This document shows, in pieces, positions 1 through 42,396 of a DNA stretch of 42,396 bases; position 1 is the stretch's first letter, and each line of letters opens with the position of its first letter. Source of the DNA: Fidelibacterota bacterium. Lineage in GTDB: Bacteria > Fidelibacterota > UBA8477 > JABMPR01. The stretch covers positions 1 through 42,396 of the forward strand of contig JABIFX010000157.1 in NCBI GenBank assembly GCA_018650445.1, written 5' to 3'. Below the pieces are notes generated by a model that was not told the origin of the DNA, did no database searches, and worked only from the letters and a program-made list of their open reading frames with translations. The position numbers were made by a program, and so were the translations under genes.

Positions 1-1
1 C

Positions 2-118
2 GTTGAACTCATTATGCAGTTTGAAGAAGTTTTCGATATTGAAATTCCCGATGAAGATGCTGAAACCATCACAACTGTTGGGAAGGCCGTTCAGTACGTT
101 GACAGTAAGCTTGGATAA
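2..118 (+). CDS. acpP: acyl carrier protein, 3' end only
   Basis: The window opens inside this gene; 38 codons and the TAA stop are visible. The visible part has the acidic helix II-III character of acyl carrier proteins ([16 protein letters not shown]) and the usual ending [14 protein letters not shown]. The phosphopantetheine serine (DSL motif) lies upstream, outside the window. ACP carries growing acyl chains as thioesters in type II fatty acid synthesis. Its place directly before fabF and rnc matches the conserved bacterial acpP-fabF-rnc order, which makes the call secure despite truncation. Confidence 0.93.
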
Positions 119-143
119 GCTTTAGTCAAAACATTCTGAAATA

Positions 144-206
144 AAACTGGGTTCACCGAGGGGTCTGGGGTTGAATCCCGGCTTTACGGTGAATCCAGTT
201 TTTTTT
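144..206 (+). terminator. intrinsic terminator or attenuator between acpP and fabF
   Basis: Arms at 144-158 (AAACTGGGTTCACCG) and 187-201 (CGGTGAATCCAGTTT) pair over 15 bp with a single G-T wobble, and the right arm runs into a T tract ending at 206. The 28-nt loop contains a further small GGG/CCC hairpin. The structure lies between the acpP stop and the fabF ribosome binding site (GGGAG at 211-215), so it may let acpP be expressed well above fabF, with partial read-through. Confidence 0.75.
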
Positions 207-219
207 ATAAGGGAGTACC

Positions 220-1461
220 ATGAAAAAGCGTGTTGTTATTACGGGGATGGGGGTCGTTTCACCGCTGGGGAATGAAATCGATAAATTCTGGACCAATCTG
301 GTTGCCGGAACGAATGGAGTAACTACCCAGGATTGGTTGGTGGAAGAAGGCTACAATGCTACCGTAGCAGCAACTGCAAAAGATGAACTTCATATTGATG
401 AAGTAGTTGATTTTAAAGAAGCACGTCGCATGGATCCCTTTACTCGCTATTCTGTTCATTCAGCCAGGGCTGCTATTAAACAAAGTGGTCTGGATACCGC
501 TAATGAAGATCCCACTCGTATGGGTGTCATCATTGGAAGTGGTGTTGGTGGTCTGTATACTTTTGAAGAACAACATGCTATGCTGATTAAACGCGGACAT
601 CGACGCGTCAGCCCCTTCTTTATTCCAATGATGATTCCAGATATTGCTGCCGGTTATGTTTCAATTATCTGGGGACTCAAAGGACCAAACTTCTCAGTAA
701 ACTCAGCTTGCGCCACAGCCGCTCACGCAGTTGGTCTTGGTATGCGGGCGATCCGTTATGGTGATGCAGATGTTATGGTTTGTGGTGGTGCAGATGCCGC
801 GCTTACCCATATGGGGTTTGCCGGTTTTGCCAATATGAAAGCCCTCTCTTTTAATCCTGATCCAGATTCCGCCAGTCGTCCATTTGATAAGGCACGCGAT
901 GGCTTTGTCATGGGTGAGGGAGCCGGAGTTTTTGTTCTCGAAAGTCTTGAACATGCTCAGGCCAGGGGTGCCAATATCCTTGCCGAACTACCTGGCTTCG
1001 GAATGACTGCAGATGCCTATCATATCACCAGCCCTGCTTCAGGTGGTGAAGGTGCCAATCGCGCTATGAAAATGGCACTATCAGACGGTGATCTAAATCC
1101 CACAGATATAGATTATATAAATGCTCATGGAACTTCGACACCAGCCAATGATAAAAACGAGTCCATCGCTATTAAAAATGTCTTTGGTGATCATGCCTAC
1201 AAGCTTTCAGTAAGTTCAACAAAATCCATGACTGGTCACCTTCTGGGTGCTTCAGGTGGAATTGAACTGGCTGCTCTCGTAAAAACAGTTATGACCAACA
1301 CAATCGCTCCCACCATTCACCACGAGAATCCTTGTGATGAATGCGATTTGAACTATACACCTGGTGTATCCGTTCAACGTGAAGTCAGAGCAGGAATTAG
1401 TAATTCTTTCGGTTTTGGTGGTCACAATGCCGTGTTAGCGGTAAAGGAATATAAGGCTTAG
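220..1461 (+). CDS. fabF: beta-ketoacyl-[acyl-carrier-protein] synthase II
   Basis: FabF condenses malonyl-ACP with acyl-ACP to extend fatty acids by two carbons in the cytoplasm. At 413 residues it has the normal length. The Cys-His-His catalytic triad is visible: C164 in SVNSACATAAHA, H303 in NAHGTSTPAND and H340 in MTGHLLGASGG. The C-terminal GISNSFGFGGHN loop containing the gating phenylalanine is also intact. The ATG at 220 follows a GGGAG ribosome binding site. It sits between acpP and rnc, its usual neighbours; rnc begins 10 nt downstream. Nothing suggests altered function, and FabF rather than FabB is favoured by length and context. Confidence 0.96.
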   Translation: MKKRVVITGMGVVSPLGNEIDKFWTNLVAGTNGVTTQDWLVEEGYNATVAATAKDELHIDEVVDFKEARRMDPFTRYSVHSARAAIKQSGLDTANEDPTRMGVIIGSGVGGLYTFEEQHAMLIKRGHRRVSPFFIPMMIPDIAAGYVSIIWGLKGPNFSVNSACATAAHAVGLGMRAIRYGDADVMVCGGADAALTHMGFAGFANMKALSFNPDPDSASRPFDKARDGFVMGEGAGVFVLESLEHAQARGANILAELPGFGMTADAYHITSPASGGEGANRAMKMALSDGDLNPTDIDYINAHGTSTPANDKNESIAIKNVFGDHAYKLSVSSTKSMTGHLLGASGGIELAALVKTVMTNTIAPTIHHENPCDECDLNYTPGVSVQREVRAGISNSFGFGGHNAVLAVKEYKA

Positions 1462-1471
1462 TCTTACTCTT

Positions 1472-2236
1472 ATGAGGATTTTGGGGAAACTCTTCAGGAA
1501 AAATGATTCGAAGCTGGTGGTCTCTGACCATTTTGCAAAAAATCTATCCACAATTGAAAAAGCTCTGGGCTATTCGTTTGCCGAACCTCATCTGCTGGAA
1601 CGCGCATTAACCCACAGCTCATTTGCCAGTCAGAACAATATTCGCTACTCTTATGAGCGTCTTGAGTTCCTTGGGGATGCAGTCCTCCAGCTAGTTGTTT
1701 CAGATTATCTTTTCAAAACACACCTCCATCTGAATGAGGGAACACTTACCAAATATCGGACTATTCTGGTGAACGGTAACTATCTCTCGGAATGTGCTCT
1801 TCGTCTTGATCTGGGGAAATGGATACTTCTGAGTGATTCGAGCCGTCGTGGTGGACAACGAGACAACGATTCCATTATGGCTGACGTTATTGAATCGCTC
1901 ATAGCTGCCATCTATATGGATGGTGGTTATGAACCGGCAGCCATTTGGGTCAAAAAACATGTGATTGCTGGAAAGGCTGATTACGCTTCTGAATTGCAGT
2001 CCTTTAACTACAAAGGTCAGTTAGCTGAAAAATGCCAACGCCTGAAGATGAGTAATCCTACCTTTGAAGTTACAAAAACGACAGGACCAGACCATGATCC
2101 ACTTTATATGATCCAGGTTATCATCGACGGTACCATCGTTGGATTTGGTGAGGGACGAAACAAGAAGGAGGCGAGCCAACATGCCTCTGAAGATACATTA
2201 AAAAACTGGGACGTGTTTTTTTCCGATAAAAAATAG
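1472..2236 (+). CDS. rnc: ribonuclease III
   Basis: RNase III cleaves double-stranded RNA in rRNA precursors and some mRNAs. The RIIID catalytic domain (about residues 24-165) holds the signature ERLEFLGDAV (metal-binding E65 and D69) and the second acidic pair D138 and E141 in ADVIESLIAA. A double-stranded RNA-binding domain follows at about 178-248, ending in the helix RNKKEASQHASEDTLK. The length of 254 residues is usual. Only 10 nt separate it from fabF and I see no strong ribosome binding site before the ATG, so translation is probably coupled to fabF. Confidence 0.96.
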   Translation: MRILGKLFRKNDSKLVVSDHFAKNLSTIEKALGYSFAEPHLLERALTHSSFASQNNIRYSYERLEFLGDAVLQLVVSDYLFKTHLHLNEGTLTKYRTILVNGNYLSECALRLDLGKWILLSDSSRRGGQRDNDSIMADVIESLIAAIYMDGGYEPAAIWVKKHVIAGKADYASELQSFNYKGQLAEKCQRLKMSNPTFEVTKTTGPDHDPLYMIQVIIDGTIVGFGEGRNKKEASQHASEDTLKNWDVFFSDKK

Positions 2237-2465
2237 AGCACTTCGCAGTACCAACGCACCAGCTCAATTACATACACCCCTTGAAGATTAAACCCAGTAG
2301 CATGCTCTAACTGGCCTTCCTGGAACCTGCTAAAAACCTTTTCTACCCTTTGTAGGTCTTTGGATTGACACTATATTTCTTGACTTATTTTTAACTCGGA
2401 GTATTTGATTTTTTTCTAAGAACATTTGTTGGTGCCATGAACAATAGAATCGTCAGGAAAAGCTT

Positions 2466-5400
2466 ATGAACAAAATATCTCTATCCATCCTCGGGCTGCT
2501 TTTCCTAGTTAGTTTCACCATGGCGAATCATCATCATCCCATTCAATTTGAAACTATCGATATCAATCTTGGGCTCTCGCAGAATAGTGTGATGACTGTG
2601 GCAAAGGATATGAATGGATTTATGTGGTTTGGGACCGAAGATGGTCTCAACCGCTATGATGGGATCACATTCAAGCAGTTTCGTCACAATCCAATGGATT
2701 CATCATCGATAAACTCAAATTCAATATATTCCAGCCTTCTGGATAGTCAGGGTAATCTGTGGATTGGCACCTATGTTTCAGGCTTGAACAAGTATATCGA
2801 TGATACTGAATCATTTGTCCATTACCCCCATTTCCAGCTGGATAGTCTTTCCCCAGGTGAGGGTTCAATTTGGGGTTTGATTGAGGATCATGAGGGCTAT
2901 ATCTGGGTTGGGACTTCCGGTGGAGGTCTTTTTCGGTTAGACCCCACAACGGGCATCTCTGTCCCGGTCAAGAGCCTTGTTACCAATGACGAGACGTTGG
3001 CAGATCCAGTTGTTTATGCTCTCTTTGAGGATCATGATCACCAACTCTGGATTTCAACTCTAAATGGGCTCAGTGTTCTGGATTTGAAAACCTACACAAT
3101 TAAAAACTATCGCTACGATAAGGATAAACCATCATCCTTATTCGACAATAACGTGAATTATGTGTACGAATCTTTTGACGGTGAGAATTACAAAATTTGG
3201 GTCGGCACTAACTGGGGTGGACTTGATTGCTATGATCCAGAAACTGACAGTTTTATTCATCACGGATATAAATCTACCATCAATCCAGATTATGCTGAAA
3301 CCAGTGTGAGTCGCATGCTTCAGGTAGGTAGTGATCGCTTATGGGTCGGTACAGACTCCGAAGGGATATTGATCCTGGATTTAAATGGCAATCTGCTGGA
3401 GATTATTGGGAAAAAAGTCTATGATGAAACTGCTCTAAACGATGATGCAATCCGATCAATCTATGATGACGGTGATATTGTCTGGGTTGGCACGGCGGGT
3501 GGCGGTGTTAGTAAATACATCCGCAATCGCAAAAAATTCCACAACCTTACTTACGATCCACTTAATCCTGAGGGATTACACGAGAACCGAATTCTTAAAA
3601 TTGCAAAGGATAGTAAAGGTAATCTCTGGATTGCCACATGGACATCAGGCCTCACGTATTACAACCCCCTCACGAATGAGTTCAAGATATATCGCCATGA
3701 CCCGGTGGATTCAGGTAGCCTGAGTGATGATGGGATTCAGGACATCTTGGTAGATCAGAATGACAACCTCTGGGTTATCGGTGCAAGTACCAGTCTTGAT
3801 CTCCTGAGAAATAACTCGGATACCTTCATGCATATAAAAGCCGATTCGAGTAATCCTAAAGGTCTCCAAAGTGATTACCTGCTCTCGATGATTGAAGATC
3901 AAGAGGGCAATATCTGGCTGGGTAGCTGGAATGATGGTCTTTTTCGTCTGGATCCCACAAGTCTGGAATTTGAGACCTTTCGTACACCGGGAAATAAAGA
4001 TCTAAATCTTGGGAATATTTCCTTCTACTGCATGTTCGAAGATTCTCGAGGAAAGTTATGGATAGGAGCCGAAAACGAAGGTTTGATCGGGTTTGATCGC
4101 AACACCATGACCTTAAAACAATATAAAGCTTCCCCAGGCGACCCCACTGCTCTACCCAATAATGATGTGATGTGTTTCTATGAGGATGGTGATGGTTATA
4201 TATGGTTGGGGACGTACGGTGGTGGGATAAGCCGCTTTAATCCTCGTAATGGTACTTTCGAAAATTTTTCTATAGAAGATGGTCTACCCAGTAGTGCTAT
4301 TTACAACATTTTCCAGGACGCCAACGGTTGGTTGTGGATGAGTACTAATAATGGTCTGGCCCAATATCACCCAAAGAAAAAAATACTTAAAACATATGGC
4401 ATTGCTGATGGTGTATTGAGCAAGGAGTTTAACCCAGCAGGCTGCCAACTTGATAATGGGTGGCTGTATTTTGGCGGCGTAAAAGGTATCACCTATTTCC
4501 ATCCAGATCAGATAAAGAGTAACCGCCATGTTCCGCCGGTCAAATTCACAGATTTATCTATCATGAACGTACCCATCGGCATCAATCAAAAATTCAAAGA
4601 CCGAGTCATATTAGAAAAATCAATCACCACCACCCCCCTACTGGAGTTGTATCCAAATGATTTGTTTTTCAGTCTGAGCTTTGCCAGTCTGGACTATTAT
4701 CACCCAAGTAGCAATAGCTACGCCTATTACATGGAAGGGTTTGACCAGGAGTGGCGACAAATTGGACATCAACGAAGTGTTACCTTCACAAATCTGCCTC
4801 CTGGGGAATTCAACTTCCAACTCAAGGGCAGCAATAATGATCAGGTTTGGAATAATAACGGTCTCTCACTAAAAATCATCATGTATCCAGAGTTCTATGA
4901 AACGTGGTGGTTCATATCCAGTAGTATTCTTCTATTCATTCTCATTGGCTTCATAGCTTATCGTTTACGTACAAATTTTCTGATTAAACGGGGGTTGGAA
5001 CTCGAAAAACATAACATACAGCTCAATGCTCAGATTGAATCTCGTCGTAAAGCCCATGTAAAAGCGAGTGAAAGAGCAAATTATTTTCGCGCTGTGATCG
5101 CCCAGTCCCCAATCCCCATGGCTATCCACAATTCTGAAGGAAACATTACCCATTTAAATTCTGGTTGGGTTGAACTTTGGGGAGCTGAAGGTCCAGAGGA
5201 AATTATCAGGGATTATCATGTGGATGACGACAAGCTGGCAAACCAGCTATCTCTAGGCAAGAGTTTTAGGAAAGCAGCAGAGGGAAGCATCATCGAAATT
5301 CCTGAAGTTAATTTCATAGCTGATAATGGAAGTACGAAGGTGGTTCAAATCCTTCTTTATCCGCTTAAGAACATAGTTGGAATGACGAATCAGGTCATGG

Positions 5401-6092
5401 TGTCTCTTGAAGATGTTACGGAGATCGTCCGCCAGAGAAATCTTCTGGAGAAATCAATTCTCGAAAAAGACCTACTGCTCAAGGAAGTCCATCATCGGGT
5501 AAAGAATAATCTGCAACTCGTAGCCAGTTTACTCGGATTGCAAAAGGCAGGGACACAAAACGATAAAACACTTCAAACTCTTGACGACATTAAAAATCGA
5601 GTCAATTCTATGGCCTTGGTACACGATGCCCTCTATAGGTCACCTGAATTTGATAATATTGATATCTCCACCTATATCCAGGATTTAACCAATACGCTCC
5701 AGGCCGCCTTTGGTGGACCGGCCGCACCTATTGAGATTAGGACAAACATCCCTGAGATAAGCTTACCTGTGGATATCGCTGTGCCCTGTGGGTTGATGAT
5801 CAATGAAATGGTGACCAACGCACTGAAGTATGCCTTCCCCGATCCTACCAAGCAGGATAAACACATCCTCATACAATTCACTGAATATGAAGATGAGCAT
5901 TTACGTCTGGAAGTCATTGATAACGGGATCGGTCTTCAAAAACCCGTGGTGTGGGATTCAATTCATTCCCTGGGCTTATATCTACTTAAAATTTTGTCTG
6001 AGCAACAGCTCATGGGAACAGTCAATCTAAAAGATGGACCCGGTGCCCATTTTATCATCGAATTTCCCATCTATCCCAACTTTGATGATTAG
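2466..6092 (+). CDS. propeller-sensor histidine kinase (Reg_prop/Y_Y_Y/PAS/HisKA_2)
   Basis: A membrane sensor kinase of 1208 residues. A signal peptide (1-20) is followed by about 14 repeats of the type D-x-x-G-x-L-W-I-G-T-x-x-G-L-x-x-Y, enough for two seven-bladed propellers (about 30-680). A Y_Y_Y domain (about 700-800) and one membrane span (about 814-834) come next. The cytoplasmic part has a PAS domain (about 875-985), a HisKA_2-type phosphoacceptor (HHRVKNN near 1008) and an HATPase_c domain (N box NEMVTNALKYAF near 1112; DNGIG). The outside half matches Bacteroidota hybrid polysaccharide sensors, but the receiver and AraC-type output are absent, so it must signal to a separate regulator, none of which is adjacent. 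AGGAAAAGCTT precedes the ATG. The ligand is unknown; the adjacent convergent surface-protein locus may be its target, though that is only proximity. Confidence 0.9.
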   Translation: MNKISLSILGLLFLVSFTMANHHHPIQFETIDINLGLSQNSVMTVAKDMNGFMWFGTEDGLNRYDGITFKQFRHNPMDSSSINSNSIYSSLLDSQGNLWIGTYVSGLNKYIDDTESFVHYPHFQLDSLSPGEGSIWGLIEDHEGYIWVGTSGGGLFRLDPTTGISVPVKSLVTNDETLADPVVYALFEDHDHQLWISTLNGLSVLDLKTYTIKNYRYDKDKPSSLFDNNVNYVYESFDGENYKIWVGTNWGGLDCYDPETDSFIHHGYKSTINPDYAETSVSRMLQVGSDRLWVGTDSEGILILDLNGNLLEIIGKKVYDETALNDDAIRSIYDDGDIVWVGTAGGGVSKYIRNRKKFHNLTYDPLNPEGLHENRILKIAKDSKGNLWIATWTSGLTYYNPLTNEFKIYRHDPVDSGSLSDDGIQDILVDQNDNLWVIGASTSLDLLRNNSDTFMHIKADSSNPKGLQSDYLLSMIEDQEGNIWLGSWNDGLFRLDPTSLEFETFRTPGNKDLNLGNISFYCMFEDSRGKLWIGAENEGLIGFDRNTMTLKQYKASPGDPTALPNNDVMCFYEDGDGYIWLGTYGGGISRFNPRNGTFENFSIEDGLPSSAIYNIFQDANGWLWMSTNNGLAQYHPKKKILKTYGIADGVLSKEFNPAGCQLDNGWLYFGGVKGITYFHPDQIKSNRHVPPVKFTDLSIMNVPIGINQKFKDRVILEKSITTTPLLELYPNDLFFSLSFASLDYYHPSSNSYAYYMEGFDQEWRQIGHQRSVTFTNLPPGEFNFQLKGSNNDQVWNNNGLSLKIIMYPEFYETWWFISSSILLFILIGFIAYRLRTNFLIKRGLELEKHNIQLNAQIESRRKAHVKASERANYFRAVIAQSPIPMAIHNSEGNITHLNSGWVELWGAEGPEEIIRDYHVDDDKLANQLSLGKSFRKAAEGSIIEIPEVNFIADNGSTKVVQILLYPLKNIVGMTNQVMVSLEDVTEIVRQRNLLEKSILEKDLLLKEVHHRVKNNLQLVASLLGLQKAGTQNDKTLQTLDDIKNRVNSMALVHDALYRSPEFDNIDISTYIQDLTNTLQAAFGGPAAPIEIRTNIPEISLPVDIAVPCGLMINEMVTNALKYAFPDPTKQDKHILIQFTEYEDEHLRLEVIDNGIGLQKPVVWDSIHSLGLYLLKILSEQQLMGTVNLKDGPGAHFIIEFPIYPNFDD

Positions 6093-6123
6093 GATTAGTT
6101 GAGGGCAAATCTTCTACGAGAGT

Positions 6124-7023
6124 TTATTGAGGTTTAAATGACCAAACTACAGGTCGATGATCCGATACGACTGAACTGTAATCACCAAACACTTCATCTA
6201 GTCGAATCGTTGATATGCTGGAATGTTGCTCTTCATCAAAGAGTGACCGACTGATTAAAATGTGGTCAATAAAGCTAGGATAGCTCGGGTAAGAAGCGTC
6301 CCAAGCCGCCCCGGTTGCTGCAAGGCTATCTGTGGCAAAACGGAAGTTATCACCATCATTTAAGAATGCCTCAAAACTGTACTGTCCAGAATCATCGCCA
6401 TCGTAGATAGCATCGTTCCAGTCACCTGGAACCACAAAATTGCTGTCTCCCCAGGCCATTTTATTCCTTAAGTAATCATTCAGCAGGATGGAAGCCTGAT
6501 GACGGCGTTCTGCGCCATCATTACAGCACTTCATGTGCACATCGATGAGATTGAGTATTTGCTCACGACCCTCATATTCATAGAGGAAACTCACTAAAAG
6601 AGGTGGACGACCAGCAAAATTGTAATCATTACTGGCGAATAGATTCTCTGTGAATACTGGCAAAAAAGAGTCCTGCTTATAGACGATTGCCAGATGCATA
6701 AAGGAGGTCTCATCAGAAATGATCACAGAGTACTGATCAAGCTGATCAACGATATCCTCCAAAGCACCCTTATCTTGAATCTCCTGTAAACAGTAAAAAT
6801 CTGCATCCAGAGAATCCATAATCATCTCAACTCTATCTGTGGTGCGAGTCCCCCGTTGTGGAAAATTTTCAATATTCCAGGTGACAATACTGATGGTGGC
6901 ATCACTATCAATTGAAGGAATCTGAGGACCTGTTGGTAAATTTGAATCAACAGGTTCAGCGCAGGTACTCAGAAAAGCTAGAATTGGGACAATGATTAAT
7001 GGGTTAAATTTATTTAAGTTCAT
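6124..7023 (-). CDS. lipoprotein endonuclease/exonuclease/phosphatase-family hydrolase
   Basis: I start this gene at 7023 because that ATG begins a clean lipoprotein signal (hydrophobic stretch, lipobox LSTC, lipidated C21); a longer upstream reading adds 27 basic residues and runs into the repeat region. The mature 279 residues are an EEP (DNase I-like) domain with its motifs intact: TWNIE (N50, E52), LQEI (E81), DVHMK (H163), GDWND (D201, N203), FIDHIL (D253, H254) and SDHRP (D288, H289). It is expected to cut nucleic acid, or less likely another phosphodiester, at the cell surface. It is a clear paralogue of the C-terminal half of the next gene: both share NFAGRPPL and a CC-x-x-G-x-ERR segment. 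The substrate is inferred. Confidence 0.88.
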   Translation of the reverse strand: MNLNKFNPLIIVPILAFLSTCAEPVDSNLPTGPQIPSIDSDATISIVTWNIENFPQRGTRTTDRVEMIMDSLDADFYCLQEIQDKGALEDIVDQLDQYSVIISDETSFMHLAIVYKQDSFLPVFTENLFASNDYNFAGRPPLLVSFLYEYEGREQILNLIDVHMKCCNDGAERRHQASILLNDYLRNKMAWGDSNFVVPGDWNDAIYDGDDSGQYSFEAFLNDGDNFRFATDSLAATGAAWDASYPSYPSFIDHILISRSLFDEEQHSSISTIRLDEVFGDYSSVVSDHRPVVWSFKPQ

Positions 7024-7051
7024 CTCTATAAATATTTTTCTATTTTTTTTT

Positions 7052-7235
7052 GATACTGGACGTTGAACCAGCCTGTGGGTTGTGCTCCGCGAACGTAGAC
7101 TCATCGAAATGTCCGCCTCAGCTAGAAGCCCCAGGCTTCGATAAACTCAGCCTCCAGACAATACCGGACATTGAGCCTGTCGAAATGTCCACCCCCAGCT
7201 AGAAACTTCAGGCTTCGGTGAACTCAGTTTCCAGG
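7052..7235. repeat. imperfect tandem repeat between the two EEP genes
   Basis: Two diverged copies about 76 bp apart share TCGAAATGTCC (7104-7114 and 7180-7190), then CAGCTAGAA, CAGGCTTCG, AACTCAG and TCCAG. The first copy contains a perfect hairpin, GAAGCC-CCA-GGCTTC, at 7125-7139; the second contains GGACATT (7167-7173) pairing with AATGTCC (7184-7190). On the minus strand the units read like the short GAGTTTATCGAAGCCT-type elements dispersed in some FCB genomes. The block fills the 212-nt gap between two paralogous nuclease genes; it may also act as an mRNA structure. Confidence 0.7.
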
Positions 7236-9197
7236 TTATTTGGACATGTTGAGCTGCATGAGCACGGGGCGATGATCAGAAATAATCAGTTCATACTCTT
7301 CCCAACTACCTAGCCACTCAGCTACAGGCAACGTCTGTATGGTGCTGCCATTTTCAAATTCATCAAAAAAGCCCTTCCCGATCAGAATATGATCTAGGAA
7401 GCTTGGCCAACTTGGATAAGACGCTTGTTCAATATCCCCGGCAATGCGATCAGTGGTAAATCTGAAGTTTTCTGGATCACCCAGGAAGGCTGTAAAACTC
7501 TGTAAAACTCCCACATCATCAATCTGGTCATTCCAGTCTCCCAGGACGATGATATTTTCCTCACCTATCTCCATACCCAGACTCAAATATTCATGCAGCT
7601 CTGCTACTGATTTTTTGCGACGTTCCAGACCATTCCCACAACACTTCAAGTGCAGATTAATGATCGAAACCGGTTCTCTTTTCCCGTCTACTGTCCAGAC
7701 AAAATCTACGCGGAGCGGTGGACGACCGGCAAAATTGTAATCTGAGTGGGCAAAGGGCTCTTCCCTGCCAACATAGGCCAGTACACTTTTCTTGTATATC
7801 ACAGCCTGATCAAAAAAACTTGATTGCCTGGTAACCTTAAAATCATAGGCAGGTAAAAGATCCATCATGGCTGCAAATTGCTCCAGACTTCCAATCTCCT
7901 GTACCGCATAGACATCAGCATTAATTTTTTGCATAATCTCGGCAACAGCAGTGATAGTACTGTCCTTGGATTTGGGAAACCACTCCATATTCCAGGTAGC
8001 TACATCGAGATAATTATCCCGATTAAAATTGGGTACTTCAAATTGCCATCTCTTCAGTATTGATGATTCGCCTGACGCAGGGCTGTTCTGAGCCTTGCTA
8101 AAATCTCGTTTCCCTACAAAGCTGCGTGTCTTTTCCAGGTCAGTGAGATGTTTTGTCATGGTCTGGTCTGGATGAATATCATCCGTACTCAGAGTGAATA
8201 ACACACCTCTTGCAAATGGGTTCTTATAACCGGCCAGTGTGCCTGTCTTGCGATGTACATAAAGTACGATATGTCCAATATTACTGGCACCACCATAACC
8301 CTGCACAATCAGTGTATGTTTCTGTGGATCCTCCCAGGGTGTGTTATAGCCTGCATTGGTACCACCAGAAACAATGAGATCGATCCCATCTACCAGGTGA
8401 CCCAATTCAAGGTTTGTAATAACTCTGTCACTAAAATCACTCTCATCTTCATAAGTATCAACAAATTCAGCAAATTCATCTTCACGTTGATAGGGTACAC
8501 CCAGGTGCGATAGACCTATGATGCAATTAGCACCTTGATCTTTGAGCACCTTGATTTGCTCTCTAGCCGCAACAATTTCTCGTCCGAATTCTACACCAGC
8601 TGTTTGCCCTGGTAAGAGCTTTCTGGGTGTATTGGCAGTAGATAATCCAAATATCCCCAGCTTAACGCCCTGAAATGTTTTAACGAGATTTGCCTGCGGT
8701 GAATAGAGGTCACTCTTCAAATTCGCACCAAGAAAAGGGAATTGGGCTCTTTCGTTCAGGTTAGAAATATTTTCCATCCCAAACATGAATTCCTGCAAGC
8801 CTATAACAGATGCATCATATTCCATCTCATTCATCCAGTCAACCATGGCACGACCTGAATCAGCCATACCCAGGGGTGTTCCCTGGAATATGTTACCACC
8901 ATCCAGCAATAGAACTTCTGATCCTTCCGTTTTCGCCAGGTCTCGAATCTCGTTCACATAGGTGAACATGGAAGCACCACCACCAAGATCAGGTGGAAAT
9001 TCAGGATTCATAAACCAAGCTTTTGAAGGGGAAATCCCTCCATGTAGATCATTGGTGAAAAGCAGATGAATTTTGAGGTACTCTGGAGAATCGAATTTTT
9101 TATTGTACGTTGATGTCTGGGCATCCACATAATCTGGCTGCACAAGCACCAGCATTAATGCGACAAAAAAGAAACCCAGTATGGGAAGTCGTTTCAC
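7236..9197 (-). CDS. secreted metallophosphatase-like/EEP nuclease fusion protein
   Basis: A Sec-exported protein of 653 residues (signal peptide 1-27, cut after VDAQ). Residues 43-345 resemble the calcineurin-like half of UshA/5'-nucleotidases, with no usual 5'-nucleotidase C-terminal domain. Residues 397-650 are instead an EEP nuclease domain with N403, E405, E434, H516, D554, N556, D557, D602, H603, D641 and H642 all in place. The metallophosphatase half has lost ligands: the second motif reads DGGN (N102 for D), GNHE is GLQE (134-135), and GGHSH is GGTNA (T280 and A282 for His); only D50, H52 and H231 remain. That half is probably a binding or scaffold domain. The GTG start overlaps the stop of the upstream barrel gene (GTGA), which shows co-translation. 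Confidence 0.88.
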   Translation of the reverse strand: MKRLPILGFFFVALMLVLVQPDYVDAQTSTYNKKFDSPEYLKIHLLFTNDLHGGISPSKAWFMNPEFPPDLGGGASMFTYVNEIRDLAKTEGSEVLLLDGGNIFQGTPLGMADSGRAMVDWMNEMEYDASVIGLQEFMFGMENISNLNERAQFPFLGANLKSDLYSPQANLVKTFQGVKLGIFGLSTANTPRKLLPGQTAGVEFGREIVAAREQIKVLKDQGANCIIGLSHLGVPYQREDEFAEFVDTYEDESDFSDRVITNLELGHLVDGIDLIVSGGTNAGYNTPWEDPQKHTLIVQGYGGASNIGHIVLYVHRKTGTLAGYKNPFARGVLFTLSTDDIHPDQTMTKHLTDLEKTRSFVGKRDFSKAQNSPASGESSILKRWQFEVPNFNRDNYLDVATWNMEWFPKSKDSTITAVAEIMQKINADVYAVQEIGSLEQFAAMMDLLPAYDFKVTRQSSFFDQAVIYKKSVLAYVGREEPFAHSDYNFAGRPPLRVDFVWTVDGKREPVSIINLHLKCCGNGLERRKKSVAELHEYLSLGMEIGEENIIVLGDWNDQIDDVGVLQSFTAFLGDPENFRFTTDRIAGDIEQASYPSWPSFLDHILIGKGFFDEFENGSTIQTLPVAEWLGSWEEYELIISDHRPVLMQLNMSK

Positions 9198-10573
9198 AGA
9201 CTATAACTCATGGAGATTGAATAGTTAGTTTTTGATTCCCGAACATTTTCATAGACATTGGCTGACATTTCACCAGGGACAAAAATATCATAATACCGAT
9301 ACCCTACTGACGAAAGTTGTAGTGCCACATCAAATTGCAAGGGTCCACTTTTCCAGCCTGAGCCACCGCTGAGAACTGCCTGAGAGAGTTCACTGTCAAT
9401 GGGCGATTCTGCCCAGCTAAAACCAGCTCGAAAGGGTACATTTTCGTTCACCCAATGTTCGATACCCCCACTTATCGTAAATGCTTCCTGCATGGGGTAT
9501 GCAAATGGGGAATCAGCCTCCAAAAGCGAGTCGCTATAGCTCACTTCATATTGGGTCCAGTCCTGATAGGCTAGCGACACATAAACTGATGTGGGCAAGC
9601 TGTTGGATGGTTTCATCCTCAAACCAAGCTCAAGGCGGGCGGGAATATTGACTGTTGACCCCAGAGAATCCGAAGACCACTCCAAACTCGGTAAGTCCAG
9701 TGCGAGATCATAAAAGGGGTTTGCACCCTGGCGTATGGACTCAATTGAATAAGCAGACTGATAGCTCGCGCTAATTCTCCAGTGCAAACCAAAATCCTTG
9801 ATCACTCCCATATTAAATATGAATGGTGAATTATCCAGTTCCCAGCTCTCGGTTTTCAATAGGTTTGAACCAGCCGCAAGGGCAGAAACATTTGCACTAT
9901 CCAAAACTGATATGCCATACTCGTTTTCCAGACCAACACCGTGGAGCATGCGCATTCCAAGACCAACTGACCAGGACCCAAAAGCCGTCCCAAGACTGGC
10001 GCCACTGGATTGTATCACACCTGCTTGACTCAGATGATGATATCCAATGAGAGGATCTCGGTTGATGTTTGGTGAGTAAAGGCTACCTCTGATCTCCTCT
10101 TTAAATGAGAAAGCCGGGGTAAGCAAGGGTGTTGAGGCCAGAGAGATTGACAATTGACCGCTGCCCCATGTTGCCCCGCCCGAAAAGGTGTTTTGTATGC
10201 CCTTGGAAACCACATAGATGTTATTGGTAACCACATCTCCAAATTGATCAATGGCAGGAAAGGATCGATTTTCATTTGTAGTTATGGCACCAAAGGAACC
10301 ACTCAACTTAAGACCAACAAATCCTGCCTGATTGGCCGGGTTACTGAAAGTACTCATGGCCGAGCTATAATCGGAGGTATTCGCTCCTGATAAAGCCACA
10401 TCTCGACTGTGGGACAACCCCAATTGATTCATCAATAACGGATTAAAATAGCTCTGAGCAAAAAGCGTGCAGCTTGATAATAACAGCATAATTATGCTGA
10501 AAGTTCGTGTAAGTCTCATAGTGTCCATGGAGGTCTTCTTATCATTCATTTTGTGTATATTTGTCATATTCAT
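9194..10573 (-). CDS. predicted outer-membrane protein, PorV/FadL-like
   Basis: A beta-strand-rich protein of about 459 residues with a Sec signal (core MRLTRTFSIIMLLLSSCTLFAQ). After the signal comes RDVALSGANTSDYSSAMSTF followed by SNPAN, the N-terminal pattern of PorV/PorQ and FadL-like barrels, in which an Asn-Pro-Ala segment follows an early strand. Alternating hydrophobic strands continue to the end (SISMSYSL). The start is uncertain: GTG at 10576 abuts the upstream TAG, ATG at 10573 is chosen here, and a later ATG just before the signal core would also work. It lies between the helix-hairpin-helix barrel gene and the metallophosphatase-nuclease gene, overlapping the latter by 4 nt. It may anchor or export its operon partners; the exact role is not shown. 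Confidence 0.75.
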   Translation of the reverse strand: MNMTNIHKMNDKKTSMDTMRLTRTFSIIMLLLSSCTLFAQSYFNPLLMNQLGLSHSRDVALSGANTSDYSSAMSTFSNPANQAGFVGLKLSGSFGAITTNENRSFPAIDQFGDVVTNNIYVVSKGIQNTFSGGATWGSGQLSISLASTPLLTPAFSFKEEIRGSLYSPNINRDPLIGYHHLSQAGVIQSSGASLGTAFGSWSVGLGMRMLHGVGLENEYGISVLDSANVSALAAGSNLLKTESWELDNSPFIFNMGVIKDFGLHWRISASYQSAYSIESIRQGANPFYDLALDLPSLEWSSDSLGSTVNIPARLELGLRMKPSNSLPTSVYVSLAYQDWTQYEVSYSDSLLEADSPFAYPMQEAFTISGGIEHWVNENVPFRAGFSWAESPIDSELSQAVLSGGSGWKSGPLQFDVALQLSSVGYRYYDIFVPGEMSANVYENVRESKTNYSISMSYSL

Positions 10574-10576
10574 CAC

Positions 10577-13099
10577 CTAGAAGGCATAGTCCAATTGAAT
10601 TCGGAAATCTGTAGCCTCAGTAAAATAGTTTACCCCTGTCTGAGGCGATCTTGAGGAGGAGGAGGGTGTACCATAGGCATAATTGGAAATAGCGGAACCT
10701 TCGTCCCATGTGAGTTTGGCTCTTACAGCCCAGTGATTTCCAAGACGGGAGAAGGTGGTCAGGTACCAGCGAATTGATCCATTGGGGGAATCAAATACCT
10801 GGAAGTCAGTATCCTCAAAGCTCCAGAAGAAGCCCTTATAGTAGGCGATATGCCCAATGAGCTTAAAACTTTCTGTAAAATTATGAGTCACGGTGAAGCC
10901 CAGGGCATTTCCAGGGCTATAGGCTTGTCCAACGGCAGAGTTATTATTTGCTCCCGTGGCTAAATCGATGGTTAATCGTCGACGTGGATCAAATTGAGTC
11001 CCTGAATTAGCATAAGTCACCTGCAGCTGATCAAAACCTGAAAGTCTCATTCTGGCTGTAAAAATGGTTTCCCGGTTTTCATAACCGGTTGGTGCAAAGA
11101 TATTGAATCTTCCACGGGCCTGCCATTTTTGTCGTACCCTGAACCGATAGTTAAAAGTAGGTCGATATTCAAGTGTTGCCACTGTCCGGAAATACCTCGA
11201 TCCATCAGCTACCCGGGTCCAGGTATCAAAATTTGTCGTCAACAACCAGGCCCGATGCATCTGATAGCGACTGCTGACATAAATCCCCTGCTCGGCTTGA
11301 GGTTGCGAAGCACCAGCATAGAGGTATGAAAAGGCAGGATTTTTCAAATAATAATAGTCTTCAAAAATACTGCTTTTATAGCGCTGATAATTTGAAAAAC
11401 TACGCTGATAGGGATTGTCAAAGCCAAGGTCATAATCACGATAAAGCACCATGAAATTGAAATTGTCAAATTGGAGATAGGCATTAGCCACTAACGCTCT
11501 AGGATCATCTTTAATCGATAGTATCTCGCTATCCTTGTCCAGGACAGCCCATTCAAGCTGTAGTGCCAGATTGCTGATAACCGTACTGAACTCTAGCCCC
11601 TGTACACGCCGATTAGATTTAGCCACATCCCAGAGTGAGGAAGCTGCTGATGAGGCATGCATGGCAGCCACTTCCGTATCGGCACCATTCCCAGAGGAAT
11701 TCAGAAATAATCCTGTGTTACCAGGAAGTATCAGAGTGAGGAGGGGATCTGGTCTCAACTCCTTATCATAGAGACTTTCATAGCTGGAAAATCCCACAAA
11801 GGTTCCCGGGGTAATTTCATAACGAAGGTTTCCACCATAGGTCACTTCCTCAACCGCATTCAGCATATCCAGAGTATCTTGGACAAAATAATCATAGTCA
11901 TCTCTTGGATACATAGTGATCAAGGAGGTAAACGATTCACCATCGGAATTGAGTATTGCATCTCTATCGTTTTTTGATGCAAATACCATGAACTTAAACT
12001 TGTCAAATAGGGAACCCTGTATACCAGCACCCCTCAGCGCATACTGTTGGGTTCTAGATAGATCGGAAAAGATACCGGTGACACGTTTGTTCCATCCATA
12101 GCCCGAATAGCGAGGTGATCGAAAATCAGTGGACTGCATCACCAGCCCCTGAGCAATGGTCGCAGAAAAGTTACCTAAAACCATACGATCCAAGTGCAGA
12201 GGTCCCAAATTATAATCGGAAACAGTAAACGAGAGTTTCACTTCAGGAATATCACCATCGTTAAAATAGCGATGAGATTCACCAAGCTGCCGATTGTAGG
12301 ATATGCCTGCTTTCCAGTGACGGGAATTAGTAAAAGACAGTTTATGAAGAACATCTGGTCTTGAAGCCGGATTGTTAAGGAGCTCCGATTTCTTCAATTC
12401 TTCCAGATTCTCAATCTGTAGGATTGTGGCTACAGCCTCTTCTTCAGAATTGGTAGAAGGGATGGATTTCACAACCATATTATACCAGACATGCATCTGT
12501 CCATCCTCAGGTTCGCTGTAAGTCACGAATTCCCGCAAATTACGGTAACCATAGTATGACAGACCGATGGCATTTCTGAGCCATCTTGCAGATCCAATGG
12601 AGTCAACTTCTGCACGTAGTTTAAGGACTGCCACGGCATCGATCTGACTGACATTCTGGAAGGATACCAGGTCATCATAGGTGGCTGTGTTCACATTGAT
12701 GGGTTCTGCCAGACGTTCCAGCCAGAGTTCCATCAAACCTTCACTGGCACCTTCAGTGGAAGTCCAATCCTCTACTTTCCTATATTGATCTTGAAGACGC
12801 GTATTGGTTGAAGCATTTTCGTCTGGTTTTAGCACGAGTTGCGGTTTTAAAGCTTCTATATCGACGTGCTCCAGTTCGGAAACGTTTACCAATTCATAGA
12901 TGCTCTCAAGTGGACCATGGTATTGCACATACTCATAGACCGCAAGCATTTGGCCTTCGGTAAGAGGCAGGTCTTGTAGCTCTGAGAGCGAGGCATTATT
13001 AATATCCACAGGATTTGCCCATGCCAGACCCAGCATCAATAAACTGATGATGGTGATGTGCCCTACCCTCTTGAATATCACTGATGTTTGTCTAATCAT
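10577..13099 (-). CDS. helix-hairpin-helix (ComEA-like) protein with predicted outer-membrane barrel
   Basis: An 840-residue exported protein. After a signal sequence (about 1-29) come two ComEA-like helix-hairpin-helix units, at about 31-90 (VDINNASLSELQDLPL) and 133-195 (INVNTATYDDLVSFQNV). Such units bind DNA backbone without sequence specificity. The remaining 600 or so residues are rich in aromatic, alternating strands and end in FRIQLDYAF; a terminal Phe is typical of outer-membrane barrels. The overall shape is therefore a periplasmic DNA-binding head on a barrel, or a barrel-linked DNA receptor. It lies 9 nt after the PorV-like gene and directly abuts the next barrel gene. Proteins of this layout occur in Bacteroidota without, to my knowledge, an assigned function. 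DNA binding is inferred from the fold. Confidence 0.78.
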   Translation of the reverse strand: MIRQTSVIFKRVGHITIISLLMLGLAWANPVDINNASLSELQDLPLTEGQMLAVYEYVQYHGPLESIYELVNVSELEHVDIEALKPQLVLKPDENASTNTRLQDQYRKVEDWTSTEGASEGLMELWLERLAEPINVNTATYDDLVSFQNVSQIDAVAVLKLRAEVDSIGSARWLRNAIGLSYYGYRNLREFVTYSEPEDGQMHVWYNMVVKSIPSTNSEEEAVATILQIENLEELKKSELLNNPASRPDVLHKLSFTNSRHWKAGISYNRQLGESHRYFNDGDIPEVKLSFTVSDYNLGPLHLDRMVLGNFSATIAQGLVMQSTDFRSPRYSGYGWNKRVTGIFSDLSRTQQYALRGAGIQGSLFDKFKFMVFASKNDRDAILNSDGESFTSLITMYPRDDYDYFVQDTLDMLNAVEEVTYGGNLRYEITPGTFVGFSSYESLYDKELRPDPLLTLILPGNTGLFLNSSGNGADTEVAAMHASSAASSLWDVAKSNRRVQGLEFSTVISNLALQLEWAVLDKDSEILSIKDDPRALVANAYLQFDNFNFMVLYRDYDLGFDNPYQRSFSNYQRYKSSIFEDYYYLKNPAFSYLYAGASQPQAEQGIYVSSRYQMHRAWLLTTNFDTWTRVADGSRYFRTVATLEYRPTFNYRFRVRQKWQARGRFNIFAPTGYENRETIFTARMRLSGFDQLQVTYANSGTQFDPRRRLTIDLATGANNNSAVGQAYSPGNALGFTVTHNFTESFKLIGHIAYYKGFFWSFEDTDFQVFDSPNGSIRWYLTTFSRLGNHWAVRAKLTWDEGSAISNYAYGTPSSSSRSPQTGVNYFTEATDFRIQLDYAF

Positions 13100-13108
13100 T
13101 GCATGGCT

Positions 13109-14020
13109 CTAGAAAGGATCTACGAAGTCATAGGCCAGCGATAGTTGATGCGTCGCAGGCAGGACCGGATGGGTTAGGAGCGCATAATCCAAAGCGATTC
13201 CTTTAGCTTTAAAACTGAAGCCCGTCCCAAAGCGGTTGGGTTGTGATTGAATACCGGCACGTAATGTAAAAAAGGTATTCAAGCCATACTCCAAACCGGC
13301 ATGCAATTCAGTGTCAAAACCTGGGCTACTCACCAGCATAAAGCTGGTTACAACCTGCTGGGTTGGTGCGTAGGAAAAACCAGCTTGAATATCACGATGC
13401 AGGTTAAATGCTGCACTTCCTGAACCGATCATAGGACGATTGATATTGTGTGCAACCACACCAAGCCAGTGTCTTTTTGATAGGGTCGCTTGAAAGCCCA
13501 GATCAACTGCAAAGGCCGTGGCACTTCCTAGATCCATACCATCAGAACCATCACCAGTTACACCAGCAGATTGGCCATAATCAATGGAAAGATACTTGAG
13601 TGTATAACCCATATTCAAACTTGATATCCGGTCTTCACGAAGATTAAATGCATGAGACACTCCCAGAGCAGTTTCACCACTCAGTGTTTGATCCTGGTAA
13701 GAAACTGACATGGATTCAAAGCTTAATCCAAGTTTCCCCAGACCACTGGGTAGGTCCAGGACTGTCGCCAGGATACTATGGGGTAAATAGGACTGATTGT
13801 AGATGCGTTGGGTACTGGCCAGAACCGTTCCATTCTCAATATTTCGAATGGATGCTGGATTGAGCAGCAGACTGCTTCCATCACTAGAATAGGCGATATT
13901 ACTCCCCATGAGGGCACCCATGGCAGCTGATTTGTATGGTGTATCCGTGGTTACCTGCCCATATGAAAGACCAACCAATACACTAAATATTATGAGTCGA
14001 AGCATATTTAAATTCTTCAT
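13109..14020 (-). CDS. PorV/PorQ-family outer-membrane protein
   Basis: A 303-residue protein with a signal peptide (about 1-21, ending SYGQ) and the PorV/PorQ hallmarks: AAMGALMGSNIAYSSDGSS, then LLLNPASI (N54-P55) and strand-rich sequence to a terminal Phe. PorV-type proteins are outer-membrane barrels that help type IX secretion or attach its cargo. That fits, because the gene directly upstream encodes a protein with a sorting-type C-terminus, and the two genes overlap by one base (TAATG). It could be a dedicated shuttle for the lamin-tail proteins of this locus. The family call is good; the specific partner is inference. Confidence 0.8.
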   Translation of the reverse strand: MKNLNMLRLIIFSVLVGLSYGQVTTDTPYKSAAMGALMGSNIAYSSDGSSLLLNPASIRNIENGTVLASTQRIYNQSYLPHSILATVLDLPSGLGKLGLSFESMSVSYQDQTLSGETALGVSHAFNLREDRISSLNMGYTLKYLSIDYGQSAGVTGDGSDGMDLGSATAFAVDLGFQATLSKRHWLGVVAHNINRPMIGSGSAAFNLHRDIQAGFSYAPTQQVVTSFMLVSSPGFDTELHAGLEYGLNTFFTLRAGIQSQPNRFGTGFSFKAKGIALDYALLTHPVLPATHQLSLAYDFVDPF

Positions 14021-16002
14021 TATCTACTCCCGATGACTACAGGAGCCATATCTGTCAAAATCTCACCAGTGGAGCGGTTTACTGTTTCCAGATGCATGAT
14101 ATAAGTTCCTGGCGTCACAAGCTGATAGATTTCATTGCGACCGTTCCAGGTCTTGGTCACTTCAAGAGACAGGCTGCGGTAATCCTCGAAAAGTGTGGTG
14201 ATGATGTGCCCGGACATATCGAAAATCCTGAGGGTTACCCGTGAATTTGCGGGAAATTTGTAAGTATATTGAATTTTTTCAGCCAGTTGTGGTACAAAGG
14301 GATAGGGCGCAACTGAGAGGCTGGTTCCACCATCACTGTCCTCCCCTTCTTTATAGGGCTGTACATCGCTGGCATAGGCTGCCAGGAGTTGTCCGTCATC
14401 GTTGTATAGACTGGCAATACCAAATACCTGAACCAGATTCCCTACTTGGAGCAAACTATCGGCAGTTAAATCATCCAGTAAATGTGTGGTATCCCAAATT
14501 CTTATGGAGACGAGACCATCGGCATCTTCCAGGCCAACATTTGATCCCCCTCCGATTCCATCGCTTCTGGATTGGACGGCACCCCAGACCCTGACGAAGC
14601 TACCCTGATTTGCATCTGCAGTCATCTCGGCACTGGTAATGGTCCTAATACCCGGCACAGGTCTGCCTGTGGCAAGCTGGGTGCTTGAAAAATTGATGAT
14701 TTGTTTGGTGCCATTGTATTCAGAAACTTCACCAACCAGATTTATGGAATCACCCTGGACCAGGGCTGGGTTCAACATACCTGTAGCTGATAGAACAATA
14801 CCGTAGCCAGATTCATCCTGGACATAGGCTTCCGTTCTATCGGTACGGGTGATGCCAGAACCAATTGCTACGACAACATTCAAATTCACTATGGTGCCCG
14901 AATAGCTGTCGAAATTTCCACGGATGGTTTGGATCGTCACTGGTGGGGGTGGATCTGTAATTGCAATCCCTCCAATGGGGCTCGTCTCCGATAGACCTGA
15001 AGTATTCAATGCAGTTATGTAATAAGCGAGAGTACCCTCTGCATTGGTGGCAGGAATCGTGACGCTGTAACTGTCACCACCTGAAGATGCCATGACCAGG
15101 TCAACAGGTGTGCCTGTTTCTGTTGGGAAGGTGTAGGTCAGTGTAACTGAACTTATGCCAGCATCATCGGTGGCATCGGCAGTAATAATTATATCTTCTG
15201 TAGTCTCGGGATCTGAGGGTGTGGCAATGATATTATTGATCTCAGGTTTGACAATGGTCAGATCAACCACAGACCAGGTATCAGCCAGATTTTCACTGGT
15301 TTCATCATGACCGGTAATCCCATTGCCACCTGAAGAAACTTCTGTTCCCTCTTCCCCATTGCGAATCAGTTTAAAACCATCCACATGGGTCTCCATGAAA
15401 CTCTGATTTTCCACTGGTGTATCAGCGGCATAACCAGCGACAGGACTTTTATCCAATGTGTACGTTGAAGCTGTGGTGCTGTCTGTACCCCACACGAGAT
15501 ATTCAACGTCTTCTACAGTGGATGAGACACCATCCCAATGAAAAAGAATAAGAGATTCTGACGTGTTGTCCAATTTGACATTAGGTGAGCCACCGATTGT
15601 AGATGTGCCATCGACTGCATCCAGCATATTGTCCTTCAGTGAAAGATCTGGGCTGGCTCCATAGGTCGTTTCATAGTCACTATTTCGGGCCATACTCAAG
15701 ATCAGAGAACCACCAGCTGAAATAGTTGTATCAGGGAATCGGACAATAAAATCAGTCGAGCTACCTGACCAATAGTCAATACCACTGGGCAGATTATAGT
15801 AATATTTTCCATTGGCCTTATCGGTACCATCTGTCAGGTAGTAATCACTGAGATTGATAGACCCGGCTGTAGGATTGCTGATCAATATGTATTCACCTGC
15901 TGAGGGTTGGAGTACAACCTCATTGATCAGGAGATGATCAACCGCCATGGCCAGATAGGGCATGAGCAGAAAAAATACGCTTTGAATTATTTGTCTCTTC
16001 AT
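14020..16002 (-). CDS. secreted lamin-tail/OB-fold protein with type IX-style C-terminus
   Basis: A 660-residue secreted protein and first gene of the tight five-gene operon. Signal peptide 1-20 (ending LAMA); lamin-tail domain from about 23 (LLINEVVLQPSAGEYILISN) to about 180; an Ig-like domain about 253-350; two OB-fold domains of the kind found in YhcR/ExeM-type nucleases, about 355-450 and 455-550; and a FlgD-Ig/sorting-type C-terminal domain about 565-660. No catalytic nuclease domain is present. In known secreted DNases (ExeM, Xds) lamin-tail and OB folds accompany an EEP domain in one chain; here the EEP domain is four genes downstream. Likely role: surface nucleic-acid or polymer binding. 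It shares its architecture with the 18711-16099 gene. Confidence 0.82.
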   Translation of the reverse strand: MKRQIIQSVFFLLMPYLAMAVDHLLINEVVLQPSAGEYILISNPTAGSINLSDYYLTDGTDKANGKYYYNLPSGIDYWSGSSTDFIVRFPDTTISAGGSLILSMARNSDYETTYGASPDLSLKDNMLDAVDGTSTIGGSPNVKLDNTSESLILFHWDGVSSTVEDVEYLVWGTDSTTASTYTLDKSPVAGYAADTPVENQSFMETHVDGFKLIRNGEEGTEVSSGGNGITGHDETSENLADTWSVVDLTIVKPEINNIIATPSDPETTEDIIITADATDDAGISSVTLTYTFPTETGTPVDLVMASSGGDSYSVTIPATNAEGTLAYYITALNTSGLSETSPIGGIAITDPPPPVTIQTIRGNFDSYSGTIVNLNVVVAIGSGITRTDRTEAYVQDESGYGIVLSATGMLNPALVQGDSINLVGEVSEYNGTKQIINFSSTQLATGRPVPGIRTITSAEMTADANQGSFVRVWGAVQSRSDGIGGGSNVGLEDADGLVSIRIWDTTHLLDDLTADSLLQVGNLVQVFGIASLYNDDGQLLAAYASDVQPYKEGEDSDGGTSLSVAPYPFVPQLAEKIQYTYKFPANSRVTLRIFDMSGHIITTLFEDYRSLSLEVTKTWNGRNEIYQLVTPGTYIMHLETVNRSTGEILTDMAPVVIGSR

Positions 16003-16055
16003 TCTCTCACTTCTGTTTCATCGTATACAAAATCATTAAACAACACTATTGATGC

Positions 16056-16082
16056 AAAAGGCGTCCCTATAGAACGCCTTTT
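16056..16082 (-). terminator. hairpin terminator after the large lamin-tail gene
   Basis: A perfect 9-bp stem, AAAAGGCGT (16056-16064) with ACGCCTTTT (16074-16082), and a 9-nt loop. On the minus strand it begins 17 nt past the stop of the 18711-16099 gene. The T run is only four bases, so termination may be partial, leaving some read-through into the five-gene operon that starts at 16002. Confidence 0.6.
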
Positions 16083-16098
16083 GCCAATTTCATTAAAT

Positions 16099-18711
16099 TT
16101 ATTTTAGTAGCATGACCTTTTGAATGGCTGATTCGTTTGGTGTAATCAACTGAATGAAATATACACCTGAACTTAAGTCAGAGGCATCCCAGGTCATGGA
16201 GAATTGCCCGGGACCAGTGCTGCCCTCAACCAATCGAGCTACTTCACGACCTCGCACATCCATGACACGTAACATCATATCTGAAGAGGATTCAAGCTTC
16301 CAACTCAGGGTTGTGCTGGGATTGAAGGGGTTCGGATAAGCAGGATTCAGAGCAAATTGTGAAGGTTTTGTATCTATCACATCAATGGCACTGGTGCTTA
16401 TGATATCTGCATCATAAGCCACAAGAAGCTGGAAGGTATTGTTATACTGACTTTCAACACCGAGGAACGACCATTCTGTGCCAACGGTCAGTGGTGTAAC
16501 ATCCACACCAGTTGTTTCCCAGATACGGACAACGCATGTGTCTGATCCATCACCAATCAGAACGTTTTGACCACCACCGGCTGACCAAGTATCTGTAATA
16601 GTACCAGTGATTTTGAGCCAGGTTCCTTCGTATTCAGCATTATTGGCTTCTCCAGGGGTTAGCACAACTGGAGCTGGCAGATCATTGCCTGTGGAAATAA
16701 GTTGGTATGAAAAATCCGTAATCTCAACGGTGGTTTGAAAAATTTCAATTGCACCAACAACTGTGATCATATCCCCGCGGTTGATATCCAGCTCATCAAA
16801 TTGAAATAGATTGATACCCCGGCCTGAGGCATCCTGCAGATAGGCTTTTGTGTAGGGGGGCTGTAGCAAATCACCACCAATAGTGACAATGCCTTCAACG
16901 GTTACGATCTGATCTTGGATAGGGTTGGCCTGAATTGAGGCAATGGTGGCGACTTCGGAGGAGGCAATAGCCAGCTCGTAAGTCCAGGAGTCAAACTCGC
17001 TGGTATCAATACCTGAATCATAGGTGGTGAATGCTGTTGCAATTATTTCATATTCAAGGAAAGAATTTGCTGCCTGGGCAGGTATGATCCCCATGTAGGT
17101 ACTGCCATTATCCAGCCACATTTCACTTTCATTTAAATGTGTTCCACCCGTTCCATACATCAGTACGGCTGAGTTAATGCTCTGTGTCTCATCACCTGGT
17201 ACAATATCAATAGTTACTGTGATTTCATTGGCTGAAGTTGCAAATTCAGGTGTGTGTATTTCATTGGTAAATGTCGGTCTCACAATATTCGACAGAAAGT
17301 CAGATACGAGGCGAGGTTGTATCTGATTTGTACCCTGAAATTGAGTGACAACGCCGATAACATCCACAGGCCACACCGGCTCCACTGTTCCATCGATCTG
17401 GGTATCTTTGTCAATCCTCATAACTGCCGAACCAGTACCGCCATCGATAATGTTCATATTTGCATTATTTCCAGACGTTGGCCATGGATCACCACCATCA
17501 GTTGAGAGGTTCAAAATTTTGATCAGCTCGCTTTCATAATCTTCACCGTCTGTCATGAGTTGAGCTACTGTAATAACTTGTGGTTCTGGCAAAGTATTCC
17601 CAGTGCTGTTTATCACAATCTGATCAATAGAAGTTGGGACAATGTCAATGACATCATAAGGAGCTGAGATTTCTCCCGTCACAGTAATTTCGTCACCTAA
17701 TTCAAGAACAAGTAATTCACCTGCACGGTATATATGAAGAGCTGCCGTTTCGTCCTGGAAAGTATAATCGACGCCATTGCCCTCATAATAATTCACACTC
17801 GTTACTAGCCCTGTAGTTGTGACTAGCGTTCCCAAGGCTTGAGTTCTTGCCTCAGCGATAGTCAAGATGGTACTAATTTGGACAATAACTTCTGTTTCCG
17901 CGCTGGCTGTGGCACCTTCATCATCGGTGACAGTGAGTGAAAATACCCAGGTACTGGTTTCAGTGACAGTGGGTACAGTAAAACTGGCGATAGCGCTCGT
18001 AGCATTGGTTAAAGTCACACTTGAGCCTGAAACTTGTTCCCAGAGATAGGAAGCAATTGTTCCATCAAAATCACTACTACCACTCCCATCCAGAGAAACG
18101 ATTGCACCACTTTCAACGTACTGATTGGCACCTGCATTGGCTACTGGCGGAAAATTCACGTTGGGGTCAAAAGTCTGATTGGTATTTGCAGCTCCAGGAG
18201 TGATACCAGTATGTTCCCATGGAGTTCCATCAATTCCGATGCGACTGATTGAGGAATCAGGCGAGGGGAAATCGGTTCCACCGTCTTCCATGACATTTCC
18301 ATCAGTATCAGTCATTTCCCCTTCGTATGAGACGGCATCAACAATGTTGTTATTAATTAATAGAACAACGCCGTCTGGATCTCCATTTTGAATGGCGTGG
18401 GAAGCTGGCCACCCAGCTGGGGTAATATCAGCTTCCGAAACCGTCGCCGCTCCAACCACATAAAAACCATAACCATTCGATTCGTCTGCGATTGTGATGC
18501 TACCTAGGTCAACTGTCCTATAGGATGTATTGTTGTTCCCATTAATGAAATCAATCACAACACTACTATATGTCCCAGCTGGACCTGCTATTTCAATGAA
18601 TTCATATGGATCCTGATCCGGCTGATCATAATCGATTTCATTAATAAAGAGTTGGCCAAAGGCCATTGATGTCATCAGAGCCAGGCTGATAAACGTGTTT
18701 AAAGCTTTCAT
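16099..18711 (-). CDS. large secreted lamin-tail/PKD/OB-fold protein with type IX sorting domain
   Basis: I take the ATG at 18711 as start: AAGGA lies 8 nt upstream and a signal peptide follows at once (cut after AFGQ, residue 20). A longer upstream reading adds 39 unlikely residues. The 870 residues comprise a lamin-tail domain (about 21-180), a PKD-like domain (about 187-278), OB-fold domains at about 283-380, 381-475, 587-675 and 685-770, with an Ig-like domain at 480-580. A classic C-terminal sorting domain follows at 787-870 (NPAYPNPFNPSTTLSW, ending KVMLLK). It should be exported by type IX secretion and kept at or near the surface. No enzyme motif is visible; four OB folds suggest polymer, perhaps nucleic-acid, binding. 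It heads the locus, separated from the next gene by a hairpin. Confidence 0.85.
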   Translation of the reverse strand: MKALNTFISLALMTSMAFGQLFINEIDYDQPDQDPYEFIEIAGPAGTYSSVVIDFINGNNNTSYRTVDLGSITIADESNGYGFYVVGAATVSEADITPAGWPASHAIQNGDPDGVVLLINNNIVDAVSYEGEMTDTDGNVMEDGGTDFPSPDSSISRIGIDGTPWEHTGITPGAANTNQTFDPNVNFPPVANAGANQYVESGAIVSLDGSGSSDFDGTIASYLWEQVSGSSVTLTNATSAIASFTVPTVTETSTWVFSLTVTDDEGATASAETEVIVQISTILTIAEARTQALGTLVTTTGLVTSVNYYEGNGVDYTFQDETAALHIYRAGELLVLELGDEITVTGEISAPYDVIDIVPTSIDQIVINSTGNTLPEPQVITVAQLMTDGEDYESELIKILNLSTDGGDPWPTSGNNANMNIIDGGTGSAVMRIDKDTQIDGTVEPVWPVDVIGVVTQFQGTNQIQPRLVSDFLSNIVRPTFTNEIHTPEFATSANEITVTIDIVPGDETQSINSAVLMYGTGGTHLNESEMWLDNGSTYMGIIPAQAANSFLEYEIIATAFTTYDSGIDTSEFDSWTYELAIASSEVATIASIQANPIQDQIVTVEGIVTIGGDLLQPPYTKAYLQDASGRGINLFQFDELDINRGDMITVVGAIEIFQTTVEITDFSYQLISTGNDLPAPVVLTPGEANNAEYEGTWLKITGTITDTWSAGGGQNVLIGDGSDTCVVRIWETTGVDVTPLTVGTEWSFLGVESQYNNTFQLLVAYDADIISTSAIDVIDTKPSQFALNPAYPNPFNPSTTLSWKLESSSDMMLRVMDVRGREVARLVEGSTGPGQFSMTWDASDLSSGVYFIQLITPNESAIQKVMLLK

Positions 18712-18893
18712 GTAAAAAGTCCTTTTTTGTCCCAGATTGAAATTTGATTTGTTTATAAATATTGTTGCGTGCTTCATCATTGGACCGTGATAATAACCCT
18801 GTGCAGGACCTCTTCCAAGACAGTTCACACCAAGTTTTTATTTCTCACAAAAAAGTGATGTATTTCACCAATATATATTTGCTCGTTTCGGAG

Positions 18894-19745
18894 TTATTTA
18901 TTCTCCAGATTCCAACCAAATTGACAGAAGAGATAGGGCGCGCCAAAACTGATCCAGGCGCCCAGAAGTGTATATCGGATAAACATGGCCATATCTGTTG
19001 TGTAGCCGATAGATATAAACACCTGTTTTAGCCCCATCCAGATCAGAACGATACCTACCAGCCCCAGGACAAGCTTGGAGATGACCAGGTTCATACCGGG
19101 TTTGAAACTACAGGAAAGATATTTCTTCTCGTGGAGGTAACCCGTTAGAAAACCGATGAATGCCGCGCCGCCTTTGATGGCCACCTCAGATAGTTCTGGG
19201 ACCAGCATAAACAACCCCATGAGAAGTACAAAGATGATCAAACTCTGTCGAGTGGGACCGAGATAGAGCCAGCCCTGCGGGGCAAGCTTTAATAACCAGG
19301 AATAGACATACAAAGTTATAAATCCAATCAGGAAACCACCCAGGACATCTGTGGGGTAGTGTACACCAAGATATATTCTTGAGAATCCCACTCCAGCTAT
19401 GAGAATGGCAGCAATAACGTAGGCACGCTTGTCCTTGAGCTCATAGGCCAGCCAGCCCCACAATACCATAGCACCCTGAGAATGACCGCTGGGAAAGGAC
19501 CAATCATCAGCATGTACGAGATGCTCAATGACATCGGGTCTAGGTACCTGAAAGATACCTTTAATGACTGCATTTAGAACAAATGTAAAAAGCAGCACCG
19601 AACCTACGCGACCCATGACCTGCTTTCTCCACAGCCAGTAGGCCAGGGGTAGAAAGAGGAGGAAAAATTCCTCATCACCGAGAAAGGTGAAAATCTTCAT
19701 TATCGGTGTTAGCCATTCAGCACGTACTGATAAAACCCACTCCAT
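18894..19745 (-). CDS. PAP2-family membrane phosphatase
   Basis: A multi-pass membrane protein of 283 residues with all three PAP2 motifs: K62-x6-R69-P70 (KGIFQVPRP), P85-S-G-H88 and S122-R123-x5-H129-x3-D133 (SRIYLGVHYPTD). Such enzymes remove phosphate from lipid phosphates, for example phosphatidic acid, phosphatidylglycerophosphate or undecaprenyl pyrophosphate. The hydrophobic C-terminal half adds further spans. AGGAGG lies 7 nt before the ATG. It follows the 626-residue gene with a 119-nt gap and is probably transcribed on its own or weakly with that gene. The substrate cannot be told from sequence. Confidence 0.92.
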   Translation of the reverse strand: MEWVLSVRAEWLTPIMKIFTFLGDEEFFLLFLPLAYWLWRKQVMGRVGSVLLFTFVLNAVIKGIFQVPRPDVIEHLVHADDWSFPSGHSQGAMVLWGWLAYELKDKRAYVIAAILIAGVGFSRIYLGVHYPTDVLGGFLIGFITLYVYSWLLKLAPQGWLYLGPTRQSLIIFVLLMGLFMLVPELSEVAIKGGAAFIGFLTGYLHEKKYLSCSFKPGMNLVISKLVLGLVGIVLIWMGLKQVFISIGYTTDMAMFIRYTLLGAWISFGAPYLFCQFGWNLENK

Positions 19746-19820
19746 AGCATCCTCCTGTTGATTCTGAATATGGAACTAACTTAGTAATTGGATTGTGATC
19801 AAACTATAAAATTGAACAGT

Positions 19821-19854
19821 TAGCAGGGGTGTTCTGCAAGGTTTCCTGCTTTTT
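19821..19854 (+). terminator. weak hairpin with T tract, plus orientation
   Basis: AGCAGG (19822-19827) can pair with CCTGCT (19845-19850), followed by TTTTT on the plus strand. All nearby genes are on the minus strand, where no T tract follows. It may stop antisense transcripts or be chance. Confidence 0.25.
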
Positions 19855-19864
19855 TGTCTTCTAC

Positions 19865-21745
19865 CTACAGATTCCACACAAGGCGCGCCTGATAACGCCA
19901 GGCCCAGGGCTCTTCGTCCTCAGGAGGGTGAGACTGCCAAATTGGAAAATAAAGACCCGCTGTGAAAAAAGATTTGTGCTCAAAACCAAATCCAGCCGCA
20001 TAGTGAGGTTTAACTCCGTCCCAACCCACTTCATCCATATCAACGATCATACTGCTTGTGAATACTTTTAACTGAATACCGGACATCCAATAACCACCCG
20101 ATAAACTCAAGCCCATGTACTCATTGGTATTTTCAGTCAGCTTGGTTTGACCACGAAAAGTTGGTATAGCTGCCAATCCATCCTGCCAGTCATATTTATG
20201 GGTGAATTGATAGGGGTCTGGCGTCGACTGACTCTGGAATCCCGTTTCAAATTGGATGCCTCCCACAACCCAACCCCAAAACACACCTGAAAGGTCTGTC
20301 TGTGCTTTAAATATAGAAAAATTACCCTGGGGACCCTGACCAGAGGCGGCCTTGACTCTGATATAAATCCGGTCTCCCTGTTTGGTCAGAGATAGGCCAG
20401 AATAAGACCCTTTGATAATGTGAATATTTTGATTTTGCTTCCAGATCAGGCTGTCACCATATTGATCATATTCAAAAGCCAACCCTACTCTTTGATATAT
20501 CAGCCGTGGCCCCTGAATCAGGTAAGTTTGCTTACCTACATAACGGGTAAACCCAATACTGATACCTGACCAATCATCATACGTATGAGCATTGAGATGC
20601 GAAAATAGGCGTTTATCCAGATTTAGTGGGTGACCATAACTTACTCGTCCACCCCAACTCATGCTGGAATCATAGGGCTTGTGACCATTTAGTTCTAAAC
20701 TGATGCGGTGACGAAAATCACTGGGATAAGCTGGCCATAAGTCCACACCAAAGCCGGAAGTCAATTTTACTCCAATCCGTTTTTCTCCATCCCAATCAGA
20801 CCAGATACTGGGATTAATTGTCATGCGATAGTTGGTCCAATCCGGCAAAGCTCCAAAGGGTTGAAGGTGAAAATTATTGCGTAAACGGGGCCAGCGGTTG
20901 TTGTACCTATAATACTCAGCCAGGAGATGATCCGCATCCAGAACGACTTCCGCCACATCAATCTTTGGTATCATCAGCGGTGCGGTTTGGTTCAAACCAT
21001 ACGTGTAGTAGGTGCTGTCCCCATCCGTGGATATCACCATTACTTGTACGGGGAAATGCCATACCCCAATATGCTCGATGCCAATCTCAATTGAATCCTG
21101 TCTGGTTCTGACATAATCCAGATTGACATCACTCCAGCGTGAACTGATAAGGGCATTTTCGAACTGAAGCGCAAGATCATCACAGCAATGGGTTGACATA
21201 CTTTTTATAAGCTCATCTGTTATGGAGGAAGGATCAGTAGATAATTGCATGGCGTCATTAACCACCATGGCAAATAGTGAATCTCCAATAGTGCCCTGAA
21301 GCATACGCAAGTAACCAAAACCGGCCACCACAATGATGAAACGTTCCTCTGTCCGTAATTTTGTAAAGATTAAATCTTTCCTGATGGACATTAAATTTCC
21401 ATTGGAAAGCGCTCCCCCGGCCAACTCAACCAAATAGCGCGGAGTAAGATACTTGAAATCACTCCACAGTTCTGGGATAGCGGCTTCCAGACCCTCGTAT
21501 GGAACATTTTCACCCTTCCCATTATTGCTTAGAAGCAGCATGGCATATGAACCAAAAAACCATGAGCCCTGGTCCAGGGAGTCCCCTTTCCAATTACTTA
21601 GCGTACGACCCATTTCATCGATTTCATTGAGGTAAACATCCAGAGGGTGTGTAGGCGTCTCTTTGGAATCAGATGGAACTGATTGCGCCACCAGTGAAAC
21701 TGCCAGGGAGATAAATAGAAGCGTGAATGGGATTTTGAAACGCAT
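19865..21745 (-). CDS. exported protein, M1-peptidase-like without catalytic motif, barrel-like C-terminus
   Basis: A 626-residue exported protein (signal peptide about 1-21, ending LVAQ). Residues about 110-300 resemble the region after the catalytic domain of M1-family aminopeptidases: a helical stretch with LRMLQGTIGDSLFAMVV, then a beta domain ending VVLDADHLLAEYYRYNN. No HExxH zinc motif occurs anywhere, so it is not an active M1 enzyme as written. Residues about 310-626 are strand-rich and aromatic, ending YQARLVWNL, which suggests a barrel or surface beta domain. The gene lies 22 nt after the M55 aminopeptidase gene, which hints at a shared peptide-related role. The M1 resemblance is judged by eye, so family membership is tentative. 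Confidence 0.55.
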   Translation of the reverse strand: MRFKIPFTLLFISLAVSLVAQSVPSDSKETPTHPLDVYLNEIDEMGRTLSNWKGDSLDQGSWFFGSYAMLLLSNNGKGENVPYEGLEAAIPELWSDFKYLTPRYLVELAGGALSNGNLMSIRKDLIFTKLRTEERFIIVVAGFGYLRMLQGTIGDSLFAMVVNDAMQLSTDPSSITDELIKSMSTHCCDDLALQFENALISSRWSDVNLDYVRTRQDSIEIGIEHIGVWHFPVQVMVISTDGDSTYYTYGLNQTAPLMIPKIDVAEVVLDADHLLAEYYRYNNRWPRLRNNFHLQPFGALPDWTNYRMTINPSIWSDWDGEKRIGVKLTSGFGVDLWPAYPSDFRHRISLELNGHKPYDSSMSWGGRVSYGHPLNLDKRLFSHLNAHTYDDWSGISIGFTRYVGKQTYLIQGPRLIYQRVGLAFEYDQYGDSLIWKQNQNIHIIKGSYSGLSLTKQGDRIYIRVKAASGQGPQGNFSIFKAQTDLSGVFWGWVVGGIQFETGFQSQSTPDPYQFTHKYDWQDGLAAIPTFRGQTKLTENTNEYMGLSLSGGYWMSGIQLKVFTSSMIVDMDEVGWDGVKPHYAAGFGFEHKSFFTAGLYFPIWQSHPPEDEEPWAWRYQARLVWNL

Positions 21746-21767
21746 TGGTTATAAAAGCTATTTTATC

Positions 21768-22571
21768 CTAATAAGCAAAGAGATTAAATCTCATAAGTTC
21801 AAAATAATCTTCAGATTTAAAACCTACTGTAACCGGGTTAATGAGAGAAGCCCCTGGGTAAAATGATGCACGATAAGCTTCCTGATGTTTTTTGAATTCA
21901 ATTGAAAATTCAAGTTTTTTCGGGATGGGCAGTAAACCTTTGGAAAAATCTCCTCGAATGGCTTTTGCCACCCCTGCTTGGATCATTTTCAACGATTGAG
22001 CGGGATGTTGTGAAATAACTGAGCTACCCTCACCTCTGATAGTGGCCACTGTCTGAATTATGGAATTATGCTCGGCAACCTCCTGACAAAGTCCTGCATC
22101 TCCTGAGACAAAAATTGAGGGAACACCATAGTAAGAAGCCGCCAGACCGTGCAAGTAGAATTCTGACATATCCAGACCATTCAGAGTCATTCTGGCAATT
22201 CGAGATGAAGACATGGTATGGGCCAGCGTGTTCGTATTCTGTCCGGCTCGGGAATGATAACCAATAAACATAATTGCATCAAAACTTTCATCAACCTCTT
22301 GAACCATGGACAAGGGATGTCCTGCCCAGCCACGCACAACTTCACAAAGTTCAGGTAATTCATTCAGAATGAGATTTCTTCCCGAATCGTGGGCATCTTT
22401 AATTAAAATTTCTGTGGCTCCACCTTCGATGGCAGCTTCAGCCGCTGCTGCAACTTCTGCGGTCATTTGTTTTTGAAACCAGGAATACTCATTGGGGAAG
22501 GCTTTGTCAGTTTCATTCCAGTGTCCAATGCCTGTAATACCTTCAATATCTGCAGAAATAAAAATTTTCAT
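21768..22571 (-). CDS. M55-family D-aminopeptidase (DppA-like)
   Basis: A 267-residue enzyme without a signal peptide, matching Bacillus DppA, a zinc D-aminopeptidase that releases N-terminal D-amino acids from peptides. The metal-binding and catalytic pattern is in place: D8 and E10 in SADIEGITG, H61 in KDAHDSG, H106 in GYHSRAG and E137 in DMSEF. The fold marker GVPSIFVSGD is also present. Its ATG has AGGAG 7 nt upstream. A role in recycling D-Ala-containing peptidoglycan peptides or scavenged peptides is likely. It leads a pair with the 626-residue exported protein. Confidence 0.9.
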   Translation of the reverse strand: MKIFISADIEGITGIGHWNETDKAFPNEYSWFQKQMTAEVAAAAEAAIEGGATEILIKDAHDSGRNLILNELPELCEVVRGWAGHPLSMVQEVDESFDAIMFIGYHSRAGQNTNTLAHTMSSSRIARMTLNGLDMSEFYLHGLAASYYGVPSIFVSGDAGLCQEVAEHNSIIQTVATIRGEGSSVISQHPAQSLKMIQAGVAKAIRGDFSKGLLPIPKKLEFSIEFKKHQEAYRASFYPGASLINPVTVGFKSEDYFELMRFNLFAY

Positions 22572-22701
22572 TTCAACTCCTATTATTAAGGTGAGGTGAT
22601 TTTATTGAGCTGAACTCAAATAAACATGAATCCTGGATAAATGCACGAGTTAAATCTATAATTGTCAGACAATGAGCAAATAGTCTGAAATAATGATTCA
22701 G

Positions 22702-23322
22702 CTATTTTTGCCTGGTTGGAAACATGGATCCTGGTACTCTACGACAATATTCAGAATAGGCAATGGGATAAGCTTGATCCAGTTGGATCTCCTCCCTGGG
22801 GATAAGTCTCTTGATCAGCCAAAGCATCACAATAAACATGATCGCCATTACGATGGATGACAAGATAAATGTCAGACCTAATAGGACCATGAGCGCTGAT
22901 AAATACATGGGGTGTCTAATATTCTTATAGGGACCATGTAAGGTGAGGTAATCAGTCTGGCTTGGCTTAACACCTGCCAGACGAAAACTCCGGCGGAGGG
23001 AAAGTCGACTCCACAAAAGTAGAATGCTGCCAAACAGAAAAAGCACAAGCCCCAGTGATTCAAACACAATAATCAGTGGTGTAGATTGCAATTTGATACA
23101 AATAAAAATGGGGACATGCATGTCGAGAAGCATCATGGCACCACACAGGGGTATCAGTAACAGAAAAAATAAGAGATTTAAAATATTGAAGGTCCACCCC
23201 TCCCAGCCACACTCAGGTCGCTGTAAACGAATAGAGCCCGGGGCAAGGATAAGTATCCCCCCAATAACAGCAGAAACAACCAGAATGATTGCGCCTAAAA
23301 GTTGACTGTATTGTGCGATCAT
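22702..23322 (-). CDS. isoprenylcysteine carboxyl methyltransferase-like membrane protein
   Basis: A 206-residue protein with about five hydrophobic spans. The C-terminal part carries the family marker HGPYKNIRHPMYLSALMVLLG, and EYCRRVPGSMFP near the end. Members of the ICMT/phospholipid methyltransferase-like group use S-adenosylmethionine at the membrane, but most bacterial ones have no known substrate, and isoprenylcysteine is unlikely here. It is flanked by gaps of 130 and 174 nt, so it is probably a single-gene unit. Confidence 0.8.
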   Translation of the reverse strand: MIAQYSQLLGAIILVVSAVIGGILILAPGSIRLQRPECGWEGWTFNILNLLFFLLLIPLCGAMMLLDMHVPIFICIKLQSTPLIIVFESLGLVLFLFGSILLLWSRLSLRRSFRLAGVKPSQTDYLTLHGPYKNIRHPMYLSALMVLLGLTFILSSIVMAIMFIVMLWLIKRLIPREEIQLDQAYPIAYSEYCRRVPGSMFPTRQK

Positions 23323-23419
23323 CGCTTATTCCGCTTCCTACTACTTATCGTCTTCCTATAAAGGCTGAGGGGCAAAAAATATGCCGATGTCAATTTTTGG
23401 CTATGGAATAAGAGAAACA

Positions 23420-23433
23420 CCCTGCCGGCAGGG
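23420..23433. repeat. 14-bp perfect palindrome CCCTGCCGGCAGGG
   Basis: An uninterrupted GC-rich palindrome in the 174-nt gap between two minus-strand genes. It has no loop, so it is not a standard terminator. It could be a protein site or a remnant of a dispersed element. Confidence 0.5.
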
Positions 23434-23496
23434 ATGATAATGCCCTATGTGAAGATAAAACTGTTGAGAGTTAACCCGGTAAACCTGTGGAGTGTA

Positions 23497-24030
23497 TCAG
23501 AAAAGAAAATCCATATTTTCTTCTGTCATCTCAAACGGATTGGGACTTAACATACTGACCTGAAATACGGTCTGACCCAGAACTCCAGGGGTAGGTTCTT
23601 TCACGCTACGGAGCACGACAGACGTCCCTTCGGTCGTTTGATAGGGGGCTGCATTTTCTTCAAAAACGTGCCCATATTTTTCAAAGTAGGCCTGCTTAAA
23701 ACGCTTGGCATCATAAGGATAATCAAAATTATAAAGTACTTCGATGGAGTGGATTGAGACTTTCAAATCGGCTTTGATGTTGAACCATACATAGATTTTT
23801 GCTATCCCCTTCTCCGCAATACGATATGAATAGCCAGACAATTGACGATTGTCTGTATAGTTCGTCTTGGTTGCTAACTTCTTATCTTTGAACACATCCT
23901 GGAGAGCAGAATCAATTTGAGTCTCGGACATGGACCAGTTCAAACCCCAATATACGTCAGGCGTTTGTGACAGAGCTGGCAATGTGAATCCAACAATAAG
24001 GATCAGAGAGATTAAGATTTTTTTATTCAC
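23497..24030 (-). CDS. exported protein of unknown function
   Basis: A 177-residue protein starting at GTG, supported by AGGAGG 8 nt upstream and by a clean signal peptide (cut after ALSQ, about residue 21). The mature part opens with DVYWGLNWSMSETQIDSALQ, the kind of segment seen in small periplasmic proteins whose names include no function, and mixes short helices and strands. I recognise no catalytic motif, repeat or cysteine pattern. It follows the 24973-24146 hydrolase gene with a 115-nt gap. Confidence 0.7.
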   Translation of the reverse strand: MNKKILISLILIVGFTLPALSQTPDVYWGLNWSMSETQIDSALQDVFKDKKLATKTNYTDNRQLSGYSYRIAEKGIAKIYVWFNIKADLKVSIHSIEVLYNFDYPYDAKRFKQAYFEKYGHVFEENAAPYQTTEGTSVVLRSVKEPTPGVLGQTVFQVSMLSPNPFEMTEENMDFLF

Positions 24031-24145
24031 GGCGAGCCTCCTACCAGCTTAAAGACAAACTCATTCAATGTTTGATAACTATGGGCTAAAAATATGCTCT
24101 GTAAGATTTTCCGCAAGTACTGATTGCACAACAAGCTGGGATGAA

Positions 24146-24973
24146 CTAGAGGCGGTGGGGTTTCCCCACATGTTTGTCAAGGACCCAGGTGACCGACCAA
24201 TTGTGACCGAGTCGATGTCCATCCATGGTAGGTGGCAATTCCTGGGATTGATAAAAAGGCAAATCCACTTCTTGTGGATCACTTGCCAATTCTCTGAACG
24301 CCCCATCCTGGGCATGGACAGTTCTATGCTGAATGAGACGAACCGATTTATTCCACTCGGGGTATTTCAGCTTGTCTCCATCATCGTAGCTCAATTTATC
24401 ACACTCATCCAAAAGTTTTGGGAAACCACTCAAAGGCGCTGCAATAACATGAATATCAGCCTTGAGTTTCCCAAGTTCAGAGGCTGCATACGTTACAACC
24501 ATACCTCCGTATGAGTGACCAAAAATAACTAGCTTCTTATATTTGCCATGCCTCTCTATCTTTTTAATCTCTGCGGCAAGATTTGCAGCTATCTGGTCTG
24601 GGCATTGATCCCAATCATATCTAAAAAAGAAAACAGAGCCATAATGGTCAGCCAGATTTTTTAACCCGACAATCCACTCATAACCCCTGGAGTCATATCC
24701 GTGAACTGCCATGACCAGTACACTATCATTCCTTTGTTCGCCATCTCTTAATTCGATGACTCCCAATGGCTGTTCCATGAGGTGCTGCCCTGCAGTCGTA
24801 ATTTCAGTCCCCTCACCAAAAACGTGTATGTCAAAGCTTATAACCTCATCGCCAACATTTTGTGAAGTCCTGGAGGTCTGGGAACCATTGGGAGTGCTCC
24901 CGCCACAGGCCGCGAGTATGAACAGGATAAAAAATGCAATTGAAATACGGTATAGAGTTGCTTGAAGGGACAT
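24146..24973 (-). CDS. lipoprotein alpha/beta hydrolase
   Basis: A 275-residue predicted lipoprotein (lipobox LAAC, C23) with an alpha/beta-hydrolase fold: an oxyanion-hole segment VHGYDSRGY (about 90-98), a nucleophile elbow GHSYGG with S154, and a late His (H257 in RLGHNWSV) as probable triad base. It may be a lipase or esterase at the membrane; the substrate is not evident. The start codon directly follows the TAA of the upstream membrane-protein gene, so the two are co-transcribed. Confidence 0.8.
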   Translation of the reverse strand: MSLQATLYRISIAFFILFILAACGGSTPNGSQTSRTSQNVGDEVISFDIHVFGEGTEITTAGQHLMEQPLGVIELRDGEQRNDSVLVMAVHGYDSRGYEWIVGLKNLADHYGSVFFFRYDWDQCPDQIAANLAAEIKKIERHGKYKKLVIFGHSYGGMVVTYAASELGKLKADIHVIAAPLSGFPKLLDECDKLSYDDGDKLKYPEWNKSVRLIQHRTVHAQDGAFRELASDPQEVDLPFYQSQELPPTMDGHRLGHNWSVTWVLDKHVGKPHRL

Positions 24974-25396
24974 TTATTCTCCAGTTTTGTTAAAATGTAG
25001 ACCAGCTCTCATAATTGCAAGACCTGGTGAAAATAGAACTAACAGAAAGACGATAGCCATATTAAAATTTCCTGCCAGCATACCAAGCACACCCGTGAGC
25101 ATGAGGACGAAACCCAAAAGAAAAAAGCTGAATTGAAGAAGTTGTTTCGTTTTGGGATTGATAAGTTTCATTCTTGACCTGAACATGAATGTCATGGAGC
25201 CCAGGATGAAATAATAGGCCACGAAGGTGATCAAGGTTTGTTGATCAAGTTCTTCAGATCGAAAGGAGACGATTGCTGTGGCAAGTGACAGCAATGAAGC
25301 CATATACAAATGCATGATAGGGTCCAGCCATTTTAGCATCTTTTGTATGACTTCCATTCCCCAATATAGTGGGCTCCCATAGCAGGTCATACTCAT
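24974..25396 (-). CDS. small integral membrane protein
   Basis: A 140-residue protein with four predicted membrane spans separated by short charged loops (SFRSEELDQQ; RSRMKLINPKTKQ). No family is recognised. An AGAGGA site before the ATG at 25396 supports this start. It abuts the lipoprotein hydrolase gene with zero spacing and leads that two-gene unit; its promoter must lie in the 102-nt divergent gap shared with butyrate kinase. Confidence 0.72.
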   Translation of the reverse strand: MSMTCYGSPLYWGMEVIQKMLKWLDPIMHLYMASLLSLATAIVSFRSEELDQQTLITFVAYYFILGSMTFMFRSRMKLINPKTKQLLQFSFFLLGFVLMLTGVLGMLAGNFNMAIVFLLVLFSPGLAIMRAGLHFNKTGE

Positions 25397-25498
25397 ATCA
25401 AAATCCTCTGGGATTAAAACTTAACATATTGGCTAACAATTCCGTGTTTTGTGAGTTCAGATACTTAATTTCGTGCCAAATAATAAGAGAGTACGCAT

Positions 25499-26578
25499 AT
25501 GATTAACCATGGTCACATTCTGATCATCAATCCTGGCTCGACATCTACCAAGCTGGCCATCTACAGTTTTGATTTAGAAATTGAGAAATTAAGCGTTGTG
25601 GATGAAACACTCATGGTTCATTCTGGTTTGGATGCGAGCATTACTGAACAATTGGATACTCGCTTTGTTGATGTAGAGCGCTTTGTGAATTCAGCGAATA
25701 TTGACCTTCACATAATTATGGCCAGGGGCGCCCCCTTGCGCCCCCTAAGTGGCGGTAGCTATCAGGTCAATGATCTCATGCTTGATGATCTCAGAACACA
25801 CAAATACTCCCAACATGCCAGTAATCTGGCAGCTCTGATTGGCGAGAGAGTGGGTAGAGCATATAGTATCCCAGTCTATATATCAGATCCAATTACTTCA
25901 GATGAGTTTGAACCTATCGCCAGAATATCCGGGGTGCCTGGGATAGAGCGGAAATCTCGCAGCCATGCCCTCAATATAAAGTCTAGCTTGAGAAAGCTTT
26001 GCTTGCGACTAAACAAGAATTATCTAGAAAGTTCCTGGGTTGTCTGCCACATGGGTGGAGGTATCTCGGTGGCAGCGCTACACAATGGACAAATGATTGA
26101 TGTCAATGATGCCCTCCTGGGGATGGGTCCGTTTAGCCCTGAACGAGCAGGTGCACTGCCCTCCTCCGGTATTCTGGACCTGGTATTTGAATCAAATCGT
26201 GACCGTGCCTCGATTGAGGACCTACTCTCAAAGGAAAGCGGTCTGAAGGGGTATCTGGGTACTACGGACCTCCAGGAGGTTGAAGAGAGAATTCACAGAG
26301 GTGACTCTGAGGCTGAGCTCATCTTTCAAGCTATGGTATATCAGATTTGCAAGGAGATAGCCGCTATGGCTTCTGTACTCAAATTTGAGTTGGATGGAAT
26401 TCTACTGACTGGAGGCATGGCAAATTCACAATTGTTATGCTCTTCAATTTCCCAACGTGTCCAGGCACTCGCCGAAATATTCGTAGAACCAGGGGAAAAT
26501 GAGATGGAAGCATTAGCCCAGGCAGGACTTCGCATTCTTTCTGGGGCAGAACCAGTAAAACTATACACCCAAAATTAA
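25499..26578 (+). CDS. buk: butyrate kinase
   Basis: Butyrate kinase interconverts butyryl phosphate plus ADP with butyrate plus ATP. At 359 residues it has the family length and its ASKHA motifs: phosphate-1 loop INPGSTSTKLAIY (near the N-terminus), HASNLAALIG, ARISGVPGIERKS, the glycine-rich CHMGGGISVA, and GMGPFSPERAGALP, which separates butyrate from acetate kinases. No phosphotransbutyrylase (ptb) gene is adjacent, although the two are often paired. Action on branched acyl phosphates is possible. Confidence 0.93.
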   Translation: MINHGHILIINPGSTSTKLAIYSFDLEIEKLSVVDETLMVHSGLDASITEQLDTRFVDVERFVNSANIDLHIIMARGAPLRPLSGGSYQVNDLMLDDLRTHKYSQHASNLAALIGERVGRAYSIPVYISDPITSDEFEPIARISGVPGIERKSRSHALNIKSSLRKLCLRLNKNYLESSWVVCHMGGGISVAALHNGQMIDVNDALLGMGPFSPERAGALPSSGILDLVFESNRDRASIEDLLSKESGLKGYLGTTDLQEVEERIHRGDSEAELIFQAMVYQICKEIAAMASVLKFELDGILLTGGMANSQLLCSSISQRVQALAEIFVEPGENEMEALAQAGLRILSGAEPVKLYTQN

Positions 26579-26761
26579 TGATCTCCCTCCACTTCGATAA
26601 CGAATGACAATCAGATGAGCGTAAATTATCGATCCTGATGGATGCATCGCCATCGATGCTCCCAATTTCAATATTTTTTTGGTGAAAAACGCAGGAGGCA
26701 ATTTCCTGATATGATCCCAGGGTAATGCTTATCAATTTTTCTGCAAATTATGCATTGCGTT

Positions 26762-26802
26762 ATGTTAATAATCTTTTACATTGTGTCTGTATTTATTAAC
26801 AT
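26762..26802. promoter_or_regulatory. inverted-repeat operator candidate, module 1
   Basis: ATGTTAATAA (26762-26771) and TTATTAACAT (26793-26802) form a perfect 10-bp inverted repeat, 21 nt apart, ending 19 nt before the module 1 membrane-protein start. The arms share the ATGTTA core with the module 2 repeats at 32404-32460. The spacing suits binding of a small XRE dimer pair; autoregulation is inferred. Confidence 0.6.
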
Positions 26803-26821
26803 TATGTAAGGAAACATTAAC

Positions 26822-27250
26822 ATGAATTTATCGTACCAGGAAAAAAGCATCTGGGCATCCCTCATCATAACATCTATCATGTTTATCTACTATTTCAGCC
26901 GGGTCCTGGGTGTCATCGAAAATCCCGACCTTCCTGAGTCAAGTCTCATCAGTGTATTTATTGGTGTCATTACAGTTACCATATTTGCTCAAATCGTGAT
27001 TCAAAGCATCATGGCTATCATTTATAGTGATGAAGTAAAGGATGGTGGAGATGAGCGGGAAAGTCTCATCAGATTGAAAGCAACCAGCATTTCACATTAC
27101 GTCCTTATTTCGGGGGTGTGGATTGCCTGTATGAGCTTCTATCTCAACCCATCAGCTCTCATGTTGATGAATGTGTTTATCGTCTTCTTTGTGGTCTCAG
27201 AAATTGTAGGATTTGTTGCCCAGCTCATATATTACCAACGAGGTGTGTAA
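26822..27250 (+). CDS. DUF2178-like membrane protein, module 1
   Basis: A 142-residue protein with four predicted membrane spans and a charged cytoplasmic loop containing GGDERESLIRLKATSISHYVL. That DERE-x-x-I-x-x-KA pattern is typical of small membrane proteins encoded beside short XRE regulators. Its TAA overlaps the regulator's ATG by one base. AAGGA precedes the start. It may sense membrane state and control the regulator, but no biochemical function is established for this group. Confidence 0.8.
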   Translation: MNLSYQEKSIWASLIITSIMFIYYFSRVLGVIENPDLPESSLISVFIGVITVTIFAQIVIQSIMAIIYSDEVKDGGDERESLIRLKATSISHYVLISGVWIACMSFYLNPSALMLMNVFIVFFVVSEIVGFVAQLIYYQRGV

Positions 27251-27471
27251 TGCAACTCTGCAGTATTCAGAACAATATGAGGAAGCTAAGATTTAATCAT
27301 GATGAAATGACTCAACAGGAACTTGCCAAAAATATCGGTGTAACCAGACAGACGATTATTGCAATCGAATCTCGAAAATATTCTCCTACACTTGAGCTGG
27401 CTTTTAAGATAGCCGGTGTATTTCAAGTCCCTCTGGAAGAGATTTTCCAGTACAAGCCTGAGAAATCATAG
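27250..27471 (+). CDS. short XRE-family HTH regulator, module 1
   Basis: A 73-residue, single-domain XRE regulator. I start at 27250 (TAATG overlap with the membrane-protein stop); an earlier in-frame reading lies inside that gene. The helix-turn-helix is MTQQELAKNIGVTRQTIIAIES, written here in two parts as MTQQELAKNIG and VTRQTIIAIES. The ending PLEEIFQY is the hallmark of the compact regulators paired with small membrane proteins. It probably represses its own operon through the upstream inverted repeat. Confidence 0.88.
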   Translation: MQLCSIQNNMRKLRFNHDEMTQQELAKNIGVTRQTIIAIESRKYSPTLELAFKIAGVFQVPLEEIFQYKPEKS

Positions 27472-27499
27472 GAAACTCCAGATTATAACTCCTATGTGA

Positions 27500-29839
27500 T
27501 TATCGAACTACAACCTCATCACAGAATATCCAGGATTTTTCACCAGATCCTGGATGCCATTCTGGACATACCCCTCTATTTTTTGCCACAATCCGAATAA
27601 AGCGAGTTGCCTCTGTTGGAAAGTCAGCAGTTAACCGATTAATTGAAACATCTTCATCTTTCTCAGAAACTTCATTACTCACTCGTTGAATCACTCTCCA
27701 TATTTCACCATCTCGTGAGAAACTCACCTCCAGATACTCCGGCATAAAAATCCAGGACTTCGTTGATTGCAAAAAATTCATCTCTGTCTGAAATATTTTT
27801 TTGGTCTCACCCAGATCAATGGTAAGCTCCAGATCATTGCCCTCAAAACCTTGCCATGTACCGTCTTTTGAGTTATCTGAACCCAGGATTCCATCAACCA
27901 GCCCCTGATCGCCACCGCCAGTGTAGCGGGCATGATATTTCAACCTATACGCAGTGTTGCTCCCCAGGGCTTGGTGGAACAAGAAATCTCTTTCAGCTAT
28001 GCGACCTAAACTCTTGGGACCATCAAAAATACCGGCTCGAATTTTTGCATCCTGCTTTAGCGTTAGCTTTCCTGTGTATAACAGTGAGCTATCGTCAGGA
28101 TTTGTACCATCGAGCGTATAGCGAATATCATAGTTTGTCTGTTCTGACAATAATTCAACTTCTACTTCGCCCCGTTTAAAAAGTTGCCCGGGTAAAATAT
28201 TCACCAGAAAGGTACCGGGACTGAAATTCCATTCCAGCGATTCAAATCTGGGCAATAAATACTGTAAGCGTTTCTGGAAATCTGGCCAATCCCGCAGATC
28301 TTTGGCCGTCCACAATACTTCTGATAATGCAGTCATTCTGGGCAACACCATATATTCCGCATGGGCGGGGGTCTTCACGAACTCAGTCCATAAATTTGCC
28401 TGGGATCCCAGGACATATTTTGCTTCATCTGAGCTTAGTTCTTCTGGGATGGGTTCATAGCTATAGACTTTTCTGAGAGGTGTGTAACCTCCAATGGCCT
28501 GCGGCTCGGTTTTGGGATCTCCCTGGTAATAATCAAAGTAAACATGTGATGTTGGTGTCATGACAACATCATGACCCGCCTTCGCGGCAGCTACTCCACC
28601 AGCAACACCTCTCCATGACATTACCGTCGCATCCTGGGCCAGGCCACCTTCCAGTATCTCATCCCACCCGATAAGTTTTTTGCCTTTAGAGATGATATAC
28701 TTCTCCATTTCCTGGATAAACCAGCTTTGCAATTCATGCTCATTGGCCAGCCCTTCAGTCTGGATTCTATTCTGGCATTTCTCACAAGTTTTCCAATGGG
28801 TTTTACGGGCTTCGTCTCCCCCAATGTGAATGTATTCGGCTGGAAATAATTCAACAACCTCATCCAGGATATTTTCCAGGAAAACGAACACAGAATCGTT
28901 TCCTGCACAGAAAATATCTTCATTGGGCCAATAACTCCCTGGACGGACGGGCAGTCTTTCACCCTTACATGATAATTCAGGATAAGCTGCGAATATCTCT
29001 GATGAATGTCCGGGCATCTCAATCTCAGGAATGACCGTTATCTGTCTGGATGCTGCATATTCGATAACCTCCCGAACTTCATCCTGAGTATAGAAACCAC
29101 CATAGGTACTTTTTTCACCTGCCTCAATAGGAGACCATTTGCGCCAGTCCTCATGCTCTCGATCTACACGCCAGGCACAAATTTCAGTTAGCTTCGGGTA
29201 ACGCTTAATTTCAAGTCGCCACCCATTGTCATCTGAGAGGTGCCAGTGAAATACATTCATCTTATGAAGGGCGATCATATCGATATATCTTTTTACAAAC
29301 TCTAAAGGGAAAAAATGACGCGAGACATCGAGGTGCATACCACGCCATTCAAACCGTGGATAATCTTTAATGTTCACGGCTTGAATCTTGTGACCAACCA
29401 GCGTGTTAACACCTGGCTCAACAGCAGGCGGCAAGAGCTGACGCAATGTCTGTATGCCATAGAATATGCCCGGATCCTCTTGTGCTGTGATTCTGATGTT
29501 CTGACTGTTCACTTGAAAGTGATAGCCTTCTTCCGGTAAGCTGGCGTCTTGATTGAGATCAAATTCAATATCCGCTTTTCCCTGTGTACCAACGCTCATA
29601 TTTGGGATCAATGAACTTAAATACTCCATGAAAAATGCCTTGTTGGCAATTTCATCAGAAATCCAAACGGAAGTGGCTTGAGCAAAAATAAACTCGCCTT
29701 CCTGGGCCATCATGTATTGTGGCTTAGGTATAATATTCATATTCATACTTTCAGTTTTTGCTGCTCTTGGGGTTGAACAGGCCTGAAAGACCTGCAAACA
29801 TATAAATAACACAATCTTCCATCTTAAATCTATTTTCAC
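27500..29839 (-). CDS. family 20 glycoside hydrolase lipoprotein (beta-N-acetylhexosaminidase)
   Basis: A 779-residue lipoprotein (lipobox FQAC, C21) that should remove terminal GlcNAc or GalNAc from chitin oligomers, glycans or peptidoglycan fragments. Domains: GH20b (about 33-158), catalytic GH20 barrel (about 161-515) with HIGGDE (D342, E343, the substrate-assisted pair) and FHWHLSDDNGWR (197-208), a chitobiase-type C-terminal domain (about 545-625; YTLDGTNPDDSS), then a discoidin-like carbohydrate-binding module to the end. The start is GTG, supported by AAGGGA upstream. No sugar transporter or regulator is adjacent. Confidence 0.93.
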   Translation of the reverse strand: MKIDLRWKIVLFICLQVFQACSTPRAAKTESMNMNIIPKPQYMMAQEGEFIFAQATSVWISDEIANKAFFMEYLSSLIPNMSVGTQGKADIEFDLNQDASLPEEGYHFQVNSQNIRITAQEDPGIFYGIQTLRQLLPPAVEPGVNTLVGHKIQAVNIKDYPRFEWRGMHLDVSRHFFPLEFVKRYIDMIALHKMNVFHWHLSDDNGWRLEIKRYPKLTEICAWRVDREHEDWRKWSPIEAGEKSTYGGFYTQDEVREVIEYAASRQITVIPEIEMPGHSSEIFAAYPELSCKGERLPVRPGSYWPNEDIFCAGNDSVFVFLENILDEVVELFPAEYIHIGGDEARKTHWKTCEKCQNRIQTEGLANEHELQSWFIQEMEKYIISKGKKLIGWDEILEGGLAQDATVMSWRGVAGGVAAAKAGHDVVMTPTSHVYFDYYQGDPKTEPQAIGGYTPLRKVYSYEPIPEELSSDEAKYVLGSQANLWTEFVKTPAHAEYMVLPRMTALSEVLWTAKDLRDWPDFQKRLQYLLPRFESLEWNFSPGTFLVNILPGQLFKRGEVEVELLSEQTNYDIRYTLDGTNPDDSSLLYTGKLTLKQDAKIRAGIFDGPKSLGRIAERDFLFHQALGSNTAYRLKYHARYTGGGDQGLVDGILGSDNSKDGTWQGFEGNDLELTIDLGETKKIFQTEMNFLQSTKSWIFMPEYLEVSFSRDGEIWRVIQRVSNEVSEKDEDVSINRLTADFPTEATRFIRIVAKNRGVCPEWHPGSGEKSWIFCDEVVVR

Positions 29840-30070
29840 AAAAATCCCTTTTAAAATTATTACTCTCTGGTTCTCTGGTCCTGACGCAGAGTTGATATGG
29901 AAACCAGTTCCTGGTCCATCATCTCCGCATTCGAATTTATCAGTCGGAAGGGTCCCCGCAAATCTATCTGCTTTCTGAATCGATGCCCCAGTGTTGAGGG
30001 TTTAATCAAATCTTTTCCATACACCGCTTAATGCATCACTCTGTATTATGATCTTGTACATCTGTATCTG

Positions 30071-30685
30071 CTAATCATCCACCTTTTCAACCCACTTTGT
30101 ATTTCCATCTCGGTCACAAAGTAACACCATTCCTGTGCTGGAATTACCAGTCCCCAGGTAAGCGCTCATCTTCCCATATTCATTGGCTGTTCGGAGAAAT
30201 CCATTCCCCACCGTACCTGTTCCTAGAAATGCGGTCTCATTTCCAACTTCATTGTAAGTGGTGAGTTGACCTCCACCTTTTTCACTGGTCCCGAGGTAAA
30301 CAGTAGAAGATTCATGCTTATCAAAGGTTCGAATAAATCCACCACCCATCTCACCAGTTCCAAGATGTGCGCTCATCTTCCCTTCCTGGTTGTAGACCTT
30401 GAATCCACCTTGTCCATCCTCACTTGCACCAAGTTTCATTGAAGCGCCCCCCAGAGCATTTTTGAGCATGATACTGCCACCACCTTGACCAGATCCAGAA
30501 ATGAGTACAGTATTCTCACCGGCACGGGAGAGAATTCTGAATCCGCCCCCATCGCGGATTGTAATAGATCCCACACTAAGATTACCCATCTCGGCCTCAT
30601 CTTTGTTGGCAGATATGAGTGACATTAATAACAGAGTTGTCAACACTCCAATGAGAACGCTTTTCATATCAATTTGTCGTTTCAT
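30071..30685 (-). CDS. exported glycine-rich repeat protein
   Basis: A 204-residue protein with one N-terminal hydrophobic stretch (about 8-26; uncleaved anchor or signal) followed by about seven copies of a 22-24-residue repeat of the form GxGGxxxxNExGxxxxxLGTG. Copies include MSAHLGTGEMGGGFI, STVYLGTSEKGGGQL and MSAYLGTGNSSTGMV. The regular pattern predicts a beta-solenoid or stacked hairpins. It overlaps the YkvA-like gene upstream by one base (TAATG). No function can be assigned; similar repeats turn up in surface and phage-like proteins. Confidence 0.72.
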   Translation of the reverse strand: MKRQIDMKSVLIGVLTTLLLMSLISANKDEAEMGNLSVGSITIRDGGGFRILSRAGENTVLISGSGQGGGSIMLKNALGGASMKLGASEDGQGGFKVYNQEGKMSAHLGTGEMGGGFIRTFDKHESSTVYLGTSEKGGGQLTTYNEVGNETAFLGTGTVGNGFLRTANEYGKMSAYLGTGNSSTGMVLLCDRDGNTKWVEKVDD

Positions 30686-31116
30686 TACTTAACCATCCCC
30701 TTAAGTTTATCCCAAATTTTATTCCCCAACATATCAGAAGCCACATCGACAATCTGTTGTACCAAATCCAAGATATTTTGCTCTCCAGCCCAATGTTTTG
30801 TCACAATGCCTGGATCACAATTTTTCATGACAGAATTAATGACGTAAGCAGCCAACGCTACATCGTCCAGATAGCCCAGGGGTCCAATAAGTGCTTCAGG
30901 GAAAAGATCGATGGGTGAGATGAAGTATGCCAAGGCTCCAGCGATTTTGGCTTTCTCGCTACTAGGGAGATCTTTATCTAAAGCTAATTTCGCTAGCAGA
31001 TGGAAAAGATCCGGGGCAAGCAAAAGATATTCAGACCACTGATTTTCTTTCCCGGTCTTGGTTTTCACCCATTCCCGAATGTCTGATCTCATTTTTTGAT
31101 AAAAATCCTGCTTCAT
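30685..31116 (-). CDS. YkvA-like (DUF1232) protein
   Basis: A 143-residue protein containing the DUF1232 core: LAYFISPIDLFPE followed by GYLDDVALAAYVINSVM. Members are small membrane-associated proteins of unknown function, widespread in bacteria. GGGAGGG precedes the ATG. It lies 28 nt after the phospholipase-like gene and shares a base with the repeat-protein gene, so the three probably form one transcript. Confidence 0.85.
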   Translation of the reverse strand: MKQDFYQKMRSDIREWVKTKTGKENQWSEYLLLAPDLFHLLAKLALDKDLPSSEKAKIAGALAYFISPIDLFPEALIGPLGYLDDVALAAYVINSVMKNCDPGIVTKHWAGEQNILDLVQQIVDVASDMLGNKIWDKLKGMVK

Positions 31117-31144
31117 GTCTCTACCCTCCCAGGTTGGAATCTTA

Positions 31145-32254
31145 TTATTTAAGCAAAGTTAATTTTTTCACGCGATGTAACTCAGATGTATTTAACTCCA
31201 TTAGATATACACCCGAACTCACACTGAAACCATTACTATCGGTCCCATTCCAATGAAACGCATACTCTCCCGGCATAAAATTGCTTTGAAAGAGCGTCGA
31301 AATCAAATTCCCATTAATATCGAAGATCTTCAAACTGGCATTGGCGCTTTGATCAAAATTAATTACAAATGAGATCTCAGCGTTGAATGGGTTTGGAAAT
31401 GCATGAACTTGATGATCCTTTGGAGCCACCAGTTCATGTACACTAACACCCGCGGGGTATGGAGAGCCAGCATTTACCCAGGCTGTATACCAAATGCTTG
31501 CCAAATCTACAGCAGCCCGATTCAAACTCCATGTGGTTAGATCTCCAAGATCACTCCACATCATAGAATAGTAGGTATCATTGTGATTTGGGTCCACCTG
31601 ATAAGCTCTATCGTCAGCCTCCATCACGAGATCAACTATTGGATAAATATCTTCTATATAACCAAAAATTGAATCCCTGGGGCTTTCCCAATAATGGGCT
31701 ATTGAATCTGGAAAGGTAATTTCATTTAGATGAGGATTTATCATCTGGGTCTCATATCGTGAATGAATGCCATAGTTATTGGTGAGTTGCCCATTGAAAT
31801 TCAGGGTAAGGTGCAAGGCTTGGTGCGAATCACCGACATAATGTCCTAATTCAGCTGCAACTTGCCAGACATCGTTCCAGTTTCCATTTTCCATCAGGGT
31901 TGTCATATCGGCCAACCACCATTCAATCACCCAGGGAACCAGACCGTTGTCCTCCATTGTATCCTGGCCATATAAATCAATCATGTCCTGCCATATATGC
32001 GGAAGCGTCTCCGTAAAAAACTCTGGATAATAATCAATATCTATATAGTGATAATTATCAGGATCGGCATCCGTATCGGGATCAACGGCATGCTGTGATA
32101 GATAGTCGCGATGATCTTGAAAGAATGACATGGATTCTGGTAAATGATTGACAGCCGCAGCATTGATAAAGCGGTGCGAGTTCCAGCCCCAACGTCCATA
32201 AAGATTTGGGAAGGTCAAGAGGGTAATCAGAAGGGTGAGTATAATTCTTTTCAA
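31145..32254 (-). CDS. secreted zinc phospholipase C/S1-P1 superfamily enzyme with sorting C-terminus
   Basis: A 369-residue secreted enzyme. The TTG start is chosen because GGAGCC lies upstream and the signal peptide (1-20) follows. The mature protein begins near W22-G-W-N-S-H27, the Trp...His spacing that supplies two zinc ligands in this superfamily. GHYVGDSHQALHL and GIHSRYE supply the rest; HSRYE is the phospholipase C version, whereas S1/P1 nucleases have a late Asp. Residues about 285-369 are a type IX sorting domain (FPNPFNAEISFVI, ending KKLTLLK). Phospholipid hydrolysis is more likely than nuclease action. Confidence 0.85.
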   Translation of the reverse strand: MKRIILTLLITLLTFPNLYGRWGWNSHRFINAAAVNHLPESMSFFQDHRDYLSQHAVDPDTDADPDNYHYIDIDYYPEFFTETLPHIWQDMIDLYGQDTMEDNGLVPWVIEWWLADMTTLMENGNWNDVWQVAAELGHYVGDSHQALHLTLNFNGQLTNNYGIHSRYETQMINPHLNEITFPDSIAHYWESPRDSIFGYIEDIYPIVDLVMEADDRAYQVDPNHNDTYYSMMWSDLGDLTTWSLNRAAVDLASIWYTAWVNAGSPYPAGVSVHELVAPKDHQVHAFPNPFNAEISFVINFDQSANASLKIFDINGNLISTLFQSNFMPGEYAFHWNGTDSNGFSVSSGVYLMELNTSELHRVKKLTLLK

Positions 32255-32403
32255 GATTTTGGCTCCAAATGCCGTGCTATTTACGAGTTTGGTAATATCG
32301 GGACAAATCCATTAAATACACCATGAAAAGACATGTGGGGTGGACGGATTTAAGCATCCTCATTCCCTTGTGAAAGAGCGAGGGGCTCTCCAATTAGTTA
32401 GAT

Positions 32404-32460
32404 AATTCTAACATTTAATTGCAAAATGTTAGAATTACATTACTTTATGTTAGAATTATA
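32404..32460. promoter_or_regulatory. triple-repeat operator candidate, module 2
   Basis: Three copies of the unit ATGTTAGAATT: one inverted (AATTCTAACATTT, 32404-32416) and two direct (AAATGTTAGAATT, 32424-32436; ATGTTAGAATTATA, 32447-32460). The first two form a perfect palindrome around a 7-nt spacer, and the third ends just before the ribosome binding site (GGAGG, 32466-32470) of the membrane-protein gene. The layout suits cooperative autorepression by the module's XRE regulator, which is inferred. Confidence 0.68.
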
Positions 32461-32475
32461 TAACTGGAGGTTATA

Positions 32476-32892
32476 ATGACCAAAAAAAGTAGTGGCATAT
32501 TTTTAGTTCCAATCCTTTCAGTAAGTCTAATTGGCGGATTGGCGTTTTACTTGCTTAAGTATGAGCCGATGCTGAGTTTTAAAATGATAGCAATTATTGT
32601 CTTGATGCTTCTCATGTTGAGCGTCCCCATCTATCGCAGTATTAGAAATGCCAGGGATAATCGAAATAGCATCCCACTAGAAGATGAGATGAGTCGAGTT
32701 CTTGAAATCCATGCTGGAGCATACGCCTTTCGCTACTCCATGATGACCTGGTTTGCGATCTTTATATTTCGCAGCAAATTTCCAGATTCCGAAGAAATGC
32801 TGGGTATCGGAATCATGGCGGCAGCAGCTATTTACGGAGTGACCTGGCTCTACTTCAAACGGAATGGAATCCCCCATGAAAACCAGGATTAA
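32476..32892 (+). CDS. small membrane protein, module 2
   Basis: A 138-residue protein with four predicted spans and a cytoplasmic loop [24 protein letters not shown]. Topology, size and position before a short XRE gene match the module at 26822, though the sequences are well diverged. Its 3' end overlaps the regulator by 17 nt. GGAGG lies 5 nt before the start. Probably a DUF2178-like relative; function is unknown. Confidence 0.78.
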
Positions 32893-33073
32893 AGAGTTGA
32901 GAGCAAGAGATCATCTGACCCAGCAGCAATTGGCTGACAAAGTCAATGTACGTCGGGAAACCATCGTTTTTTTGGAGAAGGGGAAATACAATCCCTCCCT
33001 CAAGCTGGCCTATGAAATCTCTCAAGTGTTTGCGTTAAGTATTGAAGAGGTGTTTCAACTGGGTTTTGATTAG
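32876..33073 (+). CDS. short XRE-family HTH regulator, module 2
   Basis: A 65-residue XRE regulator. The start at 32876 gives [20 protein letters not shown], the standard beginning of this compact group; an upstream in-frame ATG would add four residues. The HTH reads [20 protein letters not shown], and the end IEEVFQL matches the group. About half the residues match the module 1 regulator by eye. It most likely represses its own operon through the repeats at 32404-32460. Confidence 0.9.
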
Positions 33074-33074
33074 G

Positions 33075-34235
33075 TCAAAGGTTTTGGTATTGACGTATAG
33101 CTTGTAGCAGCAAATCCAATTCATCTGGCGTATTGTACGCATTGTAGCTGAGTCTAATAATGGGTTCCTCTCGCCATCTGGTAATCATGGCTTCGATGCG
33201 GTGCTCTTCCCACAGATATTGCCACAGTTCAAATAGCTTTGTTTCAGCAGGTAGCAGAACACCCGCAATTTGAGCCAACCAGGATTGATCACAGATTGTT
33301 TCTCTATCAAATTCTATTGAAAATTTGTCACGGAACTCATACAGGAGTGCACGCGCTTCTCTATGACGGGTTTTCCAATTATGTTTTTCACGAAACCGAA
33401 GTGCAGCAGGAATACATAGAAAAGCTGCCATATCCCGGGTACCCCACATTTCATGTCGCAGAGAGAAGGAAGGTTGATTGATCTCAGCCCAACTTATTAC
33501 CAGAGGTTCAAAAGCCGCTCTCTGGGTAGCATGAACATGCAAGAAAGCCGTGCCTTTGGGAGTAAGCAGCCACTTATGACAATTACTGGTGTAGAAGTCC
33601 GCATCTATATTTTCAAGGTCTAAATCAATTTGCCCAACAGCATGGGCACCGTCAATAACAGTGATAATCCCGGCTTTCCGGGCGCGCTGGCATATCTCTT
33701 TTACAGGTAAAACAAGTGCTGTTGCCGAGGTGATGTGACTCATAACAATCACTTTGGTGTTTGGAGTCACCTGTTTCCAGAAATAATCGACAAACTCAGC
33801 CTGTGTTGATACGGGCAGATCAATCTCTACCTCTTTGAGAATCGCATCGTTCTGGGTGCATTTTCGAGCCCAGGTGGCCACAATAGTTCCATACTCATGA
33901 TCCGTAGCAAGAACTTCGTCATCAGCCTGTAATTTAATGGAATTCGCGATAGCATTCAGAGCAACGGTCACATTGGGCGTAAAAATCATCCCTGCCGCAT
34001 CAGCGTTGACAAAATCGGCCAGCGCTGTTCGAGCTTCTTCAAGGGGGCCACTGGCCTTCTTGCCAAACAATCCCTTCAGCTGCCGGGTATAATAATCAAT
34101 GGGATTTCTCTCCAGGATACGCTGCCAGTTTTGATAGTCTCTAAACACCTCTCGCGGGCAGGCACCAAATGATCCGTGGTTCAGATAGTGTATATCTGGA
34201 TCAAGGAGAAATTCTGATCTGATATTGGCGAGCAT
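33075..34235 (-). CDS. PLP-dependent class-V aminotransferase-fold enzyme
   Basis: A 386-residue cytoplasmic PLP enzyme close in pattern to isopenicillin N epimerase-like proteins: the opening DIHYLNHGSFGACPREVF, the PLP-contacting D195 in VIDGAHAVGQ and the Schiff-base lysine K221 in TSNCHKWLLTPKG. Proteins annotated this way outside beta-lactam producers are usually epimerases, lyases or desulfurases of unknown substrate, and no beta-lactam genes are near. A GAGGGAG site precedes the ATG. It stands alone between convergent and divergent neighbours. Confidence 0.85.
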   Translation of the reverse strand: MLANIRSEFLLDPDIHYLNHGSFGACPREVFRDYQNWQRILERNPIDYYTRQLKGLFGKKASGPLEEARTALADFVNADAAGMIFTPNVTVALNAIANSIKLQADDEVLATDHEYGTIVATWARKCTQNDAILKEVEIDLPVSTQAEFVDYFWKQVTPNTKVIVMSHITSATALVLPVKEICQRARKAGIITVIDGAHAVGQIDLDLENIDADFYTSNCHKWLLTPKGTAFLHVHATQRAAFEPLVISWAEINQPSFSLRHEMWGTRDMAAFLCIPAALRFREKHNWKTRHREARALLYEFRDKFSIEFDRETICDQSWLAQIAGVLLPAETKLFELWQYLWEEHRIEAMITRWREEPIIRLSYNAYNTPDELDLLLQAIRQYQNL

Positions 34236-34340
34236 AGGGACTCCCTCTAGTGGATTTTAACATCTGTAAACGTGTGTGGATACCACACGGGGCAATGCAC
34301 AACTTATCCCCTGGAATCAGGTGGATGAATATTGCTGGAT

Positions 34341-34799
34341 TTATTGTAGCAGTTGAATATCCAGGATGGTCAAGGTTTTGGCTCCATCTGGGAGATCAAG
34401 AGTCAGTGTATCCCCCACCTTTTTACCCAACACGCGTTGAGCAAAGGGGGATGACGTCGTGACAATATTCTCATAGAGTTCCAATTCATATTCTGCCGCA
34501 CCGGCCATAGACACCGTGATGGTATTGTCGCCATCGCTATATGTGACCTGGGTCCCGAATGATACTCTATCAGCTTTTACATCTCCTGGTTCAACAACCT
34601 CTTCATCTAAATGCTTTTCAAAACGATGACGCTTGTTATGTAGGTGGGCTTGATTGTCTTTGGCAGCATGGTACTCGGCATTCTCTTTCAAATCTCCGAA
34701 ATCAGCTGCTCTTTTGATATCTTTTGTATTCTGTTTGATTTCATCATTAATCCCATGAATTCTCTCGACAATCTTATTGTAGGTACTACGGTATATCAT
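34341..34799 (-). CDS. greA: transcription elongation factor GreA/GreB family
   Basis: GreA restarts backtracked RNA polymerase by stimulating transcript cleavage. The 152 residues show the N-terminal coiled coil (about 1-72) with the tip motif FGDLKENAEYHAAKD, including the metal-holding acidic residues D36 and E39, and the C-terminal FKBP-like domain (about 80-152; FGTQVTYSDGDNTITV). It is slightly shorter than E. coli GreA (158). GreA is favoured over GreB by length, but this split is not firm. Confidence 0.9.
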   Translation of the reverse strand: MIYRSTYNKIVERIHGINDEIKQNTKDIKRAADFGDLKENAEYHAAKDNQAHLHNKRHRFEKHLDEEVVEPGDVKADRVSFGTQVTYSDGDNTITVSMAGAAEYELELYENIVTTSSPFAQRVLGKKVGDTLTLDLPDGAKTLTILDIQLLQ

Positions 34800-35030
34800 T
34801 TTACTAGCCTTCTATCTTCTCTAAATTTTGTCTATCCGGTCTCAAATACATCTCGATCACAAAAATCTCCAATTTGCCGGGTTACCAGTATAAACTCCAG
34901 CTATGCCTCAGTCCAGCATTTAGGAGCCATCTTGTCATGAAGATTCTACCCCGATTAATTTTCACACATCTACGTTTATCACCAGCAATTCATCACCTTT
35001 TCGGCAAAGCCGAGCAGTTTCTGAAGCTGA

Positions 35031-35402
35031 CTAAACGGATTCCCATATTTTTGGGATTATCAAAAGCGTAATTATAATTCCCGTTAACACTGCAATGATG
35101 ATATTACCGGTGAGAGGTTTCTGATTGACTGTCTGGGGTTGATCGGAAACTTGTGATCTGTCCATCCCATCAGGGGTAACTTCATAGAACCACGATAAAA
35201 ACAATGCGGCCGGAAAACCAGCAGCTAGCATGCCCAAAATAAGTGATATAGTCCAATCGGGAATGCCCACTCTGGGAAAAATCATATCGCAAGCTTCTAG
35301 GATCACAAAGCCAGTACCCAGATAAACGGCAGCAGCTCTCAACACACGCCGGTTACGGAGTTCCTGGATAAATCGACTAAAACCGTTTTGAGCTTCTGTC
35401 AT
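35031..35402 (-). CDS. membrane-domain paralogue lacking the TolB-like/TPR part
   Basis: A 123-residue protein with about three hydrophobic segments that parallels the N-terminus of the gene just upstream: IQELRNRRVLRAAAVYLGTG against IQELRNRRVFRAVAVYLGVG, AAGFPAA, DGM-x-RS and KPLTGNIII. It stops after the last span, and the downstream 230 nt show no remnant of TolB or TPR sequence. It begins 4 nt after the upstream stop, so both are made together. It could form a complex with the full-length protein through the shared membrane domain. Confidence 0.72.
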   Translation of the reverse strand: MTEAQNGFSRFIQELRNRRVLRAAAVYLGTGFVILEACDMIFPRVGIPDWTISLILGMLAAGFPAALFLSWFYEVTPDGMDRSQVSDQPQTVNQKPLTGNIIIAVLTGIIITLLIIPKIWESV

Positions 35403-35406
35403 AAAT

Positions 35407-37428
35407 TTAGCTTAGCTCGCGCACCAGTTTCTTATACCTGGGATGATCTCGGAGTGAGTCAAAGGCTGGATGCAGTTTAAGACTCCAGATTGTAAAATCG
35501 TTGGGAAAGCTGAGCAATTCTTCAATAATGTCGAAGGCAAGATCTGCTTCACCTAGAAGCGAATATATATGAGCCATGAGCTCCAGGTGATCAGGACCAT
35601 TTAAGGCATTTTTACTAACTGGTTCGAGCTCAATACCCAGTTTACCAGCAGTTATAGCTACATCTTTTCGACCTAATAAAGCATTCGCCACCCCTAGTCT
35701 GCTTTGCAAATACGCATCATCTGGTCGCTCATCGATTCGTGCATTCAAGTTCGAGAGCGATAATTCTAACTCGGTGCTCATTTCATCCAAATCTCCAAGA
35801 TTATAGAGGGCTATACCTTTGTGAAACGCCGTAAAATCACCTTCATAATCCTCCTCGATAATCTTAAGTGCTGATTCAAAATCTCTGGCAGTTAGAGCAT
35901 GACTAATTCTTTCCCTTACAAGAAATCGCGGCTGATTTACATTTAGTATGCCATCATTCAGAATCTGCAGCGAACCCTCCAGATCACCATAGGCGATTCT
36001 TCTGAGTCTCGAATAAAAACGATAACTCAAATGATTTTCCGGGAAAGTTTGAATGGCGATACGGTAATATTTTTCAGCCTGTTCATAATCCCGATTAAAA
36101 GAATAATATCCAGCTACCCAGGCTGCATGACCAATAACCTCAGGATCCAACTCAAAAGCTTTTATTAGAAAATTCCCAGCCTTGGTCCAGTTTCCTGTTT
36201 CAGCGTATAGTTGACCCAGATGATTAGCTATCTCACCATTTTGGGGTTGTCCCTCTGCAGCTTGTGCAAACTCAATGATGGCAGATTCTCTATCATTGAG
36301 GCACCAGTTGTAGTAGATACCATGAGCAAAATGTGTCTCAGGATGCTCTGGAATCAATGCTAGTGCCATATCTAGCGATTTTTTTGCCTGTGCTTTCCTC
36401 TCCGGGGTTGGATCCCAAGCTCCCGCCTGATACAGGACTGAATGCACAATGGATTGACGAGCATAGGCTAAGCCAAAGCCGGAATCAAGATTGATGGCTT
36501 CCTCGTACATGGCAACAGCTTTCATATTGCCCTCTTTGGTAGTCTTGGTATGCCAGTAATAATTCCCTTTTAAAAATAAATCATAGGCTTGCATATTCGT
36601 TGTGGGGATTTCATCCAAATCAGCCTTTTCCTCGGGACTGAGGGCTGATTTTAGCGCACCTGCGATTTTTTTTGCTACATCGCTCTGGATAGAAAAAATG
36701 TCGGCATAGGCACGATCGTAGGTCTCAGCCCACAAGTGCTCATCTGTTTTGGCATTGATCAGCTGTGCCACAATACGTACCTGGTCCCCTGCTCTCCGTA
36801 CGCTCCCCTCCAACAAATTGGCTACACCGATCTCCTTGGCGATCTCCTGTATGCTTTTCTCTGTTTTTTTATACTTGATCATGGTTGTTCTGGATATGAC
36901 TCTTAGATCACGTATTTTTGAAAGCTGGGTTAAAATATCATCATGGATACCATCCGCGAAATAGGCATCCTCTTCTGAAGATGAAAAATTTGTAAAAGGA
37001 AGTACTGCAACTGATTTTTCATCCAATTGTGATACGCTGGAGTCAGACGTAGATTCCGGTCCTCCGCCAAACAGGGTTGGATATACCTGGAATCCAAGCA
37101 GTACCCCTAGTAGCACGATGATTATCACATTACTGGTTAATGGTTTTTCTTTCGCAGTCTGTTTCTCTCCTGATTGAGGTGAGCGGCGTAGACCATCTGA
37201 TGTAAACTGAAATGACCAGGCCAGAGCAGCAGCTACTGGAAAACCAGCTATAAGTAAACCAAAAACAGCCTTGACCACGTAATCTGGTAGTCCCAACATG
37301 GGGATGACAATATCTGCAGCCTCGAGCAGGGCAAAACCCACCCCGAGATACACGGCGACGGCTCGGAAAACCCTCCGATTTCGGAGTTCCTGGATTATTC
37401 CATCTAGACCGTTTTTTTGCTCGCTCAT
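35407..37428 (-). CDS. membrane-anchored TolB-like/TPR protein
   Basis: I start at 37428 (MSEQKNGLDG) because GGGGA sits 6 nt upstream and the paralogue begins the same way. The 673 residues have a membrane N-terminus with three spans (about 20-120), a TolB-like/FlgO-type domain (about 133-275; KSVAVLPFTNFSSSEEDAYFADG, ANLLEGSVRRAGDQVRI), then TPR repeats to the end. This layout is common in adenylate-cyclase-associated and CadC-like regulators, but no cyclase or DNA-binding domain is present here. It may be a scaffold or sensor for an unknown pathway. Confidence 0.85.
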   Translation of the reverse strand: MSEQKNGLDGIIQELRNRRVFRAVAVYLGVGFALLEAADIVIPMLGLPDYVVKAVFGLLIAGFPVAAALAWSFQFTSDGLRRSPQSGEKQTAKEKPLTSNVIIIVLLGVLLGFQVYPTLFGGGPESTSDSSVSQLDEKSVAVLPFTNFSSSEEDAYFADGIHDDILTQLSKIRDLRVISRTTMIKYKKTEKSIQEIAKEIGVANLLEGSVRRAGDQVRIVAQLINAKTDEHLWAETYDRAYADIFSIQSDVAKKIAGALKSALSPEEKADLDEIPTTNMQAYDLFLKGNYYWHTKTTKEGNMKAVAMYEEAINLDSGFGLAYARQSIVHSVLYQAGAWDPTPERKAQAKKSLDMALALIPEHPETHFAHGIYYNWCLNDRESAIIEFAQAAEGQPQNGEIANHLGQLYAETGNWTKAGNFLIKAFELDPEVIGHAAWVAGYYSFNRDYEQAEKYYRIAIQTFPENHLSYRFYSRLRRIAYGDLEGSLQILNDGILNVNQPRFLVRERISHALTARDFESALKIIEEDYEGDFTAFHKGIALYNLGDLDEMSTELELSLSNLNARIDERPDDAYLQSRLGVANALLGRKDVAITAGKLGIELEPVSKNALNGPDHLELMAHIYSLLGEADLAFDIIEELLSFPNDFTIWSLKLHPAFDSLRDHPRYKKLVRELS

Positions 37429-37572
37429 GATTTTCCCCATCAGGTTTCTATTAGAATGGCAGAAATTGCTTTGGAGGCATACGAAATGCAACTTCTATTT
37501 TGAGATATAAATGGTCATCTTTAAACGGGTTAGGGCATTTATCGATGATCAATTAGCAAGTACTCTAATTAT

Positions 37573-38334
37573 TTAAAAGCGGAGTGAGAGGCAGCTTAAA
37601 CCGCCATCGAGTTTCCTGAATTCAGACACATCAACTTCCAGGACTTCATATCCTGCATTGCTGATGGTTTCAAGGGCATGGGGATATCCCTGGGGAATGA
37701 GGACATTGTCATTCACCCAGATGCAGTTGGCAGCATAGCTTTCAATGCTGTCGATGGGCAAAATGTTGAATTTTTGGAAATCAGGATGAGTCAGAAACTC
37801 ACCGCAGGCCAGCAGGTTATTGTGCTCGAGGTAGGCTACCCCCGTCTTCAGATGGAGAACTTCCTTCAATTCAACTACAGATCCTGCAAGTCCATATTTT
37901 TGAAGATGAGCCATCAATTGATCGGCTCCCGATTGGTTGGTTCGTGCAGATAAGCCGATATAGAAATGTGAGCCCACCATCATTACATCGCCAGCTTCAA
38001 GTAATCCAGGTGCGAGAATATCTTCAATATCCTCATAATAGGCAGACAGGGTTTCGCGCATCCCGGATATCTCTCCACGCCGTGATGGGGCACCAGGATT
38101 GGTGATGATGGCACATTTATTTGTAAGCAGAGCCACATCCTCAACAAAGGTTGAATCTGGATATTGAGCATTTGGATCCAGGCAGATCACTTTCAAGCCG
38201 CATGATTTCAGAGCCTGGATATACTCTGCATGCTGCTTGAGTGCCAAATCAAAGTCTGGTTTGCCGAGCCTGGCCGATGTGAGCCCGTTGATCATACTGG
38301 GTGCTGGTGTTCGAACGATGGCTTTGGTAAACAT
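37573..38334 (-). CDS. dimethylarginine dimethylaminohydrolase-type amidinohydrolase
   Basis: A 253-residue cytoplasmic enzyme that should hydrolyse methylated arginines, or a related guanidino compound, to citrulline and an amine. Motifs of the pentein fold are present: DSTFVEDVAL (E65-D66), GLSARTNQSGA, the catalytic His H161 in LHLKTGVAYL, and the nucleophile C248 in LDGGLSCLSLRF. Length matches bacterial DDAH. GGAGAAGGAA precedes the ATG. It is divergent from the BASS transporter gene across a 280-nt gap, and a link between them is possible but not shown. Confidence 0.88.
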   Translation of the reverse strand: MFTKAIVRTPAPSMINGLTSARLGKPDFDLALKQHAEYIQALKSCGLKVICLDPNAQYPDSTFVEDVALLTNKCAIITNPGAPSRRGEISGMRETLSAYYEDIEDILAPGLLEAGDVMMVGSHFYIGLSARTNQSGADQLMAHLQKYGLAGSVVELKEVLHLKTGVAYLEHNNLLACGEFLTHPDFQKFNILPIDSIESYAANCIWVNDNVLIPQGYPHALETISNAGYEVLEVDVSEFRKLDGGLSCLSLRF

Positions 38335-38614
38335 TTCCTTCTCCAGATTTCAATATTTCAGTTGGAAAATATATCCAGGGTAAAAAATAACCGGCTCTTT
38401 GTTGCTCACAAGGTCTCAAAATTCCACCAAGGGAAGGGATGATATTCACAATGGGTACTGTTTGAAAAAGAGTATTATTGCTTGCAGAATTATCTAATTT
38501 GGATTGAACCAAAAAAAATGGGAATCGGGTGAACTGGCTGACACTTGTCAAGCCACTCAAGTTCGTGAACCATTATTCTACCAGCAAAATTATAACAATG
38601 AATGGAGTGTTTCT

Positions 38615-39496
38615 ATGATTATTGATATCATTCTACCCCTTTCCCTTGTATTTATCATGTTTAGCCTTGGGCTGAGTCTTACCATTAACGATTTCAAGAA
38701 TGTAGCGAACCAACCAAAGGTGTTCGCAGTGGGTATCTTAAATCAGATGATCCTCCTACCCCTTGTTGCATTTGGTTTGATTCTGCTCTTCGGATTAACA
38801 AAGGAAATGGCAGTGGGTCTCATGATACTTGCCTGTTGCCCGGGTGGTGTGACATCAAACATTCTAACCAAAATGGCTAAAGGAGATACAGCGCTCTCCA
38901 TTTCGTATACGGCAGTTGTCAGCATCGTAAGCGTCATCACCCTACCCATCATCACAGGGTTTTCAATTGCCTATTTCATGGGTGCGGAAGCCCCGGAAAT
39001 CAAGGTGCTGACTTTGGGTATTACGATGTTTCTCATCACTGCAATCCCCGTCGCCATTGGATTGCTTGTACATCATAAGGCGGAAGCATTCACCCTCGGG
39101 TTTGAACCCAAAGCCAGCAAAATATCTGCAATTCTGTTTGTAATCATTGTGATTGGTGCCCTCTCCAGTGAATGGGACACGTTTGTGAATAACGTCACCA
39201 TCCTGGGACCTGGCATTGTAACCCTTATTGTCATCATGTTACTCCTGGGCTACAGCAGTGCTCATCTATTTAAGATGAATGAGGCTCAAGCAGTTTCAGT
39301 CGCCATAGCTACTGGTATTCAGAATGCAACTGTGGGTATCACAGTTGGGAACCTTATCCTCCCCTCAGGCGAAGGTCTCTCCCTCCTGAGTCTCCCCTCT
39401 GGCGTGTATGGCATTCTCATGTATCTCGTATGTCTTCCAATCGTCTTTGGATACGTCAAGTGGGTTCATGTGAAGTTGGTGGGCGCCACAGGCTAA
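38615..39496 (+). CDS. bile acid:sodium symporter (BASS) family transporter
   Basis: I start at 38615, where GGAG precedes an ATG that opens directly into the first span (MIIDIILPLSLVFIMFSLGL); a reading from 38504 adds 37 poor residues. The 293 residues have eight to ten spans and the family markers ACCPGGVTSNILTKMAKGD and TGIQNATVGITVGNLI. BASS members carry organic anions with sodium; bacterial substrates include pantoate and keto acids, and this one is not known. Confidence 0.9.
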   Translation: MIIDIILPLSLVFIMFSLGLSLTINDFKNVANQPKVFAVGILNQMILLPLVAFGLILLFGLTKEMAVGLMILACCPGGVTSNILTKMAKGDTALSISYTAVVSIVSVITLPIITGFSIAYFMGAEAPEIKVLTLGITMFLITAIPVAIGLLVHHKAEAFTLGFEPKASKISAILFVIIVIGALSSEWDTFVNNVTILGPGIVTLIVIMLLLGYSSAHLFKMNEAQAVSVAIATGIQNATVGITVGNLILPSGEGLSLLSLPSGVYGILMYLVCLPIVFGYVKWVHVKLVGATG

Positions 39497-39774
39497 AATA
39501 TTAAGTGCATTCCAAGCGGATTCAACACTTTAGCACTTACTAAGTCAATAGTTGTTTAATATCAATGATTTAGAGTATATCATTTACATATGAATCCATA
39601 TCACCAGTATAATATTTTAGTTGTGCATTAACAACTCATGTCATAAAAAATACTTCCTTAACATTTTATTATACAAGCACTTATATAATTTCCCTCAATG
39701 AGTGGCATGGGGATTGACGATTATGCATGTTGACAGGAGTTCTTTAACAAACTTCGCCGATCAAGGAGACCATC

Positions 39775-40143
39775 ATGACTACAAAAGTATGGATGAAATC
39801 AGGTCTTATTATCTTGGCAACAGCACTTGCTCTGAATGCAATGCCCATGGAGGCCCAAGTTATTACAAACCCTCGACCAGTGGGTGGCATACCGGCAGTG
39901 CGCGAACACGTAATCTATCCTGATCTCGCAATGGATATAGGTTTGGAAGGAAATGTTACTCTAAGGTTTAGGGTAGATAAATTTGGGAATGTTTCCAACA
40001 TTCAGATTATTCAAAGTGGAGGTTTTTTACTTGATGAAGCAGCCATGGTAGCAGTATCACGCACTGAATGGCTCCCAGCGTCTCAAAATAATCAGAACTA
40101 TTCCGTTCTTTTCCAACTCCCCTTCAAATTCAGCATCGAATAG
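39775..40143 (+). CDS. exported TonB C-terminal-domain protein
   Basis: A 122-residue protein with a cleavable-looking signal (1-28, ending MEAQ) and a TonB_C-like domain: YPDLAMDIGLEGNVTLRFRV, DKFGNVSNIQIIQSGG, LDEAAMVAVSRTEWLPA. There is no proline-rich linker or membrane anchor, so it is unlikely to energise receptors itself; free-standing domains of this type occur widely in FCB genomes. AAGGAG lies before the ATG. It is separated from neighbours by 278 and 156 nt. Confidence 0.85.
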   Translation: MTTKVWMKSGLIILATALALNAMPMEAQVITNPRPVGGIPAVREHVIYPDLAMDIGLEGNVTLRFRVDKFGNVSNIQIIQSGGFLLDEAAMVAVSRTEWLPASQNNQNYSVLFQLPFKFSIE

Positions 40144-40299
40144 GATATTTACCACTCGGAGAATCAGTCAGGATGAATTTGCTAATTTGTCCTGACTTTA
40201 CCCTCTGAAAAAAATCAGAATTTTACTCCCCAGATTACTTGGGTTGCAATCTCAATTTATTCTTTGTTGGAACACTTAATTGCCCGTGGGAGGAGCATA

Positions 40300-40674
40300 T
40301 CAGTTGACGCTATCATGGCTCCCGCTAAGTGCTTTACTTACTGATTTTAAGAATTCTGGAACATCAAAGGGTTTTTCAAAGGTGTATTTTACTCCCAGAG
40401 CCGAGACAAATTTTAAATACTCGGGATATCCAGCTGACATGGCAATTATTTCTGGTGCTGGATGATACTTTAAGAGTTCCATACACACTTCAAAGCCTTC
40501 CTTGTGAGGCATAATCATATCGGTAATTACCAGGTCATGATGCTCACGATTATAGAGATTCATACCTTGTACCCCATCTGGAGCCAGATCCACATTGTAC
40601 CCCTCCATCTCAAGCATGGCCACCATAAATTCACCCATGGATGCTTCATCTTCTATAACTAGTATATTCGACAT
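40300..40674 (-). CDS. stand-alone response regulator receiver
   Basis: A 124-residue single receiver domain: acidic pocket VIEDE (E8, D9), phosphoacceptor D52 in VITDMIMP, S80 in AMSAG and K101 in FEKPF. It has no output domain and no adjacent kinase; the next gene pair is 509 nt away. It should act by protein contact or phosphorelay. Confidence 0.93.
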   Translation of the reverse strand: MSNILVIEDEASMGEFMVAMLEMEGYNVDLAPDGVQGMNLYNREHHDLVITDMIMPHKEGFEVCMELLKYHPAPEIIAMSAGYPEYLKFVSALGVKYTFEKPFDVPEFLKSVSKALSGSHDSVN

Positions 40675-41183
40675 ATCTTATCTATCCTTTATACCCCCAT
40701 GCAATCCTTATCCTGGCAAGGGACAACATTTTATTGTAGAAAGACTCAATTATCCTTCACCCCTGATTATTTCAAAGATTAGGCCACCCTCAAGCTACAA
40801 TCATAAATCTTTGTATTATTTGAAATTATGGAATTTATCCGCAGATGGCTAAAATGAATGTGTCAAAGAATAATTACGATCTCGTGGAATTTGTAAGAAT
40901 TATCGAACAGAAAGTCTCAATCAATAGCAATGGTTTACCCTAGAAAAAACCCCTGAAAGATGCTTCCAGGGGCTCGAGTTAATTGGCGGGCTGATAGATG
41001 GCGGGAGTCCAGCCTAAAGCCAGCGTTGAATCTAGAAATAAGCTGATACAGCTATTGAGGTCGCTTCGTTGGCAATAGTATAATTGTATTTATATCCGGT
41101 CTATTTGTCATAACCATTTTCATGGGTGGCATTAATATTTATCTAATCCTGACCCTTGCGAAGCGCTAATCTCGAAAAGGTCA
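40675..41183. other. 509-nt intergenic region
   Basis: No convincing coding sequence or RNA gene is seen. The only clear structure is the minus-strand terminator at 40944-40972. The region upstream of the orphan receiver must hold its promoter, but no consensus elements stand out. Confidence 0.6.
40944..40972 (-). terminator. intrinsic terminator downstream of the response regulator-kinase pair
   Basis: On the minus strand CCCCTG (complement of 40967-40972) pairs with CAGGGG (complement of 40950-40955) across an 11-nt loop, followed by TTTTTT (40944-40949). It lies 212 nt past the stop of the 41570-41184 gene and should end that transcript. Confidence 0.8.
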
Positions 41184-41570
41184 CTATACATTTTCAATTG
41201 ACTGAATTTGATTTTCTAGTGATTCAATCAGGGATCCACTCATGATTGGCTTTGTGAAGAACTCAACAGCACCTGCCTCTAAAGCTTCAACCCTGGCATG
41301 TGGAAAAGCATGAGCGGTTAATGCGATGCTTCGCGGTTTTTTCGGATATTTTATTTGCATGAATTTGATCAAATCAATACCATTTTCTCCACCTGGTAGA
41401 GAAATGTCAATGATAGCCACTTGAAAATCATTTTCTTCCAAGGCCTCTTTTGCTCCGATAACAGTCGAAACTATCGTAAGGTCATAGCTATCTTCAAGAA
41501 TGATTGTATAGTATTGTTGAGAGGAAAGATCATCTTCAACAATTAATATTCTGGGTTTATCATTTTTCAT
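41184..41570 (-). CDS. response regulator receiver paired with histidine kinase
   Basis: A 128-residue receiver. I choose 41570 because GGGGGAGAAAA precedes this ATG and the domain starts at once (KPRILIVEDD). Key residues are E11-D12-D13, phosphoacceptor D55 in IIDISLPGG, T85 in ALTAHAF and K107 in FFTKPI. There is no output domain. It overlaps the end of the kinase gene by 11 nt, so the two were translated as a coupled pair before the kinase was broken. Confidence 0.93.
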   Translation of the reverse strand: MKNDKPRILIVEDDLSSQQYYTIILEDSYDLTIVSTVIGAKEALEENDFQVAIIDISLPGGENGIDLIKFMQIKYPKKPRSIALTAHAFPHARVEALEAGAVEFFTKPIMSGSLIESLENQIQSIENV

Positions 41571-42258
41571 TTTTCTCCCCCTTATATTTTGGGAGTGTGA
41601 GTGTGAAAGTACTACCAACATTTTTTTTGCTCACGAGCTCGAGGTTAGCATCATTTAAATCAAGATATCGTTTTGTAAGGGCAAGACCCAGACCAACACC
41701 CTGAAAATGTTTTGTAAACCCTTCACTTTCCTGTGTATAGGGTTCAAATATTCGCTGTAGATATTCTTTAGAAATACCTATACCAGTATCACTAATTGAA
41801 AGCTTAACCTGGCCTTTGATAACAGCTAATTTCAGCTCAACACCACCTTCACTCGTATACTTGATCGCATTATCAGTCAAATTGGCTATCGCTGAACTTA
41901 TGCAGTTTTTATCTGCAAATATTTCCACAGGATTGTCAGGATTGATGAATTGGATTGATAGATTCTTTTTCTTAGCTATTAACTTGAAATTATTTACTGT
42001 AATTGCTACAAGATGGTTCAGATTTATTTTCTCTTTATGGACACTTATTGTTCCTGCTTTCAGCATCGAGATATTTAGAATTGAGTCAACTGTATGCATT
42101 AATCTTGCACTTGATTCACCGATATAGTCGAAAATTACCTGATCCTTTTCTTCCAACAATTCAGAGTACCTTAGCTTGAATAAATCAGAAAACCCAAGAA
42201 TGCTATTGAGGGGCGTCCGAATCTCATGTGAAATGTTGGCGACAAACTGATCCTTGAC
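41560..42258 (-). pseudogene. histidine kinase, 5' part removed by insertion
   Basis: The kinase core is intact: HisKA with the phosphoacceptor His codon at 42226-42228 in ISHEIRTPLNSILGFSDL, then HATPase_c with N box NLTDNAIKYTS, G1 box SDTGIGIS and G2 box GVGLGLAL. The frame continues upstream through VKDQFVAN (42258) and then meets a TGA at 42268-42270 inside sequence unlike any kinase. Everything N-terminal (sensor, PAS or membrane domains) is missing. A shorter start at 42159 would lack the His and be inactive. I read it as a gene interrupted by the element beginning at about 42259. Confidence 0.8.
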
Positions 42259-42396
42259 TGTGTGGAGTCAGACCAATTCGGTTCATTTGATCTAAATAAA
42301 TAAGAGATACTTTGGGCGGCTAACAACCCGAAAAAGGAGCCAATAATGAGCCCAAAGTCAGAAGTAGAGAGACGAGTAAAAGCGATCAAAAGAAAC
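42259..42396 (+). mobile_element. left end of an insertion sequence, partial
   Basis: From about 42259 the sequence stops being kinase and gives TGTGTGGAGTCAGACCAATT as a probable terminal repeat, then an 85-nt leader and a transposase-like start. The element runs off the window, so the other end, the target duplication and the family cannot be seen. Confidence 0.6.
42346..42396 (+). CDS. probable transposase, N-terminal 17 codons
   Basis: AGGAG at 42335-42339 precedes the ATG by 6 nt. The visible residues MSPKSEVERRVKAIKRN are basic and helical, like the start of the helix-turn-helix domain in IS3/IS481-type transposases. Only 17 codons are present, so family assignment is a guess based on that and the terminal sequence. 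Confidence 0.5.
   Translation, partial: MSPKSEVERRVKAIKRN

Follow-up and report, generated by a model that had tools for sequence, protein, structure and literature searches.

A conserved four-gene outer-membrane core with a variable phosphoesterase in Fidelibacterota and Calditrichota, possibly acting on extracellular nucleic acids and nucleotides

Gene content of the locus

The window, by which we mean the whole analysed stretch of 42,396 nucleotides, contains seven open reading frames at positions 6124-18711, all on the minus strand, as first read. The host phylum, Fidelibacterota, is the same as Ca. Neomarinimicrobiota, and the host is a marine bacterium. In transcription order, the features are:

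16099..18711, minus strand: secreted protein with lamin-tail domain (LTD), PKD, and DUF5689/OB-type regions and a T9SS type A C-terminal sorting domain (Pfam, NCBIfam)
14020..16002, minus strand: core gene 1, surface protein of the make-up LTD - Ig-like - OB - OB, its C-terminal domain FlgD/PorU-like
13109..14020, minus strand: core gene 2, PorV-like outer-membrane barrel (NF033709, adjacency across loci)
10577..13099, minus strand: core gene 3 (HhH-barrel), two helix-hairpin-helix (HhH) units, then an outer-membrane barrel of ~24 longer strands
12815..13015, minus strand: HhH unit 1 of core gene 3 (aa 29-95), shortened acidic hairpin
10580..12514, minus strand: barrel part of core gene 3 (aa 196-840), strongly conserved, hydrophilic face net basic (A3 invariant columns)
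9194..10576, minus strand: core gene 4, FadL/PorV-like outer-membrane barrel (PF03349, Toluene_X/FadL, over cut-off)
7236..9197, minus strand: phosphoesterase slot, degenerate UshA-type metallophosphatase (aa 30-355) and EEP nuclease-type domain (aa 396-653)
6124..7023, minus strand: EEP lipoprotein, start probably at 7023, not 7104 (PF03372 over cut-off)

The intergenic gaps, in transcription order, were 96 nt, a 1-nt overlap, 9 nt, 0 nt, a 4-nt overlap, and 131 nt. This is in line with the preliminary description of this DNA, which reported that the middle five genes (16002 to 7236) overlap, abut, or sit 9 nt apart. Its domain calls were largely upheld, but the metal motifs of the metallophosphatase are mostly lost, the HhH hairpins are degenerate, and the EEP lipoprotein more likely begins near 7023. 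Most domain calls on the window proteins fall under the family-specific NCBIfam cut-offs. Promoter and terminator patterns in the locus were at chance level (24 vs. 26.2 expected, and 11 vs. 11.6 expected), no Rfam family reached threshold in the window, and a tblastn of a plasmid collection for plasmid-borne copies gave no match.

For the 16099-18711 protein, a signal peptide was recognized by eye from the ATG at 18711, and the Pfam families PKD, Por_Secre_tail, and DUF5689 were over cut-off, with LTD under it. For the 14020-16002 protein, LTD and OB domains were detected, the OB under cut-off, and its AlphaFold model displayed Ig-like, two OB, and C-terminal domains. The OB folds of the model resemble those of HIN-200, PolD, and Teb1 and are of a kind found in nucleic-acid-binding proteins, which favours the first reading. 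The OB and LTD surface domains are acidic, and LTD is common in this proteome, with 24 matches in the genome, several of them within one ORF. Against the ExeM/NucH family NF033681 (cut-off 300), the window proteins reached 21.4 and 21.6 bits, the latter in the OB region for the 16099-18711 protein.

The PorV-like barrel matched NF033709 with 49.5 bits (E 4e-13), under the family cut-off of 90. The type IX C-terminal sorting domain was over cut-off in the 16099-18711 protein and gave 17.1 bits in the 14020-16002 protein, under the cut-off of 23. SprA is encoded in the genome of the window (E 1.8e-34); its presence was dropped as a test, since SprA_N is near-universal (58/60 genomes). The EEP lipoprotein presents a short signal and a cysteine after the probable start near 7023 (LSTCAEPV), and the cysteine is also found in related EEP-lipoprotein rows.

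Conservation of the four-gene core

The core genes –LTD-Ig-OB-OB protein, PorV-like barrel, HhH-barrel, and FadL-like barrel– kept their order wherever the contig allowed. On the Fidelibacterota side, the three core neighbours were kept in 53/53, 58/58 (the adjacent PorV-like gene), and 61/61 loci with room (the FadL-like gene downstream of the HhH-barrel). On the Calditrichota side, they were kept in 17/17, 17/17 (again the PorV-like gene), and 16/16 loci; the FadL-like gene stood downstream in 15/16, and the sixteenth locus (L136) presented the HhH-barrel and the FadL-like barrel in one ORF. Barrel loci were located via two conserved peptides, so the conservation of those stretches stems partly from selection.

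We consider this order to be beyond chance because it is kept in a second phylum, Calditrichota, at ~35-40% identity, and because flank clustering found no other family in more than 18/80 loci (flank lengths differ between loci). The preliminary description had proposed gene-order conservation as a check, and the order extends far past close relatives, over two phyla. Therefore, the core genes and the slot enzyme are probably one machine. The operon, with a motif-intact 5'-nucleotidase, is also present in a one-contig genome of Fidelibacterota (G036, 2,788,509 bases). Fidelibacter multiformis IA91 is a cultured bacterium with 2.79 Mbp, according to the excerpted text of PMC11652737. No description of this operon was found in the open-access literature searched.

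The phosphoesterase slot

Downstream of the core, the slot holds a varied enzyme: an intact 5'-nucleotidase, an e(P4)-like HAD phosphatase, or, as in the window, a dead metallophosphatase fused to an intact EEP nuclease-type domain. The folds of the three enzyme types (5'-nucleotidase, EEP, HAD phosphatase) are unrelated, and the substrates of their named relatives are nucleotides or nucleic acids. Both phyla have loci with an intact 5'-nucleotidase, and the EEP fusion maps to one clade of the tree; the intact 5'-nucleotidase is probably the ancestral slot enzyme. At two loci (L073 and L087), EEP+LTD genes lie directly downstream.

In the window, the metallophosphatase half of the 7236-9197 protein was UshA-type by NCBIfam, under cut-offs, and had no Pfam match. 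By Pfam, 5_nucleotid_C (PF02872) was absent from this protein and present in the slot proteins of L117, L148, and L141. All five metal motifs were retained in 0/38 fused proteins (window included) vs. 16/21 unfused ones; a Fisher test of motif loss against EEP fusion is not independent evidence, with one fusion clade in the tree. The EEP domain, in turn, kept eight catalytic-type positions, chosen after DNase I/ExoIII, in 68/68 rows save for two unresolved X, and the window rows, including the EEP lipoprotein, are complete.

A ranking of solved relatives by the EEP profile, on sequence only, placed DNase gamma first (7.9e-8), followed by Tdp2 (1.2e-4), DNase I (0.008), and SMPD3 (0.23). The nearest relatives are thus DNase gamma and Tdp2 and not sphingomyelinase, in agreement with the nuclease-type assignment proposed at first. 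A function as sphingomyelinase or inositol phosphatase was unsupported by the profile ranking or by Pfam/NCBIfam matches.

These data bear on whether the locus could scavenge another phosphorylated substrate, be it NAD, nucleotide-sugars, or phospholipids, in which last case FadL would take up the fatty acid. Family names place hydrolases of NAD and UDP-sugars within UshA. In Haemophilus, NadN and e(P4) form the NAD pair, and the window contains PAP2 and FadL genes. However, the EEP domain is nearest to DNases with sphingomyelinase far behind, and among the loci surveyed PAP2 adjoins the locus only in the family of the window and the next family of its order. We regard such a substrate as very unlikely.

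A motif-intact slot enzyme was present in every one of the 43 Fidelibacterota-side loci that had 4.5 kb or more downstream. On the Calditrichota side, 3/14 loci had a motif-intact enzyme, five a degenerate one, and six none, meaning no match to the metallophosphatase/EEP profiles used. Both the EEP fusion and the slot loss look like single events in the tree, so these locus counts are not independent. The nuclease of the preliminary description is therefore present in the window as an EEP domain but does not belong to the invariant core, since the profiles used show an empty or degenerate slot in 11/14 Calditrichota-side loci. As these loci keep the core without a motif-intact enzyme, the job of the core is not hydrolysis alone.

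The same persistence favours a general outer-membrane platform for assembly or attachment tied to type IX secretion, where the phosphoesterase would be a mere client or accessory and nucleic acid would not be the substrate of the core. PorV-family proteins and PorU/FlgD-like tails also point to type IX secretion, which is near-universal here by SprA_N. Nevertheless, the Fidelibacterota-side slot is always filled by a motif-intact nucleotide- or nuclease-type enzyme, and the LTD-OB-OB make-up is that of ExeM. We consider the platform somewhat unlikely; part of the barrel data given below favour it.

The HhH-barrel

The 10577-13099 protein has 840 aa and matched HHH_3 (PF12836) with 42.1 bits (cut-off 27); by Pfam, several orthologues present two HHH_3 units. 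Its AlphaFold model displayed helical HhH units followed by a barrel with ~24 longer strands. The GxG hairpin (G-[IVLF]-G) was found in 0/54 HhH-barrels at each of the four hairpin positions. The median net charge of HhH1 was -5, compared with +3 in canonical ComEA proteins from these phyla (17 rows in 16 loci, including one spurious second row of L175, without which the median is still +3). The preliminary description took the HhH part for a DNA-binding element; with no hairpin kept and HhH1 acidic, this claim was not supported, and the HhH-barrel was rejected as a ComEA-type DNA binder. An acidic HhH lacking GxG hairpins looks like a protein-protein module, which would suit the type IX-linked platform. 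The platform is also favoured by a sister HhH-barrel of ~630 aa, whose neighbours are a PorV-like gene and an Amidase_3 gene in 5/5 fetched loci, from genomes without the core.

For the barrel itself, the hydrophilic face carried on average 26.9 K+R vs. 16.5 D+E and was net positive in 54/54 proteins; the inner face was picked by hydrophilicity, so only the net sign is informative. The families listed for the barrel by Foldseek and VIA include porins, AlgE, ushers, and TonB receptors, a shared fold that is silent on cargo.

The basic face also speaks for uptake of DNA for natural transformation: the OB protein would capture DNA, the HhH-barrel pass it, the EEP enzyme trim it, and ComEC carry it through the inner membrane. 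According to the excerpted text of PMC8459023, transformation of Riemerella requires every one of four proteins, namely a DUF5689 protein, a predicted outer-membrane protein, an HhH protein, and ComEC; the upstream protein of the window has DUF5689 over cut-off. ComEC was found in 32/35 barrel-bearing genomes vs. 17/25 others, and in 7/7 Calditrichota-side genomes tested; however, it is near-universal and the difference says little, so that its presence was too common (49/60 genomes) to serve as a test. Moreover, the HhH of the barrel lacks DNA hairpins, a canonical small ComEA (160 aa, with GxG hairpins) is encoded elsewhere in the genome of the window (C184), as is ComEC, secretins are present in most genomes (57/67), and it is not obvious what a 5'-nucleotidase in the slot would do in transformation. 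The earlier suggestion of transformation found no specific support, and we judge it quite unlikely.

Proposed function

To our knowledge, little is known about the use or intake of extracellular nucleic acid across the outer membrane by FCB-group bacteria. As our tentative explanation, at slightly less than even chances, the locus encodes an outer-membrane complex that processes –hydrolyses and scavenges– nucleic acids or nucleotides on the exterior of the outer membrane or immediately beneath it. Here we infer the substrate, the formation of a complex, and transport with its direction. The LTD-Ig-OB-OB protein would be exported via its type IX-type tail, held by the neighbouring PorV-like barrel, and capture the substrate. 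The phosphoesterase, in the window the EEP nuclease, would cut phosphoesters, assisted by the EEP lipoprotein, and the dead metallophosphatase domain that carries the EEP may now serve for docking or folding. The remaining components, the HhH-barrel and the FadL-like barrel, would complete the assembly and probably convey products or short nucleic acids inward. The benefit would be the salvage of phosphate and nucleosides. Import of DNA by the complex is possible.

Several observations speak against this processing complex: the persistence of the core in Calditrichota-side loci without a motif-intact enzyme, the acidic OB and LTD domains, the lost HhH hairpins, the sister HhH-barrel beside a cell-wall amidase, the abundance of LTD in the proteome, and the cargo of FadL relatives, which transport hydrophobic solutes. 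A bolder version, which we find unlikely, is a pilus-free machine of FCB bacteria for nucleic-acid import, ancestral to Fidelibacterota and Calditrichota. The surface tandem-OB receptor would hand polynucleotide over to the large barrel with its basic inner face, and the gate would further consist of the FadL-like barrel and the PorV anchor. On the inner side, the incoming material would be processed by a nuclease or nucleotidase, for food, transformation, or both.

Whatever its substrate, an outer-membrane core of four genes whose order holds in two phyla, next to a slot refilled by unrelated phosphoesterases, constitutes a defined and testable gene set. Extracellular DNA is said to have a key role in deep-sea marine phosphorus cycles (excerpt of PMC6085458).

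Comparison with known systems

The transformation set of Riemerella anatipestifer combines a DUF5689 protein, a barrel, and an HhH protein along similar lines (excerpt of PMC8459023). However, its genes are grouped otherwise and the HhH is fused to the barrel here; the likeness drawn is one of described parts. With ComEA and duplicate-HhH DNases such as DNaseTA, the HhH-barrel shares the HHH_3 fold, which several orthologues have twice; DNases with a fused LTD or a duplicate HhH are on record (excerpt of PMC4486849). In our case, the HhH sits on an outer-membrane barrel, has no GxG hairpin, and is acidic in unit 1, and the 840-aa protein differs from ComEA, which is a small periplasmic or membrane-anchored protein.

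At the level of attachment, type IX PorV/PorU partners are alike in their PorV-family barrels and in a C-terminal domain near that of PorU, but the tail protein here is no sortase and a PorV-like barrel seems to be reserved for a single operon. Compared to UshA-type 5'-nucleotidases, some slot proteins of both phyla are full-length with intact motifs, whereas in the slot protein of the window only the N-terminal half is left, in dead form, and EEP takes the place of the 5'-nucleotidase C-terminal domain.

Finally, ExeM, Xds, and NucH combine an LTD and two putative OB folds with an EEP nuclease domain. For ExeM, LTD and EEP are in the same chain, and activity depends crucially on the region that holds the two putative OB folds and less on the LTD (excerpt of PMC6085458). 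The LTD-OB-OB and EEP parts of our locus match this make-up, as the split-ExeM reading of the preliminary description had it. Unlike in those nucleases, they lie in separate ORFs and not in one chain, and the same operon adds a dead metallophosphatase fused to the EEP domain and three outer-membrane barrels.

Results

The seven minus-strand genes of the preliminary description are all present in the window (contig C48 of a 3.9-Mb genome in 273 contigs) with the spacing it reported, and each domain call was backed by Pfam and NCBIfam, several matches lying below curated cut-offs. Inspection by eye places the most likely start of the first protein at 18711 and that of the EEP (nuclease-type) lipoprotein near 7023. 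The genes discussed here are:

14020-16002, minus: surface protein with lamin-tail (LTD), Ig and two OB domains
13109-14020, minus: PorV-like barrel
10577-13099, minus: helix-hairpin-helix (HhH) barrel
9194-10576, minus: FadL-like barrel
7236-9197, minus: metallophosphatase half fused to EEP, in the phosphoesterase slot
6124-7104, minus: EEP lipoprotein

A propeller-type sensor histidine kinase (2466-6092; Reg_prop, Y_Y_Y, HisKA_2) is convergent, 31 nt from the lipoprotein gene end; it is retained in most same-genus loci and is a possible regulator. Upstream on the locus strand lie a PAP2 phosphatase (18894-19745), a 626-aa protein without Pfam match (19865-21745), both retained in most same-genus loci extending that far, and an M55 D-aminopeptidase (21768-22571). 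With 24 LTD matches, several within one ORF, the genome's surface proteome is LTD-rich.

The observation is confirmed and conserved, and we found no description of this operon in the literature searched. The window's barrel clusters among its closest relatives, from Ca. Neomarinimicrobiota (Fidelibacterota), with identity up to 94%. A protein search matched 36 of 60 genomes (the window's own included). The barrel is present in 35 of these, in some only partially where the contig ends; the G044 match, 67 residues of ComEA type, was not counted. The order LTD-OB, PorV, HhH-barrel, FadL, metallophosphatase was the single one in 34 fetched neighbourhoods, wherever the contig extended. In four of five genomes of genus g7 (G026 C41, G031 C4, G036 C1, G056 C48), SprA shares a contig with the HhH-barrel, at a distance of about 17 kb. 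Strong barrel matches, some partial, also occurred in 34 of 40 genomes from the phylum of a Caldithrix-titled genome.

Scanning genome contigs gave 123 barrel relatives, of which the best 80 (L073-L152) were used: 18 Calditrichota-side by title or tree position and 62 Fidelibacterota-side, a few titled otherwise (e.g., L081 and L085, both 'Flavobacteriales'; the tree places L081 within the clade and does not include L085).

Neighbours of the HhH-barrel in loci with room, best 80 of 123 (Fidelibacterota-side; Calditrichota-side)
PorV adjoining: 58/58; 17/17
LTD-OB gene in place: 53/53; 17/17
FadL adjoining: 61/61; 15/16
Metallophosphatase within 3 kb: 52/56; 8/13

At the sixteenth Calditrichota-side locus (L136, 9878-13552), both barrels share one 1224-aa ORF, in which the FadL profile matches aa 847-1220 (E 1e-56); the fusion is either natural or a product of assembly. 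Clustering of flank ORFs found no further family in more than 18 of these best 80 of 123 loci.

In the window's metallophosphatase half, NDxH is kept and most metal motifs are gone (DxGD is DGGN, GNHD is GLQE, GHxH is GGTN). In an alignment of 59 slot proteins (the window's own and 58 from loci), all five motifs occurred in 0/38 EEP-fused vs 16/21 unfused proteins, these and the following locus counts not being independent events. Two of three unfused proteins scanned with Pfam are full 5'-nucleotidases (Metallophos and 5_nucleotid_C); the third (L141), degenerate, has only 5_nucleotid_C left. Six loci, including L077 (14003-14662), L088 (6806-7474) and L118 (9031-9699), have a gene for an e(P4)-like HAD phosphatase immediately following the FadL-like one, with complete motifs in five; the shorter L075 ORF lacks the DxDET stretch. 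In L077 this gene replaces the metallophosphatase-EEP gene. In L073, a sodium:solute symporter gene (PF00474; 11677-13773) separates the FadL-like gene from the metallophosphatase-EEP gene.

The eight catalytic-type EEP positions are intact in 68/68 aligned rows, except two unresolved X. Among solved relatives of the EEP profile, DNase gamma ranked first, followed by one putative EEP protein, another two EEP-domain entries and Tdp2-type enzymes, and then, after unrelated dockerin/protease rows, by DNase I and nocturnin, with SMPD3 at E 0.23; by this sequence ranking, the nuclease affinity first proposed is supported over a sphingomyelinase one. In some lineages EEP also occurs joined to LTD just downstream (L073, L087) or, immediately upstream, to a type IX tail (L109).

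Each of the 43 Fidelibacterota-side loci whose downstream flank is 4.5 kb or longer holds at least one motif-intact enzyme; by the metallophosphatase/EEP profiles used, 14 Calditrichota-side loci had one in three, degenerate forms only in five and none in six. In a maximum-likelihood tree of 57 barrels (midpoint root), slot type requires four changes. The ancestral slot enzyme was probably an active nucleotidase, since this tree of sequences puts intact nucleotidases in both phyla and the EEP fusion (support 99/96, L077's e(P4) within), the degenerate and the empty states in one clade each.

Discussion

Our best reading, held tentatively, is an outer-membrane complex that may process nucleic acid or nucleotides. 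A general platform to which the enzyme is accessory seems rather unlikely, and draws on the PorV/HhH-barrel pair occurring beyond the core. Profile search of 25 Fidelibacterota genomes without the barrel gave no member of the window's barrel family, only short ComEA-type HhH matches and, in five, a 625-633-aa sister HhH-barrel adjoining PorV-like and Amidase_3 genes (5/5):

L180, 7652-11935
L181, 7342-11613
L182, 6413-10696
L183, 4478-8776
L184, 5734-10276

A DivIC gene is near in three (L180, L182, L183), and a glutamate-racemase-type gene adjoins the amidase (by Pfam in L180, by similar sequence starts elsewhere). This set is possibly a separate cell-envelope system. The PorV/HhH-barrel pair is therefore a wider outer-membrane theme and alone no indicator of nucleic acid. 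Calditrichota genomes also have a sister HhH-barrel, of 635-683 aa, and 10 fetched loci showed no PorV-like or FadL-like match nearby.

A DNA uptake machine is improbable: ComEC is nearly ubiquitous, and the DNA-binding signature is lost from the HhH of the window. The HhH part is not supported as the DNA-binding element first proposed. What favours uptake is a suggestive likeness to Riemerella transformation, whose eight essential genes include those for a DUF5689 protein, an HhH protein, a DUF1343 protein, ComEC and a protein predicted to lie in the outer membrane that has a carboxypeptidase-regulatory domain (PMC8459023); by description of its parts, that set may parallel the window locus.
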